57,837 nt of DNA from a virus. The notes under the pieces are model-generated. The model was not told the origin of the DNA. It did no database searches and saw only the letters and a list, made by a program, of their open reading frames with translations. Location: positions 1 through 57,837 of IMG/VR virus record IMGVR_UViG_3300023087_000014; one strand, given 5' to 3'. The first letter of the stretch is position 1; every line of letters begins with the position of its first letter. The position numbers were made by a program, and so were the translations under genes. Below are positions 1 through 57,837 of the stretch, piece after piece.

Positions 1-158
1 AAACTGCTTGGGAAAATTTTGGCGTGTTTGCTACACAACAGGATTTAGAAAAACGCTTGCGAGAAATTAACAACGACTATTTGGATACAGACTTACAGTT
101 TTTTAGACTGTTTGACAATGCACGTATACAAGTTTGGGAATTAGTAGACGAAAATTAA
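1..158 (+). CDS. C-terminal end of an unidentified protein (partial)
   Basis: An open frame with codons beginning at position 3 runs from the window edge to a TAA stop at 156-158 and gives about 51 residues ending in WELVDEN. The start lies outside the window. The residues are ordinary (aromatic and charged, no low complexity), and the stop is followed by an A-rich stretch and the first early promoter, as after the other early genes. I do not recognise the family. It is most likely another small early protein of the same plus-strand series. Confidence 0.6.
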   Translation, partial: TAWENFGVFATQQDLEKRLREINNDYLDTDLQFFRLFDNARIQVWELVDEN

Positions 159-187
159 AAAAAAATAAAAAAAAGTGCATTTAGGGG

Positions 188-216
188 TTGACAACAGCAA
201 CTAAATGCACTATATT
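188..216 (+). promoter_or_regulatory. Early sigma70-type promoter P1
   Basis: TTGACA at 188-193, 17 bp spacer, TATATT at 211-216, with GGGG just upstream of the -35 box. First of a family of near-identical promoters. It drives the gene starting at 249. Confidence 0.85.
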
Positions 217-248
217 AATTGTATAAACAAAGCAAAGAGGGCTTAGAG

Positions 249-443
249 ATGATTAGAGTTTTTAACAGCGCATACCGTAACACAGACGAGCGTTTGATTC
301 CGTTGAGCGAAGTAAACATCCACACGCAAAAGATTTGTGAATTTACAGGCGCTCCTTACATTATTTTTGAGCACACAGACTTTCCATTAGGTGCGTTGAC
401 TGCTACGTTTGACGGCACATATTGGCAAGCTGACATGAACTAA
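249..443 (+). CDS. Small early protein, function unknown
   Basis: 64 residues from the ATG at 249; the frame is open upstream to a TTG at 219, but that would overlap the promoter region, so ATG is preferred. A GAGGGC ribosome site lies at about 237-242. Monocistronic: P1 lies directly upstream and P2 starts right after the stop. The protein is soluble, without membrane segment or recognisable catalytic motif. Probably an early host-interaction protein, judged only from size, promoter and position. Confidence 0.7.
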   Translation: MIRVFNSAYRNTDERLIPLSEVNIHTQKICEFTGAPYIIFEHTDFPLGALTATFDGTYWQADMN

Positions 444-447
444 GGGG

Positions 448-476
448 TTGACACACAGTCAATCCTATGCTACAGT
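448..476 (+). promoter_or_regulatory. Early sigma70-type promoter P2
   Basis: TTGACA 448-453, 17 bp spacer, TACAGT 471-476, GGGG before the -35 box; it begins 4 bp after the preceding stop codon. Drives the gene at 507. Confidence 0.85.
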
Positions 477-506
477 AAGAGCATAAATTAACAAAGAGAG
501 GGCAAC

Positions 507-1007
507 ATGGCTACAAGAAGCACAATCGCAATGAAGACTCCCGAAGGCAAGATCAGAGCAATCTACTGCCATTGGGATGGTTATCCAGCACACAACGGAG
601 AGATGCTCCGTAGGTACTACACTGATCCAGCTAAGATCAAACAGCTGATCGACCTAGGTGATATCTCAAGCCTACGACCAGAGATCGGAGAGAAGCATCC
701 GTTCGATCGTAACTATGACGAACCAGAGATGGATGCAATGTACGAAGACTGGACTACAGCATACCACCGAGACCGTGGCGAAGAGTGGGCACGAGTTGCT
801 CCTTGCACGTTCGACAACATCCCGGACTGGGTCAGCAACTTCGATATGGGTGTAGAATACTACTACCTATGGGGAGGCGATCAGTGGTTGGTCAATGCAT
901 ACGAAGAAAAGGATGCATCAGGCTTTCCTATATTTGACCTAGTGTCCACAAAGATCACACCAGACCAGCTCAAGGAAATGGGTTGGGAGCCCGAATCAGT
1001 CGCATAA
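507..1007 (+). CDS. Conserved phage early protein (MATRSTIA-type)
   Basis: 166 residues with a clear GAGGGC site 5 nt before ATG. The opening MATRSTIA followed by an AIYCHWDGY segment is, to my recollection, shared with a family of small hypothetical proteins found in the early or accessory regions of many tailed phages. The protein is acidic and rich in Trp and Tyr, with no membrane segment. Function unknown. Its own promoter P2 precedes it and P3 follows it, so it is a single-gene transcription unit. Confidence 0.85.
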   Translation: MATRSTIAMKTPEGKIRAIYCHWDGYPAHNGEMLRRYYTDPAKIKQLIDLGDISSLRPEIGEKHPFDRNYDEPEMDAMYEDWTTAYHRDRGEEWARVAPCTFDNIPDWVSNFDMGVEYYYLWGGDQWLVNAYEEKDASGFPIFDLVSTKITPDQLKEMGWEPESVA

Positions 1008-1026
1008 AATAAGAGGAAAAAAGGGG

Positions 1027-1055
1027 TTGACAACAGCCCCTTTTGATCTTATAGT
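1027..1055 (+). promoter_or_regulatory. Early sigma70-type promoter P3
   Basis: TTGACA 1027-1032, 17 bp spacer, TATAGT 1050-1055, GGGG upstream. Drives the gene at 1085. Confidence 0.85.
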
Positions 1056-1084
1056 AGTATTATAAATTAACAAACGAGGGCAGA

Positions 1085-1273
1085 ATGAAAACGATAACAA
1101 CATATATAGGTTACTTCTTAATTATGGCAGGCATTATCTTTATGGCAGGTGCTGGTGGAGACTGTGACGGCAAGTGTGGTCCAGGCAACTCTATTGGTGA
1201 CATGCTGTTTTATGCTGGCATGGGCTTGACTATGTTCCTAACAGGTGCATTGATTGCTCTAAAAAATAATTAA
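1085..1273 (+). CDS. Small two-helix membrane protein with Cys loop
   Basis: 62 residues. Two hydrophobic segments (about residues 6-22 and 38-58) flank a short glycine-rich loop holding a C-x3-C pair, consistent with a hairpin inner-membrane protein. GAGGGC precedes the ATG. Single gene behind P3. No family recognised. A membrane-associated early role, such as host takeover or superinfection exclusion, is only inference from topology and timing. Confidence 0.75.
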   Translation: MKTITTYIGYFLIMAGIIFMAGAGGDCDGKCGPGNSIGDMLFYAGMGLTMFLTGALIALKNN

Positions 1274-1281
1274 AAAAGAGG

Positions 1282-1310
1282 TTGACTTTAGGATCGTTAG
1301 ACCTTATAGT
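1282..1310 (+). promoter_or_regulatory. Early sigma70-type promoter P4
   Basis: TTGACT 1282-1287, 17 bp spacer, TATAGT 1305-1310. Drives the gene at 1348. Confidence 0.8.
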
Positions 1311-1347
1311 TAGTATATAAGTTAAACAAACACGCTGGAGGGCGAAC

Positions 1348-1653
1348 ATGACAACAACTAAGACATACAGTGTAGCAGGTACAAGCACTCTAAATGGTAT
1401 CACAAAAATCAGATTTGCAAACGACTTCGTGAGCAGACTGAAAATCCTTTTCAAGAACGGCCACGAGAATGTGGAGTTGATTGAGATGGGTGGTGAGTTC
1501 ACCAAGTCAGAAGTATGCCAGATCTTAATGGCACACCCCAAGTTTCAATCAGAAGAGCAACAAGCGGCCATTTATGAATACGCCGTAAGAAATGCTCCTG
1601 CAATCAAATCAGAGTTAGAAGCTAAGATGCAAGAGGAGACAGTCGAAGCATAA
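1348..1653 (+). CDS. Small early protein, function unknown
   Basis: 101 residues, preceded by GGAGGGC and its own promoter P4. Soluble and mostly charged or helical in the C-terminal half (about residues 50-101). No motif I recognise. The stop is followed by a hairpin-rich spacer and then two tRNA genes, so its transcript may continue into the tRNAs. Confidence 0.75.
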   Translation: MTTTKTYSVAGTSTLNGITKIRFANDFVSRLKILFKNGHENVELIEMGGEFTKSEVCQILMAHPKFQSEEQQAAIYEYAVRNAPAIKSELEAKMQEETVEA

Positions 1654-1667
1654 GACACACCTCGGGC

Positions 1668-1712
1668 GGGGAGCGTAGGCTCCCCCAGGTATGGGAAGTA
1701 GGTGGGGTCCCA
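1668..1712 (+). other. Hairpin-rich spacer before the tRNAs
   Basis: GGGGAGC (1668-1674), loop GTAG, GCTCCCC (1679-1685) form a 7-bp stem. A second weaker stem pairs TGGGA (1692-1696) with TCCCA (1708-1712), followed by a T-rich stretch. It may be a leaky terminator or a processing site between the mRNA and the tRNA precursor. Confidence 0.5.
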
Positions 1713-1754
1713 ACCATTCTTTTATTACAATCAGATAGGAACAGTTTTAGAGAT

Positions 1755-1831
<77 letters not shown>

Positions 1832-1833
1832 AA

Positions 1834-1917
1834 GCCCGTATGGTGGAATAGGTAGACACAAGGGACTTAAAATCCCTCGCTATGTGCGTCCCAGTTCGAG
1901 TCTGGGTGCGGGCACCA
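1834..1917 (+). tRNA. tRNA-Leu (UAA anticodon)
   Basis: Acceptor GCCCGTA (1834-1840) pairs with TGCGGGC (1907-1913), including one G-T pair. The anticodon loop CTTAAAA gives TAA. A variable arm is present, the T loop is TTCGAGT, and CCA is encoded at 1915-1917. It sits 2 nt after tRNA-Arg, so both probably come from one precursor. Reads UUA codons. Confidence 0.96.
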
Positions 1918-1939
1918 ACAAATAAGTAACCAAAAGGGG

Positions 1940-1968
1940 TTGACCATTGCACCGTTTGGTGTTATAGT
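1940..1968 (+). promoter_or_regulatory. Early sigma70-type promoter P5
   Basis: TTGACC 1940-1945, 17 bp spacer, TATAGT 1963-1968, GGGG upstream. Drives the small membrane gene at 1999. Confidence 0.82.
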
Positions 1969-1998
1969 AAAAACATAATAACACACAGAGAGGCGAGT

Positions 1999-2127
1999 AT
2001 GTTAAAAGCAATTGGGGCAATCACAGTAGTAGGAGTAGGTCTTTACACAGGTCTTATTCAAATGGCAATAGCATTTGCGGGCGTATGCCTAATTTGGATA
2101 GGTTCGATGTTGACATTAGTTAACTAA
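1999..2127 (+). CDS. 42-residue hydrophobic early protein
   Basis: ATG at 1999 to TAA at 2125-2127, with a GAGGCG ribosome site. The peptide is almost entirely hydrophobic with Gly residues (two possible membrane segments, about residues 4-20 and 24-40). Its last third overlaps promoter P6, whose TTGACA box forms part of the coding sequence. It belongs to the series of one-gene early units. Unknown function, presumably an inner-membrane peptide. Confidence 0.7.
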   Translation: MLKAIGAITVVGVGLYTGLIQMAIAFAGVCLIWIGSMLTLVN

Positions 2128-2138
2128 GATGCTACAGT
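2110..2138 (+). promoter_or_regulatory. Early sigma70-type promoter P6 (inside preceding gene)
   Basis: TTGACA 2110-2115, 17 bp spacer, TACAGT 2133-2138. Its -35 box lies within the 42-codon gene. Drives the AAA ATPase at 2168. Confidence 0.8.
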
Positions 2139-2167
2139 ATACTATATAAACAAAACGCGAGGGCAAT

Positions 2168-3175
2168 ATGACAAACATTAGAATCAAAGAGGGTACTTAC
2201 AAAATTAGAGGCAAAGACGTTGATCTAGCCGGTATGGTATTTCCACTAGTAGAAGACTTCAAGATCGGAGCGGCAGGCGGTTACGTAACTGTCGATGGTA
2301 AGGCTATTGCAGGCTTTCCAGATCGTAACATCAAGATCAGAGTAACAGATGCAAGCTGTTACGAAAGCGCAGGCAACTCAAAGATCACACAGCGAGAAGA
2401 AACAGATGAAGAGACTGTTGATCGTTTGCGTGAACGTTTCGCTATGCTAGAAGACATGACACGAGCATGTAAGAAAGGCGATGTACGTGCAATGATCGTA
2501 TCAGGACCTCCAGGTGTTGGTAAAAGTTTCGGCGTAGAGAAAGTGCTGGGCAAGCACGAACTACTCGCAGACATTGCAGGCGACAGTAGCTTTAAAAAGT
2601 ATGAAGTGGTCAAGGGTGCGATGAGTGCTATCGGCCTCTACTGTAAACTGTTCAAGTACGCAGACAAAGACAATGTAATTGTGTTTGACGACTGTGACTC
2701 AGTACTACAGGACGAGCTTAGCCTTAACATCCTAAAAGCCGCACTGGATTCAAAGAAGACTAGACGTATACATTGGAACACAGATTCATTCAAGTTGCGT
2801 AATGAAGGCGTGCCGGACAGCTTCGAGTTCAAAGGTTCAGCGATCTTTATTACCAACATCAAGTTCGACAACGTTAAATCTAAGAAGATGAGAGACCATT
2901 TAGAAGCACTTGAATCACGTTGTCACTATGTAGATCTTACTATCGACACAGAGCGAGAGAAGATGCTACGTATCAAGCAGATCGTGGGTGACGGTATGCT
3001 TAGTGAATATGCATTCTCAGATGAAGTACATGAGGACATTATAGACTTCATCGATATTAATAAGAAGCGACTGAGAGAACTGAGCTTACGTACAGTGCTC
3101 AAGGTAGCTGACTTAGCCAAAGCATTTCCCAGCAACTGGGAAGCGATGGCAGAGAATACAGTGATGAGAAGGTAG
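2168..3175 (+). CDS. P-loop AAA-type ATPase
   Basis: 335 residues with CGAGGGC before ATG. Walker A GPPGVGKS at about residues 113-120, Walker B VFDDCDS at about 172-178 and a sensor-like IFITN segment near 230 mark an AAA ATPase. About 100 N-terminal residues precede the ATPase core and an all-helical region follows it. Homologues of unknown role occur, to my recollection, in marine T4-like and other phages. The transcript starts at P6 and continues into the structured 3' region. Substrate and partner are unknown. Confidence 0.88.
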   Translation: MTNIRIKEGTYKIRGKDVDLAGMVFPLVEDFKIGAAGGYVTVDGKAIAGFPDRNIKIRVTDASCYESAGNSKITQREETDEETVDRLRERFAMLEDMTRACKKGDVRAMIVSGPPGVGKSFGVEKVLGKHELLADIAGDSSFKKYEVVKGAMSAIGLYCKLFKYADKDNVIVFDDCDSVLQDELSLNILKAALDSKKTRRIHWNTDSFKLRNEGVPDSFEFKGSAIFITNIKFDNVKSKKMRDHLEALESRCHYVDLTIDTEREKMLRIKQIVGDGMLSEYAFSDEVHEDIIDFIDINKKRLRELSLRTVLKVADLAKAFPSNWEAMAENTVMRR

Positions 3176-3283
3176 CCCTCAACCTGATCACTGTACATAC
3201 CGAAGAGCTACTAGCCCTCACGCTCTACGGTATAGAACCCGGGGATTGAGCACTCGCCCTCACTACGCTCTCCCCGGGTTCAT
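3175..3283 (+). ncRNA. Candidate structured 3'-UTR RNA with anti-ribosome-site loops
   Basis: Two consecutive hairpins follow the ATPase stop. In the first, TACCG (3198-3202) and AGAGC (3204-3208) pair with GCTCT (3222-3226) and CGGTA (3228-3232). In the second, an 11-bp stem (3235-3245 with 3271-3281) has an inner GAGC/GCTC stem. Both loops hold GCCCTCAC (3214, 3256), and a third GCCCTCA begins at 3175. This is the reverse complement of the GAGGGC ribosome sites of the early genes. There is no U-tract, so it is not a normal terminator. The regulatory role is inferred. Confidence 0.45.
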
Positions 3284-3311
3284 CTTACGTAAACTTTTGG
3301 TAAATTAGGGG

Positions 3312-3340
3312 TTGACCTACAAGACCTTTGACCTTATAGT
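3312..3340 (+). promoter_or_regulatory. Early sigma70-type promoter P7
   Basis: TTGACC 3312-3317, 17 bp spacer, TATAGT 3335-3340, GGGG upstream. Drives the gene at 3367. Confidence 0.82.
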
Positions 3341-3366
3341 AAGAGTATAAACAGAAAGAGGGCACT

Positions 3367-3681
3367 ATGAAAGTTAAAGTTTTCCACACAGCATTCGAAG
3401 ACAAACCGGTACACATCGCAACAGTTGATGCGCCACACGCAGTACACACTGAAGCCTGCGAGTATGCATACCGTTGGACACAGAACATTATGGACAGCTG
3501 GAGCCACCCCGAAGGAGTACAAGACAAGAACCCACACGTAGAGGTTGTAGTTCCTGTAGAGAAGTACGGACACAGATCAAGTGCAATGGGTGATTACTTT
3601 GAAGCGGATGGTGCACTCTACAAGTGTGCGGCAGTGGGCTTTAAAGCCGCAGAAAAGATAGAGTGTGGTCAACCATTTTAG
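3367..3681 (+). CDS. Small conserved early protein, function unknown
   Basis: 104 residues, ribosome site GAGGGC 4 nt before ATG, own promoter P7. Soluble and rich in His, Tyr and Val, with no nucleotide-binding or zinc motif. The stop codon region abuts the -35 box of P8 (3683), which shows how tightly the early units are packed. I do not recognise a defined domain. Confidence 0.8.
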   Translation: MKVKVFHTAFEDKPVHIATVDAPHAVHTEACEYAYRWTQNIMDSWSHPEGVQDKNPHVEVVVPVEKYGHRSSAMGDYFEADGALYKCAAVGFKAAEKIECGQPF

Positions 3682-3682
3682 G

Positions 3683-3711
3683 TTGACTTACACAGCAACT
3701 GATCATATAGT
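3683..3711 (+). promoter_or_regulatory. Early sigma70-type promoter P8
   Basis: TTGACT 3683-3688, 17 bp spacer, TATAGT 3706-3711. Drives the gene at 3747. Confidence 0.8.
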
Positions 3712-3746
3712 AGTAGTATAAACAAACGCAAACGCTGGAGGGCATA

Positions 3747-4097
3747 ATGCAAAACATTACACAAATACACACAGAAGCAACACAGTCAGCTAAGAACGCT
3801 GTTGGTACATTCTTAACAGACTGGACTGCTAAGACAGGTGGCAACGAATACGGTGAGCCAATGTACTGTGGCTTTGCTTGGGTAGACGTAGCAGTAGAAC
3901 GTACTAACTCTAAAGAAGCTAAGGCACTTGAGAGTGTAGGCTTCCGTAAGAGCTACCGTGCAAAGACTATGACACTGTGGGATCCTGCAAAGCACAACGG
4001 ACAGAGCATGGACTGCAAAGAAGTAGGAGCGCAGGCCTATGCTGAAGTGCTACGCAAGTATGGCTTCAAGGCCTACATGGGAAGCAGAGCAGACTAA
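3747..4097 (+). CDS. Conserved phage early protein, function unknown
   Basis: 116 residues, ribosome site GGAGGGC. The middle segment (MYCGFAWV, about residues 33-40, then Lys/Arg-rich YRAK) and the C-terminal AYAEVLRKYGF helix resemble, from memory, a hypothetical protein widespread in T4-like and other phages. No catalytic motif is visible. It is the last gene before a strong terminator, so it closes the early block. Confidence 0.82.
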   Translation: MQNITQIHTEATQSAKNAVGTFLTDWTAKTGGNEYGEPMYCGFAWVDVAVERTNSKEAKALESVGFRKSYRAKTMTLWDPAKHNGQSMDCKEVGAQAYAEVLRKYGFKAYMGSRAD

Positions 4098-4128
4098 CAG
4101 AACTCGAGTAGACACAGTTAGTGTTGGA

Positions 4129-4162
4129 ACGGAGCAGGGAGACTTGCTCCGTTTTTTTTTTT
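4129..4162 (+). terminator. Strong intrinsic terminator of the early block
   Basis: ACGGAGCA (4129-4136) pairs with TGCTCCGT (4145-4152) around an 8-nt loop and is followed by a run of 11 T (4152-4162). Confidence 0.92.
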
Positions 4163-4369
4163 CGAAGACCATCGGGGAGAAAATAAAAAAAATTTTTTTC
4201 GAGACCGGGGGGTTATATTACAGCAAAATCAAACACTTAGCTACAGCCCTTAAGCCTAAAAAAAATGGGGTGATGCAGAATCACCACCTAGGTTCTATAA
4301 GTACTCCACCATAATTTTTTGCGCGACCAATTTTTTTGGGTCAAGAACCCATTTCGGGTAAGTATACAT
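4163..4369 (+). other. Noncoding stretch with small hairpins
   Basis: No supported gene. It contains an A8T7-type tract near 4186-4199, a hairpin GGTGAT/ATCACC (4269-4285), and three GGGT/ACCC/GGGT blocks (4338-4341, 4347-4350, 4356-4359) that can form two mutually exclusive short stems just before the gene at 4370. No promoter of the early type is seen here. Confidence 0.45.
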
Positions 4370-4474
4370 ATGCAACAGAATCTAATCATCATACTAGCTG
4401 TACTTGCACTTGTAGTCACTGTAATCTATACAAACTGTTCACAGTGTGAGTTTTATTCACCTCCTCTACAATAA
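4370..4474 (+). CDS. 34-residue single-span membrane peptide
   Basis: ATG at 4370, TAA at 4472-4474. The sequence starts MQQN, continues with one hydrophobic helix (about residues 5-20) and ends in a short tail with two Cys (TNCSQC). This fits either a membrane-anchored peptide or a very small secreted protein. No clear ribosome site is seen, so the call depends on the clean membrane-segment pattern and the position between a terminator and the next gene. Function unknown. Confidence 0.5.
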   Translation: MQQNLIIILAVLALVVTVIYTNCSQCEFYSPPLQ

Positions 4475-4481
4475 ACTCCTC

Positions 4482-4712
4482 ATGCTACAACTAGACACAA
4501 CATACAAACTCAAACTAGTGTTCGAATCGGGCACTGCTCAAGAGTTCAAAGAGTGTATAACACATGCCAAAGGTATAGAGCTATTCATACGCAACATACA
4601 CACTACACAGTCAAGTGCTAGTGTACTAGAATTCGAATCAGAAAGAGATCGGTCATATGCTATACTACTGCTTAGTGACGATCCGTTGTACACTGTTAGA
4701 GTTCTAGACTAA
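4482..4712 (+). CDS. Small protein, function unknown
   Basis: 76 residues from the ATG at 4482; the frame is open further upstream to a GTG at 4446, but that would overlap the preceding peptide by 29 nt. Predicted mixed alpha/beta, with no cysteine-rich or nucleotide motif beyond one Cys. Seven nucleotides separate it from the preceding peptide, so the two are probably co-transcribed. Not recognised. Confidence 0.55.
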   Translation: MLQLDTTYKLKLVFESGTAQEFKECITHAKGIELFIRNIHTTQSSASVLEFESERDRSYAILLLSDDPLYTVRVLD

Positions 4713-4795
4713 CCCCTCTACTAGTGTGTGTACAGTAACGGAGTTTGCTGTACTGTGTACTAGCTATCACTGCAAATAAGACTCATCTTTTTACA

Positions 4796-4838
4796 AAACA
4801 CTATTTACGGTGTATTGCGTCAAGGCGGAATAGTGTTT
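4796..4838. repeat. Perfect 10-bp inverted repeat
   Basis: AAACACTATT at 4796-4805 and AATAGTGTTT at 4829-4838 with a 23-nt loop; followed by TTTAA. It could be a terminator or the core of a small RNA. Confidence 0.55.
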
Positions 4839-4926
4839 AAATGTAGGTTAGTTCCAAACAGGATTTAATGGGTGTTCTAGTACAGTTGTACTTCAGAAAT
4901 CTCACTACCGCTATTTTCTGCGAAAA

Positions 4927-4985
4927 CGCTTCGCGCTTGTGTGCTTACCGCTTCGCGGCTTTTTGGGCGCAGGACCACTTCGTGG
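4927..4985 (+). repeat. Three TTC-loop hairpins in series
   Basis: CGC-TTC-GCG (4927-4935), CCGC-TTC-GCGG (4948-4958, then CTTTTT) and CCAC-TTC-GTGG (4975-4985). The third stem keeps pairing through a compensatory change (G-C to A-T), which suggests selection for structure. Confidence 0.5.
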
Positions 4986-5017
4986 CTTGGGGCTTGTGCT
5001 TCCTCGGTATATACTGT

Positions 5018-5623
5018 ATGAAGAACATAGTGTTTCCCAACAACGGCTTTGTACAGACTAGTGTACCAGAGAGTAGCATAGAAAATCTCACTCGTGAGAT
5101 TGACACTGTAGACTATGCTACCAGTCCCACTATAGATCATTCACATGTGGGAGTTGTTAGTAGAGAATATCGCATAGTAACACCGTCAGCTCGCAACGAA
5201 GTTGTACAACTGCTTATGCCCTGTGTAGACACCTACTGTGAATCAAATCACATCTCAGTAGAAGATCGTCAGCTTACTCTTGCAGACACTTGGGTAAACT
5301 TTCAAAGTCGTGGAGAATATATGATTCCACACACTCACAGAGGCGTATTTTCATTTGCACTGTGGATACGTGTACCTTTTACACAAGCAGAAGAACAAGC
5401 GTGGAGAGAAACAAACGGCAAACCCAGTGGTGCGCTACACTCATTTGCATTCCACTACACAGACAGTTTGGGAAGGATAACACCCTATGAACTAGCTGTG
5501 GATCGATCATGGGAACGTACTATGATAGTATTCCCCTGTGAAATGACACACAGTGTCACACCTTTTTATTCAACTGACGATGTTAGGATAGTAGTTTCAG
5601 GAAATGTAGACTACGTTAGGTAA
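5018..5623 (+). CDS. 2OG-Fe(II) oxygenase family protein
   Basis: 201 residues from ATG 5018. The segment WVNFQSRGEYMIPHTH (about residues 92-107) with H105 and H107, the distal EMTH (H178) and R190 fit the His-x-His...His...Arg pattern of the putative 2OG-Fe(II) oxygenases common in marine T4-like phages. Such proteins hydroxylate an unknown substrate using 2-oxoglutarate and iron. The frame is open upstream to 4868, but that part is hairpin-rich DNA with no domain, so the internal ATG is preferred. Two relatives lie at 53.3-54.5 kb. Its 3' end overlaps the convergent small gene by 8 nt. Confidence 0.75.
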   Translation: MKNIVFPNNGFVQTSVPESSIENLTREIDTVDYATSPTIDHSHVGVVSREYRIVTPSARNEVVQLLMPCVDTYCESNHISVEDRQLTLADTWVNFQSRGEYMIPHTHRGVFSFALWIRVPFTQAEEQAWRETNGKPSGALHSFAFHYTDSLGRITPYELAVDRSWERTMIVFPCEMTHSVTPFYSTDDVRIVVSGNVDYVR

Positions 5624-5801
5624 GCCATATGCGTATGGTTCTAGGTGAGTCACTGGTCTGTACATATGCTGTAGGCACAGAGGCATAGCGTGGACGTTGA
5701 CTTAGAAACCATTCATACAGTTGTCTAGGGCTTGCATCTCCACTCACATAGTTGTATACTGTGTATTCGTCTGCACGTTCTGTTCGTATAGTATAGCTCA
5801 T
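5616..5801 (-). CDS. Small late protein, function unknown
   Basis: 61 residues, convergent with the oxygenase gene. ATG at 5801 is preceded by TATAAATA (5806-5813) with only 4 nt between, so a late transcript would start at or next to the start codon. The sequence, rich in Tyr, Arg and Ser, shows no motif. The promoter makes it a plausible real gene despite its size. It lies downstream of the glycine-rich fibre genes and may be a fibre accessory protein. Confidence 0.55.
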   Translation of the reverse strand: MSYTIRTERADEYTVYNYVSGDASPRQLYEWFLSQRPRYASVPTAYVQTSDSPRTIRIWLT

Positions 5802-5805
5802 AGTG

Positions 5806-5813
5806 TATTTATA
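5806..5813 (-). promoter_or_regulatory. T4-type late promoter, leaderless position
   Basis: TATAAATA on the minus strand, then CACT and ATG (5801). It overlaps the stop codon of the upstream gene. Confidence 0.7.
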
Positions 5814-7029
5814 AATTTGTGTCTACATTGGTATTGGGAAACTGCCGTGTGGTGCCTGGCCAAACAACTCTTACATAACCTCGAGTACCTGCGGCCGCTG
5901 TTCCTGTAGCACTGTAGTATGCGATCATACGTCCTGGTCCGCCTGCACCTCCGTAGCTTGCACCGCTCTTTACACTACCAGCTGTACCGCTACCAGGATT
6001 GTTGTTGATCCATTGACCGCCTGAGCCACTGGTTCCTTCACCCATTGATCCAACACTTCCGCCGTATCCACCACTTTGGCTAAACGCTCCTGTGTATGTG
6101 TAGCGGTCTGAACTTCCACCTCCACCACCGCCACCTTGGCCTGTGGCACCTATGTTGGGTCCACCATTGCCGCCATTACCTGAGTATCCACCAGCACCTC
6201 CGCCTCCACAACCGTCCCATCCTGAGCTTGAGTTGTAGCCTGTGCCGCCTCTACCGCCACCGTCACCTGAGTAGTTGCCACCTTGTGCGTTGCCGTTTTT
6301 GCCGCCTTCACCACCGTAGCCTGCCACCACAGCCGTGCTTGAAAAATAACTTGCCTCTCCACTGCCACCATTGCTTCTACCACTCTGCTGTGTCTGAGTA
6401 GTACCACCTGCGCCACCAGCACCTACATACACGGTAATTGTTGATCCTGGTGTAACTGAAATGTTGTTCCTATAGCCTAGTCCACCACCAGCACCACCTG
6501 ATCCGCCTACTTCTGATCCACCTGATGTTCCACGGCCACACTGACCGCCTCCACCACCACCTACACAAACAACACTCACACTGGTAATGCCTGCGGGTAC
6601 TGTCCATGTGTTAACTCCAGTTGTTGTAAACAGTTCTTGACCTGCTGTTGTAGTGCTAGTATCTAGTACAGTAATGTCTAGTGTAGCACCTCCGTTGTCT
6701 AGTGCAACAGTCATTGTTTCTGTGCCTTCTGTAACAAGATCGGAAGCTAGAGTAAACGCTTGACTTGCTGTGCCTCCGTTAACAGTAAACACTCCTGTAA
6801 GACTGCCTGATGAAAGATCAGCACTGTCGATTCCTGTACATGTATATGCTACATCTGTTCCATTGGGTACATTTGTTGAAGTTAGTGTAACAGTAACAGT
6901 ACTACCTTCGCTTACGCTTGAAATATTGCTTGACAGTAGATAGGTAGGTGATTGACTGGTATCGAATATACTAACAGCAATGCTGTTACCTGTGTCGTCT
7001 AGTGTAAGTGTAAAAGTTTCTGTTGCCAT
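5809..7029 (-). CDS. Glycine-rich tail fibre/adhesin-like protein with Calx-beta-like region
   Basis: 406 residues. It opens with a TLTLDD...DTS segment shared with the next gene upstream (7039-7992). Residues of about 30-125 read like a Calx-beta-type beta-sandwich repeat (EGSTVTVTL, EGTETMTVAL). From about 140, TTTGVNTWTVPAG is followed by a VVCVGGGGGG block and long Gly/Ser-rich sequence, the pattern of glycine-rich surface proteins. Likely a distal fibre or adhesin involved in receptor binding. Ribosome site AAGGA. Closely follows its paralog, which suggests tandem duplication. Confidence 0.75.
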   Translation of the reverse strand: MATETFTLTLDDTGNSIAVSIFDTSQSPTYLLSSNISSVSEGSTVTVTLTSTNVPNGTDVAYTCTGIDSADLSSGSLTGVFTVNGGTASQAFTLASDLVTEGTETMTVALDNGGATLDITVLDTSTTTAGQELFTTTGVNTWTVPAGITSVSVVCVGGGGGGQCGRGTSGGSEVGGSGGAGGGLGYRNNISVTPGSTITVYVGAGGAGGTTQTQQSGRSNGGSGEASYFSSTAVVAGYGGEGGKNGNAQGGNYSGDGGGRGGTGYNSSSGWDGCGGGGAGGYSGNGGNGGPNIGATGQGGGGGGGSSDRYTYTGAFSQSGGYGGSVGSMGEGTSGSGGQWINNNPGSGTAGSVKSGASYGGAGGPGRMIAYYSATGTAAAGTRGYVRVVWPGTTRQFPNTNVDTNL

Positions 7030-7038
7030 CGTTGTTCC

Positions 7039-7992
7039 TTAGCTTTTGATTGCTAGACTTCCTTTTGAATCTACTGTTACAGTGCCGCCTCCTAGACCAG
7101 GTACTGGAAAGTCTGCTCCTCCCCAATAGATGTTTACTGCACCCTGTCCACCGTCACCTGTGCCACCGCCAGAGGTTTTACCACCTCCACCGCCGCCACC
7201 ATATGCGCCTCCGTGTGCGCCACTTGCATTAGAACCACCTGAGCCTCCTCGTCCACTTTGCTTGGGTGGGTTGTTGCCTTGGCCCTCTATGCCTACACCT
7301 CCGCCCCCTGAACCATTTGAGCTTTGTCCAAATGCACCATTACCACCTGTAGCCGAACCGCCTGTGATTACATTTGTTGTTCCTGGTTCATTGTATATAC
7401 TAAATCCACCTGGCCTTCCGTTGCCTCCGTTTTGTGCATACCCTGCCGCACCTCCGCCACCTGGTCCGCCATTTTGACTGCCGCCTTTGTTAGCACCTGA
7501 TCCTCCTAGATAGGTTACATCACCTACGTTGGATTCTGACACACTGCTTCCAGCTGAACCGCCTCTAGCACACAATAAAAAAGTTGTGCCTCTTTGAATA
7601 TAACTGCTTCCGCCTGGAGTAGCTTGGTTGCCTGGTCCACTAAATCTTCCCGCTGTATAGCTATGGCCTTGGCCTTCTGCTCCTACAACAACTGTAAGTT
7701 CTTCTCCAGGAGTTACACTAAGGCTGTTTACATAACTTAGATCGCCACCATTACCTGAACGTGCTGACTGAAGATAGTTAGCATCAACATCCCAGTGTCC
7801 GAATCCACCTCCACCACCTCCGATGGCTACTGCACTTATTTCTGTTATGCCAGAAGGTACTGTCCATGTATGGGTACCCACGTCACTAAATATTTGATTG
7901 CCTTCCGGTGGGTCTTGGCTAGTGTCAACAACTGTTACATTGACACTATTTCCTTGGTCGTCTAGGGTTAGGGTAAAGGTTTCATTTGCCAT
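7039..7992 (-). CDS. Glycine-rich tail fibre/adhesin-like protein
   Basis: 317 residues, a paralog of the 406-residue neighbour. The N-termini align (MANETFTLTLDD against MATETFTLTLDD), and both carry HTWTVPSG/NTWTVPAG before GGGGGG-rich sequence. This copy lacks the Calx-beta-like part. The C-terminal half is a Gly/Ser/Asn-rich repeat region. Late promoter TATAAATA sits 5 nt before ATG, overlapping the end of the methyltransferase gene. A receptor-binding or fibre-tip role is inferred from composition and neighbours. Confidence 0.75.
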   Translation of the reverse strand: MANETFTLTLDDQGNSVNVTVVDTSQDPPEGNQIFSDVGTHTWTVPSGITEISAVAIGGGGGGFGHWDVDANYLQSARSGNGGDLSYVNSLSVTPGEELTVVVGAEGQGHSYTAGRFSGPGNQATPGGSSYIQRGTTFLLCARGGSAGSSVSESNVGDVTYLGGSGANKGGSQNGGPGGGGAAGYAQNGGNGRPGGFSIYNEPGTTNVITGGSATGGNGAFGQSSNGSGGGGVGIEGQGNNPPKQSGRGGSGGSNASGAHGGAYGGGGGGGKTSGGGTGDGGQGAVNIYWGGADFPVPGLGGGTVTVDSKGSLAIKS

Positions 7993-7996
7993 ACTA

Positions 7997-8476
7997 CTAT
8001 TTATAGCAGATTATTTCAAGATGCTTGTCGCCTGCTTTGCGTAGACTATGTGCATTTTTATAACCAATTTCGTGTACAAGGTCAATCAATTGACTGGCAT
8101 TGTATCCGCTTTTGTGTACGTCCCATAGTTCTGACTCGCCTTCTCTTTGCCAACCCCAAAAGCCTGCTCTTGCATGTGCAAGGTTGTCTTGTTGTTGCCA
8201 TTGACGTATATGGAATTCCATATTGGGCAAACAAATTTGTTGTTCACCTCCGGGCTTTAGTATGTGTAGGCATGCACGTAACCATAGTTCACCTTGTGCA
8301 AACGTAAGATGTTCAAGAAAGTGTCTACTCCATATGTGGCTTACTGTGTTTGCAGAAACGTGATGATCTATTTCCCATGCAGGACAAACATAATCTATTC
8401 CGGGTAAGTTTCTTATGTCACAAGTTTTGTAGCCTGGACGTGTTGGTCGTTCTCCACATCCAAACTCTAGTTGCAT
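7997..8476 (-). CDS. Class I SAM-dependent methyltransferase-like protein
   Basis: 159 residues. It starts directly with LEFGCGERP (motif I, residues about 3-11), followed by CDIRN and, at about 45-60, an SHIWSRHFLEHL stretch and LHILKPGG near 75, typical of small Methyltransf_11-type proteins. It is shorter than usual, so part of the fold is minimal. Embedded among fibre genes, it may methylate a glycan or a virion protein; the substrate is not visible. The gap to the LamG-like gene is 3 nt, so it is probably co-transcribed with it. Confidence 0.75.
   Translation of the reverse strand: MQLEFGCGERPTRPGYKTCDIRNLPGIDYVCPAWEIDHHVSANTVSHIWSRHFLEHLTFAQGELWLRACLHILKPGGEQQICLPNMEFHIRQWQQQDNLAHARAGFWGWQREGESELWDVHKSGYNASQLIDLVHEIGYKNAHSLRKAGDKHLEIICYK
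7998..8005 (-). promoter_or_regulatory. T4-type late promoter, leaderless position
   Basis: TATAAATA, then GTAGT and ATG (7992). Overlaps the 3' end of the upstream gene. Confidence 0.78.
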
Positions 8477-8479
8477 GGC

Positions 8480-9550
8480 TTACGCCTGTTTGCAATACAT
8501 GATAATGTCTTCAGGTGTAACGTCATCTGAGTCATAGTTGTTAGGTACACCTGACACAGCTGGATCAATTTGATCACTTGTGCTTTTGAATCTAAACATT
8601 GCTACTTCACCTGCCCAACCCTGGAATGCACTACTACCTGGTAGCTGTACTTGTCCAAATGGTGGACGTCCTAGTGTGATACCTTCGTAATCACCTGCTG
8701 TGATTCCTGGGCTGTTTTGATTAGTTACCCAAGCTCCAGCAGTATAATCCCATACTCTTATAGGCCAGTTAGTACCATCAAAGTAGTGTTTGATGTACAA
8801 CCAATTGCCTGGTGTTATTGAAACGTTCTGGCTTGCGTAACTCCAGTTACCTGTTCCGTCAGTGTTGTCACCATATCCGTTTTGAATAATGTTTGTGCCG
8901 CCGCTGTTTTGCTGAAACTTGGTCATCCATGCTAGTTGTCTTGACGTTACTGCACCAGTTAGGGCACCTACACTCATAAACAAACTTTGTGATTCTTGCG
9001 GTGTAAAGATTGATGCATTTGGTCTAATAATTGCTTCCCAACTCCAGTCACCTGTTAGATAACTGTCAAAGGCTTTTTCAATTACAGCTTGTGCTGATCC
9101 GTCAAATGACAGTGCAGGATCTGATGTGTTATATTGATTTGCAAGAACACTTACACCATCTGGTAATATTAGTCCACCTGATACTGCTTCAACCATTGGT
9201 CCGTTTGGTGGAATACTAGTAACTGATATAGGATCACCTGATGCAATGCCCCAAGCTACTGCACTTACATTATCTGTGTCTGCTTCTACTGTAAGATACT
9301 GACCGCTTTTAATAGCAATACCTGTACGTTCAAGAACACCATTACGTTCTAGTGTTAGGTCTTTATCAATATAGTCTAGTAGGCTTATATTGTTTACTGT
9401 AGTAGTAATAGCTATAGAAACTCTTACACTGCTGTTGTTACGATTACATAGACTAACACTGCAAGCAGTAAAACGATCTGTATTTCCTTGTGCTAAACTT
9501 TGAGGTGTATTAGCAGTAAGATCGTATGCTCCTAATCTTCCTGAACTCAT
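8480..9550 (-). CDS. Virion/fibre protein with LamG (concanavalin-like) region
   Basis: 356 residues from ATG 9550 (a TTG three bases earlier is also in frame). A strong AAGGAG site lies 7 nt upstream. The N-terminal 110 residues are beta-rich. From about residue 140 the pattern ALSFDGSAQ...DWSWEAIIRP...NWLYIKHYFDGTNW...GWAGEVAMFRF is that of a LamG/concanavalin-like lectin fold. Probably a tail-fibre or decoration protein binding carbohydrate. First gene of the fibre operon behind a GATAAATA late promoter. Confidence 0.75.
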   Translation of the reverse strand: MSSGRLGAYDLTANTPQSLAQGNTDRFTACSVSLCNRNNSSVRVSIAITTTVNNISLLDYIDKDLTLERNGVLERTGIAIKSGQYLTVEADTDNVSAVAWGIASGDPISVTSIPPNGPMVEAVSGGLILPDGVSVLANQYNTSDPALSFDGSAQAVIEKAFDSYLTGDWSWEAIIRPNASIFTPQESQSLFMSVGALTGAVTSRQLAWMTKFQQNSGGTNIIQNGYGDNTDGTGNWSYASQNVSITPGNWLYIKHYFDGTNWPIRVWDYTAGAWVTNQNSPGITAGDYEGITLGRPPFGQVQLPGSSAFQGWAGEVAMFRFKSTSDQIDPAVSGVPNNYDSDDVTPEDIIMYCKQA

Positions 9551-9568
9551 CAAATGTCTCCTTTTGTT

Positions 9569-9576
9569 TATTTATC
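9569..9576 (-). promoter_or_regulatory. T4-type late promoter with leader
   Basis: GATAAATA, followed by about 18 nt including AAGGAG before ATG 9550. Belongs to the class with a ribosome site. Confidence 0.75.
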
Positions 9577-10321
9577 TTAGTAGTTTTGGTGACAGTTGAT
9601 CTTTAAGCAACGCCTCTGTACTAACACTTAATAAATTTTGCCGCCATGGTAATGAATTTAATTCTATATCTTGTTGATCAGCAAGTGCAAGAGCAAATAC
9701 TTGATGATTGTCTTTACACATATGATTTACTCTTTGATCAGGAACATCTCTTTCATACCATTCGTCCATATGTTTTTGGCTTTTGAATTCTAAACTACAC
9801 ACACTATCAAATAAAGATCCTTTTATATTTCTTGCACCTTTCGGTTGTATGTCTGTAGCATTTGGGAAACCTTGTATGATTATCATTTCAATTCCTTGTT
9901 GTTGGAATAGTTCTGCATAATGATTTAACCAAGCAGTATTTGCATCATATAAAAAACTATCTTGATATCCGCTTTGGATATGTTTGTAGTAGAGCTCAAT
10001 TGCATGTATTTGTTCTTTGTTTATCCCAAAGTGATTAGGATCAAGATGTGTCATATTTTGATAGTTAGATACATTAGGATGATCCCACAAGAACCAATGA
10101 CGTATACAATGTGTAGTTACAACAATAATACTGTCGCCAGGTTGAAACACTTTGTTGTGATAGTGTTCAAAAACTTGCATAGATATCCAACTATTGGCAA
10201 CTCCGTAATCGGCTAAGGTTTTATATTCCTTGCCTTTTAGTTTTGCATACTGTTTGAACCACTGCCATTCCTGTCCGTGATCTACTGCATAGCTGTCGCC
10301 AAATACCCATACTGTGTTCAT
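9572..10321 (-). CDS. SGNH/GDSL-like hydrolase
   Basis: 249 residues. GDSYAVD at residues 8-14 gives the nucleophile-Ser block near the N-terminus, and a late HMCKDNHQ segment (about residue 200) provides the Asp/His-type block expected in SGNH hydrolases. Family members remove acyl groups from sugars or lipids. Ribosome site AGGAT. One of three such proteins in the window (also 21.1 and 33.9 kb), which fits repeated recruitment for glycan editing. The substrate is unknown. Confidence 0.7.
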   Translation of the reverse strand: MNTVWVFGDSYAVDHGQEWQWFKQYAKLKGKEYKTLADYGVANSWISMQVFEHYHNKVFQPGDSIIVVTTHCIRHWFLWDHPNVSNYQNMTHLDPNHFGINKEQIHAIELYYKHIQSGYQDSFLYDANTAWLNHYAELFQQQGIEMIIIQGFPNATDIQPKGARNIKGSLFDSVCSLEFKSQKHMDEWYERDVPDQRVNHMCKDNHQVFALALADQQDIELNSLPWRQNLLSVSTEALLKDQLSPKLLR

Positions 10322-10344
10322 GTATAATCCTTTATATACAGTAA

Positions 10345-11034
10345 TTAACTAAAATTATATACATCTACATAGTAATCTGACTCATTAAAAAACGAACCTT
10401 TGATACGCATTTCCATACGATGTTTACTTCTTAGAACATACATTCTTGCTTGTTCCGGGTCTACAATATTTGTAAGTTCCATCATTGTGCTAGATTTATT
10501 AAACACACAACTTTGTTTATCATACGTAGGTTTATGATCGTGATCAACAGCAAACATTACAAGACGTATATCTAAACTTTGTTTGTTTCTCCAAAACACT
10601 GTAACGTAGTATTCATCGTTTACAAATACCTTTTCCATCCAAGGTTCTACTACACCCTGCCATAGGTTGAGACTATCGTGTTCTAAAAAACTTTCATCTA
10701 TTCTTGCACTTGCACTAAGGGTTTGTTTTACACTTGCTTCTCCGCTAGTAGCTGTCCACTTGCCGCCAAGTCCTTTAACATCAAACTTTTTATTTCCCAT
10801 GCGTACATCTTCTGGGTTGTTTCCGTGTCCTACCCATTCACCACCATTCCATTCAGTAGCATCAGCAAGAGCATATTCCCATGCTTCTTTAGCAATCTGG
10901 AACGGGCGTCCTTTAGCTAGGTCTCTTCTACAAGGACCTATTCTTCTTTCAAGTTCTGATCCGAGATTTGTAATAGTTTGTTCTCCTACTACACTAATAA
11001 TTTCTGTTTTATTCAAAGGTCTTAACGAGTACAT
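10345..11034 (-). CDS. Unknown protein with a nuclease-like D...DVKG segment
   Basis: 229 residues from ATG 11034, chosen because GGAGAG lies 4 nt upstream; ATG 11046 is an alternative. The segment DVRMGNKKFDVKG (about residues 75-90) resembles the D-x(n)-(D/E)-x-K active-site line of restriction-type nucleases, but no second motif confirms this. Overlaps the end of the DnaE-like gene by 13 nt, so it is translationally coupled to it. Nuclease function is only a suggestion. Confidence 0.65.
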   Translation of the reverse strand: MYSLRPLNKTEIISVVGEQTITNLGSELERRIGPCRRDLAKGRPFQIAKEAWEYALADATEWNGGEWVGHGNNPEDVRMGNKKFDVKGLGGKWTATSGEASVKQTLSASARIDESFLEHDSLNLWQGVVEPWMEKVFVNDEYYVTVFWRNKQSLDIRLVMFAVDHDHKPTYDKQSCVFNKSSTMMELTNIVDPEQARMYVLRSKHRMEMRIKGSFFNESDYYVDVYNFS

Positions 11035-12665
11035 CTTTCTCTCCATGATGTAAATGTATGCAGTTCTGCATCAGTTGATTCTATATAGTCTGAATTGTTT
11101 TGGTGTTTAACACGACCACTGCCTACTACAATGTCGCCGTCTCTGTAACCAAAAGGTTTTTGTACAGTTATATCTATGTATTCACCGTACCCTATTCCAA
11201 GAGTAATAAAAGTAACCCAGCGTCCGTTACGTCCACGAAACACTCTACCATTTGCTATTACTCCTGCAAATTCTACTCTGTCTAACCATTGCTGGCGTAC
11301 ACCCATACCTTTAGGAAATCCATGTTGCCACCATCCTGGTTTAGTTTCAAGACCACGACGATGTGCTTCACACTGATACACCCAACCTTTGTATGAGCCT
11401 TGACAGTGTTTTAGGTTTGCTCTCCAGAACGCTTCCGGGTTGTGCGCCTTTTGGTATGCGAGTGCCCAGATGAGTCTTCCGAGGTTGACTGCATGAGCTC
11501 TACAAAGGCCGAAACCTGATAGTTCTTGAAGCGCCGCCATAGCTTCTTGCTTACGCGGATTATTGCCGAGCCTTTCAACAAATTCCAAAATCTTTTCATC
11601 ATTCTTTTTTGCAAATGCCCTCCTATACATATCGGCTTCATACATATCTACACCGATGATACTACTTATAATATCTATAGCATCATCTTCAAATACAATG
11701 CTATCTTGTACAGTTTCTTTTGACCAGTCTTGAAACATAGCGGCTTTTTGTCTACCACTCATTGCTACAGGGCGTATCATAGCTGTAGCAAATACACAGT
11801 CCTCCATGCTTGTAGGTTGTATTGCTCTAAACAATCTACGCATAGCAGGGCTTTCTCCTTGGGTTACACCCAGTACATCCCCTCTTGCTAATAAGGCGCT
11901 TGTACGGGCGTCTGTGCGCGGATAAGACGCCAATTCTGTATGCGGATCGATCTCTAATAGTTGCGACAATCCGCGGTTTGCTAGTATGTCAACTTTTAAG
12001 TGTTCTAAGTCTTCTACTTCATATTTGTCTAATAGTATTTGGTTATCTTGTGATATAAGTGATTTAGGTAATTGCCTAGTGAACATTACGATGCCTCCAC
12101 AGTGTTTTGATATTGCTCTTTTCTTTCCTAGTAACTTTCTTTCTATGCGTTTTGCTTCTTTAGAATCAACGCCAACACTTTCATATGTAAAGTTACGTGG
12201 AAGATTACCTGTGGCACCTAAGCGTTTAGCCGCTTCGCGTCTAGCTGACTTTTCTTTATAAGTGACGTAGTTACTGAGTCGTGCAGTTTTGCCTGGCCAT
12301 TTGCGGAATATCCTTTCCATGACTTCCGTCTGTCGATGATGTTCAAAGTCTATATCTACATCTGGCAGGTCGTCCCTCATAGGGTTCATGAACCGTGCCA
12401 CAGGTATGTTCCACTTGATAGGGTCTACATCTGTAATACCCAACAAGTAGCATACTAGGCTAGAACCTGCTGACCCACGTGTCATGTGTGTAAGGTCAGT
12501 AGTTAAGTCTATGATGTCGCAGATTTGTAGGAAGTAATCAGTGAATCGCTGATTGAGAATGAGCTCAAATTCTTCAGCTAAACGATTTTGATAGTCGGGT
12601 CCGGGTGGGACAGGCCTTTTGAATCGATCTAATAGCCTCTGTATGTTTTCTAAATCCGTTGCCAT
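11022..12665 (-). CDS. DnaE-like (Pol III alpha) polymerase lacking the PHP domain
   Basis: 547 residues from ATG 12665 (AGAGG site), although the frame is open further upstream. GSAGSSLVCYLLGITDVDP (about 64-82), RFMNP, PDVDIDF (101-107, catalytic Asp pair) and KVDILANRG (third Asp about 226) match the palm of bacterial DNA polymerase III alpha. GFGLCRAHAVNLGRL near 410 matches the fingers/KSH-type region, and an OB-like segment lies near the end. It is about half the length of cellular DnaE and lacks the N-terminal PHP domain. Its role beside a T4-type replisome is unclear. Confidence 0.85.
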   Translation of the reverse strand: MATDLENIQRLLDRFKRPVPPGPDYQNRLAEEFELILNQRFTDYFLQICDIIDLTTDLTHMTRGSAGSSLVCYLLGITDVDPIKWNIPVARFMNPMRDDLPDVDIDFEHHRQTEVMERIFRKWPGKTARLSNYVTYKEKSARREAAKRLGATGNLPRNFTYESVGVDSKEAKRIERKLLGKKRAISKHCGGIVMFTRQLPKSLISQDNQILLDKYEVEDLEHLKVDILANRGLSQLLEIDPHTELASYPRTDARTSALLARGDVLGVTQGESPAMRRLFRAIQPTSMEDCVFATAMIRPVAMSGRQKAAMFQDWSKETVQDSIVFEDDAIDIISSIIGVDMYEADMYRRAFAKKNDEKILEFVERLGNNPRKQEAMAALQELSGFGLCRAHAVNLGRLIWALAYQKAHNPEAFWRANLKHCQGSYKGWVYQCEAHRRGLETKPGWWQHGFPKGMGVRQQWLDRVEFAGVIANGRVFRGRNGRWVTFITLGIGYGEYIDITVQKPFGYRDGDIVVGSGRVKHQNNSDYIESTDAELHTFTSWRERCTR

Positions 12666-12698
12666 TGTTAGCCTCTTTGTGTTTTCTAAATGCCTAGT

Positions 12699-12712
12699 CG
12701 TTGTTTCCAACG
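12699..12712 (-). promoter_or_regulatory. GAAA-tetraloop hairpin in the leader of the DnaE-like gene
   Basis: On the minus strand CGTTG-GAAA-CAACG forms a 5-bp stem closed by a GNRA loop, 34 nt before the start codon. Possibly a translational operator; T4 polymerase is known to autoregulate through a leader hairpin. Confidence 0.4.
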
Positions 12713-12717
12713 CAAGA

Positions 12718-12725
12718 TATTTATT
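12718..12725 (-). promoter_or_regulatory. Possible late promoter of the DnaE-like gene
   Basis: AATAAATA on the minus strand, 52 nt before ATG 12665 and upstream of the tetraloop hairpin. Weaker match than the others. Confidence 0.35.
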
Positions 12726-12744
12726 TGTGTAACAATCACTTGGT

Positions 12745-13014
12745 TTAAATCTGGCTTGTCTTTGGTACTGGTTTAATGTGAGGGAACTTGATTGGAAACA
12801 GTGTAGCATATTTAGAATTGTCTGTATCTACGTAAATGTCACATCTACAAAAATGGTCTATTTGTGATTGGCTATGTATTAAAGCCCAATGCCAATTACG
12901 TATTTCAACTTCCTTATATAGTTCTTCACCAACTTCTCTACGGACCCAAAGTTTTTCAACACGTTGTCCTTTATGTGTCCATTTGTATTCTGTCTGACCT
13001 ATAAAATATCTCAA
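12745..13014 (-). CDS. Small protein, function unknown
   Basis: 89 residues starting with TTG at 13014, which overlaps the TGA stop of the upstream acetyltransferase-like gene; no Met codon lies inside the frame. Rich in Trp, Tyr, His and Lys, with a HFCRCD segment near residue 55. No family recognised. Coupled to the gene before it and separated by 79 nt from the DnaE-like gene. Confidence 0.6.
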   Translation of the reverse strand: MRYFIGQTEYKWTHKGQRVEKLWVRREVGEELYKEVEIRNWHWALIHSQSQIDHFCRCDIYVDTDNSKYATLFPIKFPHIKPVPKTSQI

Positions 13015-13433
13015 AGCTCATACTCAAAGTTTTGACACTTATCGTACTTTGCTAAAAACTTTGCACCATTGCGAATATGAAAACGTTCAGCCATTTCTGT
13101 AAGAGGACTTAGTGTTACTAGTCTATCACAATGTTCATCTATAGCACTATCTCTTAGTGCATTAATAATTTCTCTACCTGCACCTTTTGTGTAACTCCAT
13201 ACTGTGTATGCAACTAATACCCTGCCATGTGGGTTAGCAAATTCAAACATATCATCTTCTGTTGTAGGCACTTGATCACATAATGCAGTACAAACAATAG
13301 CGGCAATTTCGTTATCTTTTTCTAATACTACAATATTCCTACCATTACCAAATCTTTTGTCATATGGTATATGTGGTCTAACTGGATCTTGTTGAATTAA
13401 ATCTTTTTCATTTACTTTTAACGATCTTAACAC
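13011..13433 (-). CDS. GNAT-like acetyltransferase
   Basis: 140 residues starting with GTG at 13433, overlapping the TAG of gp41 (TAGTG). The pattern IVVLEKDNEIAAIVC, VLVAYTVWSYTKGAGREII (about residues 70-90, the acetyl-CoA loop) and FHIRNGAKFLAKY near the C-terminus is that of a small N-acetyltransferase. The substrate cannot be read from sequence. It belongs to the gp41 transcription unit. Confidence 0.7.
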   Translation of the reverse strand: MLRSLKVNEKDLIQQDPVRPHIPYDKRFGNGRNIVVLEKDNEIAAIVCTALCDQVPTTEDDMFEFANPHGRVLVAYTVWSYTKGAGREIINALRDSAIDEHCDRLVTLSPLTEMAERFHIRNGAKFLAKYDKCQNFEYEL

Positions 13434-14857
13434 TATTCACTCCCTAGATTATTTAAGAACTGTTTTAATTTTGTACTGTCTGCTTCTGCACGTACTTTGC
13501 CTATAGTATCTCCTTGACTGGGATCTGCTTCTGTGTTTTCTTCTAAAGGCATATTTGTTCCGCGTTTGATTTGATCAAACACTGTACTTGATCTTTTCTT
13601 AAATTCTTGATAGTCTTCGTCCTCCGCTAAGTCACGTATACGTAAACTATCAACATCAAATTCTAAATCAATTTTTTGTCCTACACCAGAACTACTACGT
13701 GTTTTCATCAACTGTATTTGATAGCGTCCACGTTCACGCATTGCTCTACTTGTAAAAATACCAATTAAGTTATCTGCTGTATTGATCTTTGAAATACCAC
13801 CACTGATATGACTGTGATCGAATTCAATTTCTTCTACACTAGATCTGTTCAACTGTGATGCTGTAACAAACAAACAGTTTAGTTCCATAGCCAAGTTACG
13901 TAGTTCTTCACTTACATATTTGTCTTTAACAAATAAATTCTCTGCACTAATCTTTGCGGCAATAGGATGCATTAAATCTAAATAGTCTACAAGTAACACA
14001 TCTACTTTTTTACCTGTTTTGATTTCATATTCTTTTAGATAGCTTCTAATATCGTTAGCGTTCTTACCAGTTGGCATATACTTAACTTGAAACGCTCCTG
14101 ACTTCTTGCCAATCATTTTAACTTTCATTTCAACATCATCAATACTTTTGAAAATGTCTCTGCTAGGAATATCAGTAGTCATACTATCTATACGCATACT
14201 AACTAAGTTTTCTGAAAGTTCAAAAGTCAAATACAATACGTTAAGGCCTGCTAGTGCCCAGTTCACTCCCATGTTTGCTAAGAACAAACTCTTACCACTA
14301 CCTGAACCTCCTGCAAAAATATTCAGTTCGCCTCTATTAAACCCACCAAACAGTTTCTTATCTAAACTCTTCCATCCTGTACTTACTTGTCCGTTTTTGT
14401 CTTTGATCGCTTCCAAACGTGCTTTAGGATCTGCCCAATAGTCAGTACCAAGATCTTTTTGCAAACCAATTTGCACAGCCTTCTTAACCAAATCTTCAAC
14501 TGGACCGTAATCACCTTTTTCAAGCAAGTCAGCACTTTTAAGTATAGCCGCTTCAAGTGCTTTGTGTCTACTGAATGTTTCAAACTCTAACAATAACCAA
14601 TCATAATGATTTTCAGCTAAGTCACCTGGATGTTTCAAGTTAGTATCTGTTGCCGCATTCACCATATCAAAGGTTGGCATAGCATTATGTTCTACAACAT
14701 AATCGTTTATAAATTTTGCAACTGGTTGTAATTTTCTATCAAATACACTGTCGTCAAAAACACTTTGACATCTTACAAATGTTTCTGCATCTGTAAGCAT
14801 CATTTCAAGATATACCTTTTGTATATCATAACCATAATCTGTATTTTGTCTTGTCAT
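13433..14857 (-). CDS. gp41: Replicative DNA helicase (T4 gp41, DnaB family)
   Basis: 474 residues from ATG 14857. Walker A GGSGSGKS at 183-190 after GWKSLDKKLFGGFNRGEL, then the LYLTFEL segment, Walker B VDVLLVDYLDLM (about 283-294) and the downstream ASQLNRS segment are those of DnaB/gp41 hexameric helicases. It unwinds DNA ahead of the fork and works with the primase at 16.2-17.2 kb. A sigma70-type promoter places its start codon exactly at +1 (TATAAT, 6 nt, ATG), so the mRNA may be leaderless. Confidence 0.93.
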   Translation of the reverse strand: MTRQNTDYGYDIQKVYLEMMLTDAETFVRCQSVFDDSVFDRKLQPVAKFINDYVVEHNAMPTFDMVNAATDTNLKHPGDLAENHYDWLLLEFETFSRHKALEAAILKSADLLEKGDYGPVEDLVKKAVQIGLQKDLGTDYWADPKARLEAIKDKNGQVSTGWKSLDKKLFGGFNRGELNIFAGGSGSGKSLFLANMGVNWALAGLNVLYLTFELSENLVSMRIDSMTTDIPSRDIFKSIDDVEMKVKMIGKKSGAFQVKYMPTGKNANDIRSYLKEYEIKTGKKVDVLLVDYLDLMHPIAAKISAENLFVKDKYVSEELRNLAMELNCLFVTASQLNRSSVEEIEFDHSHISGGISKINTADNLIGIFTSRAMRERGRYQIQLMKTRSSSGVGQKIDLEFDVDSLRIRDLAEDEDYQEFKKRSSTVFDQIKRGTNMPLEENTEADPSQGDTIGKVRAEADSTKLKQFLNNLGSE

Positions 14858-14863
14858 ATAGTA

Positions 14864-14893
14864 ATTATACTTTCTTATACCACTGATTGTCAA
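14864..14893 (-). promoter_or_regulatory. Sigma70-type promoter of gp41
   Basis: Minus strand TTGACA (14893-14888), 18 bp spacer, TATAAT (14869-14864), then 6 nt and ATG 14857. It lies across the end of the carbamoyltransferase gene. Confidence 0.8.
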
Positions 14894-15872
14894 GTGTTAT
14901 TTTTTGTTGTGACTGTGCTAAAACAGCACCTATGCTAGACCCTGGGTCTCCCGGATTCGGTGGTACCCAAATACTTTCCCAATGTCTACTAATTTTTGCA
15001 ACACCCTGTCTATTTAATGCACCACCCCCTGCAAGAGCTAAGTGGTCAGCGTCTGTTTTTTGATGAGCCAAATAGCTAATACAACTAAGGGCATCTTCAA
15101 AAATTGCTTGGGTAGCCGCGGCAATATCGTTCATATCTTGTTCTGTAGTTAAATCAGGTCGCCACCATTGGCACCCCCTATGTAAATTTTCTTTTGTGTT
15201 AAAGTATCTGTAGAAGAGCCCATGACTATTTCCTAGTAGATCTCTTTTTATGCTTTGATATAATCTAGTAGGATCACCTTTTTCTCCCATACTCGAAATC
15301 ATATATTCGTCACGCTGTGGTTGTAGCCCGCAACGTTGAGTCATAGCACTATAAAATAAACCAAGGCTGTGTGGATACCCTTGACTATAAATCTTTTTTA
15401 ACTTGTTATTTTTGCCGTGCCATACTGTTAGGGTTTCAAACTCACCAATACTATCTAAGCAAATGATTGCACAATTATCTTGAGGTTGTGTATAATAAGC
15501 ATAGGCCGCATGTGATAAATGATGTTGTACATATTCAATAGGAGCATCAATGTCCCAACGCTTTAAATATTTCTTTATATCGTTTTCTTCTTTTAACCAA
15601 CCCTGTCCTGCGTATGCTTGACGTAGAGTTTTTAACATAGGACGTTCATACCAAACTATTTTTTTAGGATATCCATAGCTTTGAATAGCAACTTGTAATT
15701 GCGTCCAATTAAAATCCGGATCATTAGGTACGTCACTAAAATCTCTAGACATACTAGCCCATAATAATTTTGTTTTGTAATGATCAGTTAATCCTTGTAC
15801 CTTGGTCCTAAATACCGCAAGACTGGCATCGTGACTGTTGCCAACCATTCCCCATGTTATCTTTTTTTCCAC
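14865..15872 (-). CDS. NodU/CmcH-type carbamoyltransferase
   Basis: 335 residues starting with GTG 15872, which overlaps the TAG of the upstream gene. HHLSHAAYAYY (about residues 118-128), a CLDSIGEFETLTVWHG segment and LALAGGGALN near 280 are hallmarks of O-carbamoyltransferases of the NodU/CmcH family, which transfer carbamoyl from carbamoyl phosphate to hydroxyls. Family members act on Nod factors and antibiotics, and phage members can act on modified DNA bases. It is shorter than typical 500-600-residue members. Between primase and helicase genes, a DNA-modification role is plausible but not shown. Confidence 0.85.
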   Translation of the reverse strand: MEKKITWGMVGNSHDASLAVFRTKVQGLTDHYKTKLLWASMSRDFSDVPNDPDFNWTQLQVAIQSYGYPKKIVWYERPMLKTLRQAYAGQGWLKEENDIKKYLKRWDIDAPIEYVQHHLSHAAYAYYTQPQDNCAIICLDSIGEFETLTVWHGKNNKLKKIYSQGYPHSLGLFYSAMTQRCGLQPQRDEYMISSMGEKGDPTRLYQSIKRDLLGNSHGLFYRYFNTKENLHRGCQWWRPDLTTEQDMNDIAAATQAIFEDALSCISYLAHQKTDADHLALAGGGALNRQGVAKISRHWESIWVPPNPGDPGSSIGAVLAQSQQKITLDNQWYKKV

Positions 15873-16120
15873 TATCGTTTCTCGTTGTTAATTTTTTTCC
15901 ATGTGCTATGTAAAATATAAAACCATACGCCGTTAATACTAGGTTCAATAAGTGCAACTAGTCCTGCTTCCCATAGACTTGCTCCAGTCATGATAGTTAC
16001 AACAGTCATTGCAATTATAATATGTCCGAATGTATAAATGACTGCAAGCATTACGCTGTTGCCGCCAAGTATACGTTTTAGTAATTCGAAGATACCTAGT
16101 GTAAACTCATTTTGTATCAT
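15872..16120 (-). CDS. DUF2061-type small membrane protein
   Basis: 82 residues with a GGAGAATGT site before ATG. Two membrane helices (about 22-44 and 48-65) and the ending IEPSINGVWFYILHSTWKKI match the DUF2061 pattern, in which an E-P-x-x-N segment is followed by Y-x-H-E/S-x-x-W. Function of this family is unknown. It is translationally coupled to the carbamoyltransferase by a 1-nt overlap, so the two products may act together at the inner membrane. Confidence 0.78.
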   Translation of the reverse strand: MIQNEFTLGIFELLKRILGGNSVMLAVIYTFGHIIIAMTVVTIMTGASLWEAGLVALIEPSINGVWFYILHSTWKKINNEKR

Positions 16121-16128
16121 ACATTCTC

Positions 16129-16251
16129 CTACTTATAAATAAATGGATCTCTTTTCTTAAGTTCATCCATACGCTTTTTGAATTCTCTATTTTCTTTCCA
16201 ACGTGTGTAAGGATAGAGAATCAAATCTTTGATCTTTTTTAACCAAACCAT
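16129..16251 (-). CDS. 40-residue basic peptide downstream of primase
   Basis: ATG 16251 lies inside the last codons of the primase gene (out of frame) and the TAG is at 16129-16131. The product is strongly basic, begins MVWLKKIKDLI, has a YPYTRWKE centre and ends in KKRDPFIYK. To my recollection a peptide ending like this recurs beside primase in marine T4-like phages, which together with the coupling supports a real gene. Its charge suggests nucleic-acid or membrane contact. Confidence 0.7.
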   Translation of the reverse strand: MVWLKKIKDLILYPYTRWKENREFKKRMDELKKRDPFIYK

Positions 16252-17234
16252 TTTTTTGCTCCTAGTCGTATTTTCAAAGGAGATTCCTCCGCTGAATTAA
16301 CAATACTGTGTAATGTATATAATCTACCGTATTTAAGTACAGCTTCTCCAATGTCTGTTATATCTGAGCTCCAATTAGGCATACTAACACTCCAACCTAA
16401 ATCAATAGCTTGTTCTATTAGCTTCTTTCCTGCCTTGTCTCTATCAGGTACAACAATTATTTGTTTTTGTAATCTATTTAACAGTAACACCTGTTGATCT
16501 GAAATATCAGAACCGCCTAATGCACAGCCATCAACATGTATAGCATCAATTTGTCCTTCACACAAAATAGCAAATACTTTGTTTGGTCTTTGTTCATCTA
16601 AGCCGTATACAAATCCAGGTTGTACTTCTGTCATATACTTTGGCTTTTTACCTTCAGTTATAGAACGAGCAGTATACCCAACTATGCTTCCTTCATAATA
16701 GAAAGGAATAATTAATCTATCTCTGTATGCTAATTGAGGTGACCAATAGTAATCTGTATCGTCTATACGCAAGTTCCGTTCTAACATATATTGAAAGATA
16801 CGTGCAACACGTTCGTCTAGTTGTCCAGCTTCTGCCCATACATGTTTAGATAACTTTTCAGATCCTTCTGGTAAGTTTACTGTAGTAAATGTAGGTAGTA
16901 GTACTTTGTGTTCTGTTGCTTCAACTCCTTCGTTCTCACGCATAACCTCTAGTGCTAACTTTGTAATAATATCGTCTGGGGCATTGAGCCATTGCATTAG
17001 TTTTTTCATTTTATGAGAAAAAGGTCGACCCGGTTGCCAACTGGCCTTAAACCCACAATTAAAACAATGAAACGATATACCATTGTCGCTTTGGATAACA
17101 CCGCCTCTACTACGTTTGTCTTGTGTGTGACCATTATGATGACAACAGGGTGCGTTGAATGAAGTCCACCCGCTAGGCGTTGTTTTCCGCTTAGGAGGTA
17201 AAAATGTCAGAACTGTTTCTACGACTACACTCAT
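16239..17234 (-). CDS. gp61: DNA primase (T4 gp61-like)
   Basis: 331 residues. An N-terminal zinc-binding block (CCHHNGH near residue 30 and CFNCGF near 55) is followed by a helical linker and a TOPRIM domain with LCEGQIDAI (about 224-232, catalytic Glu) and DRDKAG (about 268-273). Typical of T4/cyanophage primases that make RNA primers for lagging-strand synthesis with gp41. The start codon lies 6 nt after a TATAAT box, predicting a leaderless mRNA. Confidence 0.93.
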   Translation of the reverse strand: MSVVVETVLTFLPPKRKTTPSGWTSFNAPCCHHNGHTQDKRSRGGVIQSDNGISFHCFNCGFKASWQPGRPFSHKMKKLMQWLNAPDDIITKLALEVMRENEGVEATEHKVLLPTFTTVNLPEGSEKLSKHVWAEAGQLDERVARIFQYMLERNLRIDDTDYYWSPQLAYRDRLIIPFYYEGSIVGYTARSITEGKKPKYMTEVQPGFVYGLDEQRPNKVFAILCEGQIDAIHVDGCALGGSDISDQQVLLLNRLQKQIIVVPDRDKAGKKLIEQAIDLGWSVSMPNWSSDITDIGEAVLKYGRLYTLHSIVNSAEESPLKIRLGAKKWFG

Positions 17235-17240
17235 ACTATC

Positions 17241-17269
17241 ATTATAGTATAAAGTTAATCAGAAGTCAA
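17241..17269 (-). promoter_or_regulatory. Sigma70-type promoter of primase
   Basis: Minus strand TTGACT (17269-17264), 17 bp spacer, TATAAT (17246-17241), then 6 nt and ATG 17234. The -35 box overlaps the TAG region just before the stop of the upstream gene. Confidence 0.82.
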
Positions 17270-18037
17270 CTAGTTTCTTACCAATATCTTTGAAATTTTG
17301 CTTGCAGGGTCTGCTGTAGTTCTAAACCTTATATAACTATGCACTCCTACAAAATTTACTGGTACAGGAGCAGTTTCGTTATTTAATGTTGCTGTAGCAA
17401 CAGTAGTCCACGCAGTATCATTATCAGGTTGGTTATCTAGAGTTGCTTGTACTTCTACATCACCTATAAAGCTATCAGAATAAATTGCTACTGTATGAAC
17501 AGCTTCATTACCGTTGATTCCTGGTTGTGCATCTACTTGCTCGCTTACCCATACACTTGCATTAGGTTGTGTTTCTGTAAATTGTGTTACACTTTTACTT
17601 GCTTGTGCTCCTGGAAATGCTACGCTAGATATATGTATAGTGCCGTTGTTTTCAAAGTGAGGTTGTGAATACGATAATGTTTTTTGTCCGTCTGTTTCTT
17701 CTAAATATACATTATATTTTAAGAATTGGTCTTTTAAATTTAGCAAATCATTTTCAGAAATGTTTACTATTGCAACACCAGTAGCTGTACCTGCTGTTGC
17801 TGTTTTTTCTAATATAAGATTATTACTTTCATCAAATGCAACAAATTTAGCTACCTTTGTGCCTAAAGCTACAGGCTTTTGATCTGCATTTAAGAATCTA
17901 AATTCTACATTATTATCTATTCCTCTATAAACTTGTAATTGTCTACTATACACTGGTCTGTACTCCGTTACGAACTCTATGTCATTCAACACGAGTGTTG
18001 TTCTATTATTTACTAAATATCTAGGTATTAACTGCAT
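17270..18037 (-). CDS. Virion-like beta-rich protein (late gene)
   Basis: 255 residues, beta-rich with Thr, Val and Asn. The N-terminal part (YSRQLQVYRGIDNNVEFRF, about 30-50) and the C-terminal segment (VHTVAIYSDSFIGDVEVQATLD...FVGVHSYIRFR) read as two immunoglobulin-like or carbohydrate-binding-like sandwiches, typical of baseplate or decoration proteins of marine T4-like phages. A late promoter GATAAATA lies 4 nt before ATG. No close T4 counterpart is recognised. Confidence 0.65.
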   Translation of the reverse strand: MQLIPRYLVNNRTTLVLNDIEFVTEYRPVYSRQLQVYRGIDNNVEFRFLNADQKPVALGTKVAKFVAFDESNNLILEKTATAGTATGVAIVNISENDLLNLKDQFLKYNVYLEETDGQKTLSYSQPHFENNGTIHISSVAFPGAQASKSVTQFTETQPNASVWVSEQVDAQPGINGNEAVHTVAIYSDSFIGDVEVQATLDNQPDNDTAWTTVATATLNNETAPVPVNFVGVHSYIRFRTTADPASKISKILVRN

Positions 18038-18041
18038 ACAA

Positions 18042-18049
18042 TATTTATC
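18042..18049 (-). promoter_or_regulatory. T4-type late promoter, leaderless position
   Basis: GATAAATA, then TTGT and ATG 18037. Confidence 0.75.
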
Positions 18050-18056
18050 GAGAATT

Positions 18057-18425
18057 ATGTTATTAAAAGATATAGAAAAGAACTTTCCATTTATTAGTGT
18101 CGTACAATACGGCGGAAACGAATATGTTGGAATTATAATAAATCAAGATCAGTATGTAACATCTATGTATGTATACACTGATTTACGTTCTAGCAGAGAA
18201 CGAGAAGAGTTTTTAGACCTTGGAGGAGTATGGTGGTGGGAGTCAAATAGACTAATACCAATTAATATATTTCTACGTAAGGATATGGAAAAATTTAAAT
18301 ATGCTATTCAAACAATGAATAGCAAAGATGTGAAAGTAACAATAGGACCAATTGTAAACTTATTGAATATGACTGTCAAAAGAATAAAAAGAAAAAATGT
18401 TCAATTAGTTAAAAAGCCTAAATAG
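18057..18425 (+). CDS. Conserved marine T4-like phage protein, function unknown
   Basis: 122 residues from ATG 18057; an in-frame ATG at 17979 would overlap the divergent gene and its promoter, so it is rejected. The core YGGNEYVGII...LDLGGVWWWESNRLIPINIFL (about 18-75) is, from memory, well conserved among hypothetical proteins of marine T4-like phages. The last 20 residues are strongly basic. It is one of only three plus-strand genes within the long minus-strand block, and its 3' end overlaps the mini DnaE-like gene by 8 nt. Confidence 0.75.
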   Translation: MLLKDIEKNFPFISVVQYGGNEYVGIIINQDQYVTSMYVYTDLRSSREREEFLDLGGVWWWESNRLIPINIFLRKDMEKFKYAIQTMNSKDVKVTIGPIVNLLNMTVKRIKRKNVQLVKKPK

Positions 18426-18975
18426 CTTGTTCACAAATTAAATTCATATGCACAACACAAGCCATTGCATATGATACAGCATGTGCCTTCTTAAAAAAGT
18501 ATTCACCGTTGTTTGGTTTTATCCAAACTTCTTTTTCTATCGTTTGCCAATCCTTGTTCGCAAGATGTCTTTTTGCCGGACGAATGATTGCTAGTGTTGC
18601 GGCTAGTTGTGGTATCGAGATAGGCTTCAATTGTTTTAAGAGACTGTCGTGTCCGCTTAGATGAAATACCTGATCTACGAATTCTTTGTGCTCCAATAGT
18701 TCCCATAGTGGTTCCTTTTTCATTAGGTTTGCCAAATGTGTCTCATCTTTCACATCTTTGTATATAGACACATTAAGAAAATCTAATTTGAAGTATCCTC
18801 GTTCTTCTGCTGTTTCATAATCTATAGTAGATAACATATCGACAGGATTGTGTGGAATTTCAGTTGCATAAATTCCTGTATTATGTTTTTTGCCTGTGTC
18901 AAGTTTTGCCACACGATGTTTTAGTTTATCTAAAATAATACTACGATCTGCAAAGTCAATATCGATATCAGGCAT
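18418..18975 (-). CDS. Mini DnaE-like protein (Pol III alpha palm fragment)
   Basis: 185 residues that begin exactly at the catalytic motif, MPDIDIDFADR (residues 1-11), continue with KLDFLNVSIY (about 63-72, third Asp) and end with FKKAHAVSYAMACVVH (about 160-176), the counterpart of the DnaE K-S-H-A-x-x-Y fingers motif. RPAKRHL near 130 is also retained. PHP, thumb and OB parts are absent. From memory, a similar short gene occurs in cyanophages. It may be a regulatory or structural relic rather than a polymerase. Overlaps the gene upstream by 8 nt. Confidence 0.78.
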   Translation of the reverse strand: MPDIDIDFADRSIILDKLKHRVAKLDTGKKHNTGIYATEIPHNPVDMLSTIDYETAEERGYFKLDFLNVSIYKDVKDETHLANLMKKEPLWELLEHKEFVDQVFHLSGHDSLLKQLKPISIPQLAATLAIIRPAKRHLANKDWQTIEKEVWIKPNNGEYFFKKAHAVSYAMACVVHMNLICEQAI

Positions 18976-19219
18976 TTATATTTGGAACCTCAATAATAAT
19001 ATAATGTTTATTTTCTTCATATTCAAATTTTGCAAGCTCACTTATTATTGTACCCGTAGTTGCTTGCATGTAGTACGGATTATTACGATCTAAAGTTTTT
19101 AACATTATAGCAACTTGTTCTGTTTTTGTCAACAGTTTTTTAAATTTTTCTACGCAACTATTGTCCCAACTATCTATTAATAATACTTCTGTTGGATTAG
19201 CCCAATTGAACTTTTTCAT
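18968..19219 (-). CDS. Degenerate nucleotidyltransferase paralog
   Basis: 83 residues that align with the first two thirds of the nucleotidyltransferase at 19694-20050: FNWANPT against FDWKKPT, KFKKLLTKTEQVAIML against LFKKALAEIGQVCIMV, then NP, and YIIIEVPNI against YIVMKAPNI. The HxGH motif is lost (SWDNSC in its place) and the ISATKIR end is missing. A pseudo-enzyme or diverged partner subunit is likely. Overlaps the deformylase gene by 23 nt. Confidence 0.7.
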   Translation of the reverse strand: MKKFNWANPTEVLLIDSWDNSCVEKFKKLLTKTEQVAIMLKTLDRNNPYYMQATTGTIISELAKFEYEENKHYIIIEVPNINA

Positions 19220-19697
19220 ATTTCTTAGCTTTCTTTTCAGCCATATTCCATTTCAGTTTACTTACTCTGTCTTTAAACGTTATACCTTGTAGATGATCAT
19301 ATTCATGTAAAAAACATTTTGCACTATAGCCGCCTATCTTTGCTTGTTTTAATTTTAAGTTTTCATCATAAAATTGTACAAGTATTTCTTTTGGCCTAGT
19401 AACCTTTACAAATATATTAGGAAAACTTAAACACCCTTCAACATCAGTTACAGTATCTTTTGTATGTTGCAGGACTACAGGATTAATATGTATAGTAGCA
19501 TTTTCTGCCGTGTCACCCATAACAAAAACTTGTCCATCAAACTCTACTTGATTAGCCGCAAGTCCGATGCCGTTATTGTCTAGCATAATTTGCACCATAT
19601 TATCTTTTAATTCTTTGGGGTCTACTTCAGGATTTTCTAAATTAAAATCTTTTACTTTTTTATTTAAAAAATCATTTGGGTAATATATTAAGTTCAT
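19197..19697 (-). CDS. def: Peptide deformylase
   Basis: 166 residues. All three signature motifs are present: GIGLAANQ (about 43-50), EGCLSFP (about 89-95, metal-binding Cys) and HEYDH (about 130-134, metal-binding His pair with catalytic Glu). It removes the N-terminal formyl group from nascent proteins. Phage-encoded deformylases are well known in marine T4-like phages. It lies in the accessory operon and overlaps both neighbours by a few bases, so it is co-translated with them. Confidence 0.95.
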   Translation of the reverse strand: MNLIYYPNDFLNKKVKDFNLENPEVDPKELKDNMVQIMLDNNGIGLAANQVEFDGQVFVMGDTAENATIHINPVVLQHTKDTVTDVEGCLSFPNIFVKVTRPKEILVQFYDENLKLKQAKIGGYSAKCFLHEYDHLQGITFKDRVSKLKWNMAEKKAKKYEKVQLG

Positions 19698-20050
19698 ATT
19701 TGTCCTTGTCTTATTTTGGTTGCACTTATGTTATGTATTTCTTTGCCTAAGTCATGCTGTGTAAATGTATACCCTACATCTCGTCCGTAGCTAATATCAA
19801 CAATGTTAGGCGCCTTCATTACAATATACTCTATACCGTTTTGGTAATCTTCTGCTTCTAATGCTCTGTCAATATTGCCACGCACTATACGCAGATTAAA
19901 TGGATTATCTTTATCTTGTGGCATGTCACGTACCATTATACATACTTGACCAATTTCAGCAAGTGCTTTTTTAAACAGAGCAGTATGTCCATCATGCCAT
20001 GGTTGCCAACGTCCTAGCATTTGTGCTGTAGGTTTTTTCCAATCAAACAT
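19694..20050 (-). CDS. HxGH nucleotidyltransferase (cytidylyl/adenylyl type)
   Basis: 118 residues from ATG 20050, chosen because it overlaps the end of the kinase gene by 8 nt and starts the domain; the frame is open further upstream but would run through that gene. LGRWQPWHDGH (about 12-22) is the HxGH nucleotide-binding motif and ISATKIR (about 108-114) the second motif of the superfamily. It transfers a nucleotide from CTP or ATP to a phosphorylated small molecule. With the APS-kinase-like neighbour it could make an activated sugar or sulfate donor. Confidence 0.82.
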   Translation of the reverse strand: MFDWKKPTAQMLGRWQPWHDGHTALFKKALAEIGQVCIMVRDMPQDKDNPFNLRIVRGNIDRALEAEDYQNGIEYIVMKAPNIVDISYGRDVGYTFTQHDLGKEIHNISATKIRQGQI

Positions 20051-20468
20051 TGTTTCTTTCCATCCAAGTTGAAACAACTTCCATAAGTTGTGCATGAGTA
20101 TCGTTAAACCATTTTGCAACATGGTAATTGCAATGTGCAGGCGGCACAAACATAGTGTTTGTATCAGGGTATGTGCTTTCTTTAATTGTGTCCATCCATA
20201 CAGTAAAATCAGCATTGAATTCCATACGTACTTGGTCTGTAGGAGCAACAAAGTCTGCAACAGCAATCTGTCCTGCACGTACAACACCGTCAGCTAATAG
20301 ACGCATACGATACGCTTGTCGCATACGTCCTTCAGGTGTAAAATCCCAGTCGTTATATTTCTTACGTATCTCGTCTGCATTTAAATGCACACCTCCAACT
20401 AATTTAGTAAAAGGTTTAGCAAGTGTAGTTTTACCACTACCTGGCAAACCAAAAATTAATACTTTCAT
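20043..20468 (-). CDS. APS-kinase-like P-loop kinase
   Basis: 141 residues. GLPGSGKTT (residues 7-15) is the P-loop, NADEIRK (about 29-35) matches the D-x-x-R region, and ADFVAPTDQVR (about 69-79) corresponds to the adenylylsulfate kinase F-V-x-P-x-x-x-x-R segment. It is shorter than CysC (about 200). A small-molecule kinase is safe; APS as substrate is an inference. Overlaps the nucleotidyltransferase gene. Confidence 0.75.
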   Translation of the reverse strand: MKVLIFGLPGSGKTTLAKPFTKLVGGVHLNADEIRKKYNDWDFTPEGRMRQAYRMRLLADGVVRAGQIAVADFVAPTDQVRMEFNADFTVWMDTIKESTYPDTNTMFVPPAHCNYHVAKWFNDTHAQLMEVVSTWMERNNV

Positions 20469-21151
20469 AATTTACTTTCCTTTGCAACATCTTTTACAAG
20501 TTGTACATCATCGGGTTGCCTTTTAAAACGCATCGCCCAATGTTCAGGATCCATTACATCATAGATCAAACTTAATTGTTCTGTATTCAATTTATTTAAC
20601 ATCTCTTTTCCGCTAGTGCAATTTAAAACTAGCCAAGGACTTATTTTGCCATCTTTAATATTCCAAACGGCTCTATTAAGACTAATGTGTTGAAAGTAAT
20701 GATTCCACGGAGCAGGTTCATTTTCACTTGCCCATTCCATCATTGTTTTAACACTTCTTTCTAGTGCAGTTGTTACATCTTCTTTTCTAATAAGTTCAAC
20801 TGCATATTTTTGATACATTTCTTCTCTGCACCAATGATCTAATTTAACATTACTTGTAACAACATAATCAATATATTTTTCAGGATACAAAGGCCTTACA
20901 TTGCTAATAAAACTGCCAAACTTTACAAATGCATTATAAAAACTACTTTTTCTAAAATCAGTATAAGTTTTATCCTGCTTTGCACCTGCACTTAATCTAT
21001 AAAATTGATTAAATGCATAAAAGCCTAGCTGTACATGCTTTTCTTTTTCTTGCAATGCTCTACGTTTTTGCTCACACATATGAGCAAGTAAAGTCTTTTC
21101 CTTCATATAAGCACTACCACAGTAATTACATTTAAAAGGTTTATCTGCCAT
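20465..21151 (-). CDS. Zinc-finger protein conserved in marine T4-like phages
   Basis: 228 residues from ATG 21151, inside the end of the preceding gene; the frame is open to 21220 but the extra residues carry no domain. The N-terminus KCNYCGSAYMKEKTLLAHMCEQKRR (about 6-30, a C-x2-C...H-x-C finger) is followed by a helical domain with QLGFYAFNQFYRL and YTDFRKSSFYNAFVKFG segments. From memory, this architecture recurs in cyanophage hypothetical proteins. DNA or RNA binding is likely; exact role unknown. Confidence 0.75.
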   Translation of the reverse strand: MADKPFKCNYCGSAYMKEKTLLAHMCEQKRRALQEKEKHVQLGFYAFNQFYRLSAGAKQDKTYTDFRKSSFYNAFVKFGSFISNVRPLYPEKYIDYVVTSNVKLDHWCREEMYQKYAVELIRKEDVTTALERSVKTMMEWASENEPAPWNHYFQHISLNRAVWNIKDGKISPWLVLNCTSGKEMLNKLNTEQLSLIYDVMDPEHWAMRFKRQPDDVQLVKDVAKESKL

Positions 21152-21854
21152 AGTCGTTGGTCTCAATGTAATTTTGTTGTGCCATTTTGTGATGGATAAG
21201 TTTCCAGTCGTCTGTTTCATCTAAAATCTTTTCTACTTTATCTACATATTCGATCATTCTGTCTGTTACAGAAAAATTGGTTTGTTTTAAATATTCTAAA
21301 TGATGCTTTGGTGTCCAATGAGAATCTTGTTGTTTCTGTACTACAAATTTTTTACTAGGTAATGTATTAAAAAATTTTCTAAACGGAATATCAAAATTGT
21401 TCATTGTATTTAATTGTGGTAAGCTCTGATTATCTACACATTCGATTTCAAAGTCTGGAGCAATCATTTTGTAGCTGTATACATTCATATCTAAGTATTG
21501 CATTACTAATTTTATATACATTTGCGTATGCCATTCGTAGCTATCTTCATCAAAGCAATATTTGTTTATTGTATCTTGTACAGCATCATTATTATTTGCT
21601 AGGTTTCCTCCTTGATACCAACCTGCACTACCTCTATGAAAATCAAAACGTGTAGGATATGTCCATTGTACAATTAGTTCATCTTCGTCAGACATTTTAT
21701 CTGCTATCTCTATAGCACGATGCATAATTGCATAGTTGCCAAATCCACTTTGCCCCCAATTTTCATATTCATCAAATTCTTGGGCAAGTATATCTGCATA
21801 CGTAGGCCAACAGTATCTAGTGTGACTACAACCTACTACATAAAGTTTACTCAC
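21141..21854 (-). CDS. SGNH-hydrolase-like protein
   Basis: 237 residues. VVGCSHTRY (about 5-13) resembles the SGNH nucleophile block with Ser in G-C-S, and QDSHWTPKHHLEYL (about 180-193) carries the late D-x-x-H pair. The glycine block NWGQSGFGNYA (about 32-42) also fits. Family enzymes deacylate sugars or lipids. Its placement between the Kdo genes and the kinase and nucleotidyltransferase suggests glycan editing. Overlaps both neighbours, so it is operonic. Confidence 0.68.
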   Translation of the reverse strand: MSKLYVVGCSHTRYCWPTYADILAQEFDEYENWGQSGFGNYAIMHRAIEIADKMSDEDELIVQWTYPTRFDFHRGSAGWYQGGNLANNNDAVQDTINKYCFDEDSYEWHTQMYIKLVMQYLDMNVYSYKMIAPDFEIECVDNQSLPQLNTMNNFDIPFRKFFNTLPSKKFVVQKQQDSHWTPKHHLEYLKQTNFSVTDRMIEYVDKVEKILDETDDWKLIHHKMAQQNYIETNDYGR

Positions 21855-22306
21855 AGCTTAACCTCAATATTATATTCTTTGGCTATCTCTTTTAATTCTT
21901 TTTTAGTATGCATTGATGCTAAAATTTCAACTTCTCTTTGTTTCATGTTAGGATAAATTTGTTGTAATAATTTTACTCCTTGAGCATTTGTTTGTGCATC
22001 TTTTTTCTTGAACCCAATCCATTGGTGAAATTGTATTTTTCCTGTGTTTCCTGATTGGCATAATAATTGCCATTGAAGTTTAGGATGTTTCGAAACAACC
22101 ATATAATTTTTGTTATAATATTCATTTGTTTTAAAAACTGCAAGTTCTTGATCCTCTCTATTACCTTTTACACTAGATACATATCTGTTTAACAGCCAAA
22201 AACTAACTTGTTTCTTTTCATCGTCAGATAGTTCGTCCCATACGTTTTTTGCGCCCATATCAACAGCCGCAAGTATATCCTTTATTGGGAGTTTTTGCTG
22301 TGCCAT
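21851..22306 (-). CDS. Conserved phage protein, function unknown
   Basis: 151 residues, mainly helical, with ELSDDEKKQVSFWLLNRYVSS (about 26-46), KHPKLQWQLLC and FHQWIGFKKK segments and a C-terminal helical repeat. I recall comparable hypothetical proteins in cyanophages and considered a clamp-loader (gp62) assignment, but the sequence does not show a convincing match. ATG lies within the end of kdsB (25-nt overlap). Confidence 0.7.
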   Translation of the reverse strand: MAQQKLPIKDILAAVDMGAKNVWDELSDDEKKQVSFWLLNRYVSSVKGNREDQELAVFKTNEYYNKNYMVVSKHPKLQWQLLCQSGNTGKIQFHQWIGFKKKDAQTNAQGVKLLQQIYPNMKQREVEILASMHTKKELKEIAKEYNIEVKL

Positions 22307-22965
22307 TTATCAACATCCTTTGGTTCGTTTATTTCTACACCATTAAAGTATACACTCGAACAGCCTATTTGCCAACCATTTTTTAACCATCGTAGCTGTT
22401 CTAATTTTTCAACTTGTTCTTCTTGTTCTACTTCATACGTATCATAAAATTCTAACGGATTACGTTTATACCCGTAAACGCCTAGATGCCATTCACCGTA
22501 GCCTGTCATACCTCTGCCAAACCAAAGAGCTTGATCTCCTGCACGTACCATCTTAACACTGTTAGGATCATTTTGCATTTCCTTTGGCATTTCAGTGTAC
22601 ACAGTGCTTATAGGATAGTGCTTGAGCCATTCAATACAACGGCTTATTATTTGTTCTGTTACATCTGGCATATCACCTTGAACATTTACAAATTGATCGT
22701 ACTCTTTAAGCACATCCCATTTGTTTACTGCACCTGTACATCTTTCAGTACCGTTGTCGTATTCTTCATTATCTAAATAGCAATTTGGTCCAATTACATT
22801 ATAAATGCGTTGGTCATCTGTAAGAACGTAAGTATCAATACCAGTTGACTTACATGTGTTGTATACACGCTTTATCATTGGTACGCCACCTAGCTCAACT
22901 AATGGCTTACCTTCAAATCGTGTGCTTCCGTATCTAGCCGGAATAAGAATAGCGGTTGATGTCAT
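22282..22965 (-). CDS. kdsB: CMP-Kdo synthetase (KdsB)
   Basis: 227 residues. IPARYGSTRFEGKPL (about 8-22) is the CTP-binding signature, GTERC (about 74-78) matches G-T-D-R, VNVQGDMP (about 93-100) matches the V-N-V-Q-G-D-E-P loop with the metal-binding Asp, and HLGVYGYKR and EQLRWL (about 156-200) follow the family order. Reaction: CTP + Kdo to CMP-Kdo + PPi. It is slightly shorter than the usual 245-250. Overlaps kdsA by 32 nt, so Kdo synthesis and activation are coupled. Confidence 0.9.
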   Translation of the reverse strand: MTSTAILIPARYGSTRFEGKPLVELGGVPMIKRVYNTCKSTGIDTYVLTDDQRIYNVIGPNCYLDNEEYDNGTERCTGAVNKWDVLKEYDQFVNVQGDMPDVTEQIISRCIEWLKHYPISTVYTEMPKEMQNDPNSVKMVRAGDQALWFGRGMTGYGEWHLGVYGYKRNPLEFYDTYEVEQEEQVEKLEQLRWLKNGWQIGCSSVYFNGVEINEPKDVDKWHSKNSQ

Positions 22966-23707
22966 CGATTACCCTTTCAAAGTCTTGTAGTTTTAACATG
23001 TTAGGACCGTCACTTGGTGCATTGTCCGGATCGGCATGTACTTCTAAGAAGAAGTTTTTTATACCAAGTGCAGATGCAGAGCGAGCCATCCCAGGAACAT
23101 ACCCACGGTTACCGCCGCTACTATCGCCCATTCCTCCCGGTTTTTGAACCGAATGGGTAACATCAAAAACAACAGGAACATTATAGGTATCAAGCAGATA
23201 CTGCAAGCCAGTGAAATCAACGACCAAAGTATTATATCCAAAACTTGTTCCTCTCTCTGTTATCCAAATTTCTTTTGCACCTTCTGTTTTACTTAGTATA
23301 CCTTTGACATCCCACGGTGCAAGGAACTGTCCTTTTTTAATATTGACTATTTTATTTGTTTTACATGCGGCTTGTAATAAATCTGTTTGTCTGCACAAGA
23401 ATGCAGGAATTTGTAAAACATCTACACATTCTTCGTAATATGCCGCAATTTTTAAAATTTCATTTTGGTTGTGTACATCAGTTAAAGTTTGTACACCCAG
23501 CTCGTCTTTTAATATAGCAAAATCTATCATAGTATTTTTTAAACCAACACCACGTTTGCCCTTTACATTTGTTCTGTTTGCTTTATCAAAACTAGCTTTG
23601 AATACATATTCTATATTGTGTTTATCGCATACACGTTTACACTCTTTAGCAATTTCATAACTTTGTGCCAGTGTTTCGTGTTGACACGGTCCTGCAATTA
23701 TTCTCAT
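22934..23707 (-). CDS. kdsA: 3-deoxy-8-phosphooctulonate synthase (KdsA)
   Basis: 257 residues. IAGPCQHE (3-10), FKASFDKANRT (about 37-47), TDVHNQ, QIPAFLCRQTDLL (about 100-112), DVTHSVQKPGG and FFLEVHADPDNAPSDGPNML (about 213-232) are family motifs. The Cys in GPC is the metal ligand of the metal-dependent class. Reaction: arabinose 5-phosphate + phosphoenolpyruvate to Kdo 8-phosphate. Neither the phosphatase KdsC nor the isomerase KdsD is in the window, so they must come from the host or lie elsewhere. Confidence 0.93.
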   Translation of the reverse strand: MRIIAGPCQHETLAQSYEIAKECKRVCDKHNIEYVFKASFDKANRTNVKGKRGVGLKNTMIDFAILKDELGVQTLTDVHNQNEILKIAAYYEECVDVLQIPAFLCRQTDLLQAACKTNKIVNIKKGQFLAPWDVKGILSKTEGAKEIWITERGTSFGYNTLVVDFTGLQYLLDTYNVPVVFDVTHSVQKPGGMGDSSGGNRGYVPGMARSASALGIKNFFLEVHADPDNAPSDGPNMLKLQDFERVIDDINRYSYSG

Positions 23708-23961
23708 TCTCCGTCCTTTACAATATAATATATGTCTAACAACTTTTGCATTTGTTTTTTCAAAGTTACATGCTTGTCTGCTAATAACATCATATCTTGC
23801 CAGTCACTGTAGCTAAACAAACAACCTTGTTCTTTTTGAACTGCGTCTGCGTCTCCGCCTATTATCCAACGTTCTATTTCAGGTTTGTCGCGATAACGAG
23901 CGTACACAACACCGTTGGCACGCTCGTATATCAAGGGTTCATTGGGCAATAACTTACCCAT
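23704..23961 (-). CDS. Small protein, function unknown
   Basis: 85 residues with a helical C-terminal half (about 50-85). It begins MGKLLPNEPLIYERANGVVYARYRD and carries a cluster of charged residues; no zinc or membrane motif. It sits between the YhhQ-type transporter and kdsA, and overlaps kdsA by 4 nt. From memory, related small proteins occur in marine T4-like phages. No function can be assigned. Confidence 0.68.
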   Translation of the reverse strand: MGKLLPNEPLIYERANGVVYARYRDKPEIERWIIGGDADAVQKEQGCLFSYSDWQDMMLLADKHVTLKKQMQKLLDIYYIVKDGE

Positions 23962-23964
23962 AAA

Positions 23965-24636
23965 CTATGCTTTCTTTTTCCTACCACGTTTAGGTTTAAC
24001 TTCATCTTTTAAGACTAAAGCATCAACACCAAACTTATTTTTTAATGTGGCAAGTAACACACCGTATGCTGGAAGGAATACAATTAAACCTACAACAATT
24101 TTAGTTAATGTGTTATTAAATGCTACACCGTGTACCCAAGGTGCTGGGTAAAACGCTGTGTAAAAGAATGCGTAAGTATCGATGATATTTGCGGCAATAG
24201 TTGAAATTGCTGGTGCCGCCCACCATGCTTCCGTATACTTTTCTCTAATGTGTTGAAATACATATACATCAAGCATTGTACCAATTGCATAAGCAACACC
24301 TGAAGCAATACCTACTCTGTAAGCATGTTCATCGCCTAGTGCTAGTAGTACAAGTACTGAAGCAATAATCGCAGGAATAATAGCCATAGCTACTACAGCA
24401 CGACCTGCTTCCTTACCAACTAAACGTACAGTTAAGTCAGTTGCAACTACAACAATCGGAAATGTAAATGCGGCCGCCGCAAGTGGAAACTCACCAAACA
24501 ATGGTAAGTCTGCGCCAGGAAACACATTAAATCTAATTGTTACTAAGTAATTTGACACAGCAATTACAAGCGTATGTAAAATTACTAAATTGCGAACAAG
24601 TGTCTTATCAACACCGTCTAAAAGTTTTTGGAACAT
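23965..24636 (-). CDS. yhhQ: Queuosine-precursor transporter (YhhQ/VUT family)
   Basis: 223 residues with a GGGAGA site. About six membrane helices, with the conserved early segment FTFPIVVVATDLTVRLVGKEAGR (about 58-80), SGVAYAIGTMLDVYVFQHIRE (about 112-132) and IDTYAFFYTAF, as in YhhQ proteins that import 7-deazaguanine precursors (preQ0/preQ1). The last 20 residues are Lys-rich. It lies next to folE, whose product starts preQ0 synthesis. The phage may feed tRNA queuosine or a deazaguanine DNA modification; the other que genes are not in the window. Confidence 0.9.
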   Translation of the reverse strand: MFQKLLDGVDKTLVRNLVILHTLVIAVSNYLVTIRFNVFPGADLPLFGEFPLAAAAFTFPIVVVATDLTVRLVGKEAGRAVVAMAIIPAIIASVLVLLALGDEHAYRVGIASGVAYAIGTMLDVYVFQHIREKYTEAWWAAPAISTIAANIIDTYAFFYTAFYPAPWVHGVAFNNTLTKIVVGLIVFLPAYGVLLATLKNKFGVDALVLKDEVKPKRGRKKKA

Positions 24637-24656
24637 ATTTTATTCTCCCTTTGGTT

Positions 24657-25343
24657 TTATTTAGGTGCAAACTGTTGCTGGAGTTTAATGTTATCCATAA
24701 ACTCTTTTTTTGTTCCTGCATCGTCTGCGAATGCACCTTTTAACACAGTAGTCTGCGTTAAACTTGAGTGTGCGCCTATTCCACGGTTTTCACAACAACC
24801 GTGTGTTGCTTGGATATATACACCTACATTTTCCGAACCTGTAGCTTGCATGATTTCTCGTGCAATGTCCATAGCAAGTTCTTCTTGTAGTGTACCACGT
24901 CTTGCACACCATTGTGCTAAACGTGTATACTTGCTTAATCCAATTAAAGTATCTGCCGCAATAATACCTATATAAGCTACACCGCTAACTGGTTGATGAT
25001 GATGCGAACACATTGATTTGAGTTCGCTTCTTACAACTAACATTCCTTTATAAGGATCGTTTGTAACATTTGGAAATGCAGTAGCATTAGGACGTACATC
25101 ATATCTACCACTCATAATTTCATTAAAATACATTTTTGCTAGACGTCTTGCAGTGTCTTGTGAATTAGGATCATTCTTACGATCTATAACTAAACAGTCT
25201 AGTACATTTTCAAATGCTTTAGTTGCTTCTTCAATTAGTTCTTCTTTATCGCCTTTTTGCATAACATAAGAGATATTGTCTCCTGCCCAATAGCGAATAC
25301 CTTCTTCTTCAAGGCGTGTTCTTAGTTGTAAACTTTTGCTCAT
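24657..25343 (-). CDS. folE: GTP cyclohydrolase I
   Basis: 228 residues. ELKSMCSHHHQPVSG (about 106-120, zinc-binding Cys and His), GLSKYTRLAQWCARR (about 136-150), QEELAMDIA and YIQATHGCCENRG (about 177-189) follow the FolE order. It converts GTP to 7,8-dihydroneopterin triphosphate, the first step of folate and 7-deazaguanine pathways. A sigma70-type promoter with a 40-nt leader and a GGAGAAA site precedes it. Confidence 0.93.
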   Translation of the reverse strand: MSKSLQLRTRLEEEGIRYWAGDNISYVMQKGDKEELIEEATKAFENVLDCLVIDRKNDPNSQDTARRLAKMYFNEIMSGRYDVRPNATAFPNVTNDPYKGMLVVRSELKSMCSHHHQPVSGVAYIGIIAADTLIGLSKYTRLAQWCARRGTLQEELAMDIAREIMQATGSENVGVYIQATHGCCENRGIGAHSSLTQTTVLKGAFADDAGTKKEFMDNIKLQQQFAPK

Positions 25344-25384
25344 ATTTGTTTCTCCGAGTTATCGACGTGGATGTCGTTCATTAT

Positions 25385-25413
25385 AATATACAACATATTT
25401 AGGTTAATGTCAA
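25385..25413 (-). promoter_or_regulatory. Sigma70-type promoter of the folE operon
   Basis: Minus strand TTGACA (25413-25408), 17 bp spacer, TATATT (25390-25385); leader of about 40 nt to ATG 25343. The -35 box overlaps the end of the cupin gene. Confidence 0.8.
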
Positions 25414-25763
25414 GAAGTTTTTGTTCCAACTGTACGCCTAACTATGTCATTATGGTTAAATTCAGCCCAATAAAGCTCAAATGCAACACCATTTTCTAGT
25501 CCTTCGAACTGATGCACTAAGCCTGGTTTAACTTGTGTAAAGTCACCTGCTTCAAGAATAGTTTCGTCTACTAAACCATCTTGATCTGCTGTTTGCCAAA
25601 CACGTACAAGCATCTTACCTGACTCTACAAAAAAGCCATTCCATTTATACTTGTGTTCATGTTCACTACATTTGAATCCTTTTTTGAATTCAATGCGATG
25701 GAACTCTAGTACTCCATTTGCATGGATAAGTTCTGTCTGTCCCCATATCTTGCCTGCTTTCAT
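25410..25763 (-). CDS. Small cupin protein
   Basis: 117 residues, AGGAGA ribosome site. CSEHEHKYKWNGFFVESGKMLV (about 32-53) is cupin motif 1, and GDFTQVKPGLVHQFEGLE (about 73-90) is motif 2 with its His. A single-domain cupin of this kind may bind a metal and act as a sugar epimerase or dioxygenase, but no substrate can be read. Its stop lies within the folE promoter. Confidence 0.75.
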   Translation of the reverse strand: MKAGKIWGQTELIHANGVLEFHRIEFKKGFKCSEHEHKYKWNGFFVESGKMLVRVWQTADQDGLVDETILEAGDFTQVKPGLVHQFEGLENGVAFELYWAEFNHNDIVRRTVGTKTS

Positions 25764-25772
25764 TTTAGTCTC

Positions 25773-26279
25773 CTATATTAGCTGACTGTATTCTATAATT
25801 TCACTTTGACGCGAAATGTCTTTTACAAAAAATGCACATTTAGGATTTGGTCCATCTGTGATAGGTACACTAAGTAACTGTCCGTTTTTCATTTTTGGAA
25901 AATACCATTTAACATCATTATAGAAATGTGTAATTTTTATTTCACCAAAGTCCGGAGCATAGCTAGTTAATGGATTGAATAAAAATGCTTGAAAGCCCCT
26001 ATCATTTAAACTTGTTAAAGGTAATACTTCCAAATCATTATATGCTTCTCTATCTCCAACTGCTACACACCAATCTAAAGGCATTGTTATTTCATGTCCC
26101 TTTATATCTAAAACCATTGCTGGTGCACTGAACGATTCTAAAAAAATTAACGGTACATAAAAGAAATCTGGATTTTTTGGATCTGAATTATCTAATACAC
26201 TAAATCTTATATCTTCTTCTAACTGCTCTGGTAAATTTTTTAGATCATAACATGTATTCTCTAAAGTTAATATTCTCAT
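25773..26279 (-). CDS. Conserved phage protein adjacent to uvsW, function unknown
   Basis: 168 residues, mixed alpha/beta, with PLIFLESFSAPAMVLDIKG (about 43-61), MPLDWCVAVGDRE (about 66-78) and a KITHFYNDVKWYFPKMKNGQLLSVP segment (about 113-137). ATG lies 2 nt from the uvsW stop, so it is in the uvsW operon. I recall hypothetical homologues in marine T4-like phages, but I know no function. Confidence 0.72.
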   Translation of the reverse strand: MRILTLENTCYDLKNLPEQLEEDIRFSVLDNSDPKNPDFFYVPLIFLESFSAPAMVLDIKGHEITMPLDWCVAVGDREAYNDLEVLPLTSLNDRGFQAFLFNPLTSYAPDFGEIKITHFYNDVKWYFPKMKNGQLLSVPITDGPNPKCAFFVKDISRQSEIIEYSQLI

Positions 26280-26280
26280 A

Positions 26281-27738
26281 CTAGTTCCATTCTACTTTTT
26301 CTATTGTGAATGGGTACTGCGCCTCTTTGTAAAACTTTTTACGTTGAGTAAGGTGCCGCTTCGCAAACTTACAAGTGCTTGTAAGATCCCATATTTGAAC
26401 GAAGTCTTTGTCCTTTGCCTTTCTGACGCCTCTGCCTATTGACTGGATTACTCTTACAAAAGATTTACCAGGTTCAATGAGGACAAGATTAAAAATGCGA
26501 GGAATATTAATGCCAACAGCGGCGACACCATACGTAGCAATGACCACGTGATTTGTTCCTTCGTTAATTTCGTCATACGCTTCCTTTCTATCTTTTAATT
26601 TAACATCGCCTTTTACAAATGTACTGCCTGGGATAAGTTCTTGAAGTTTTTCGCCTGCTGATATTCTATCTACAAGTATTAGTGTATTGCCTGATTGTTT
26701 TACTTTGTTTAATAATGATGCTATGTATTTTATTCTATCTTCATTTGTTACAAGATATTTTAATTCTGATTGGTAGTCTCTGTGTGCTACTGTATCTAAT
26801 AGCTGTACTACATTTACATGACATTGTGATAGCACACCTTTGTCTTGTAGTTCTTTTGCACTCACTTGTCCTATAACAGGCCCAATGCTTGCATGTATAC
26901 TTTCAAATTCAAAACGTTCTTTAGGTATAGTACCAGTTAGTCCCCAACGTATTGGAGCATTTTTTAGATTCCGTGTAAGTAATGTTTTTAAAACTTCTGC
27001 TTTTGCTTGATGCACTTCGTCGATAATTACTGTGCTTACACCATCTAGAAACTCGGCAAGACCTAATACTGCACTGCCATCTTTAAACTTTTTATCTAAA
27101 ATATTTAAACTTTGCCATGTACAAATAGTATGAGTCTTGCCTAGTTCTTTTCTGTCGCCAAAATATACGCCCACATCAAGTCCACAGTTTATATAATCTT
27201 CCTCAGTTTGTGTTACTAAACTTTTATTAGGAACAATTACTAGACTACGTCCATATGGTTCTGTGATCTTACTCAGTGTAGCTGTTATAATAGTCTTGCC
27301 CGCGCCTGTAGCCACTTCTTGTAATGATTGTGGATTTTCCAAGAAGTTGTTTATTACCTCAACTTGATAATCCCGCAAACGTATTGGTTCGCCTTCGGCA
27401 GGGTGACCTTTTGGCCAGGTTTTTGTACCCCAGAAATCTTCACTAATAATTTGAAAATCTAATTTGATTGTATGTCGTCTGTCTTCAATATCTACTATTT
27501 GTACATTATTTTTTGCCAGTACATCAGTAATAACATTAAGATGATTAACGTAGCCGGTGCCGCCAATACCAAAGAAAGCAACCTTACCGTCCCATCTTCC
27601 CAACTTATATTGTGGCATGTATCTAGCGTATGGCACTTCAAACTTAAGAGCGTTAGAGAGCTTCCTGCGTACATCTACTTCAAGTCCTTCTATCTTTATG
27701 TTCACTTCGTCTTCGATAATTAATTTACAACTTGCCAT
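26281..27738 (-). CDS. uvsW: UvsW ATP-dependent DNA/RNA helicase
   Basis: 485 residues. An N-terminal domain of about 100 residues (with YKLGRWDGKVAFF) precedes a superfamily 2 core: RLRDYQ (Q-like motif), ATGAGKT (about 147-153), VIIDEVHQ (about 236-243), GLTGT (about 266-270) and, in the second RecA domain, VIATYGVAAVGINIPR and QSIGRGVRK. In T4, UvsW drives branch migration and removes R-loops, switching origin-dependent to recombination-dependent replication. Its start overlaps the stop of the upstream gene by 1 nt. Confidence 0.94.
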   Translation of the reverse strand: MASCKLIIEDEVNIKIEGLEVDVRRKLSNALKFEVPYARYMPQYKLGRWDGKVAFFGIGGTGYVNHLNVITDVLAKNNVQIVDIEDRRHTIKLDFQIISEDFWGTKTWPKGHPAEGEPIRLRDYQVEVINNFLENPQSLQEVATGAGKTIITATLSKITEPYGRSLVIVPNKSLVTQTEEDYINCGLDVGVYFGDRKELGKTHTICTWQSLNILDKKFKDGSAVLGLAEFLDGVSTVIIDEVHQAKAEVLKTLLTRNLKNAPIRWGLTGTIPKERFEFESIHASIGPVIGQVSAKELQDKGVLSQCHVNVVQLLDTVAHRDYQSELKYLVTNEDRIKYIASLLNKVKQSGNTLILVDRISAGEKLQELIPGSTFVKGDVKLKDRKEAYDEINEGTNHVVIATYGVAAVGINIPRIFNLVLIEPGKSFVRVIQSIGRGVRKAKDKDFVQIWDLTSTCKFAKRHLTQRKKFYKEAQYPFTIEKVEWN

Positions 27739-28961
27739 TACATCTCTTCTATCATCAAATGTCTGCGCGATCTACTGTGACGGAAAGTTCCGTACTGTGA
27801 AGGCACAGTGTCGTAATGTATTTCTAAATCAGATTCGTTAGTAATAGAATCAATCTTATGACTGTTATACTGACTTTGTAAATACAAACACGACTTAAAC
27901 CGCCAATCGCTTGACATCAACGGCTTTGGATATTTTTTATTACTACTAATATACACTATTTCTGTATCTTTTGCAACCGAATTATTTAAACCATTCTTTT
28001 TAATATAATCATTAAAATTTTTGTTATCTTTATTATCAAGCCTAAACATAACACTAATTTTATTTCTGTCTACAAAATTTCTGGTAATGTTATTGCAAGT
28101 AACTAATTCATCATATGCATCATTACCTAACACTATTAGTATAGGGAACCTATTTAATTCTTTTATACTATAAAAAACATTATCAAGTGTCCATTTGTTT
28201 TTGCTTACAAAAACATTTGGATTTTTTCTTTTGATTATGTTTTGTGATAGAGGTGTAAACTGTTTGATACTATCTAATACGTTAGGATCGAAATAATCTA
28301 AACCATATAGAATTGATCTATCTCTAAACAACGCAAGATTGTCTTGTGTAAGTTCACCTACGTGATCTGTAATAGATTCTATTAATTTATCTGATACATT
28401 TTTAAACTGTAGGTTGTATATTCCAGGCACATATAAACTAGGATTATTTTTTATTTCATCAATTTTATTAAAACTATCTACAAGCTCTTCATCAATTTCA
28501 TATTCTTTATTTCTAAATTTCTCTACTACTGAATAAATTGTGCCTTCATTAATTTTAAAAAAATGTTCATGCGTACCTTTAGTATGTGAATATTCTTTCC
28601 TGTGTTTGAAAGCAATTTGTTCAATGTCTATGATAGTCTTTTTATTGAAGGGAAATCTAATTTTGATCTTATCATCTTCGATTACAACATATTTACTACG
28701 ATCAATTTCTCGCAGAGGTTGTCGTAAAACTTTAATTAGTGAAGGTAAATCATCGACACCCTGATCAATAAATTGCTGTTGATAATATAATAATTTCTTC
28801 TGACAAACGTCTAGTTGCCTATCAGTAAGAGCTTTACCTCTAAACACTTGTTTTGCAATACTATATAAGATTGTTTGATCAACAGACTCGATTTCGATCT
28901 TATAAGGTAAAGTAAATCCTGCTAATGCCTCAAGGCAATCTTCTATATTTTTTAATTCCAT
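27738..28961 (-). CDS. Conserved protein preceding uvsW, function unknown
   Basis: 407 residues, first gene of the uvsW transcription unit. Lys/Asn/Asp-rich with several helical segments; the middle contains FPFNKKTIIDIEQIAFKHRKEY and the last third a beta-alpha pattern (FPILIVLGNDAYDELV). No Walker motif is visible. The -10 box lies 6 nt before ATG, so the mRNA should be leaderless. A recombination-linked role is suggested only by its operon. Confidence 0.72.
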   Translation of the reverse strand: MELKNIEDCLEALAGFTLPYKIEIESVDQTILYSIAKQVFRGKALTDRQLDVCQKKLLYYQQQFIDQGVDDLPSLIKVLRQPLREIDRSKYVVIEDDKIKIRFPFNKKTIIDIEQIAFKHRKEYSHTKGTHEHFFKINEGTIYSVVEKFRNKEYEIDEELVDSFNKIDEIKNNPSLYVPGIYNLQFKNVSDKLIESITDHVGELTQDNLALFRDRSILYGLDYFDPNVLDSIKQFTPLSQNIIKRKNPNVFVSKNKWTLDNVFYSIKELNRFPILIVLGNDAYDELVTCNNITRNFVDRNKISVMFRLDNKDNKNFNDYIKKNGLNNSVAKDTEIVYISSNKKYPKPLMSSDWRFKSCLYLQSQYNSHKIDSITNESDLEIHYDTVPSQYGTFRHSRSRRHLMIEEM

Positions 28962-28967
28962 GTTTGT

Positions 28968-28996
28968 AGTATAACTTAATTTAACTTAGATGTCAA
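28968..28996 (-). promoter_or_regulatory. Sigma70-type promoter of the uvsW operon
   Basis: Minus strand TTGACA (28996-28991), 17 bp spacer, TATACT (28973-28968), then 6 nt and ATG 28961. It straddles the end of the upstream glycan gene. Confidence 0.82.
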
Positions 28997-29827
28997 GAGG
29001 TTAAGTGGTAAACCTTGAGAAATTTCTTCAACAGTAAATTCTGTCCATGCATAGTCATTTAACCATTGTTGTCTATCAGGTGTCAAAGGATTTTCTATAT
29101 CGTGTAAGAAATCAATATCATTTGCGGCATCATATGCTAAACTATGCGGACTTACAAATGCAGGCACACCTTCAAGTATACTGTGTATACCTGGATTACT
29201 ACTCCAACTTATTGTTGCCCAAGCATTATTAAATCCCATATCAAAATCATCATATGTACCATTAATATGCTTAGGTTCTTGCCGAGAAACATTCTTGTAT
29301 TGGTGTTCTATAGCTTCTAATCTACACCTTGGATGTGGACGGAATACAATAGGACGATCAGTATGCTGTTGTATTTTATCTATGGTTTGCATTACCCAAG
29401 TACTCATTCTTGGCATGTCTTGCCATTGCAAACTTCTTTCATGTTGTCCGCAAATTAGTATATGATTTCCTTGTTCTCGCCATGGCTTTAAAAGTAACCC
29501 AAGATTATCAGCGCGATCAGAGTTATTATTAACGGGACCAAAATAAGCATCACGATTAATTCCATTAAGAGCTACCTTCCAAGTTGATCCACGTCTAATA
29601 CCTCCGACTTCGAGAACAATACAGGCTCTATTTTCTTTTTGACACCTTTCCCAGATAGTACGGTTTGGACCCATACGACCGTTAAAAAGTACACTCCAAA
29701 TAACATCAATACCATCATTACTATTAGTGACAACATCATGACCGAGAGCCAAAGCACCATTACGAAAGGCGTCAAAAACAGGTTTAGAATTTTGTGCGCC
29801 ATACTGAGTCCATAAGTTAAATTTCAT
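28976..29827 (-). CDS. KpsC/KpsS-like capsule glycosyltransferase, paralog A
   Basis: 283 residues. IVFRPHPRCR (about 158-167), a WATISWSSNPGIHSILEGVPAFVSP stretch (about 205-230) and the ending WLNDYAWTEFTVEEISQGLPLNLL are shared with the three paralogs at 31, 32 and 36 kb. The R-x-HP pattern and the E-G-[IV]-P-x-F loop resemble capsule-synthesis proteins of the KpsC/KpsS type, GT-B-like enzymes that transfer Kdo. This copy retains HP. Its 5' end overlaps the next gene by 11 nt. Confidence 0.72.
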   Translation of the reverse strand: MKFNLWTQYGAQNSKPVFDAFRNGALALGHDVVTNSNDGIDVIWSVLFNGRMGPNRTIWERCQKENRACIVLEVGGIRRGSTWKVALNGINRDAYFGPVNNNSDRADNLGLLLKPWREQGNHILICGQHERSLQWQDMPRMSTWVMQTIDKIQQHTDRPIVFRPHPRCRLEAIEHQYKNVSRQEPKHINGTYDDFDMGFNNAWATISWSSNPGIHSILEGVPAFVSPHSLAYDAANDIDFLHDIENPLTPDRQQWLNDYAWTEFTVEEISQGLPLNLLTSKLN

Positions 29828-30662
29828 TCCAATATGCTTCTGATCTTTCTGTCATTAAATCTTTTTTCTTACTATGACCTGTATACTTACGATCACCTTT
29901 CATATGATCAATATATCTACCTAGTTCAGTGTTAATGAGTGGATGACCTCCACCGCCTGTCTTTGCAGTTTTTACATATATTGATGCGCTATAATCTAAT
30001 GCCCTTGGATTATAATTTTTATGTTTCATTAAGATATGACCAAATACATAACTATCATGCCATTCTTCTAATGTAAATATTCCAGTCTCTGCATTATTAT
30101 AATAATCTTTAAATTCTTTTATGAAGTTTACACACTGTTTGTCGTTTTTATTCAAACCATAAAATCCACATTCGGGCCAAGTTTGAGATCCTGCTCCTCT
30201 GCCTACATAAGTGATCCAACTTTCTTTTGGTAGTAATTTTGCAAAGTTTTCATGACTCCAAGCACTATGAACGTATGTATCTCCGTCAACCCATACTATC
30301 CAATCAGCTGGTTCGTTTTCGTAAGCGTCAAATACTGCATAAACTTTATGTGAAAATCTAATAGCGTCCCATTTAAATTCTTTATGCCAATCTCTTGGAC
30401 GTCTGCGTTTTATTTCAGGCGGAGGTGTACCAGTCGCTTTTGGTTCATTTTTCCAGCGTTCAATAAATGCTTTCTTTTCTGGTAAAGCATCTGCATTTAA
30501 AATTTGTATATTTGCTCCTTCAGGGATTGTAGGGACACAATCCTCTGCATAGACTAGCAGTTTAATTTTTGGATCTACATTTTTTGCCCAACTGTCTATT
30601 AATCTCTGGCCGTATGTAAAAAGTCCTTCGTTATTAAATGTTGTTAAAGCTACAATATTCAT
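29817..30662 (-). CDS. GT-A type glycosyltransferase (DxD), paralog 1
   Basis: 281 residues. WIVWVDGDTYVH (about 119-130) carries the D-x-D metal motif, preceded by FKWDAIRFSHKVYAVFDAY, and WPECGFYGLN (about 157-166) and WHDSYVFGHIL (about 200-210) follow. The same three blocks occur in the gene at 36785-37573, so the two are paralogs. Likely transfers a sugar from a nucleotide donor onto a phage-made glycan. Operonic: 1 nt separates it from the upstream KpsS-like gene. Confidence 0.78.
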   Translation of the reverse strand: MNIVALTTFNNEGLFTYGQRLIDSWAKNVDPKIKLLVYAEDCVPTIPEGANIQILNADALPEKKAFIERWKNEPKATGTPPPEIKRRRPRDWHKEFKWDAIRFSHKVYAVFDAYENEPADWIVWVDGDTYVHSAWSHENFAKLLPKESWITYVGRGAGSQTWPECGFYGLNKNDKQCVNFIKEFKDYYNNAETGIFTLEEWHDSYVFGHILMKHKNYNPRALDYSASIYVKTAKTGGGGHPLINTELGRYIDHMKGDRKYTGHSKKKDLMTERSEAYWNEI

Positions 30663-30663
30663 G

Positions 30664-31605
30664 TTATTCCTTTACTGCCCATTTACGCATGTGACGCCAT
30701 GCTTCGCCTGCGGCTACTTCGTCAAGAGTCCAGTGGCATTGTGCAAGTTTATGTAGCCAACCTTCTCTTTCAAATTCTTTTGGTTCGTTAATATATTTCA
30801 TATCACTATGTACAACATCTTTAGCCTGGCTTCTTTCTACATCTGTTTGGAATGTAGGTATGCCTTCGATAACACTTGCAACGGCAGGACTACTATTATG
30901 GTTTACTACTGCACAAGCGGTTGCAAAGTCAGTGAAGATATTTTCACTATTGCTTATTCTTAAATTTCCAATTTTATATCTTGCAAGATGTCTTATATGA
31001 TTTCTTACATTTTTATCTCCAGGATGAAATCTAACTACAATTTGTTTGTCAGTATAATGTCTTACTTGAGTAACTGTTTGTACAATCCAACTTACAACAG
31101 GCTCTGAATCCATACTCCAACCACCGTCTCTTTGGCAACATAAAAGTATTGTACCACCGTCGGGTTTTCGCCAAGGTTTAACTTTTATGTTCAAATCTTT
31201 ACTAAGTTTTTCCCACCTGTAAGGGTTAGGATTATCATAACAATATTCACCAGTAGTTGGAAATACTCCATCAAAGCTATACCGTAAATATGTTTTTGTA
31301 TTACCTGGATCAAAACTTAAAAACAAATTACTATCTACAATTACACATCTTTTATTTCTAAGGATTTGATTTTCGTATACTTGTTTTCTTAACCGTAAGT
31401 GTCTTGTGTTTTTACTGTTTGCATGAACAAATCCTTGTATTACTGCTACATCAGTATTCATAGGATGCCAGCCCGTTACTACTGCACCTCTGTCTCCACA
31501 TGCATTTACACCTTTAATAAAATCATTTATAATTCTAGGTTTTTCAGGATTGGTATTTCCTGGAGGAATACCCATTAAGTATGAAGCAACAGTTAATCCA
31601 TTCAT
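30664..31605 (-). CDS. KpsC/KpsS-like capsule glycosyltransferase, paralog B
   Basis: 313 residues. ILLCCQRDGGWSM (about 156-168), IVVRFHPGDK (about 197-206), CAVVNHNSSPAVASVIEGIPTF (about 236-257) and WLHKLAQCHWTLDEVAAGEAW near the end define the same family as paralogs A, C and D. HP and the acceptor loop Glu are retained, so this copy looks catalytically intact. Its ATG overlaps the stop of the upstream gene (ATGA). Probable role: adding Kdo or a related sugar to surface polysaccharide or lipid. Confidence 0.74.
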   Translation of the reverse strand: MNGLTVASYLMGIPPGNTNPEKPRIINDFIKGVNACGDRGAVVTGWHPMNTDVAVIQGFVHANSKNTRHLRLRKQVYENQILRNKRCVIVDSNLFLSFDPGNTKTYLRYSFDGVFPTTGEYCYDNPNPYRWEKLSKDLNIKVKPWRKPDGGTILLCCQRDGGWSMDSEPVVSWIVQTVTQVRHYTDKQIVVRFHPGDKNVRNHIRHLARYKIGNLRISNSENIFTDFATACAVVNHNSSPAVASVIEGIPTFQTDVERSQAKDVVHSDMKYINEPKEFEREGWLHKLAQCHWTLDEVAAGEAWRHMRKWAVKE

Positions 31606-32435
31606 CGTATGTCGTGCTCCTGTATAATTCTGTATGCTTCTCCATTTACAAGTTCATCAGTTGTAAACTGACAGTAACATAACCAGTGTAACCAATTTTG
31701 CACAAGTTGCGGGTCGCTATACTTGGGTGTTTCTAATTTACTAAGGTCTTTTTCACATAGCATATCAGCCGCACCTGGAGCAGTTGTAAATGCTGGTACA
31801 CCATACATAATAGCTTCAGTTGCCGCAATACTGTTGTATGTTACTACAGCAAAAATTTTATCTTCATCAAACTGATTAAAGATGCTTCCGTCACCTATTC
31901 TTTGATGACGTAGTCCTTTATCTCTAACAATTATTTCTTTGTCAGTATATTTTTTTATTAGTTCTGTTGTTTCTTTTACCCAGTCATCTCTGTTGATTCC
32001 ATAAAATTTACAAGGCTTTTCGGAAGGTGTTACTAGTAAAATATTCCTTCCTTGATTTTTTGATTTAGTCCAGCCTCTAAATGCGTAGCTAAAATCTCTA
32101 GCTCTACCAGACAGTTCTCTCCATCTATCATTTGGCAAGTTTTTAAAGTTACTGTGTTGCATACCATTTTTTACTACTCTATGAAATACTTTTCTTTTTT
32201 GTCTATTACCTAAATATCCAGTATCAATATAAAAATAATCTCGGCCTGTTCTTTCACATTCAGCAACAATTTTTCTACCAGTCATACCTCTAAAACTTAC
32301 TGGTAAATTGGTATCATATTCTTTCAGTTGTTTCCAATCGTGTATGTAAGTTGCACCAATGCCCTTGGTCCAACATTTTAATATTTGATCATTTTCATCT
32401 ATTGCTAGATGATGTTTTACAGATCCATCATGCAT
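31602..32435 (-). CDS. KpsC/KpsS-like protein, paralog C (HP motif lost)
   Basis: 277 residues from ATG 32435, which has CAGGAA 5 nt upstream; ATG 32453 gives 283. LLVTPSEKP, AVVTYNSIAATEAIMYGVPAFTT (about 205-227) and WLHWLCYCQFTTDELVNGEAY match the paralogs. Where A, B and D have R-x-HP this copy reads IIVRDKGLRHQR, so the usual donor-binding HP is missing. The acceptor loop also has MYG instead of E-G. It may be inactive, or may have changed donor specificity. Confidence 0.68.
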   Translation of the reverse strand: MHDGSVKHHLAIDENDQILKCWTKGIGATYIHDWKQLKEYDTNLPVSFRGMTGRKIVAECERTGRDYFYIDTGYLGNRQKRKVFHRVVKNGMQHSNFKNLPNDRWRELSGRARDFSYAFRGWTKSKNQGRNILLVTPSEKPCKFYGINRDDWVKETTELIKKYTDKEIIVRDKGLRHQRIGDGSIFNQFDEDKIFAVVTYNSIAATEAIMYGVPAFTTAPGAADMLCEKDLSKLETPKYSDPQLVQNWLHWLCYCQFTTDELVNGEAYRIIQEHDIR

Positions 32436-33091
32436 TTTAATTCCTGTTTCCATAATTCATTGTATTCACAGTTTCGGTAGTTTTCAAACCAAGGACCACC
32501 TTCTGTATAATGTATTAGTTTTGGTGTCTCTACATCGTCATAAACACCAACAAGATAATTCCAAGTATGATCCAATTCTCCAATTTCTTCATCTTTTAAC
32601 CAACTAAATCTATGCAAGTAGGCACCATTAATTTCTTTATCATTAACAAGATCCATAGTAAGTTTTGCATTACTAGGATGACCACAGTTAAACAACATCA
32701 CACTTGACCAATTTTTACGTGGATAGATAGTTTGTTTTTGTCCATCCATTTTTGTACCTTCTTTAACTTTGTAGTCATGATGTACACACATTACAGCATA
32801 CTTGTCATCTGCTTGATCAAACAGTTCTTTTATATCTGTTGTTAAGATCATATCACAATCCATAAACACAGCCCAACCTTCAAAATTTACAAGTTCAGGT
32901 ATAAGAAACCGTGTAAACGTAAATTCAGTTGATGCTAGTTTATCTATTGGACGAGTATACCAACCTGCATCTCTTAATTCCTGTTGTTTTAACGGACGCA
33001 CATCTGCATCGGGACTTCTTGTTTCGATACTGTGCTTGCACACTTGATATGCAATATCTTCTCTAGTATCATAGCCTACAAATATTTTCAT
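32417..33091 (-). CDS. GT8-like glycosyltransferase
   Basis: 224 residues. IFVGYDTREDIAYQVC (3-18), STEFTFTRFLIPEL (about 54-67), VFMDCDMILTTDI (about 73-85, D-x-D), SSVMLFNCGHP (about 130-140) and LDHTWNYLVGVYDD...KLIHYTEGGPW near the end follow the order seen in GT8 enzymes and related stress-type transferases. It transfers a sugar from a UDP-type donor with metal help. Its ATG overlaps the preceding gene's stop (ATGA), and its own end overlaps paralog C. Confidence 0.8.
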   Translation of the reverse strand: MKIFVGYDTREDIAYQVCKHSIETRSPDADVRPLKQQELRDAGWYTRPIDKLASTEFTFTRFLIPELVNFEGWAVFMDCDMILTTDIKELFDQADDKYAVMCVHHDYKVKEGTKMDGQKQTIYPRKNWSSVMLFNCGHPSNAKLTMDLVNDKEINGAYLHRFSWLKDEEIGELDHTWNYLVGVYDDVETPKLIHYTEGGPWFENYRNCEYNELWKQELKCMMDL

Positions 33092-33858
33092 TTTCTTTCT
33101 ATATCCTCCTCAACACAATTTTTTCCATATTGTATTTCAACTAATTTCAATGGTTCGTTATGTTCATTAACAAGTTGATGCCATGTGTTTACAGGTATGT
33201 GTAAACTTCTGTGTTGTTCATAAACTCCAAGTAAATCAACGTCGGAACTACTGTCTAGAGTATATACTGTTGCAGTTCCTTCAGCTACAAACCAATGTTC
33301 GCTACGTTCTGCATGTCTTTGCATTGATAGTCTTTTACCCGGAGGTACTGTTAATTCTTTTACTTTAGTATGTCTGTCATATTCATGTATCACTCTATAA
33401 TACCCCCAACTACGTTCTGTTTTAGGCGCTTTCCATTCATCTAATATCCAACTACTAGAATTTATTTTATTTTCTCCACCTACACCAAACGCAAATTCAA
33501 CTTTAGGCAATTCTCCGTATGTTTCATATTCTGGTGTAGTGGTGTTTGTTCTATCTCCACCGTTAGCAAAAACAATTTTAACATCTCCATGAGTTGCCAT
33601 TGTTTTATAGATTGCACCACATGCACTGCCGTCACTGTCATCAAAACTTATGACTCTGTCAACAATACTTAGTTGTTCAATAACATTTGCTCTGTCCTTA
33701 AAAGACATAAAAGGACGTCCTTTTTTATTTGTAAGCCAATCGTCTGAATTTAAACCTACATGTAATTCATCACCTAAAGATTTAGCCGCCTTAAAATATT
33801 CAATATGGCCTGAATGTAAAGGATCAAATCCTCCTGTTACTAATACAATAGTTTTCAT
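33088..33858 (-). CDS. Cytidylyltransferase-cupin fusion for nucleotide-sugar synthesis
   Basis: 256 residues. Residues 1-145 are an HxGH nucleotidyltransferase: VTGGFDPLHSGHIEYF (about 7-22), VGLNSDDWLTNKKGRPFM and NSSSWIL (about 132-138). Residues 150-256 are a cupin: PPGKRLSMQRHAERSEHWFVAEGTATV (about 173-200) and IPVNTWHQLVN, like the C-terminal part of mannose-phosphate isomerase/guanylyltransferase proteins. The fusion suggests one protein that activates a sugar-phosphate and also isomerises or binds it. AAGGAC site. Confidence 0.82.
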   Translation of the reverse strand: MKTIVLVTGGFDPLHSGHIEYFKAAKSLGDELHVGLNSDDWLTNKKGRPFMSFKDRANVIEQLSIVDRVISFDDSDGSACGAIYKTMATHGDVKIVFANGGDRTNTTTPEYETYGELPKVEFAFGVGGENKINSSSWILDEWKAPKTERSWGYYRVIHEYDRHTKVKELTVPPGKRLSMQRHAERSEHWFVAEGTATVYTLDSSSDVDLLGVYEQHRSLHIPVNTWHQLVNEHNEPLKLVEIQYGKNCVEEDIERK

Positions 33859-34721
33859 GTTTGTCCTTCAAAATATTTTTTATGAATCAATTCAGCAAAA
33901 TTTTTATGGTGAGTAACACTAGGGTGCATGTCGTTTTCTGCTGGAGGAATACTAGGATCTAATATCGTAAAACTGCTTTGGTAATCTATATCTAAATTAT
34001 ACCATTCATCTGGACTTGGAATATTATAAGGTTCTTTTAATGTATTACTCAGTTCATCTCTTGCAAATTCAAGTTGACGTAATACAGACTCAGTCTCTAC
34101 ACTTAAATGTATTACCCTTGCACCAGTTGCTTTTAAAAATCCGTCAACCATTTGCTGTAATACTAAACTATTATAGTATCTATTATATACACCCATTGGA
34201 TCCAAATACGTTTCTTTTGTAGATTTTTCGATGTATTCTTGTATTTCTTTATCATCCTCACTTGTATTTTCATCTGATCCTGACAAACCAAAAAATCTAT
34301 TAAAACCTAATATTACTGTTTTCCATCCCCAATTTGAATCTGCTATGTTACAAAAAGGAACCGATGTTCTAGCAGGCCATTGTAATGATAGTCTAGACAT
34401 ATATGTCCACATTACTATTACTGTGTCGTCCGGTTGTATATCTTTTGCACCTACTGCACACTGTCTCGCTATCTGCTGAAAACACGCTCCTCTACGTGCA
34501 TGATTAATTACCGGAACATTTAGCTTATCAGCTAATATTTTTGGCCATGCATGTTCACTAGGTTTTAAAATATGAATGTCTTCCCAATTAATTTTAATGT
34601 TTTTAGCGTTTATTTCTTCTTTAGTGTATGGCTCGCCATTCTCGTTAAGAACAGGATTTACAACATCAGGAAGTGCATATCCTTGTGTAATTGAACAGCC
34701 AAATGTGTGTAAGGTCTTCAT
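33855..34721 (-). CDS. SGNH-hydrolase-like protein of the glycan cassette
   Basis: 288 residues from ATG 34721, chosen because TATAAATA lies exactly 5 nt upstream; the frame is open to 34778 without added domain. TFGCSITQGYALPD (4-17) is an SGNH-type nucleophile block and PPAENDMHPSVTHHKNFAELIH (about 255-278) provides the D-x-H-P pair. An insertion sits between the blocks. Sugar or lipid deacylation is plausible in this cluster. Divergent from the alpha/beta-hydrolase gene at 34761 with both start codons 39 bp apart. Confidence 0.75.
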   Translation of the reverse strand: MKTLHTFGCSITQGYALPDVVNPVLNENGEPYTKEEINAKNIKINWEDIHILKPSEHAWPKILADKLNVPVINHARRGACFQQIARQCAVGAKDIQPDDTVIVMWTYMSRLSLQWPARTSVPFCNIADSNWGWKTVILGFNRFFGLSGSDENTSEDDKEIQEYIEKSTKETYLDPMGVYNRYYNSLVLQQMVDGFLKATGARVIHLSVETESVLRQLEFARDELSNTLKEPYNIPSPDEWYNLDIDYQSSFTILDPSIPPAENDMHPSVTHHKNFAELIHKKYFEGQT

Positions 34722-34726
34722 GTAGG

Positions 34727-34734
34727 TATTTATA
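34727..34734 (-). promoter_or_regulatory. T4-type late promoter, leaderless position
   Basis: TATAAATA on the minus strand, then CCTAC and ATG 34721. Shows that the glycan cassette has late expression. Confidence 0.8.
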
Positions 34735-34747
34735 TACGCACTTTTAC

Positions 34748-34755
34748 AATAAATA
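34748..34755 (+). promoter_or_regulatory. T4-type late promoter, leaderless position
   Basis: AATAAATA on the plus strand, then ATATT and ATG 34761; divergent from the promoter at 34727-34734. Confidence 0.72.
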
Positions 34756-34760
34756 ATATT

Positions 34761-35372
34761 ATGGTTGAGATCAAACATTTATATACAGGAAGTAAACACA
34801 CAATAGTAAGTTTCTCTAGTATTGGAAACACTATACAAGGTGTTAATAGAGAATTCTATAATTTAAAAAATAATGGTTATAATGTAATATGGGTGTTAGA
34901 TCATAATAAAAGTTATTTCAGTGCAATAGATATAAATGAAATAACCAAACATATTAAAACTTATAACGTCTACGCTATAGGTAATAGCATGGGAGGATTC
35001 AATGCAATTATGTTTAGTAATTTTTATCCCACACAAAAAGTCCTTGCATTTAGTCCTCAATTTAGTATGGACAAAACAATAGTTCCTTGGGAAGATAGAT
35101 GGCGTAAACAAATAACTTGGAAAAAATTTAAATATCCAAAAGCTACGTTTGTAAACTGGACCAACTATTGTTTAATTACAGGACACAAAGCCAAAGATCA
35201 AAAACATATGAGTATGATGCCTGATACTCCTAATATTAATAAACAGACTGTATTTGGTGGACATGTAATTGCAGAAAAATTTAAAAAGTCGGGAAATTTG
35301 TATACATTAATTAATGATTATTTTAAAGAAGATGTAAAAATTACTGAACCGTATTTACAAAGCCTTCTTTAA
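34761..35372 (+). CDS. Alpha/beta-hydrolase-like protein
   Basis: 203 residues. YAIGNSMGGFNAIMFS (about 71-86) contains the G-x-S-x-G nucleophile elbow at the right distance from an upstream beta strand, and FGGHVI (about 170-175) provides a candidate catalytic His. No signal peptide is seen. It is the only plus-strand gene in the glycan cassette, divergent from the SGNH-like gene; its end overlaps paralog D by 18 nt. Could act as an esterase on a glycan or lipid. Confidence 0.72.
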   Translation: MVEIKHLYTGSKHTIVSFSSIGNTIQGVNREFYNLKNNGYNVIWVLDHNKSYFSAIDINEITKHIKTYNVYAIGNSMGGFNAIMFSNFYPTQKVLAFSPQFSMDKTIVPWEDRWRKQITWKKFKYPKATFVNWTNYCLITGHKAKDQKHMSMMPDTPNINKQTVFGGHVIAEKFKKSGNLYTLINDYFKEDVKITEPYLQSLL

Positions 35373-36224
35373 GTGCTCCCATGGCAATCCGGCTACACAT
35401 TCATCTTCACGCCATTGACAATATGCTAGATTGTTGAGCCATTGTTGTCTTTCAAACATCATAGGCTGTTCAATAAGTTTTAATGTTTTATTTGAAACGT
35501 CCCAAGCCATTGAACTAGGACACATGCTGAATGTTGGTATTCCCTCCATAACACTTTCTGTAAGTCCGTTACTGTTAAAGCCTACAACACACCAAGCATT
35601 ATCAAAGTCTTTTTGTAATCCTGTACCACCTTCTAAAATTCCTGCACCTTCCATATTATCACTTATAGTAACATCAAAGTTCTTCAGTATTGCTAACTGT
35701 CTATCTTGACGTAATGGATGCATACGTACTCTAATAGGTCTATCAGTATTTTGCTTTATCTCTTGTAGTGTATGCGTTACAAATCCTTCGTAACTTTTGT
35801 GCTTCTTTATTAAATTTACTAAGCTACTATCTCCAGGACGTTGTAGCATAACAAGGACATAATCACCTTTTGTGCGCCAATCTTTAACTGTAAGATTTTG
35901 ATCTTTTTTAACCTGCTCCCATCTATCTGATGGACTATTTTCATTACAGTAATCGCCTTCGTCTCTAAAATAACTTGTCCAACTGTATCTGTGATATGCC
36001 ATTGGATTAGGTGGTTGTGGCATATTTTTTCTAAACACTGCACTTTCAGTTACAATAAAAGGCTTACCAGATTCTTTTACATATTTGTAAATGTGTCCTA
36101 TTTTCTTTTCTTTTTTTGATCCGGACTGATTACTTTGCACGAGTACATCTGCATTCTCTATTGTACCTTTGTCACTAAATGGTACAGTTATCCAATCCTT
36201 AGGCAAAGGATGATAACTCCACAT
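35355..36224 (-). CDS. KpsC/KpsS-like capsule glycosyltransferase, paralog D
   Basis: 289 residues from ATG 36224, 7 nt after the upstream stop; the frame is open to a TTG at 36275. VLVMLQRPGDSSLV, IRVRMHPLRQD (about 181-191), CVVGFNSNGLTESVMEGIPTF (about 218-238) and WLNNLAYCQWREDECVAGLPW near the end are shared with the other paralogs. HP and the acceptor Glu are kept. Closest by eye to paralogs A and B. Expected to transfer Kdo or a similar acidic sugar. Confidence 0.74.
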   Translation of the reverse strand: MWSYHPLPKDWITVPFSDKGTIENADVLVQSNQSGSKKEKKIGHIYKYVKESGKPFIVTESAVFRKNMPQPPNPMAYHRYSWTSYFRDEGDYCNENSPSDRWEQVKKDQNLTVKDWRTKGDYVLVMLQRPGDSSLVNLIKKHKSYEGFVTHTLQEIKQNTDRPIRVRMHPLRQDRQLAILKNFDVTISDNMEGAGILEGGTGLQKDFDNAWCVVGFNSNGLTESVMEGIPTFSMCPSSMAWDVSNKTLKLIEQPMMFERQQWLNNLAYCQWREDECVAGLPWEHLKKAL

Positions 36225-36231
36225 TAGTTCT

Positions 36232-36792
36232 TTAATAGCTACTATTTTCAAAAAATAATCCTCTATTTCGAACAAACGCTTTCTTACGTTTGTGTGCGTT
36301 CATTGTGCTCACTTGTCTAATTACATCTGTATATGCTCTTATATGAAAGAATCCATATTCTTTAAATTTATCAATCCAATATTGTTCTTCTTGCAAGTTT
36401 ACATGATGATGACCTTTCCAGCCTGGAGGTGCGTATGTCATTATCACATACTTACATTGTTGAAATGCTGGCATATAATTTGGTTGGTATTCTTCGTACA
36501 CATGTTCAACAAATTCTACACTCCAACCTAAATCATATTTTTCTTTTATAGGCGCAGGACCTTTTGTAAAATCATGAATTAAAAAATTGTTAGCATTTTT
36601 TCTTTCAAGAGTATGATCGCCATCTACACCTAATACTTTTAAATTTTTCTCTTCAGCAAGTTCAACCATGCCGCCTGGACCGCAACCTATATCAAGATAG
36701 CTTTTTATACCTAATGTTTTTATACACCAGTTAATAACACCTTCATCTAGATGTGTTTTATTTCCATGTCCGCCAAGATGTTCTTCAAGCAT
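36232..36792 (-). CDS. SAM-dependent methyltransferase of the glycan cassette
   Basis: 186 residues. YLDIGCGPGGMVELAEEK (about 35-52) is motif I, GVDGD (about 57-61) motif II, LGWSVEFVEHVYEEY (about 84-98) motif IV/V, and KAYVIMTYAPPG-like KYVIMTYAPPGWKGHHHVN (about 112-131) follows. A class I methyltransferase, probably capping or modifying the glycan by O-methylation. Starts inside the end of the GT-A gene (8-nt overlap). Confidence 0.85.
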   Translation of the reverse strand: MLEEHLGGHGNKTHLDEGVINWCIKTLGIKSYLDIGCGPGGMVELAEEKNLKVLGVDGDHTLERKNANNFLIHDFTKGPAPIKEKYDLGWSVEFVEHVYEEYQPNYMPAFQQCKYVIMTYAPPGWKGHHHVNLQEEQYWIDKFKEYGFFHIRAYTDVIRQVSTMNAHKRKKAFVRNRGLFFENSSY

Positions 36793-37573
36793 TTTGTCTA
36801 CGTCTTTCTTCTAACATAAAGCGTTTCAAAAACTTTTGCTGTAAACGTTCTTTGTTTTTTCCTTTAGTGTGTACCATAACTTCTTTTATACCGCTATTGT
36901 TAAAAGGACTTTTATTATTCACAGGATTGGGATTTAAATTTAAAAATTGACTCTGATCATCATAGCTAAGTCGCAATTGATAAAAGACCCAACTATCGTG
37001 TGTTTCACGCAAATGATCTAAACCGGTAAGGTATAAATTTTCAAACTTATTTAAAAAATCTTTTGCTAGTGGGTTATTTAAATTATAACCCATTAATCCG
37101 CATTCATCGTATTCATTAGGACGTCCTAGGTAAGATATAGCTTTGTCTTCTGGAAATAATCTTTTTAAATATTCATGATCAATAAACTGATGCATTAGGA
37201 CGTCAGCATCTAACCATATCAAATATCCTTCATCAAGTGTCTTAGCTTCTGTAAAAATAGAAAATGTTTTATGAGCAAACTTTATTCCATTCCATTTAAA
37301 TGCTTTTGAACTGCCTTCTAACTTGCGTCCTATTTGCCCATTGTAATGAGGATTATCTTTATGTTTTAATTTAAACTCAACTAAAGGTTTACATAAGTCG
37401 TACAAAGGCTTGTAAACTAAACGTTTGTTAACTCTGTCAGTGTGTATTAAATCTTCACTGTAAACAACGATATTTACATCGTCTGGTAAGCAGTTGCACC
37501 AGCTTTCTAAATTAATTTTACTTGTTGAATTCCAGTAGTCTTTATTTAGACTTGTAACAAAGGTATATTTCAT
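36785..37573 (-). CDS. GT-A type glycosyltransferase (DxD), paralog 2
   Basis: 262 residues. FKWNGIKFAHKTFSIF (about 92-107), YLIWLDADVLMH (about 115-126, D-x-D), CGLMGYNLNNPLAK (about 155-168) and HDSWVFYQLRL (about 190-200) parallel the gene at 29817-30662. The N-terminal KYTFVTSLNKDYW and VVYSEDL segments fit a nucleotide-sugar binding fold. First gene of the cassette, 18 nt after uvsY; ATTAAATA lies 5 nt before ATG. Confidence 0.78.
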   Translation of the reverse strand: MKYTFVTSLNKDYWNSTSKINLESWCNCLPDDVNIVVYSEDLIHTDRVNKRLVYKPLYDLCKPLVEFKLKHKDNPHYNGQIGRKLEGSSKAFKWNGIKFAHKTFSIFTEAKTLDEGYLIWLDADVLMHQFIDHEYLKRLFPEDKAISYLGRPNEYDECGLMGYNLNNPLAKDFLNKFENLYLTGLDHLRETHDSWVFYQLRLSYDDQSQFLNLNPNPVNNKSPFNNSGIKEVMVHTKGKNKERLQQKFLKRFMLEERRRQNA

Positions 37574-37578
37574 ACCAA

Positions 37579-37586
37579 TATTTAAT
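37579..37586 (-). promoter_or_regulatory. Weak late-type promoter, leaderless position
   Basis: ATTAAATA, then TTGGT and ATG 37573; spacing matches the strong late promoters but the motif is degenerate. Confidence 0.4.
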
Positions 37587-37590
37587 TTAA

Positions 37591-38046
37591 TTAAATTGAT
37601 GCATCTTCCATTCCGGCTACTCGTAGTTTAACAATGTTTGTTATTTGCCATTGTTTCTGATCAAGTGCTTTTAACACACCTAACCATTTGTTACGAATAA
37701 GTGCAAATTCATTAATAATTTTTTCGTAGTCAACAACATCTGCTTCGCCATCGACATATTTTTCAACATCACGACTGCTTAATGCACGTTGGTAGTTTTC
37801 AAGATATTTTTTAAAATATGAGCTACGCAATCTACGTAGCTCAATATTCAAATAGTTTAGTATAGCTTCAATTTCCTGAAGTTGATTGAAACGGTGTTCA
37901 ACAATGCCTGGCATAGCCGCACTCGCTTTTTCTAAGTTGCCTGACAATTTACATTCTAATCTAGCATCGTGTAATTCGCTTTCAAAGAATTGTATTGCTG
38001 TAGGAATCTTACTTATATCACGAGATATTTCGCTATACCAACCCAT
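37591..38046 (-). CDS. uvsY: Recombination mediator UvsY
   Basis: 151 residues, helical, basic in the middle. WYSEISRDISKIPTAIQFFESELHDARLECKLSGNLEKASAAMPGIVEHRF (about 3-53) and the LRSSYFKKYLENYQRALSSRD centre (about 73-93) match the UvsY pattern. It loads the UvsX recombinase on gp32-coated single-stranded DNA. Slightly longer than T4 UvsY (137). It follows uvsX and an acidic small gene, an arrangement I recall from other marine T4-like phages. Confidence 0.88.
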   Translation of the reverse strand: MGWYSEISRDISKIPTAIQFFESELHDARLECKLSGNLEKASAAMPGIVEHRFNQLQEIEAILNYLNIELRRLRSSYFKKYLENYQRALSSRDVEKYVDGEADVVDYEKIINEFALIRNKWLGVLKALDQKQWQITNIVKLRVAGMEDASI

Positions 38047-38048
38047 TG

Positions 38049-38285
38049 CTAATTCCAGTAATCCTCATCTTCATCATCATAAACATCTTCTGCATCTTCA
38101 TCTAAGTAATAGTTAATAGCATTATCTAATACTTCGTCATTACCTAAAGAATCATAAAATGTTTTGTCCTCAACACCATAGTCTGCCATAAGATCAACAA
38201 ATCTTTCTGCGGCAGTTTCTATGTGTTTTTTGTCAAGATACTCTTTAAAGGTATTCCAAATTTCTTGAATTTGTTCTTCAGTCAT
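38049..38285 (-). CDS. Small acidic protein between uvsX and uvsY
   Basis: 78 residues. The C-terminus is very acidic (DEDAEDVYDDEDEDYWN), and the first 50 residues look helical. It overlaps the end of uvsX by 8 nt and ends 2 nt before uvsY. An acidic tail suggests contact with basic or single-strand-binding proteins such as UvsY or gp32, but no function is known. Confidence 0.75.
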   Translation of the reverse strand: MTEEQIQEIWNTFKEYLDKKHIETAAERFVDLMADYGVEDKTFYDSLGNDEVLDNAINYYLDEDAEDVYDDEDEDYWN

Positions 38286-39357
38286 TTAATACAGGCTCCT
38301 CGTTATGGTTTTCTATGACATCGTCGTCTGCGGTATTTACCTCTGACTCTAGATTTTTATAATCATTCATTACCATATCGAGTAATTCACCCGTCCAATT
38401 TTTTCTGTACTCTTTGTGTTCTGTACCAGATGAATCTATATACTTTAACCTATTTCCATCTTTAACAATCATACCTTGTTTTTCAAAAAGTTCAACAAGT
38501 CCGCTGTAAGGATTCATTCCTGTTTCATAAGGAATCTTTACTTGTACGCCTTCGAAAGGTTTTGCGTAACGTGTTTTCATTACTTTACAACCAGCACGAA
38601 TACCACGTACTTCGCTGATCTTGTTGCCATCTTCATCTTCTTTTAGTTTTAGTTTTTTCATTGCTACAACAATCGAAGATGCATAGATAAATCCTTGACC
38701 GCCTGAGATCTTGTCATCTGGGTCAAACATATCTTGCGATGCATACGTATGGTTAGTACATACAAGTCCTACGTTATGTGAACCAATCATGTTAACTGTG
38801 TTACGAACAAGTGCAGTTAGTGCCTTAGGCTTACGGCCCATATCACCTTTCATATCACCCTTGTTAAACTGATCAACATCTGTAGGTGTTAGTAACATAC
38901 CTAAACTATCAATAACAAACAACACCTTAGGTCGTTCTTCTTCGTCCATTGCTTTGTAGTCTGCCATAAACACACTAATAGTTTTAGCAACGTCATCGAT
39001 CATTGACATGTTAAGTTTAAGTAGTTTATCTTCGCTTGTATCTACATCAAGTGCATGTAACCACGCTTCGTCAAGAGCGTTTTCACTATCAATTAGAACT
39101 ACAAAGATACCTTGCTCTTGTGCGGCTTTCACAATGTTACCTGCACAAATATAACTTTTACCTGCACCACTTTCGCCTGCAAATACAGTTACTTTACCTA
39201 GTGGAACACCTTTATGGAAGTCTCCTGATACTAGATAGTTGAGTGCATAGTTGCCTGTTGAAATCCAATCAGTTGGATCGTTAAATCCTGCACTCATACC
39301 TGAAATAGATTTCGTTAATGATGTCCTAAATTTACTAGGATCAAATGCTTTTGCCAT
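38278..39357 (-). CDS. uvsX: Recombinase UvsX (RecA family)
   Basis: 359 residues with AAGGAG before ATG. Walker A GESGAGKS (61-68), LFVIDSLGML (about 147-156, Walker B), a CTNHTYASQDMFDPDDKISGGQG loop (about 202-224) and the acidic C-terminus are those of T4-type UvsX. It forms filaments on single-stranded DNA and catalyses strand exchange in recombination-dependent replication. It lies directly downstream of gp32, separated by a hairpin that may reduce read-through. Confidence 0.95.
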   Translation of the reverse strand: MAKAFDPSKFRTSLTKSISGMSAGFNDPTDWISTGNYALNYLVSGDFHKGVPLGKVTVFAGESGAGKSYICAGNIVKAAQEQGIFVVLIDSENALDEAWLHALDVDTSEDKLLKLNMSMIDDVAKTISVFMADYKAMDEEERPKVLFVIDSLGMLLTPTDVDQFNKGDMKGDMGRKPKALTALVRNTVNMIGSHNVGLVCTNHTYASQDMFDPDDKISGGQGFIYASSIVVAMKKLKLKEDEDGNKISEVRGIRAGCKVMKTRYAKPFEGVQVKIPYETGMNPYSGLVELFEKQGMIVKDGNRLKYIDSSGTEHKEYRKNWTGELLDMVMNDYKNLESEVNTADDDVIENHNEEPVLND

Positions 39358-39376
39358 AGTTACTCCTTAAAGTTAG

Positions 39377-39396
39377 TGTGGGGGTTTCCCCCCACA
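39377..39396 (-). terminator. GC-rich hairpin between gp32 and uvsX
   Basis: Minus strand TGTGGGGG-GAAA-CCCCCACA: 8-bp stem with a GNRA loop, starting about 8 nt after the gp32 stop. A weak T-run follows, so it is more likely an attenuator or mRNA stabiliser than a full terminator. Confidence 0.65.
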
Positions 39397-39404
39397 TATT
39401 TTGT

Positions 39405-40406
39405 TTACTGGTTTTGTCTTGCACGGATCATTGCTAGAATGTCTTGTGCATCACCACCAGATGCTGTTGGAGCAGTTTCAGCAACAGGAGCCGCTTCTGC
39501 TACTGGTGCAGTTGCAGGTGCTGTTTCTACAACTGGTTCAGCTTGCTTAGGTGCTTCTGTTTTTGTTGCAACAGGTGTTGCTTGTGTTGCTTGTGCTTTT
39601 GGATCACCTGTACGTGCCGCCATACCTGCTGGACGGAAATATTGACCAAATCTGTCCATATCGTATGCTTCACCATCTACTGATGCTTCAAACATTTCTT
39701 GCATAACTTTAAGTTCTACATCACCTGGTTTTTTAGGAAGGAAATCACTTAGGTTAAACAACCCATGCGTATTAATAGCATTCATTTCTGAATCACCTAA
39801 TGGACGATCTCTACGTGCCCAAGTTGATGTTGAATAGTCAGCATAACCGCCTTTGCTTGCTTTGTTAAGACGGAAGTCTACACCAGCTGTGTAATCAGTT
39901 GGCAATTCTTCCATGTCTGGATCCATCAATGCTTGCTTGATGATTTGGAAAATTTGCGGACCAATTATAAAACGTCTAATTGGATTTTCTGGAGTTGTAT
40001 CTTCCGATAAAGGATTATCAGTTACAAAACCTTGGAATACATATGAACGTTTCTTCCAATATTTACGACCCATATCTTCAAGACTTGGATCTTTAAACCA
40101 ACCACGTACTTCATTAAGAATATTACATGATTCTCCATACATTTCCATACATGGAACTTGTACTTGTACTGGACGTGAATCAGTTTCACCTTTAATACCT
40201 TGGAACGGAAGTTTAATTAACAAACGTTCTACCCAGAAAAAAGTGTTATCTTTATTCCCATCAGGTAAGAAACGCAACGTTGCAGTGTCGCCTTCTTTCA
40301 TATTCCAAAATGGGTAAATTGCGTTGTCGCCGCCGCCGGAAGAGTTACCACTTGTGCGGTTCTCTTGTTCTTTGAGCTTTGCTCGGATTTCAGCTAATGA
40401 TGCCAT
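39405..40406 (-). CDS. gp32: Single-stranded DNA-binding protein (gp32)
   Basis: 333 residues with GGAGG before ATG. The N-terminal LAEIRAKLKEQE (3-14) is the cooperativity (LAST-like) region; residues of about 30-250 form the OB-type core (YPFWNMKEGDTATLRFLPDG, KRSYVFQGFV, RRFIIGPQIFQII). The C-terminus is Ala/Pro-rich and ends in an amphipathic acidic helix for partner binding. Only two Cys remain in the region that holds the T4 zinc site (VPCMEMYGESC), so a zinc ion is probably not bound. Its own sigma70-type promoter precedes it. Confidence 0.93.
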   Translation of the reverse strand: MASLAEIRAKLKEQENRTSGNSSGGGDNAIYPFWNMKEGDTATLRFLPDGNKDNTFFWVERLLIKLPFQGIKGETDSRPVQVQVPCMEMYGESCNILNEVRGWFKDPSLEDMGRKYWKKRSYVFQGFVTDNPLSEDTTPENPIRRFIIGPQIFQIIKQALMDPDMEELPTDYTAGVDFRLNKASKGGYADYSTSTWARRDRPLGDSEMNAINTHGLFNLSDFLPKKPGDVELKVMQEMFEASVDGEAYDMDRFGQYFRPAGMAARTGDPKAQATQATPVATKTEAPKQAEPVVETAPATAPVAEAAPVAETAPTASGGDAQDILAMIRARQNQ

Positions 40407-40472
40407 ATTATATGCCTCCTATTTGTTGCCTTTAGCTTTGTGCCTAGTTGTTTTGTACAGCACATATTATGT

Positions 40473-40501
40473 ACTATACGATATTAATTAGCAAAAGTCA
40501 A
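40473..40501 (-). promoter_or_regulatory. Early sigma70-type promoter of gp32
   Basis: Minus strand TTGACT (40501-40496), 17 bp spacer, TATAGT (40478-40473), with GAGG before the -35 box as in the plus-strand early family. Leader of about 65 nt. Confidence 0.85.
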
Positions 40502-40531
40502 CCTCTTTTTGCTAATAAATTGATTTTTTTA

Positions 40532-42577
40532 TTAAATTCCTGCTAGTGACTTTAAAGTTTCCATAGCCGCCATAGCTTCTTTGTCTTTATTAAGCTCTGC
40601 TTGACGTTTCATTAATGCTGTCTTAAGTTCTGGATCTTTATGTGTATTTTTGTCTCTTTTAATACGCTCCAGTTCTTTTTGCTTTGCGTCTAAGTCTTCT
40701 TTGTCCTTTGTGTCCGTTTTGAACTCAATTTGCATATCGCCCTCATCTTCTACTGGTTCCATAGGAATCATTACTTCTTCATATTTTGCCTTAATTCTTT
40801 CAATAAAATCTTTTGCTGGCTCAATATGTTCCTCACCATAATCCTTTTCAACCATTGTTAGTATTGCTGTTTCTCCTTTTGGAAACATTCCCTTTTCTCT
40901 ATCAAATAATGATAAAATCTTTTCAGGCAATGAAACTGTTGGCTCTGGTTTTTCATCTTCATCGTCTGGATTTATTTTAGCCATGCTACCATCTTTGCCT
41001 ATTGTTACTGGAATTTCTTTATCACTAAATTGTCCCATTGATTTATCAAATGCCGCTTCAATGTCGTCTGTAGTAGGAATACCTTCGCCCATTCCATATT
41101 CGTCATTAATTTCATCCCACATGCGTTGTTCGATTTCGTCATGGTCATCATCTGGATGCCATCCATTATCTCTCGCCACTTCATCGTACATATCTTGTAG
41201 ATAGTTTTGTACGTCTGGACCCATTGAGCCTTTACTTAATGCTTTGTATAGCAACTGTCCGCTAGTATCACTTGCAATCTTTTCCATTGCGTCGATAAGC
41301 TGATCTTTCATTCCGCCTTCGTCTAATGTCTTTGCTTGGGCATATGCTGGTTGAATCATTGACATGTCTGCTTTATTAGTTTTTGACGCTGTTCTGAATA
41401 ATTTTTCTATTTCACTATACTTTTCTGTTTCAATACCAGCCATATCAAAATCGTGTACAAGACTGCCTAAATAATGAACTTGGTCGTCTGTGACTTCACC
41501 TTTGTATTGTTTAGAAGTTTTTGCAATATCTACTAGTAATTCTAATGCACTCTTCTTGACTGAGTCTTTGGTAATCTCTCCGTCTACTTCTTCATCGCTT
41601 GCTTCTGCAACTAATTCATCTGGACCTAATTCTTTCACTGCTGTGGCTTCGCTTACTAATCTATAGATATAAGGAAATACGTCTTTCAGTTCTTCATTAA
41701 ATTGTCTAATAGTAAGTTGGTCTATCCAATCACCTGCAACATCTGCTGGAACTTCTTCTAATACTTTAGATTCAAAACTTTCAAATGCTTCTTTGTATGC
41801 AGATGTTCTTTGTAATTTAAAAATTGTATCTTTAACAGAATCTAAACGCTCATTTACAATATCCATGTATTGTGCAAGACCTTCGGCCATGACACCGCTT
41901 CTTGACATATATGTTTTAAATTTACGTAATTTGTTTAACTCTTCCGAAAGTCCAACAATGTGTTTACCAAAGTCGTCATAAGGATTGCCGCCTTCACTTA
42001 CATGCCTTGCCATTGCTCTAGCACCATTGATATGTCTAAATGGATACTTAAAACGTTCTCCATTTGAGCTTTCAATATAAATGCTACCTATTTTGATATT
42101 TCTATTTTCACCAACGCTCTCTGTATGTTTAATAACAATCTTTGCGTTGTCAACGTCTTGATAACTTACTTTTGACGTTCCGTAAAGTTTTGATTCTGTC
42201 ATGGTATCTTCTCCGGAAGTATTGTTCTTTGCTAAAAATTTATAGTCTCTTCTATCTAAATTTGTTTTTTGTATATTTCGGGTATCAAAATTTAAAAGTC
42301 TTTTACGTGCAAACTCCCGTAGTTCTTTCAAAAAATCATACCAAGACTTTTTTGTAGCACCTTCGTCGTCGTCGAATAGTTTTTCACTATACATGACAGC
42401 AACGTTTTCTTCATCTAAACTAACACTAACTTTTTTACCGTTAAATGTAAATTCATAAAATCTGCCTTCTTCAGGTAGATTTGTTATATCTCCTGCTTCA
42501 TTACCTATAGTAATTTCTTTAAATTTACCACGTAATTTTGCAAAAAGTTCAGATGCTATTTTATTCAAGTCTTTCAT
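40532..42577 (-). CDS. Large conserved protein downstream of terminase, function unknown
   Basis: 681 residues from ATG 42577, placed 5 nt after a GATAAATA late box. Acidic, with long helical stretches and D/E-rich segments; the C-terminal third contains Glu/Lys-rich coiled-coil-like sequence (KDKEDLDAKQKELERIKRDK). The N-terminal 130 residues have a beta-rich FYEFTFNGKKVSVSLDEENVAVMYSEK region. No catalytic motif is recognised. Late control and its position after gp17 suggest a virion or scaffold role. Confidence 0.72.
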   Translation of the reverse strand: MKDLNKIASELFAKLRGKFKEITIGNEAGDITNLPEEGRFYEFTFNGKKVSVSLDEENVAVMYSEKLFDDDEGATKKSWYDFLKELREFARKRLLNFDTRNIQKTNLDRRDYKFLAKNNTSGEDTMTESKLYGTSKVSYQDVDNAKIVIKHTESVGENRNIKIGSIYIESSNGERFKYPFRHINGARAMARHVSEGGNPYDDFGKHIVGLSEELNKLRKFKTYMSRSGVMAEGLAQYMDIVNERLDSVKDTIFKLQRTSAYKEAFESFESKVLEEVPADVAGDWIDQLTIRQFNEELKDVFPYIYRLVSEATAVKELGPDELVAEASDEEVDGEITKDSVKKSALELLVDIAKTSKQYKGEVTDDQVHYLGSLVHDFDMAGIETEKYSEIEKLFRTASKTNKADMSMIQPAYAQAKTLDEGGMKDQLIDAMEKIASDTSGQLLYKALSKGSMGPDVQNYLQDMYDEVARDNGWHPDDDHDEIEQRMWDEINDEYGMGEGIPTTDDIEAAFDKSMGQFSDKEIPVTIGKDGSMAKINPDDEDEKPEPTVSLPEKILSLFDREKGMFPKGETAILTMVEKDYGEEHIEPAKDFIERIKAKYEEVMIPMEPVEDEGDMQIEFKTDTKDKEDLDAKQKELERIKRDKNTHKDPELKTALMKRQAELNKDKEAMAAMETLKSLAGI

Positions 42578-42582
42578 GTTAG

Positions 42583-42590
42583 TATTTATC
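42583..42590 (-). promoter_or_regulatory. T4-type late promoter, leaderless position
   Basis: GATAAATA on the minus strand, then CTAAC and ATG 42577; it overlaps the last codons of gp17. Confidence 0.8.
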
Positions 42591-44169
42591 AATAGTTTGT
42601 ACTTATGAAGATAGGCATTGGCGGTTCGTAATCTTCTATTTCTTCGGTTTGATTGAAGGTGTTATATACCCTAGGATCCCAATCTTTCATTACATCCATC
42701 ATTCTTAATGCTAGTAGAGTAGCACTTATTAAATCATCGCTATGCCCTAATTTAGCTTGATAGCTAGATCCTGTAGCTACAAAATTTTTAAGTTCAGATA
42801 CAAGTGGTTTCGATTTAATCATTAATTTATCGTTTTCAACCATAGTTTTAAGCCTACTACAAGCTGTAACCTTTGTACTATGGGTAGTATTAAATCCTTT
42901 ACGGAATTTTCTAACATGACCTTTTCTAATAGGTTCGCTTACAAAAAGCCCTGGTATATTTTCTTCACCGTAATCATTTATTACAATAAGTGCGGCTTCA
43001 CCTAAGCCATTGTTTTCTACACTCCAGTAAATTGATTGTGGTGCCTTTGTTTCGCTTTCTATATACTTACATATATCAGCAAGCACTCTAATTTGTCCTG
43101 GTATAGCTGTAGTATTGTGTTGCCATTCTGCTACTTGTTCATAACTAGGTAATTCATAAACTTGTATAGCTGAATAATCTCCTCCTGTACCCATACTAGG
43201 ATCAAGGGCAACAGCATATGTAAACTCACTAGTAGGTTTTTTATACCATCTTGTTTGTCCCATATTAATTATAGGAGATGTTCCTTCTAGTGTAGCAAGT
43301 TTTATAGCATTAATTAGTGTTTCGTCAAATACAAGGAATTCGCATTCGTATTCACGTCTAAATCTTTCTTCACCAATTCTTCCTAGTTCTTCTTCTTTCC
43401 ATTTATCATCTCGATCAGGATGTTCACTCCAATGACAAGTAAAACTATGAAAGCCATTTATGCCAACTTCATTTTCATTACCGTGTTCGTCAAATTTTTG
43501 TTCTGCTTGTTTCCAAATTGTAGCAAATGTATCTTCGTCTGAGTTAGGTGTGCTTGTAATAATAGCACGACCACCTGTAGCTAGTGTAGGTGATATTGAA
43601 GTCCAAAAGTCTTGGGCTATATTAGGTTGTACAAATGCAAACTCGTCGCAGTATAGTAATGAAATAGACATACCTCTGCCTGTATTGCCAGTTGTTGTTT
43701 GACTTACAATACGTGATCCATTTTCAAACTCTATAGTACCTTTGTTGTAATTAATTACACCTGCTCTAATGTGATCAGGACATAATTCATATGCATATCT
43801 AATTCGTTGCATAATTTCTTGTGCACCAGTATATTTGTGTGCGGCAATCAGTACAGTTTGATCTGGTTGAAACATTGCATACCATAATAGATAAATGGCG
43901 GCACATGTAGTTTTGCCTGTTTGCCTAGGTAACATATTAATGTTAAATCTATAATTATGATAACTTTCTAAAAGTCTGCACTGATAAGTGAAAGGTTCAA
44001 ACAATAGTTTGCCTTTTACTGGATGCTGTATATAACCAAACTTTTCTGCAAAATACAAATAACCGTTTTGAGGATCCATACAAGCCATTAAGTCTTGTAT
44101 TTGTTCTTCGGTAAATGTTTCTCTTTGGTTGGCTTTCTTTGTTAATACGCCATCTAAACTTTTCGACAT
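42589..44169 (-). CDS. gp17: Terminase large subunit (gp17)
   Basis: 526 residues from ATG 44169. MLPRQTGKTTCAAI (about 79-92) is the Walker A region, SLLYCDEFAF (about 171-180) Walker B, TSTPNSDEDTF motif III, and ALDPSMGTGGDYSAI (about 326-340) the first Asp of the C-terminal RNase H-like nuclease. It packages DNA into the prohead and cuts concatemers. Somewhat shorter than T4 gp17 (610). A late-type AGTAAATA box lies 4 nt before ATG, right after a terminator hairpin. Confidence 0.95.
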   Translation of the reverse strand: MSKSLDGVLTKKANQRETFTEEQIQDLMACMDPQNGYLYFAEKFGYIQHPVKGKLLFEPFTYQCRLLESYHNYRFNINMLPRQTGKTTCAAIYLLWYAMFQPDQTVLIAAHKYTGAQEIMQRIRYAYELCPDHIRAGVINYNKGTIEFENGSRIVSQTTTGNTGRGMSISLLYCDEFAFVQPNIAQDFWTSISPTLATGGRAIITSTPNSDEDTFATIWKQAEQKFDEHGNENEVGINGFHSFTCHWSEHPDRDDKWKEEELGRIGEERFRREYECEFLVFDETLINAIKLATLEGTSPIINMGQTRWYKKPTSEFTYAVALDPSMGTGGDYSAIQVYELPSYEQVAEWQHNTTAIPGQIRVLADICKYIESETKAPQSIYWSVENNGLGEAALIVINDYGEENIPGLFVSEPIRKGHVRKFRKGFNTTHSTKVTACSRLKTMVENDKLMIKSKPLVSELKNFVATGSSYQAKLGHSDDLISATLLALRMMDVMKDWDPRVYNTFNQTEEIEDYEPPMPIFISTNY

Positions 44170-44173
44170 GTTG

Positions 44174-44181
44174 TATTTACT
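44174..44181 (-). promoter_or_regulatory. T4-type late promoter, leaderless position
   Basis: AGTAAATA, then CAAC and ATG 44169. A variant motif shared with the gene at 52390 (GGTAAATA, N4). Confidence 0.6.
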
Positions 44182-44187
44182 CAAAAG

Positions 44188-44209
44188 AATAGGGCCCGTA
44201 GGCCCTATT
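44188..44209 (-). terminator. Terminator before gp17
   Basis: AATAGGGCC (44188-44196), loop CGTA, GGCCCTATT (44201-44209); on the minus strand followed by CTTTTG. It separates the gp16 block from gp17. Confidence 0.78.
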
Positions 44210-44217
44210 GAATTATG

Positions 44218-44934
44218 TTAACCGCAATTGGATGCGTATAGTTTTTCAAATTGTCCTCTTGAACAACCGTATCCTTCTTTGCACTTTTTGTAGTTTTCTG
44301 CTTTAGTGCAACCGCTTGCATAAAGTTTTTTCATTTCCTTTACACAACCCATTTCATCAAATTTTTCTTCATCTTTGGCTTCGTTCATTTTAGCCATTAG
44401 TTGATCACGTAATTCGGTTTGTAATTCTTCCATTGCCATTGCATTGTCGCCTCTAACAGATGCTTTGTATTGACCTTTTTCTCTGTTCGCTCCGCCTGAC
44501 AAATCTTTCGTCATGTATTGTGTATCTTTGTATTCTTCGTCTGGAGAATTATCCCATTCTTCTTCTGTAGATTCATGTCCACCACAACCACTATTGCCTA
44601 AGTGTACTTTGCCGCAAACTTTGCATGGTTCTTTTTGTATGCCAGGTTTTAGATCATTCATATCTCCATCGCTTGGCGCTTCTGGATCATCCATATCTGG
44701 ATTAGCAATTTTGATTAATTTTTTCATTGGCATCATGTCAGGACCAACTGGCTTTGCTTCAGGTGCACCGCCGCCTTGCATGATACGTAACAAACTAGCT
44801 ACTTCATCAGCTGTTTCTCCGCTCATAGAAATATTCATATTTGCTTGTTCGTCCAATCTTGTTATTTCTGGAGCTGGATCTCTTTGATCAATTGCTTTAT
44901 CTAGTTCATCTAATTTTTGTAGTATGTCTTTCAT
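44218..44934 (-). CDS. Cys-rich acidic protein of the packaging region
   Basis: 238 residues, acidic. PCKVCGKVHLGNSGC (about 102-116) looks like a C-x2-C...C zinc knuckle. The C-terminus carries two similar units, KKLYASGCTKAENYKKC and KLYASNCG, so a Cys-containing repeat is present. No T4 counterpart is recognised. Inserted between gp16 and gp17 in the late block, with a GGAGG site. A structural or scaffold role is plausible; metal binding is an inference. Confidence 0.7.
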   Translation of the reverse strand: MKDILQKLDELDKAIDQRDPAPEITRLDEQANMNISMSGETADEVASLLRIMQGGGAPEAKPVGPDMMPMKKLIKIANPDMDDPEAPSDGDMNDLKPGIQKEPCKVCGKVHLGNSGCGGHESTEEEWDNSPDEEYKDTQYMTKDLSGGANREKGQYKASVRGDNAMAMEELQTELRDQLMAKMNEAKDEEKFDEMGCVKEMKKLYASGCTKAENYKKCKEGYGCSRGQFEKLYASNCG

Positions 44935-44935
44935 A

Positions 44936-45499
44936 TTAGCCTCCTACAACTGCTTTTGTGTTTATTTTATCATCTATGTCTGCACTTTCGCCTTTAGGAG
45001 CGGCTTCCATAGGATCGACATTTCTTTCTTTGCGAGCTGTTTCTAATTCTTTTAATAGATCCATAACTCTGTCTCCAGCTACTTTTTTCTGTGCATCTGG
45101 TTCTGCCTGTTCCATTTCTAATGTATCTAATTTTGACTGGTATGGCTCGCCTGACTTAGGCACTTGGTATTCTTCTTGAGGTGCATTTGCTGTACGTACA
45201 ATTACATGATTAGGGTCACATGGGCAACATTTTTCAATGTATTCTTCTAACACTTGCGGTGTTGTTGGATATGCAACTTCTACGTCCCAATACGTTACTT
45301 CCATATTTTCTAGCTGGGGGAAATCTAATGGACGTTCTTGTATTGGTGTCTTTTTGCCGTTTGACATAGATACAACTTGATATTTTTTCATACAAGTTTC
45401 TAGTGCATCAGTAAAATTTTCACCTAGTTCACCTGCAACACCTACTTTAAATTCATAGGTTTTTTTTGATTCTGTAAGTACTTCTGTAAATGTCTTCAT
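44936..45499 (-). CDS. Late-region protein, function unknown
   Basis: 187 residues. N-terminal part beta/alpha (KTYEFKVGVAGELGENFTDALETCMKKYQVVSMS, about 14-47) followed by MEVTYWDVEVAYPTTPQVLEEYIEKCCP (about 66-93), similar to a ferredoxin-like fold; the C-terminus is acidic and helical. A GATAAATA late promoter and an AGAGGT site precede it. From memory, homologues occur next to terminase genes in marine T4-like phages. Function unknown. Confidence 0.7.
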   Translation of the reverse strand: MKTFTEVLTESKKTYEFKVGVAGELGENFTDALETCMKKYQVVSMSNGKKTPIQERPLDFPQLENMEVTYWDVEVAYPTTPQVLEEYIEKCCPCDPNHVIVRTANAPQEEYQVPKSGEPYQSKLDTLEMEQAEPDAQKKVAGDRVMDLLKELETARKERNVDPMEAAPKGESADIDDKINTKAVVGG

Positions 45500-45516
45500 G
45501 TTTAATACCTCTAATA

Positions 45517-46014
45517 CTATTTATCTTTATCTAGATCTTTTAAACGTTGTAGTAGGCTATTCCTATCAGCTACAATAGCGCCTGTTCCGCTAATAATACC
45601 TGCTTCTTCAATAGGTTTATCTTGATCTAGTTTTTCTTTTTTAAGTTGAAGCTCTACCATTTTTAGTTTTTTATCTAATTTTGCTACCTTAGCATCAAGA
45701 GACGTTTTCAGCATACCTCCTGCTACCTCAAACACTCTGCCACTATAACGACTTTCAACATTCATTCCTAAATCCATTAAGTCTTCATAACTTTGTAATG
45801 CTCTCTGTGCAACATCATTAAGTTCAGCATCTGCCATTTCACCTAATCCTTTTACAGTAGGTAATGCCGCTTCAATCTTATCAAGTTCAGAAATATCACG
45901 CAATGTATCTTTTTGTTCTATAACTGATTTAGATTTTATATCATCTTCTAATTCGTTTTGAATTATTTCTTTAGAATCTGGTAAATCAAGTAGGTCTTGT
46001 AGTTTTTTTGTCAT
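45517..46014 (-). CDS. gp16: Terminase small subunit (gp16)
   Basis: 165 residues, the same length as T4 gp16 (164). The helical centre ELNDVAQRALQSYEDLMDLGMNVESRYSGRVFEVAGGMLKTSLDAKVAKLDKKLKMVELQLKK is typical of T4-like gp16; I name only its start (residue about 62) and end (about 125) as the coiled-coil core that forms ring oligomers. It binds DNA and stimulates gp17. Its own GATAAATA late promoter lies about 27 nt upstream. Confidence 0.88.
   Translation of the reverse strand: MTKKLQDLLDLPDSKEIIQNELEDDIKSKSVIEQKDTLRDISELDKIEAALPTVKGLGEMADAELNDVAQRALQSYEDLMDLGMNVESRYSGRVFEVAGGMLKTSLDAKVAKLDKKLKMVELQLKKEKLDQDKPIEEAGIISGTGAIVADRNSLLQRLKDLDKDK
45518..45525 (-). promoter_or_regulatory. T4-type late promoter with leader
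   Basis: GATAAATA, 18-nt leader with AGAGGT before ATG 45499. Confidence 0.72.
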
Positions 46015-46041
46015 AGTCTTTCCAGTATTATATGCTACTAT

Positions 46042-46049
46042 TATTTATC
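46042..46049 (-). promoter_or_regulatory. T4-type late promoter with leader (gp16)
   Basis: GATAAATA on the minus strand, 27-nt leader with TGGAAAG before ATG 46014. Confidence 0.75.
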
Positions 46050-46479
46050 GTTTACCGTTATGGAAAATATCATTTTCACTAATAACCCTAAAGAAAATGC
46101 CTTTTTGTTTACAGTAGGCCCTTGCGGCTTCCCATTTTGCTTGGTTAACAATAAAATGTGCTTGATTAATCTTACTACGTCCTACCTTTTCTCTTATAGC
46201 TTGATTTGCAGGTTTTACTTCTATTAATTCTACATGCTGTTTACTTCTTTTATCTGCATATACTATAAAAAAATCTGGTACATAAATTGTGTGTTTACCT
46301 GTTAGTGGATTCCTATATGGAATTTTTATAGCTTCGCTTGCCCACTTTGCTACACTAGGATGTTCATCTAGGAATTTCATAAAAGCAAATTCCCAACTTG
46401 ATCTGTAAGTCGGTGTTCTGCCTCCAATATACTTTGCTGGGTTTTTTAGACCAAATTTTCCTTGAGCAAATCTAGGCAT
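46045..46479 (-). CDS. gp4: Head completion protein (T4 gp4)
   Basis: 144 residues, the same size as T4 gp4 (150). The opening RFAQGKFGLKNPAKYIG (3-19), YRSSWEFAFMKFLDEHPSV (about 25-43), IPYRNP and VPDFFIVYADK (about 67-77), and VELIEVKPANQ (about 83-93) match T4 gp4, including the nuclease-like PDF...E-x-K line. It completes DNA-filled heads before tail joining. Its ATG is 2 nt after the gene upstream. Confidence 0.92.
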   Translation of the reverse strand: MPRFAQGKFGLKNPAKYIGGRTPTYRSSWEFAFMKFLDEHPSVAKWASEAIKIPYRNPLTGKHTIYVPDFFIVYADKRSKQHVELIEVKPANQAIREKVGRSKINQAHFIVNQAKWEAARAYCKQKGIFFRVISENDIFHNGKR

Positions 46480-46480
46480 A

Positions 46481-46840
46481 TCATACCACTATATTTCTTG
46501 ATTCTTCTCTTGCAATTTTATCTGATGTAAAACCTAAAGAACTTACTTTTTGTCTATTGTAATTTAAAACTTGTGCAACAATAGCACTAATTTGAATGTC
46601 ATCTACACCTTTTAATGTGTCTAACAATGTATAAACATTTACACCATCTATTTTTGCTTGTTCTAACAACACTGTCGCAACTCCTGTTGCACTTGTATCA
46701 TCGAACCCACGTCTTTTAAAAAATCCTACTACACTGTCTACTGTGTTTGCGTTGTATGTAATTGGTTCAGAAAAATATTTGTTAAAAAATTCTTTTACAA
46801 CAGAGCCACTATCTACAGGTTCTAATTTATAATCACTCAT
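46481..46840 (-). CDS. Small late protein, function unknown
   Basis: 119 residues, mainly helical (SVVKEFFNKYFSEP, FKRRGFDDTSATGVATVLLEQAKIDG, DDIQISAIVAQVLNYNRQKVSS). No T4 counterpart is recognised. Start overlaps the stop of the large tail protein upstream by 1 nt and the stop lies next to gp4, so it belongs to the same late operon. A baseplate or neck role is inferred from position only. Confidence 0.7.
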   Translation of the reverse strand: MSDYKLEPVDSGSVVKEFFNKYFSEPITYNANTVDSVVGFFKRRGFDDTSATGVATVLLEQAKIDGVNVYTLLDTLKGVDDIQISAIVAQVLNYNRQKVSSLGFTSDKIAREESRNIVV

Positions 46841-48249
46841 TAAAAGTCCCCTACTTGGTTTCTTAATGCACGGCGTTCTGCTCTTGCCGCTTTTCTATTT
46901 GCTATTTGTTCTCTCAAAGGTGTTCGTTGTACTCCAGTACGTGTAGTAACTCCTCCACCTGTTGTAGTTACTGTTTGTGAGCTACTACTGCTACTTCTTG
47001 TGACCGAACTGCTACTTACTGTTGGTGGACTTGCTAAAATTTCGTCTAATGTTTGTCCTGTGCCGGGTACTAACGGTTCAGATTTTATACTTGGTATAGC
47101 AAGATCACCTGGACTATATGTTAATCCGTTGTTTGAATAACTTTCATTTATTTTGCTACTATACAAACTAGAGCGTGTATCAACAATGCCACCATTAGTT
47201 AGCACAGGATCATTGTATCCGCCTGCACCATTTTGCTTAGGAACATTTACACCAGGTATGCCACCTATGCCTTCTTTTCTAATATCTCCAAGAGCACCTT
47301 TCAATATATTAAATCCTTCTTCTCGCAAACCTTCTTTAGATAAACTTTTTGCATTTTTGTAGGTATTAAATGCTGTTAATGCTGTGCCTAGATTAAATTG
47401 CCCGCCTGCAATATCATTTAATACTGTTGTCAAGCCACCAAAGACACCTCCTTGACCTAATAAGCTAGATGTTCCGCCGCCTTGTATGCTTAATGGACTA
47501 GGAGTTTTATCATAATGTACAGTAGCAAATCCTTTTGGACTATCTTCACCTACTGGTCCTCTGCTATAGAATACAGCTTCGTAAGCAACCGTCATTTGGT
47601 TTTGCATTAAGCCTGCGCTTTCATACGCATCTACACTGTCATGAGTTAATCCTGTAACAAGTGGATTTACAAGAGTATATGCAGTATATTCTTTTCGTGA
47701 TAATTGATATATTGTAATTTTATCAAAAAATGGACTTTTATGATTGTTATCTAAACCATATCTGTAATTTTGTTCTTCTGGTTTTCCGTATGTATTTCTC
47801 GGAGAATAAGGAGGACTCACTCCTTCTGTATTATAATTTCCATCTCTAAAATAATATCTATAATAAGATTCTAATAGAAGTGTAGTAAGACCTAAGTTAT
47901 CATCGTGGAATGTTATATTAATAGGATCATATTCTAAACTAGTTTGTAAATTTTTCTTCCTATTGTACATATTTTTTGTTTGTGTTTGTACACTAAATTT
48001 GGGAAGATCTGCTTGTTTTACAAGCATGTTTATTTCTTGTTTATGCCTTTGATCTAATTGAGGAACAGTATTTCTTGCTTCTTCAGTTAATTCAAAAACA
48101 ACATGATAGAGAAATTTTGCTTTAGGTGCAAGACGAAAACCGTTATCAGAAAACAACCTTGCCGCGTGTTGATAATCTTTAAAAGTGCCTCCTGGATTAA
48201 GAGCACCCTTGAATAAATTATCTAAAAATCCATTTAAAAAGTTTGCCAT
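46840..48249 (-). CDS. Tail-tube/baseplate-type protein (gp19/gp48/gp54-like fold)
   Basis: 469 residues. The first 250 residues read like a T4 tail-tube-type domain: FLYHVVFELT (about 46-55), INMLVKQADLPKFSVQTQT (about 74-92), YDPINITFHDD (about 106-116) and an N-terminal cap FLNGFLDNLFKG. A long Gly/Ser-rich linker and a Ser-rich, then Arg-rich C-terminus follow. It is probably the tube initiator or a baseplate cap; I cannot choose between gp48 and gp54. GATAAATA lies 5 nt before ATG. Confidence 0.68.
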   Translation of the reverse strand: MANFLNGFLDNLFKGALNPGGTFKDYQHAARLFSDNGFRLAPKAKFLYHVVFELTEEARNTVPQLDQRHKQEINMLVKQADLPKFSVQTQTKNMYNRKKNLQTSLEYDPINITFHDDNLGLTTLLLESYYRYYFRDGNYNTEGVSPPYSPRNTYGKPEEQNYRYGLDNNHKSPFFDKITIYQLSRKEYTAYTLVNPLVTGLTHDSVDAYESAGLMQNQMTVAYEAVFYSRGPVGEDSPKGFATVHYDKTPSPLSIQGGGTSSLLGQGGVFGGLTTVLNDIAGGQFNLGTALTAFNTYKNAKSLSKEGLREEGFNILKGALGDIRKEGIGGIPGVNVPKQNGAGGYNDPVLTNGGIVDTRSSLYSSKINESYSNNGLTYSPGDLAIPSIKSEPLVPGTGQTLDEILASPPTVSSSSVTRSSSSSSQTVTTTGGGVTTRTGVQRTPLREQIANRKAARAERRALRNQVGDF

Positions 48250-48254
48250 ACTAA

Positions 48255-48262
48255 TATTTATC
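48255..48262 (-). promoter_or_regulatory. T4-type late promoter, leaderless position
   Basis: GATAAATA on the minus strand, then TTAGT and ATG 48249. Confidence 0.8.
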
Positions 48263-48288
48263 CATGAAAGAAAAGTACGTATAAAATA

Positions 48289-48317
48289 AAAAAGGGGCCT
48301 TAAAAAGACCCCTTTTT
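48289..48317 (-). terminator. Terminator after gp19
   Basis: A GGGG/CCCC stem framed by A and T runs (48289-48317); on the minus strand the sequence ends in CCCCTTTTTT. Confidence 0.82.
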
Positions 48318-48342
48318 GTAATTATGGCAATTGACTTAGGTA

Positions 48343-48975
48343 TTAACCAATACCGCCGCCACCAGTTACTAAGCTATTAATAGTTCTACCAACTGCTGTA
48401 CCAATTCCTTCACCTTGTGGTGTCTGTATAGCATTGTCAAAGCGTATGCTTAGTGTTACTGTTACTGGTTCGTTTGCACTGTAAGCTAATGAGTTGTAAT
48501 TAGCATTTTGTACAAAACAACCATATAGTTCAAATGTTTCTAGTGTGTTTGGAGTATTTGCTCCGTTACCGCCATCTAGTATTTCAATTCTTGTTAAAAA
48601 TTTGTAGTCAATACCTGATGCCGCACCAGACTGTTCAAAGAAGTCGAACTGTTTCTGTAACTGTTCGCCAACTAGTCTTTGTACACTGTTGTTTACATCT
48701 TCACGTAAGTTTAGTGTAATAGGCTCAAAGCTGTGTCTACCAGCTAGGTATGCTCTACTGTTGTAAACAGGTATTTCCATTTCTTCGAATGTTACACTTG
48801 GGCGTGTTACATCAATTACCTGTTTTGTTAGTTCTGTTGTTGGTGTTGATACACCGAAATTCTCAAGTGTCACTCTAAAGCGATACTGCAATTTAGGCAT
48901 TAATAAGCCTTGAGTGCTTGCACTATTATCGCTTGCTAGTGGTACTGTAATCTTTGAGAGTGTTGATATTGCCAT
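48343..48975 (-). CDS. gp19: Tail tube protein (gp19)
   Basis: 210 residues with AAGGAG before ATG. LMPKLQYRFRVTLENFGVSTPTTELTKQVIDVTRPSVTFEEMEIPVYNSRAYLAG (from about residue 26 to 80) and VTVTLSIRFDNAIQ near 175 match the T4 gp19 tail-tube family. It polymerises into the hexameric inner tube. Slightly longer than T4 gp19 (163). A late promoter and a hairpin lie upstream, between it and gp18. Confidence 0.88.
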   Translation of the reverse strand: MAISTLSKITVPLASDNSASTQGLLMPKLQYRFRVTLENFGVSTPTTELTKQVIDVTRPSVTFEEMEIPVYNSRAYLAGRHSFEPITLNLREDVNNSVQRLVGEQLQKQFDFFEQSGAASGIDYKFLTRIEILDGGNGANTPNTLETFELYGCFVQNANYNSLAYSANEPVTVTLSIRFDNAIQTPQGEGIGTAVGRTINSLVTGGGGIG

Positions 48976-48995
48976 AATGTTTTACTCCTTACAAG

Positions 48996-49003
48996 TATTT
49001 ATC
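48996..49003 (-). promoter_or_regulatory. T4-type late promoter with leader (gp19)
   Basis: GATAAATA on the minus strand, about 20-nt leader containing AAGGAG before ATG 48975. Confidence 0.8.
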
Positions 49004-49008
49004 ATTTA

Positions 49009-49034
49009 ATGAGCCCTGTATTTCAAGGGCTCAT
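49009..49034. terminator. Hairpin between gp18 and gp19
   Basis: ATGAGCCC (49009-49016) pairs with GGGCTCAT (49027-49034), 10-nt loop, just downstream of the gp18 stop. No T-run on the minus strand, so it may only attenuate or protect the gp18 mRNA. Confidence 0.6.
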
Positions 49035-49041
49035 TTTTAAA

Positions 49042-52000
49042 TTATAAACCTGCTATTTCTCCTGTGTTTTTCAATCTCAATGGAATGTAAATAAATTCCA
49101 CTGCTTTCACTGGCTCAATAGCAATGTCTAAGTATAGTTCATTTCTATCAATTCTAGCTGGTGTGTTGTTTGTTTCGTCACATACTACAATGTAATCGTA
49201 TAGTGCTCTCGAACCTACTAGTTCAAGCATTAAACTTTCAGCCGCTTGTTTAATTTCATCACGTGTGATTTTATCATTTGGCTCAAAGATATAAGGCTTA
49301 GCAAGTTTGTTAAGCTGACTACGTAAGTAGATAACCAATCTAGCAACATTAATTCTATCCAATGCACTTGCATTTCTTGCTCTAGTCTTTTGACCAAATG
49401 CAACAAGTCCTGCTCCTGTAATGAATGTAATTGGGTTAACACTAATTCCAAATAGTGTATCACGTTGTCCTTCGTTCAACGCTACTGATACAAATTCGCC
49501 TTCGTTATCAATGTAACCTGTTGCTGTTGCGTTTGTAATACCACCACGTCTTGTACCTGCTGGTGCAAACCATGGAAACGATACTTGGTCGCTAAGTGCG
49601 ATAGTACGTAGCATCATGTGTGACGGTGGAACAACAACGTTGTTACCAAAGTTATCACTTGTGAAACCCCATGGATAGTAAACGCCTAGATATTCATCTC
49701 TACTTACTAATCCATCTGCATTATCTTCAACTGCAAGGTTAACATTTGTTCCCCATTCGTTTAATGACGTTGCATTTGGTAGTAGTGAACTTGGTGAATC
49801 ACCTACGATAAATGCTGTTAAACCTCTATCGTAATTTAGTGAAATCATTTCACCAATTAGTTCTGGATAACCTGGAGTTGCCATAATGTTAAATATGCGC
49901 GATTCGTCATCACGTATTTCATCATTACTGTTTACAGTTGCTTGTAAACTTTGAACAACTACAGCTCTTTGTGCAGATTGACCAAAACGTCCTGAACCGT
50001 TTGAATTATTTGCTGATTCAGTTACCCATCTGTGTGGATAGTAATTTGTCATAGGCTCGTCTGCGTTGTTAACTTCAAAACGTCCATTGTCTGCTGTTAC
50101 ATCAATGTAATTACGTACAAATTTCTTTACGTTAAATCCGCTTCTACGTAAGTTCCATAGTAACATACCTTTTGGATATAATGCAGGATCTGGAGCATCA
50201 AAGTCTAAGTAGTTATTAACTAACAAGTCAGCAATAGTTGCTTCTGCGCTGTTTGCACCTGCTGTGCTCCAACGTGCATCTGCAAATAAGATACCATCTT
50301 GAGTAGTTTGATCACCTGTATCTAACTGGATCCACTGTGATTTAGCACCGCTCCATTTGTAAATTTCTGGATATTTGTCAATGCTTGCTGTGCTTATCCA
50401 TAAATCTCCATTTTTAAGAGCTGTACCATCTGATTGTAAAGTTGGTTCTGTTGCACTTACAATCGGTCCTGCTGGATCAGTTTGATCGTTAGCACTTGCA
50501 CTATAGAACGGACTTGTAGAATCTAAATAACCTACCCAAGTTGTTCCATTGTGTACCATGATATCAACTTCATCAACTACTGAATTATACCATAATGTGC
50601 CGTCAGTTGCAAGTGCAGTTGGTGCATTTGCACTGTTAGTCGCAGTAAGTACTTTCCAGTTTGTTGCTACAAAATCGTTAGTTGTATCACCTGCTGGCGC
50701 CGCGTAAAGATTTGTTGTATCACTTGTGCTAAATCCAGCCTCTGCTAAATGTCCACTTGTGTCAGCAATTCTAAATTCGCCACCTTTGCTGTGTGAAATT
50801 ACAATTCTGTTTGCAGTGTCAACGCTTGCAGAAACATTTGTAAAGCCAGCACTGTTAATAGCACCTGCAATTACATCTGCATCAGTTGCCGCACCAGTTG
50901 CTGTAGCACTAATAGCCACTGCACTGTTTAAACTTGCACTACCTACAATTGATTCTTGGATGCTAAATGTTACTCCACCAGCTGAAACTTGTGTAGTAAC
51001 TGCGCTACCAGTAATTGTAGTTGCTCCTGTAGCATTTCTTTTGTATACTTTAAAGTTTGCTACTAGTGTTGATTCTTCTGCATCATTAAATTTTACAAAT
51101 AATGCGTCTGAGTTAAGATTCAATCCACCACCGGACTTATCTAAGTTGTAGATAGCAGTTTGGTTGTCTGCAAAAATCGAAACACTTTTTGTATCCCATA
51201 ATTTAGTTGCATCATTCCAAACTTTAATTGCCCAATTAGCACCTTTGTTAGGTGTTGTTGTTTTTACCCAAACAGATCCAGTTGGACGTGGAGTAGCATC
51301 GTTTTCACCAAACTCAGGAACACTTGTATGAGGGGCAATATTCAACTCAGGTGCGTAGTAAGTTCCTGCTGTTAAGCCCATGTCTCCCATAAGACCTGTT
51401 CCTTCTGCAAGCACTAGGTTTGCGCCTGTTGAGTATATTCTCAAAATATCGTTTGCTGTATCTACGTCTGCTGTAACTCCTGCAATGGCCGCACTATTAA
51501 TTGCCGCCGCCGCCGCTGTTGCATCTGTACCGGCTGTTGTAACTGTTGAGCCGTTAATTGTCATATCAAAGCCTGAAGTTGTTGATGGTGCAGTTGAACC
51601 TGACACTGTTGGCCAGCTTGCTTTCCATGCTGAACTTCCAACCTCTACCCATGCACCACTTAAATTTTTGTAATACATTTTTTGTAGTGTAGTTGTTGCT
51701 GTGATTGCGTAGTCACCAATAGCACCTACTGATGTTTTTGGTACTCCGCCGTCTAATTTTGTTGCATCTGTAATAACAATAGGTGCATTGTAAACAAAAC
51801 TTTGACCAGTTGCTGTTGAACCTGCCGCGCCGTTCCACTCAAATAAACCATAAATTGTAGATGCTGTATCTACCCAATATGTTCCATCTGCTGGATCGCT
51901 TGTCGGTGCATCTGCTGTAGCTGTAATGCCACCTAAGTCAATTCCTGCTCTTACAACGTATGCTCTATTGCTTACGCCTAATAATGAATAAGCCGCTTGT

Positions 52001-52281
52001 AGACCATACTCATTTAGCTCACCTCCATGTATTGGATTGTTGTTGCTATCTGTATAGAATAAAGGCTCTCCGAATGTTTCTACTAAATCCCTTTGTGATG
52101 TAATCAGGTAGGGTTTACCTGCATTTGCCGCTGTAGTTCCAGGCGCTGTGCCTGTAGCTGACCCATTTTGTTTATCTTGGGCTGTTGCGACAAAAATCAT
52201 TGGTACGGTGCCGGGTTCGGCTGGCGTGTAAAAACTTTCGTCAATTACCTTAACCTCAACACCTGGTGATGATAATGCCAT
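49042..52281 (-). CDS. gp18: Tail sheath protein (gp18) with large insertions
   Basis: 1079 residues, against 659 in T4. The N-terminal SSPGVEVKVIDES (4-16) and the C-terminal third (FVPPSHMMLRT-like VVPPSHMMLRTIALSDQVSFPWFAPAG, then FGQKTRARNASALDRINVARLVIYLR) are conserved sheath regions. The middle holds two units with alternating TINGSTV...AAAAINSA...V...DTAN segments (roughly residues 230-310 and 410-510), like the IN repeat of flagellin/hook proteins. Contractile sheath with exposed extra domains. AAGGAG site, late promoter. Confidence 0.92.
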   Translation of the reverse strand: MALSSPGVEVKVIDESFYTPAEPGTVPMIFVATAQDKQNGSATGTAPGTTAANAGKPYLITSQRDLVETFGEPLFYTDSNNNPIHGGELNEYGLQAAYSLLGVSNRAYVVRAGIDLGGITATADAPTSDPADGTYWVDTASTIYGLFEWNGAAGSTATGQSFVYNAPIVITDATKLDGGVPKTSVGAIGDYAITATTTLQKMYYKNLSGAWVEVGSSAWKASWPTVSGSTAPSTTSGFDMTINGSTVTTAGTDATAAAAAINSAAIAGVTADVDTANDILRIYSTGANLVLAEGTGLMGDMGLTAGTYYAPELNIAPHTSVPEFGENDATPRPTGSVWVKTTTPNKGANWAIKVWNDATKLWDTKSVSIFADNQTAIYNLDKSGGGLNLNSDALFVKFNDAEESTLVANFKVYKRNATGATTITGSAVTTQVSAGGVTFSIQESIVGSASLNSAVAISATATGAATDADVIAGAINSAGFTNVSASVDTANRIVISHSKGGEFRIADTSGHLAEAGFSTSDTTNLYAAPAGDTTNDFVATNWKVLTATNSANAPTALATDGTLWYNSVVDEVDIMVHNGTTWVGYLDSTSPFYSASANDQTDPAGPIVSATEPTLQSDGTALKNGDLWISTASIDKYPEIYKWSGAKSQWIQLDTGDQTTQDGILFADARWSTAGANSAEATIADLLVNNYLDFDAPDPALYPKGMLLWNLRRSGFNVKKFVRNYIDVTADNGRFEVNNADEPMTNYYPHRWVTESANNSNGSGRFGQSAQRAVVVQSLQATVNSNDEIRDDESRIFNIMATPGYPELIGEMISLNYDRGLTAFIVGDSPSSLLPNATSLNEWGTNVNLAVEDNADGLVSRDEYLGVYYPWGFTSDNFGNNVVVPPSHMMLRTIALSDQVSFPWFAPAGTRRGGITNATATGYIDNEGEFVSVALNEGQRDTLFGISVNPITFITGAGLVAFGQKTRARNASALDRINVARLVIYLRSQLNKLAKPYIFEPNDKITRDEIKQAAESLMLELVGSRALYDYIVVCDETNNTPARIDRNELYLDIAIEPVKAVEFIYIPLRLKNTGEIAGL

Positions 52282-52314
52282 GATAGTTTCTCCTTCAAAT
52301 AAAGTGTTCTAATG

Positions 52315-52322
52315 TATTTATA
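52315..52322 (-). promoter_or_regulatory. T4-type late promoter with leader (gp18)
   Basis: TATAAATA on the minus strand, 33-nt leader with AAGGAG before ATG 52281. Confidence 0.82.
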
Positions 52323-52377
52323 TGAATTCGATAAAGATTACCTAAAATACACCCAGAAAAAGGGGTTATAAAGGTGT

Positions 52378-52385
52378 GGTAAATA
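52378..52385 (+). promoter_or_regulatory. Late-type promoter, leaderless position
   Basis: GGTAAATA, then CGTT and ATG 52390; a weaker motif, of the same N4 type as gp17. Confidence 0.45.
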
Positions 52386-52389
52386 CGTT

Positions 52390-52728
52390 ATGAGACCATT
52401 ATGTATATGCAAACAAAGACCTGCGGCAATTAATTATAAAAAGAATGGCAGAACCTTTTATAGAAAAAAGTGTGAAATTTGTTTGAAGCATGGACACGTA
52501 GGGTACGGTATTCCTAAATGGAAAATGGCCGGCTATGTAAAAAAGGATGTATGTGAAAAATGCAATTTTAAAAGTAAGCACAAAGAGCAGTTTAATGTGT
52601 TTCACATAGATGGTGATCTAAATAATTGCTTGCCTATGAATCTAAAAACAATATGTGCTAACTGTCAAAGACTTATGCAGAAACAAGGGATCCGTTGGAA
52701 ACAAGGCGACCTTTTACCTGACTTTTAA
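52390..52728 (+). CDS. HNH/zinc-type small nuclease-like protein
   Basis: 112 residues. CICKQRPA (5-12), KKCEICLKHGH (about 26-36), DVCEKCNFKSKHKEQFNVFHIDGDLNNCLPMNLKTICANCQRL (about 53-95) provide several C-x2-C pairs and an H-I-D-G-D...N-L-x-x-x-C-x-x-C core, the shape of an HNH-type zinc nuclease. It may be a homing or DNA-processing enzyme. Plus strand in the minus-strand late block; its last 56 nt overlap the kinase gene on the other strand. Confidence 0.7.
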   Translation: MRPLCICKQRPAAINYKKNGRTFYRKKCEICLKHGHVGYGIPKWKMAGYVKKDVCEKCNFKSKHKEQFNVFHIDGDLNNCLPMNLKTICANCQRLMQKQGIRWKQGDLLPDF

Positions 52729-53290
52729 GTTGTTCAATAGTTCCTTGGTTTTCAATAACTTCATTGAATGCAACATTAGCCCAGCGCCATTCTGATTCGT
52801 GTATTTCTTTCGGTTCCACCCCTATATCTTGGTACATTCTAAACCATACAGGATCAGGACCTCTACGTACACGCCAAACTTCTCCATATATGGTTTTAAG
52901 CATATTTGCTTCATTAGGAAAACGCACATCCGGAATAACAAAATTTGTATCTGGATTTCTAACTATTTCTTGTTTGATTACACTTACCCATATACCGTCA
53001 TAAAAACCTTTACGCATACATTCTGTGCCAAATTCTTGTAGTATTAATCTTGGCGTAACAGTTCTACCAGTTTCTTTAGTCCAAAAACTATCAACAGTTT
53101 CTCTCCATTGTCTACTTTCTTCTGTGTCGCCTTCTAGCATTTGTCTGTCCCAACCAAATACGCTTGCTACACCGTCTTTGAGCTTGTCAGCAAAACTAAT
53201 TTTTGTAAAATTGTGTTCATTTACTAAAATATCAGCAACAGTACCTTTACCACTACTGATCAATCCACAAATACCTATTACTTGCCTCAT
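52673..53290 (-). CDS. gp1: Deoxynucleoside monophosphate kinase (T4 gp1-like)
   Basis: 205 residues. ICGLISSGKGTVAD (6-19) is the P-loop; GWDRQMLEGDTEESRQWRE (about 46-64) and a FVIPDVRFPNEANML (about 115-129) segment follow, as in phage dNMP kinases related to T4 gp1. It phosphorylates dNMPs for DNA synthesis. Its start overlaps the stop of the 2OG oxygenase gene upstream by 4 nt, so it is operonic with the oxygenases. Confidence 0.85.
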   Translation of the reverse strand: MRQVIGICGLISSGKGTVADILVNEHNFTKISFADKLKDGVASVFGWDRQMLEGDTEESRQWRETVDSFWTKETGRTVTPRLILQEFGTECMRKGFYDGIWVSVIKQEIVRNPDTNFVIPDVRFPNEANMLKTIYGEVWRVRRGPDPVWFRMYQDIGVEPKEIHESEWRWANVAFNEVIENQGTIEQLKSQVKGRLVSNGSLVSA

Positions 53291-53895
53291 ACAGTTAACT
53301 CCGATGTTCCGCCGCCTACGGTACCTCTAGCAAATAAATTAAACGCCAAACTGTATCTAGGGATATCAGTTTCGTTTGGCGTTACCATATGTTCTAAATG
53401 ACTTGGAAAAATCACAATGTCTCCTTCGTTTGGTGTTATATAAAATTCATTTGTGTTAAATGCATTAGGCTCTTTAAAATTTACTCTTACAGTATCATGA
53501 AATAAATTGTAATATAAATGAGATTTTTGAAATACTATATCGCCTGCGCCTGGCGCATTTTGTATATAATAAACACCGCTTAACATTGAATTACTATGCC
53601 AATGAGTAGTATTATATTCACCTTTATCATGTCTGTTAATCCAACTGTTTTGTAATTCAAAAGTAACGTCGGATACTTTTAATTCTTCTGTAATGAATTT
53701 ATTACAGCTATCAATAATTTTTTCTTTTAAGTTTTTTAGAGGCACTTCATCTAATATTTTTTTATTACCTGTATGATCGTGGCCTGCCGCTTCATGTGGA
53801 TAATCTAGTTTGTAGACCCATTGTTTAGTCATATCATTAACTACACCTATATTTGAGTAGTATAATGGTATCGGAAATAAAGATGTTACTGTCAT
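53287..53895 (-). CDS. 2OG-Fe(II) oxygenase family protein
   Basis: 202 residues. SWINRHDKGEYNTTHWHSNSMLSGVYY (about 84-110, iron-binding His 98/100) and PSHLEHMV...RYSLAFN (about 165-186, distal His and Arg) are the family motifs; IFPSHLEH is typical of the marine phage group. Paralog of the next gene upstream (53892-54536). Hydroxylation target unknown; a DNA base, protein or lipid is possible. Starts by overlapping the upstream stop (ATGA). Confidence 0.82.
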   Translation of the reverse strand: MTVTSLFPIPLYYSNIGVVNDMTKQWVYKLDYPHEAAGHDHTGNKKILDEVPLKNLKEKIIDSCNKFITEELKVSDVTFELQNSWINRHDKGEYNTTHWHSNSMLSGVYYIQNAPGAGDIVFQKSHLYYNLFHDTVRVNFKEPNAFNTNEFYITPNEGDIVIFPSHLEHMVTPNETDIPRYSLAFNLFARGTVGGGTSELTV

Positions 53896-54536
53896 ATGTT
53901 TACTCTTACTGAATTTTGTCCTAACGATCCTTTTGGAAAATAATTAAATGCCAAACTGTATCTATCTTGTTTATCTAAACTTTGTGCAACTTCATGTTCT
54001 AAGTGACTAGGAAATATTAAACAATCACCTGTAATAGGCTGTACTGTCCATGCACCTATAGTATATTGATTATAATTACCTTTAGTATCCGGACGTACAT
54101 GTTCTGGAAAACTATTTAAATGTTGTCTATTTTTTTTAAAAGTTAGTGGATTAGAAGTTGGACCTACATCTGGATAATACACTCCACTTATAACTGCATT
54201 TGCATGATTGTGTAATACAATATCACTACCTGTATTCATTTTATTAATCCAACTTGTTGTTAATGTAAAGTCTACATCATCAACAACATCTAATACTGTG
54301 TGTGCAAAATAATGAACTGCTTGTTCAATAAGTGTTTTTAATCCTTGTAGTTTAGGTTGATTTAAAACATTAAATCCTCTCTCAGTTAGAGGTAATTCTT
54401 CTTCTCCGGAATAAGATGCTACAGCTGAACTAGGATAATCTAATTTTTTCATCCAAGCAAGTGTAATAGGATCAAGTGCTCCTAGATGTGTTTTCAATAG
54501 AGGTGTGGAAAATAAGGGTGTAATTTCATACTGCAT
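53892..54536 (-). CDS. 2OG-Fe(II) oxygenase family protein
   Basis: 214 residues from ATG 54536, which lies exactly 6 nt after a TATATT -10 box; an in-frame ATG at 54551 would lie inside that box. TSWINKMNTGSDIVLHNHANAVISGVYY (about 94-121) and LIFPSHLEHEVAQ...RYSLAFNYF (about 178-203) give the iron- and 2-oxoglutarate-binding residues. Paralog of the adjacent gene, probably by tandem duplication. First gene of a three-gene unit with the dNMP kinase. Confidence 0.82.
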   Translation of the reverse strand: MQYEITPLFSTPLLKTHLGALDPITLAWMKKLDYPSSAVASYSGEEELPLTERGFNVLNQPKLQGLKTLIEQAVHYFAHTVLDVVDDVDFTLTTSWINKMNTGSDIVLHNHANAVISGVYYPDVGPTSNPLTFKKNRQHLNSFPEHVRPDTKGNYNQYTIGAWTVQPITGDCLIFPSHLEHEVAQSLDKQDRYSLAFNYFPKGSLGQNSVRVNI

Positions 54537-54542
54537 GTATAA

Positions 54543-54571
54543 AATATACAATAAAAAAATTAGTTTGTCAA
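54543..54571 (-). promoter_or_regulatory. Sigma70-type promoter of the oxygenase-kinase operon
   Basis: Minus strand TTGACA (54571-54566), 17 bp spacer, TATATT (54548-54543), then 6 nt and ATG 54536. An early or middle promoter inside the virion gene block. Confidence 0.8.
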
Positions 54572-54578
54572 GTGTTTT

Positions 54579-55337
54579 TTAACCTATTGTGAATCCATAT
54601 CCCATGCCACCAGGTATTGCTGTGCTTACTTCTGCTTCTAATTTTTCCATTTCAGCTTGTGCTTCAGCTTTTAGTGCATCACCATTAAGTGCTGATCCAC
54701 CTTGTGGTCCAGCAATAGTAGCAAATTTACTACGTGCTTCACCAAGCATGTATTTACACGTAGCAAGTGTATAATCTTTTATCCATTGTTTTGCAAGATA
54801 ATCTTCCAATAATTGTTCATCTGGACGATAGTTATATGCAAAAAGTAAAAGTGTTTCTTCTGTTCTAGGTCTTTGTAAAAGTGTCAGTTCTTTAGTTGTT
54901 GTATTCCATTTGAATTCTATAAAAGAACCAAACATTCTACCTACTAATTCTTGATATTGACTAAACAAATCGTATGTAGCAAGTCCGCCCATGTTAGATG
55001 AACTAAGCAAATATGTATTTGTGTATGCCATATTAAATGGTTCGAATAAAGTACCACCGTCGCCTCCACCTGTGCGTGAACCAATTGAACGTCTAAATAA
55101 TCTTCTAACTTCAATTACGTTTTGTGGAAGAACATATGTATTCTGGTCTTCTACAGTTGGCATAAAAAGATAAGACTCTTCAACTGAGTTGTCAGATCTT
55201 TGTCTAAATCTTGATAGTGCTTTGTCTAATGCTGTTTCGTAATGTGCAGGATCTAACTCCACATCAACCATACCACCGCCTAAAAGGGTGTAAACATAAT
55301 CATATACTTCTTGTTTTTTTGTTGCTAGTGTAGCCAT
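54579..55337 (-). CDS. gp13: Neck protein (gp13-like)
   Basis: 252 residues from ATG 55337, chosen because GGAGAAAG precedes it; a GTG at 55352 is in frame. TKKQEVYDYVYTLLGGGMVDVELDPAHYETALDKALSRFRQR (about 6-47) and the middle YVLPQNVIEVRRLFRR (about 72-87), with a helical C-terminus (WIKDYTLATCKYMLGEARSKF), match the gp13 neck protein of T4-like phages. It forms the head-tail connector with gp14. On the minus strand it is divergent from gp14. Confidence 0.83.
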   Translation of the reverse strand: MATLATKKQEVYDYVYTLLGGGMVDVELDPAHYETALDKALSRFRQRSDNSVEESYLFMPTVEDQNTYVLPQNVIEVRRLFRRSIGSRTGGGDGGTLFEPFNMAYTNTYLLSSSNMGGLATYDLFSQYQELVGRMFGSFIEFKWNTTTKELTLLQRPRTEETLLLFAYNYRPDEQLLEDYLAKQWIKDYTLATCKYMLGEARSKFATIAGPQGGSALNGDALKAEAQAEMEKLEAEVSTAIPGGMGYGFTIG

Positions 55338-55355
55338 AAGAACTTTCTCCACTAG

Positions 55356-55363
55356 TATTTATC
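55356..55363 (-). promoter_or_regulatory. T4-type late promoter of gp13
   Basis: GATAAATA on the minus strand; half of the palindrome TATTTATCGTTACGATAAATA (55356-55376). Leader with GGAGAAAG. Confidence 0.82.
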
Positions 55364-55368
55364 GTTAC

Positions 55369-55376
55369 GATAAATA
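55369..55376 (+). promoter_or_regulatory. T4-type late promoter of gp14, leaderless position
   Basis: GATAAATA on the plus strand, then TGTAT and ATG 55382. Second half of the palindrome shared with gp13. Confidence 0.82.
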
Positions 55377-55381
55377 TGTAT

Positions 55382-56539
55382 ATGCCAAGACTATCTTTAT
55401 ATAAACCAGAAAAAGGCAAGGATTACAACTTTTTAGACAAGCAAATCCTTGAAATGTTTACCGTAGGCGGTACAGATATACATGTCCATAAGTATTTAGG
55501 ACCTTCAAATCCTGATGAAGCTAATGCTACTGCTGATCAGCCTAGATATAATGCAGTAAAAGAAACTAATATACAAGATATGTTGTTTTTAGAAAATAGA
55601 GATAGAAAATACGATCCAGACATCTATACAATGAGAGCAATATACAATGTAAATGACATAGATTTTGACCTTAGTCAATTTGGATTATTTTTGCAAAATG
55701 ATACACTGTTTATGACTGTTCATATTAACAGTAGTGTAAAGACTCTTGGTAGAAAAATTATGAGCGGTGATGTAATAGAACTACCTCATTTAAAAGACGA
55801 ATATGCACTAAATGACTATTCGTTTGCTCTTAAAAGATTTTATGTTGTTGAAGATGTTAACAGAGCGGCTGAAGGATTTTCACCAACTTGGTATCCACAT
55901 TTGTATAGAATGAAATTAAAACAAATTGTTGATTCACAAGAATTCAAAGAAATACTTGATTTACCTGCAGAAGAAGGTTCGGATAATACACTTAGAGATC
56001 TGCTTTCAACTTATGAAAAAGAAATGCAAATTAACAATGCAGTAATAGAACAAGCTGAAGCTGATGCAAGTAAATCTGGATATGACATTACAAACTTTTA
56101 CACACTTAGTACGAATGATGATGGTTCTGTTGCTTTACAAACTGCTGATGAAACTGATATAGACGCTAGTGGAATAAACACAACTACAGACGAAATAGCT
56201 GATAGACCTGATAGACATGGATATAAAGGATACTTGTTAGGCGTTGAAGATGCGCCAAACGGAGCACCTTACGGCATGGGAATTCAATTTCCTAATCAGC
56301 CATTAGAAGGTGATTACTTCTTAAGGACAGATTTTATGCCAAAAAGATTGTTTAAATATACAAATAATAGATGGATGAAATTACAAGACGGTGTAAGGAC
56401 AGATTTAACAAACACAGATACAAAAGATACACAAAAAGGTACCTTTGTTAACAATACAAAAACAAGTACAATTGGTGGTGAACAAGTCCAAGAAAGACAG
56501 AGCTTATCAAAAGCACTTAGACCTAAGGCAGATAATTAA
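55382..56539 (+). CDS. gp14: Neck protein (gp14-like)
   Basis: 385 residues from ATG 55382, the codon placed 5 nt after GATAAATA; an ATG at 55376 overlaps the promoter. PRLSLYKPEKGKDYNFLDKQILEMF (2-26), KYLGP (about 38-42) and IMSGDVIELPHLKDEYALNDYSFALKRFYVVEDVNRAAEGFSPTWYPHLYRMKL (start about 128) match the gp14 pattern in T4-like phages, in which G-D-x-I-x-x-P is followed by Y-x-L-x-x-Y. Part of the neck that closes the head and joins the tail. Its stop overlaps the gp15 start. Confidence 0.82.
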   Translation: MPRLSLYKPEKGKDYNFLDKQILEMFTVGGTDIHVHKYLGPSNPDEANATADQPRYNAVKETNIQDMLFLENRDRKYDPDIYTMRAIYNVNDIDFDLSQFGLFLQNDTLFMTVHINSSVKTLGRKIMSGDVIELPHLKDEYALNDYSFALKRFYVVEDVNRAAEGFSPTWYPHLYRMKLKQIVDSQEFKEILDLPAEEGSDNTLRDLLSTYEKEMQINNAVIEQAEADASKSGYDITNFYTLSTNDDGSVALQTADETDIDASGINTTTDEIADRPDRHGYKGYLLGVEDAPNGAPYGMGIQFPNQPLEGDYFLRTDFMPKRLFKYTNNRWMKLQDGVRTDLTNTDTKDTQKGTFVNNTKTSTIGGEQVQERQSLSKALRPKADN

Positions 56540-57837
56540 TGCAACATTTTTACGATGCACAAATAAGACGTTATGTAACACAAATGGTGAGATTGTTTAG
56601 TAATTTCTCTGTTAAAGATGGTAGTGGTACACTAAAACAAGTACCGGTTATGTACGGAGATCTTACAAGACAAGTTGCAAACATTATTAGAGATAATAGT
56701 GAAAACAAAATACCCACTGCTCCTAGAATAGCTGTTTATATTACAGGTTTAGAAATGGACAGAACTAGAACTGCTGATTCAAGTTATATCAATAAAGTTA
56801 ATATAAGAGAACGTGCATATGACGAGAACAATAATGAATATCTTAATTATCAAGGTAAAAATTATACAGTAGAAAGACTTCAACCAAGTCCATACACATT
56901 ACGTATGAGTGTAGACATATGGGCAACAAACACGGATCAAAAATTACAAATAATGGAACAGATACTTATGCTGTTTAATCCTAGTTTAGAAATACAAACC
57001 ACAGATAACTATATTGACTGGACAAGTTTAAGTGTAGTTAACATGGAAGGTATAACTTTTAGTACAAGGAGTATACCTGTAGGGGTTGACAGTGAGATAG
57101 ATGTAGGAAAATTAGATTTCAGTACACCAATTTACATTTCACCTCCAGTAAAAGTAAAACGCTTAGGTGTTATCACAAATATAATTACAAGTATATTTGA
57201 TGAAAAAACAGGAACGATTGATTTAAGTTTAAGTATGCCAGAATTAAACAGATACGATGATTCTATAGTGCCAGGTGCAACAGGTAATCCTGCTGAAATA
57301 GGTACATTAGGTACAGATGCAGAAGTTATTGCATCCACTTATCAAGGATTTGGATTGTATGTAACTGGTAATATAATTCAACTTGTTAAAAATGGAAGAG
57401 TTGGCGAATCAAATTGGCGTCAAATTCTAGAATCATATCCTGGACAATACCAAGATGATATTAGTAGAGTTTATATTAGAAAATTAGATGAATCACAAGA
57501 AGTTACAGGTACAATAAGTATTAATCCAAACGATGAAACAGAAATGGTTATAAATTGGGATATAGATACATTTCCTAGTAATTCAATTATCGAAGGTCCT
57601 GCAAGACAAAATGCACAATGGACGTCAATTGATTACATTGTAGATCCTACAAAAACACCACCTACTAATATGAAAGGTATTGGTGCAAGGATATTATTGT
57701 TAGATAGCATAGGAGATGCAAGTAATACAGATGGTCCAGATGCTTGGAAAAATGGTAACGGCACTGATTTCTTAGCTGATAAAAATGATATTATAGAGTG
57801 GACTGGCACTGAATGGCAAATAGTATTTGATGCAAGC
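56539..57837 (+). CDS. gp15: Tail completion/sheath terminator protein (gp15-like), partial
   Basis: At least 433 residues; the gene runs off the window end. It starts with ATG overlapping the gp14 stop (TAATG). HFYDAQIRRYVTQMVRLFSNFSV (3-25), VPVMYGDLTRQVA (about 35-47), PRIAVYITGLEMDRTRT (about 63-79), YTVERLQPSPYTLRMSVDIWATNTDQKLQIMEQIL (start about 113) and KLDFSTPIYISPPVKVKRLGVI (start about 190) match T4 gp15, which caps the tail. The visible part already exceeds T4 gp15 (272), so a C-terminal extension is present. Confidence 0.86.
   Translation, partial: MQHFYDAQIRRYVTQMVRLFSNFSVKDGSGTLKQVPVMYGDLTRQVANIIRDNSENKIPTAPRIAVYITGLEMDRTRTADSSYINKVNIRERAYDENNNEYLNYQGKNYTVERLQPSPYTLRMSVDIWATNTDQKLQIMEQILMLFNPSLEIQTTDNYIDWTSLSVVNMEGITFSTRSIPVGVDSEIDVGKLDFSTPIYISPPVKVKRLGVITNIITSIFDEKTGTIDLSLSMPELNRYDDSIVPGATGNPAEIGTLGTDAEVIASTYQGFGLYVTGNIIQLVKNGRVGESNWRQILESYPGQYQDDISRVYIRKLDESQEVTGTISINPNDETEMVINWDIDTFPSNSIIEGPARQNAQWTSIDYIVDPTKTPPTNMKGIGARILLLDSIGDASNTDGPDAWKNGNGTDFLADKNDIIEWTGTEWQIVFDAS

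Follow-up and report, generated by a model that had tools for sequence, protein, structure and literature searches.

A one-piece minimal DnaE-type polymerase, probably accessory to gp43, in a marine clade of jumbo T4-type phages

The closest described systems are found in jumbo phages, in which a minimal Pol III α is split into an NTP-binding chain and a metal/template-binding chain encoded by distant genes (Iyer et al., 2021; PMC7824862). The split enzyme accompanies the family-B polymerase gp43, and the same study raised, without testing it, the sharing of a replication fork by family-B and family-C enzymes (Iyer et al., 2021). The viral DNA analyzed here (IMG/VR record IMGVR_UViG_3300023087_000014; the whole stretch of 57,837 nt is called the window) encodes the C-terminal half of this known split enzyme (C-half) and a separate, one-piece DnaE-type enzyme. 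The split form is already known; the novelty lies in finding, in this clade, a minimal form made in one piece that coexists with the split C-half. The literature searched, which took in few subscription journals, contains no description of the one-piece minimal form. With a single 547-residue chain, the one-piece DnaE is a natural minimal bacterial replicase in a phage group that otherwise uses a family-B enzyme. The reading preferred here, with a probability of about 0.6, is that the one-piece DnaE is catalytically competent and most likely acts as an accessory polymerase beside gp43. The features of the window that bear on this reading are the following:

11022-12665, minus strand: one-piece minimal Pol III α (DnaE-type, 547 aa) with palm, short thumb, fingers and OB domain, assigned by PF07733, PF17657, residue mapping, an AF2 model and a fold match to 5lew (Z 22.6)
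12691-12695, minus strand: conserved AGGCA motif between the hairpin and the start codon
12699-12712, minus strand: 5-bp hairpin with a GAAA loop, CGTTG-GAAA-CAACG, assessed by stem statistics in the leaders of relatives
12718-12723, minus strand: TAAATA, a putative promoter element that resembles the T4 late -10 core (TATAAATA) and that almost all relatives share upstream of the gene
13433-14893, minus strand: gp41-type replicative helicase (DnaB_C; Pfam/PHROG)
16239-17234, minus strand: DnaG/gp61-type primase (Toprim; Pfam/PHROG)
18418-18975, minus strand: C-terminal half of a split minimal Pol III α, 185 aa, beginning MPDIDIDFADR (phrog_11778, E 5e-58)
26281-27738, minus strand: UvsW-type helicase
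38278-39357, minus strand: UvsX recombinase
39405-40406, minus strand: gp32-type single-strand binding protein
42589-44184, minus strand: gp17-type large terminase, a T4-type packaging marker

The one-piece gene is an open reading frame with no internal stop. Its start is the ATG at 12665, which is immediately preceded by AGAGG, resembling a ribosome-binding site, and at which the alignments of relatives begin; the mechanical ORF is longer and reaches an ATG at 12809. Pfam recognizes the Pol III α catalytic domain (PF07733, E 1.3e-43) and the fingers (PF17657, E 1.7e-15), and the best family among PHROGs is the full-length DnaE profile, phrog_405. In a PDB sequence search the best matches are DnaE enzymes (E 6e-35) and PolC is far weaker, so the protein is of the DnaE type. 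Alignment with E. coli DnaE equates the aspartate triad of the PDxDxDF and KxD motifs, D401/D403/D555, with D102/D104/D226; the GS triphosphate-binding loop, G363/S364, with G64/S65; and the Arg/Lys/His dNTP contacts R362, R390, R396, K553, R709/R710 and H760 with R63, R91, R97, K224, R348/R349 and H391. The AF2 model (pLDDT 75, pTM 0.78, with low confidence for fingers residues 298-328) matches DnaE/PolC structures at Z 13-22, well above the rows that follow, and the 16 best rows are all DnaE/PolC; the best match, 5lew (Z 22.6, 333 aligned residues, rmsd 4.2), shares the palm/thumb/fingers fold, and residues 460-538 at the C-terminus of the model match SSB/PriB OB folds (Z about 9). Taken together, sequence, residues and fold make it near certain that the 547-aa protein is a family-C polymerase core.

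The same comparison shows what the core has shed. The PHP domain has no counterpart: E. coli residues up to ~280 are missing, Pfam finds no PHP domain in the one-piece DnaE, and PF02811 is absent across the whole window. Supply of PHP by a separate gene was considered and rejected, the one match, in the relative's contig G002, being weak and sub-threshold. E. coli residues 829-943, the HhH/clamp-binding region with the internal β motif, likewise have no counterpart, and part of the thumb and most of the C-terminal (τ) domain are also gone. With an OB domain but with neither PHP nor the HhH/clamp-binding region, the protein does not qualify as a complete bacterial DnaE. The first-pass annotation had described a DnaE-like polymerase of about half size in a T4-type phage, lacking PHP but keeping the three catalytic aspartates, the GS motif and the fingers, and had suggested a structure prediction; this description is borne out throughout, the chain being less than half the length of E. 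coli DnaE and its model matching Pol III α at Z 22.

The phage falls within a marine clade of T4-type jumbo myoviruses, and T4-type genes in the window include gp17, gp18, gp32, UvsX, UvsW, gp41 and primase. Gene order is identical in every long contig of the clade: gp6, gp20-23, gp18, gp17, gp32, UvsX, UvsW, mini-DnaE (the C-half), primase, gp41. Joining the gene orders of two relatives' contigs, G013 and G014, suggests a genome size of ~346 kb, similar to RaK2-like jumbo phages. IMG/VR holds 234 relatives of the one-piece DnaE, with gp41 adjacent in the loci checked. Of the rows on the gp41 tree, 55 have the one-piece DnaE and 9 lack it; this label switches three times along the tree, and the simplest interpretation is about three losses of DnaE at the locus.

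Two other genes of the window stand out. Beside UvsW, a 407-aa protein (27738-28961, minus strand) is found in all relatives at mostly 32-40% identity, vs at least 80% for its neighbours; it has no Pfam match and a weak PHROG match. The tail sheath protein (49042-52281) is 1079 aa, much longer than that of T4, and in G013 the gp18 sheath gene (29794-33145) reads as two overlapping ORFs, possibly through a frameshift or an assembly error.

The first-pass annotation offered a choice between a phage with two polymerase types and a DnaE that replaces or assists gp43, and proposed a search for gp43 elsewhere in the genome. The family-B profile PF00136 matches neither the window nor any of the 11 longest DnaE-bearing records (longest 144 kb), while the positive controls (T4, HTVC008M, LR756508 and seven jumbo phages) all matched. 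Neither the window nor G001, G002 or G003 gives a hit to a profile made from ten gp43 proteins, BLAST against gp43 marker proteins finds no gp43 in G026, a 155-kb DnaE-bearing contig, and gp43 and the one-piece DnaE never occur together on a contig of the clade. The search did find gp43 in relatives G013, G014 and G027. The gp43 gene of relatives maps ~115-150 kb downstream of gp41, at a distance of ~80-105 kb from gp6; the DnaE-bearing contigs (up to 155 kb) all stop short of this segment. Its absence from them was consequently rejected as proof of replacement, since the synteny map puts the gp43 segment outside all of them.

Replacement of gp43 by the one-piece DnaE, as the sole replicase of an otherwise T4-type replisome in the lineages carrying it, is unlikely. 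It would explain why no DnaE-bearing contig encodes gp43 and why the gp43-bearing G013 and G027, in which the DnaE locus is covered, lack the one-piece DnaE; the latter pattern is expected under such a swap and counts against an accessory role. Besides the uncovered gp43 segment, several observations oppose replacement. Divergence of gp43 in G013, G014 and G027 tracks that of six core proteins (0.854/0.917/0.85 vs 0.834/0.891/0.837), so that gp43 is vertically inherited in the clade, and gp43-bearing G014, whose DnaE locus lies just past the contig end, groups with DnaE-bearing G003 and G004 with support 100/100. LR756508, the nearest complete genome with a one-piece homolog, encodes both polymerases. 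Finally, a sole replicase is expected to have the clamp-binding and proofreading parts that the one-piece DnaE lacks. Vertical gp43, the grouping of G014, the presence of both enzymes in LR756508 and about three losses of DnaE together make an accessory second polymerase likelier than replacement. Coexistence of the one-piece DnaE and gp43 in this genome is thus the better-supported but unproven option: of the choices offered earlier, two polymerase types are favored, short of proof.

Species-level nucleotide links between gp43-bearing and DnaE-bearing contigs were also sought and rejected: the best match is 89% over 406 bases, most are at 80-85%, and none amounts to a link. In LR756508.1 the gp43-like PF00136 matches (260623-262308 and 266583-266900) fall in two ORFs of 1022 and 625 aa, ~4 kb apart, which suggests that its family-B polymerase gene is split or interrupted.

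The second DnaE-like gene of the window, at 18418-18975, was overlooked in the first-pass annotation. It has the features of the C-terminal half of the split enzyme, which is defined by two chains with a break between the FLN and PDIDID motifs, a definition that the one-piece DnaE does not fit: the C-half keeps all three catalytic aspartates and has no GS loop or thumb, and its model shows a modest match to DnaE palm and fingers (Z 8). RaK2, GAP32, Paride, Atu_ph07 and other jumbo phages have homologs that are 36-53% identical; the gene adjoins primase and gp41 in nearly all jumbo phages examined, DxD and KxD are kept throughout, and IMG/VR contains at least 553 relatives. G013 and G014 encode the N-half (phrog_11127) close to gp44, and its end (GRGSSVASY...WREFLR) just precedes the point at which the C-half starts. 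Origin of the one-piece DnaE by recent fusion of the split halves was rejected, its best family being the full-length DnaE profile phrog_405 and its profile comparison with the C-half being weak. Convergent with the C-half gene is a small ORF (17979-18425, plus strand), 55-70% conserved in relatives and also present at this position in RaK2-like phages.

Both DnaE-like genes lie in one replication block, and the one-piece DnaE has the GS loop that the C-half, for all its three aspartates, lacks; the two proteins could therefore form one composite Pol III α, with the one-piece DnaE standing in, e.g., for the N-half, which is not seen in DnaE-bearing contigs. We consider this composite improbable: the active site of the one-piece DnaE is complete in itself, its profile comparison with the C-half is weak, and the place of the N-half in relatives, near gp44, lies beyond the region that the DnaE-bearing contigs cover. 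A single genome of this marine jumbo lineage may hold three parallel polymerase systems, gp43, the two-chain split Pol III α and the one-piece minimal Pol III α, with families B and C at one fork; this extension is tentative, with odds a little below even.

Large deletions relative to DnaE and repeated loss within the clade could also point to a catalytically dead or regulatory remnant, or to a DNA binder that carries out no synthesis. Against this, D102, D104, D226, G64, S65, R91, R97, K224, R348, R349 and H391 do not vary among 39 marine relatives spanning 75-90% identity, and the LR756508 homolog, at 37-39% identity, keeps all active-site residues checked except R710, which is Asn there. 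A dead protein is therefore very improbable, and polymerase activity of the one-piece DnaE is likely. Recent capture of a host dnaE fragment, or a binning artefact, can be dismissed in spite of family C being the bacterial replicase family: the gene occupies the same place in dozens of independent contigs from many metagenomes, bacterial genomes gave a single weak match, and the nearest match is in a 484-kb phage (LR756508).

The leader of the gene contains the GAAA-tetraloop hairpin noted in the first-pass annotation, which lies 5 nt after TAAATA. Among 46 unique TAAATA..AGGC leader segments, 31 of at least 13 nt and 15 shorter, a stem of at least 5 bp forms in 28 of the 31 longer segments, vs 3.6% of shuffles. 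The leaders contain 18 different stem-loop sequences (e.g., TGCACAATGTAGTGCA, TGTGCAATGTAGCACA and TGCGCAATGTAGCGCA), with a loop that is not always GAAA; the changes are compensatory and the hairpin is a real RNA element. It does not occur in the 15 shorter segments and is thus limited to one sublineage. The proposal that the hairpin may regulate translation is weakened accordingly: a general role in regulating the one-piece DnaE is excluded, and a stem at the mRNA 5′ end, judging by the spacing from TAAATA, is the simplest reading and no worse a fit than a translational switch. As a genome-wide signal, TAAATA-AGGCA does not rise above shuffles. The gp32 leaders (window 40407-40491, minus strand; G001, G003, G004, G014 and G027) carry a conserved long inverted repeat (e.g., TGTGTAGTAT..GTGCTACACA) and repeated AGGCA, preceded by TAAATA in most relatives; regulation shared between the gp32 and DnaE leaders, or autoregulation by gp32, is possible.

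As an accessory polymerase, the one-piece DnaE would extend primers through the two-metal active site of DnaE (D102, D104 and D226) and the G64-S65 triphosphate-binding loop. Lacking PHP, the proofreading scaffold, it would act with no proofreading domain of its own, and the loss of the HhH/clamp-binding region, with its internal β-clamp motif, and of the τ-binding tail would deprive it of the usual hold on the host clamp. Access to DNA may instead be provided by the OB domain and by the T4-type replisome, i.e., gp32, primase and the gp41 helicase, its conserved neighbour. Beside the family-B replicase gp43, it might serve in lagging-strand synthesis, gap filling or recombination-dependent synthesis, and would be non-essential enough for the clade to have lost it on several occasions. 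If active, the enzyme shows what a Pol III α core is capable of once the PHP, clamp-binding and τ domains are gone, and makes the sharing of one replication fork by family-B and family-C polymerases testable.

E. coli Pol III α shares the palm, fingers, OB domain and all active-site residues with the one-piece DnaE; unlike it, the bacterial enzyme has PHP, the HhH/clamp-binding region and the C-terminal domain, and is more than twice as long. The DnaE-like polymerases of phrog_405, from Streptomyces, Staphylococcus and other phages, are also phage-borne family-C enzymes (26-32% identity), but the members examined are longer (931 aa in Ss1, 1159 aa in Zemlya) and their phages are not T4-type. 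The same one-piece architecture is present in a protein of the uncultured 484-kb phage LR756508.1 (47382-49016; 37-39% identity). LR756508.1 differs from the window in having gp43-like PF00136 matches and nothing that clearly matches the split C-half; other window proteins have no BLAST match in the 31.6 kb fetched around the homolog, which as a query finds no relatives in IMG/VR. The split Pol III α of group 2.2 jumbo phages (RaK2, GAP32, CBB and Atu_ph07; Iyer et al., 2021; PMC7824862) is likewise a family-C core without PHP, HhH and τ domains, and its hosts, like the present phage, are T4-type jumbo phages with gp41, UvsW and primase; the window has the C-half as well, and RaK2/GAP32-type phages have no homolog of the one-piece DnaE. 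By contrast to the split form, two short chains encoded by distant genes, the one-piece DnaE is a single 547-aa chain encoded next to gp41, in which the GS loop, the aspartate triad, the thumb and the fingers are united with an added OB domain.

Follow-up and report, generated by a model that had tools for sequence, protein, structure and literature searches.

Genes for Kdo, a sugar found on the outer surface of bacteria, have been recorded in viruses before: viral kdsA and/or kdsB are counted among the auxiliary metabolic LPS genes of marine viruses in the portions of two reports that treat such genes (PMC10653327, PMC9529941), and the corresponding portion of another places KdsA in one complete marine virus genome together with other LPS genes (PMC5332604). 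In those portions the genes appear singly, rather than as a lineage-fixed kdsAB operon with Kdo-transferase-fold genes. The main texts of two papers on jumbo phages (PMC12619734, PMC7824862) contain neither "Kdo" nor "octulos", and a large ocean catalogue treats contigs that carry LPS-type genes as potential host islands and drops them (PMC11360552). We found no description of a kdsAB operon combined with such transferases in the open-licence literature. What is new here is a fixed kdsAB operon, an odd KdsB subfamily and linked Kdo-transferase-fold paralogs, all seen in a virus record of 57,837 bases (the window, i.e., the whole stretch of DNA that was analyzed) and its relatives.

The window and its virus

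The terminase of the window has 55% identity to that of Pseudomonas phage PA5oct and its relatives, and the very long tail sheath (1079 aa; 49042-52281) is nearest to those of Sinorhizobium phage Phosso, PA5oct-type phages and Agrobacterium phage Atu_ph07. Since the genomes of these related phages measure 285-490 kb, the window most likely represents one part of the genome of a jumbo T4-like myovirus. Its gene order is found again on many marine contigs, which argues against a chimera. The host can be inferred only loosely, from the Alpha- and Gammaproteobacteria infected by the relatives and from the alphaproteobacterial look of the genes. The region of 18418-18975 and 11022-12809 encodes a 595-aa protein with a two-domain match to DNA polymerase III alpha and a separate 185-aa ORF (63 loci) that starts MPDIDIDFADR, resembling the Pol III alpha palm motif; the Pol III alpha of this virus is thus possibly split or reduced. 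A carbamoyltransferase with a PF02543 N-terminal domain (14865-15872) adjoins a DnaB-type helicase gene and is kept in 33 loci.

The kdsA-kdsB locus

The minus strand of the window encodes KdsA, a Kdo-8-phosphate synthase of 257 aa (22934..23707), directly followed by KdsB, a CMP-Kdo synthetase-like cytidylyltransferase of 227 aa (22282..22965). An earlier note on this DNA, made from the letters alone, had placed the two genes side by side at 22282-23707 and proposed that they are translationally coupled; both ends match, and the coupling stands, as the ATG of kdsB lies 32 nt within kdsA. The resulting 32-nt overlap is found again in many relatives. The start of kdsA overlaps by 4 nt a small conserved gene on the same strand (23704..23961; 57 loci), and the end of kdsB overlaps by 25 nt the next gene, a conserved minus-strand member of PHROG 11758 (21851..22306; 75 loci); with overlaps at all three junctions, the genes form one tightly packed run. 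A conserved Cupin_2 protein is encoded nearby on the same strand (25410..25763), and also in a second phage lineage with kdsAB (locus L013; see below). Adjoining kdsA, at 23965-25343, are genes for GTP cyclohydrolase I and a Vut_1/YhhQ-type transporter, and a QueD-like gene takes this spot in some relatives; by their families, these genes point to 7-deazaguanine metabolism, i.e., queuosine or DNA modification.

When viral contigs were scanned with the KdsB alignment, at least 585 relatives were recovered, and the 80 retained are 64-100% identical to the query. Both genes are present on 86 of the 91 phage loci listed; on some of the five loci without kdsA beside kdsB, the contig end is too near to judge. 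Among the loci listed, the neighbors are kept as well, with the gene after kdsB in 75 and a UvsW-like helicase in 62. The dN/dS of kdsAB against relatives is approximately 0.1-0.25, indicating purifying selection, with values of 0.10-0.15 for kdsB against six relatives. As judged from sequence and gene order, kdsAB occurs widely and in conserved synteny among marine jumbo phages, far beyond chance.

Identity of KdsA

KdsA passes both equivalog cut-offs, scoring 336 bits with PRK05198 (cut-off 242) and 322.9 with TIGR01362 (cut-off 314), and the solved structure nearest to it is 3fs2, with the Aquifex enzyme next. The metal ligands of KdsA are Cys, His, Glu and Asp. In the alignment, C8, H185, E222, D233, F36-S39, K42-R45, C105-Q107, D109 and L110 are invariant, and the KASFDKANR and CRQTDL motifs are both found. 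The identity proposed from the letters is therefore upheld by the equivalog cut-offs together with the conserved metal and substrate motifs. The phage protein has a Cys at the position of the Asn of the E. coli enzyme, and hence is presumably of the metal-dependent type. It begins right at the first conserved strand and is without the short extension that E. coli KdsA has at its N terminus.

KdsB and its altered Mg-A site

KdsB (PF02348) is more divergent in sequence. Its best-matching families are all KdsB, with 160.5 bits at best (cut-off 193), and all scores lie below the respective cut-offs (155-281), including that with TIGR00466 (108.9; cut-off 155.2). Structure comparison carries the assignment further: the AlphaFold2 model (pLDDT 93.8) has KdsB structures as its top 16 matches (Z 24.9-30.8, the values for 1gqc and for 3duv, which has substrate bound, being 30.8 and 30.4), and the next is GlmU at 22.4. 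By its predicted fold, the protein is thus clearly a CMP-Kdo synthetase, and the earlier assignment holds although the equivalog cut-offs are not reached. NeuB/NeuA-type enzymes, raised earlier as a family that might prove nearer, were not among the Pfam and NCBIfam matches of either protein, and every one of the best-matching solved structures is a KdsA or a KdsB.

The CTP-loop residues R10, R15 and K19 and their partner R78 are invariant in 87 of 87 phage rows, as are H181, E210 and R213. Besides the Mg-A change described next, two differences mark the clade: the protein lacks a loop of some 15 residues, and E101 is replaced by Met in 85 of 87 phage rows. At the Mg-A site the first Asp is kept and the second is Asn (D235N) in 84 of 85 clade rows and 84 of 87 phage rows; KdsB of the unrelated phages S-SCSM2R and LR756500 keeps the second Asp. 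The earlier note had named missing active-site residues as evidence against its reading; the KdsA motifs and the CTP-loop residues of KdsB are in place, and one Mg-A Asp of KdsB is not. In the Aquifex aeolicus enzyme the Mg-A aspartates are D95 and D219, and the changed aspartate has been termed strictly conserved (PMC3149649). Among 118 cellular KdsB rows sampled, 112 have Asp and 6 have Asn at this residue, so that the presence of both aspartates is not a strict definition of the family. Four of these six are roseobacter-type proteins, three of them encoded on roseobacter plasmids. A first cellular set had suggested that D235N was unique to phages, an idea that fell when roseobacter and further cellular sequences joined the set. 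In the structurally related GlmU, the Mg ligands are an Asp and an Asn. As the same Asn occurs in roseobacter KdsB from kpsF-kdsB-kdsA operons, it does not mark the enzyme as dead; on the alignments, it is a subfamily trait and not a sign of decay, with which the low dN/dS of kdsB agrees.

These clade-specific changes bear on the sugar that is activated. KdsB could accept another substrate, e.g., 8-amino-Kdo or another ulosonic acid, with the resulting CMP-sugar being used by the transferases described below. The fixed Met at residue 101 and shortened loop would fit such a shift, and a pseudaminic acid transferase is a homolog of KpsC (PMC12887879); however, KdsB is paired with a canonical KdsA, and no KdnA/KdnB-, NeuB- or PseI-like gene was recognized among the recurrent neighbors. 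We regard a different sugar as decidedly unlikely, and very probably the phage pair synthesizes CMP-Kdo, as family, fold and selection would predict of its catalysis.

Origin of the two genes

Set against cellular genes to time the transfer, the phage KdsA and KdsB proteins each form a single clade with a long stem (SH-aLRT 99 and 100 in the two trees). The nearest cellular sequences are alphaproteobacterial in both cases: of roseobacter type for KdsB (SH-aLRT 94), and from roseobacters, Rhodobacter and Sinorhizobium for KdsA (SH-aLRT 90). These are quick trees with SH-aLRT support only and thin proteobacterial sampling, the Proteobacteria of the cellular set coming from plasmid records; the best 80 loci listed from a non-exhaustive scan of genome contigs were nearly all from Bacteroidota. 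The trees support an old acquisition of kdsA and kdsB by the phage lineage, and the two genes were probably acquired together. An old transfer common to the whole lineage would make them part of the lineage gene set and not a recent host capture. The kds genes of S-SCSM2R and LR756500 likely have separate origins, which rests on long branches. The cellular set also included roseobacter-type kdsA and kdsB on a Bacillus velezensis plasmid from sea water (NZ_CP061939.1), whose assignment to Bacillus is probably a contamination or misassignment.

Transferase-fold proteins near kdsAB

Retaining beta-Kdo transferases are marked by a QXXXD motif (nucleophile) and a (K/R)XHP motif (CMP) (PMC12887879, PMC10148158). 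The window encodes four paralogous proteins, all on the minus strand, which share these motifs to different degrees: that at 35355..36275 has the full QXXXD and RXHP signature; that at 28976..29827 has RXHP and the Q with no Asp at Q+4; that at 30664..31605 has RXHP with no QXXXD; and that at 31602..32453 has neither. They begin 5.3 kb upstream of kdsA, against the 6 kb given for the KpsC/S-like proteins of the earlier note, and that resemblance is upheld by structure and not by sequence profiles. Searched with Pfam and profile methods against Pfam and PDB sequences, the family had no real match, leaving fold comparison as the only route, and PF05159 (Capsule_synth, KpsC/KpsS) did not exceed its cut-off in the window paralogs (best E 0.096) or in 13 relatives, its only match being in LR756500. 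The fold was compared for 28976-29827 alone of the four. With its AlphaFold2 model (pLDDT 89.9), Foldseek ranks 1-27 are all retaining beta-Kdo transferases (KpsC, WbbB and KrkA), and VIA-align likewise places these three first (Z 10.7-13.8, the best being 13.8 to 6mgc with 232 residues aligned); since other GT-B folds also reach a Z of 10.7, the match to KpsC is firm and that to KrkA weaker.

The motif pattern extends to the relatives. The 35355 type has both QXXXD and RXHP in 33 of 33 readable relatives, whereas QXXXD is absent in the other three types and (K/R)XHP is absent in the 31602 type only. The 28976 and 30664 types keep the Q and RXHP, with Ser or Gly at Q+4, and many of these proteins have an Asp at Q+2; it is a speculation from the alignment that this Asp might serve as a shifted nucleophile. 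The 31602 paralog likely does not transfer Kdo in the known manner, to go by its lost motifs.

Other predicted transferases lie in the same region, again on the minus strand: a GT-A-like protein recognized from its sequence, with a DGD motif and no Pfam match, placed between transferase-fold genes (29817..30662), its paralog (36785..37573), and a GT8-like glycosyltransferase (32417..33091) with a 49% identical homolog close to kdsB in cyanophage S-SCSM2R. One further gene on this strand (33088..33858) joins an HldE-C-like nucleotidyltransferase to a ManC-type cupin, which is an uncommon pairing of domains.

Of 17 contigs searched, all 12 testable ones of the window's lineage have three or four members of the transferase-fold family together with kdsAB. 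No member was detectable in the second marine lineage with kdsAB (L006, L010, L013, L024, L079), the fragments of which reach 157 kb. That lineage encodes a eukaryotic-type phosphomannomutase (PF03332; L013 13237-13968 and nine other loci). The distribution bears on whether the phage CMP-Kdo might merely top up the Kdo supply of host LPS or capsule, with the transferase-fold proteins unrelated to it. The second lineage speaks for this, as does the leaving of KdsC and KdsD to the host (see below); the constant company of the transferase-fold genes in the window's lineage and the coupling of kdsAB with a PF05159 protein in an unrelated phage speak against it, and we consider it unlikely. The linkage, the fold and the one intact motif set make it reasonably probable that the phage transferases use CMP-Kdo.

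A proposed Kdo pathway

KdsC (TIGR01670) and SIS/KdsD (PF01380) proteins were not found on 11 relatives, which are fragments of 68-237 kb, in keeping with the earlier statement that these steps are absent from the window; the simplest reading is therefore that arabinose-5-phosphate and the phosphatase are supplied by the host. LR756500 differs, in that a 408-aa protein directly after kdsB (L003 9725-10951) has a KdsD-like C-terminal SIS domain and an unrecognized N-terminal half.

We propose that the phage KdsA would condense PEP with host arabinose-5-phosphate to Kdo-8-phosphate, that host KdsC would remove the phosphate, and that the phage KdsB would convert Kdo to CMP-Kdo. The phage transferase-fold proteins, at least those of the 35355-36275 type, would then use CMP-Kdo to transfer Kdo to a glycan, with the neighboring GT-A- and GT8-like transferases working alongside them. 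The target would most likely be the surface glycan of the infected cell or the lipid-linked precursor of that glycan, with the capping or alteration taking place in the cytoplasm, and the altered surface might change receptors and block competing phages. This would suggest a virus lineage that remodels the sugar coat during infection.

In favor of this account are the KdsA cut-offs, the fold and invariant residues of KdsB, the joint occurrence of the pair in the listed loci and its dN/dS; and, on the side of the transferases, the fold of 28976, the fully conserved motifs of 35355, the paralogs on every testable contig and the pairing in the unrelated LR756500. Against it are the KdsB scores below the equivalog cut-offs and the loss of one Mg-A Asp; the missing nucleophile Asp in three of the four transferase-fold paralogs; the second lineage with kdsAB and without the transferase family; the absence of KdsC and KdsD from the relatives searched, all of them fragments; and the absence of an identified exporter or lipid acceptor gene in the window. 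On balance, we hold the whole account, from phage CMP-Kdo through phage transferases to a cell-surface glycan, to be slightly favored; its last part, modification of the cell surface by Kdo transfer to an acceptor of this kind, is somewhat doubtful when taken by itself.

The main rival concerns that last part: the Kdo glycan might decorate capsid or tail proteins of the virion and not the cell. The window has no obvious export path, and phage-encoded virion glycosylation has a mycobacteriophage precedent, as cited in PMC12619734. However, there is no direct sign of a glycosylated structural protein, and known Kdo transferases use lipid-linked or polysaccharide acceptors (PMC10148158, PMC12887879), so that virion decoration appears improbable. 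DNA hypermodification with CMP-Kdo is a far more remote prospect: there are other phages whose glycosyltransferases modify DNA (PMC12619734 and references therein), but the nucleotide genes here point to 7-deazaguanine instead, and there was no hydroxymethylpyrimidine synthase match among the proteins scanned.

A bolder version of the preferred reading, that of a cell-surface glycan, leaves the destination open: a marine jumbo lineage would build a Kdo glycan on the cell surface or virion with a CMP-Kdo operon and four diverged transferase-fold proteins, in some of which the nucleophile is changed and the mechanism perhaps new. We put this forward with more doubt than belief. If true, it would be, to our knowledge, the first known case of a Kdo glycosylation system encoded by a phage, and would show a way in which jumbo phages alter receptors or coats. 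The transferase-fold genes beside kdsAB give the pair a testable use, and the phage proteins add natural variants to two enzyme families studied as drug targets.

Comparison with known systems

The closest cellular counterparts are the kpsF-kdsB-kdsA operons of Roseobacteraceae (Roseivivax pTHAF197b_a and Pseudosulfitobacter pDSM107133_a), which like the phage keep kdsB and kdsA together and have Asn at the second Mg-A position of KdsB; in the trees, no cellular neighbors stand nearer to the phage KdsB than Roseobacteraceae, which are also among the closest for KdsA. They differ in the order kdsB-kdsA and the inclusion of kpsF, and their KdsB is only about 31% identical to that of the phage, with Ala and not Met at residue 101.

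Among phages, Synechococcus phage S-SCSM2R (PQ898602) resembles the window in its adjoining kdsA and kdsB and in the nearby GT8-like homolog; unlike in the window, the genes are convergent, and KdsB is 28% identical with the ordinary Asp, both proteins falling far from the clade in the trees. The two genes after its kdsB are without Kdo-transferase motifs. The uncultured 462 kb phage LR756500 likewise has a kdsA-kdsB tandem near a protein with a Kdo-transferase signature; it differs in the SIS gene beside kdsB, the retained KdsB Asp and the nature of the transferase, a PF05159 protein with QXXXD and KXHP.

KpsC (GT107), WbbB (GT99) and KrkA (GT140) share their fold with 28976-29827 over nearly the whole chain, and their QXXXD and (K/R)XHP motifs with the 35355 type. 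At 10-16% identity, the window paralogs are single modules of approximately 280-310 aa, and three of the four are, unlike these enzymes, without the catalytic Asp. Whereas viral Kdo genes have so far been listed singly, here the pair is a fixed and selected part of a lineage.
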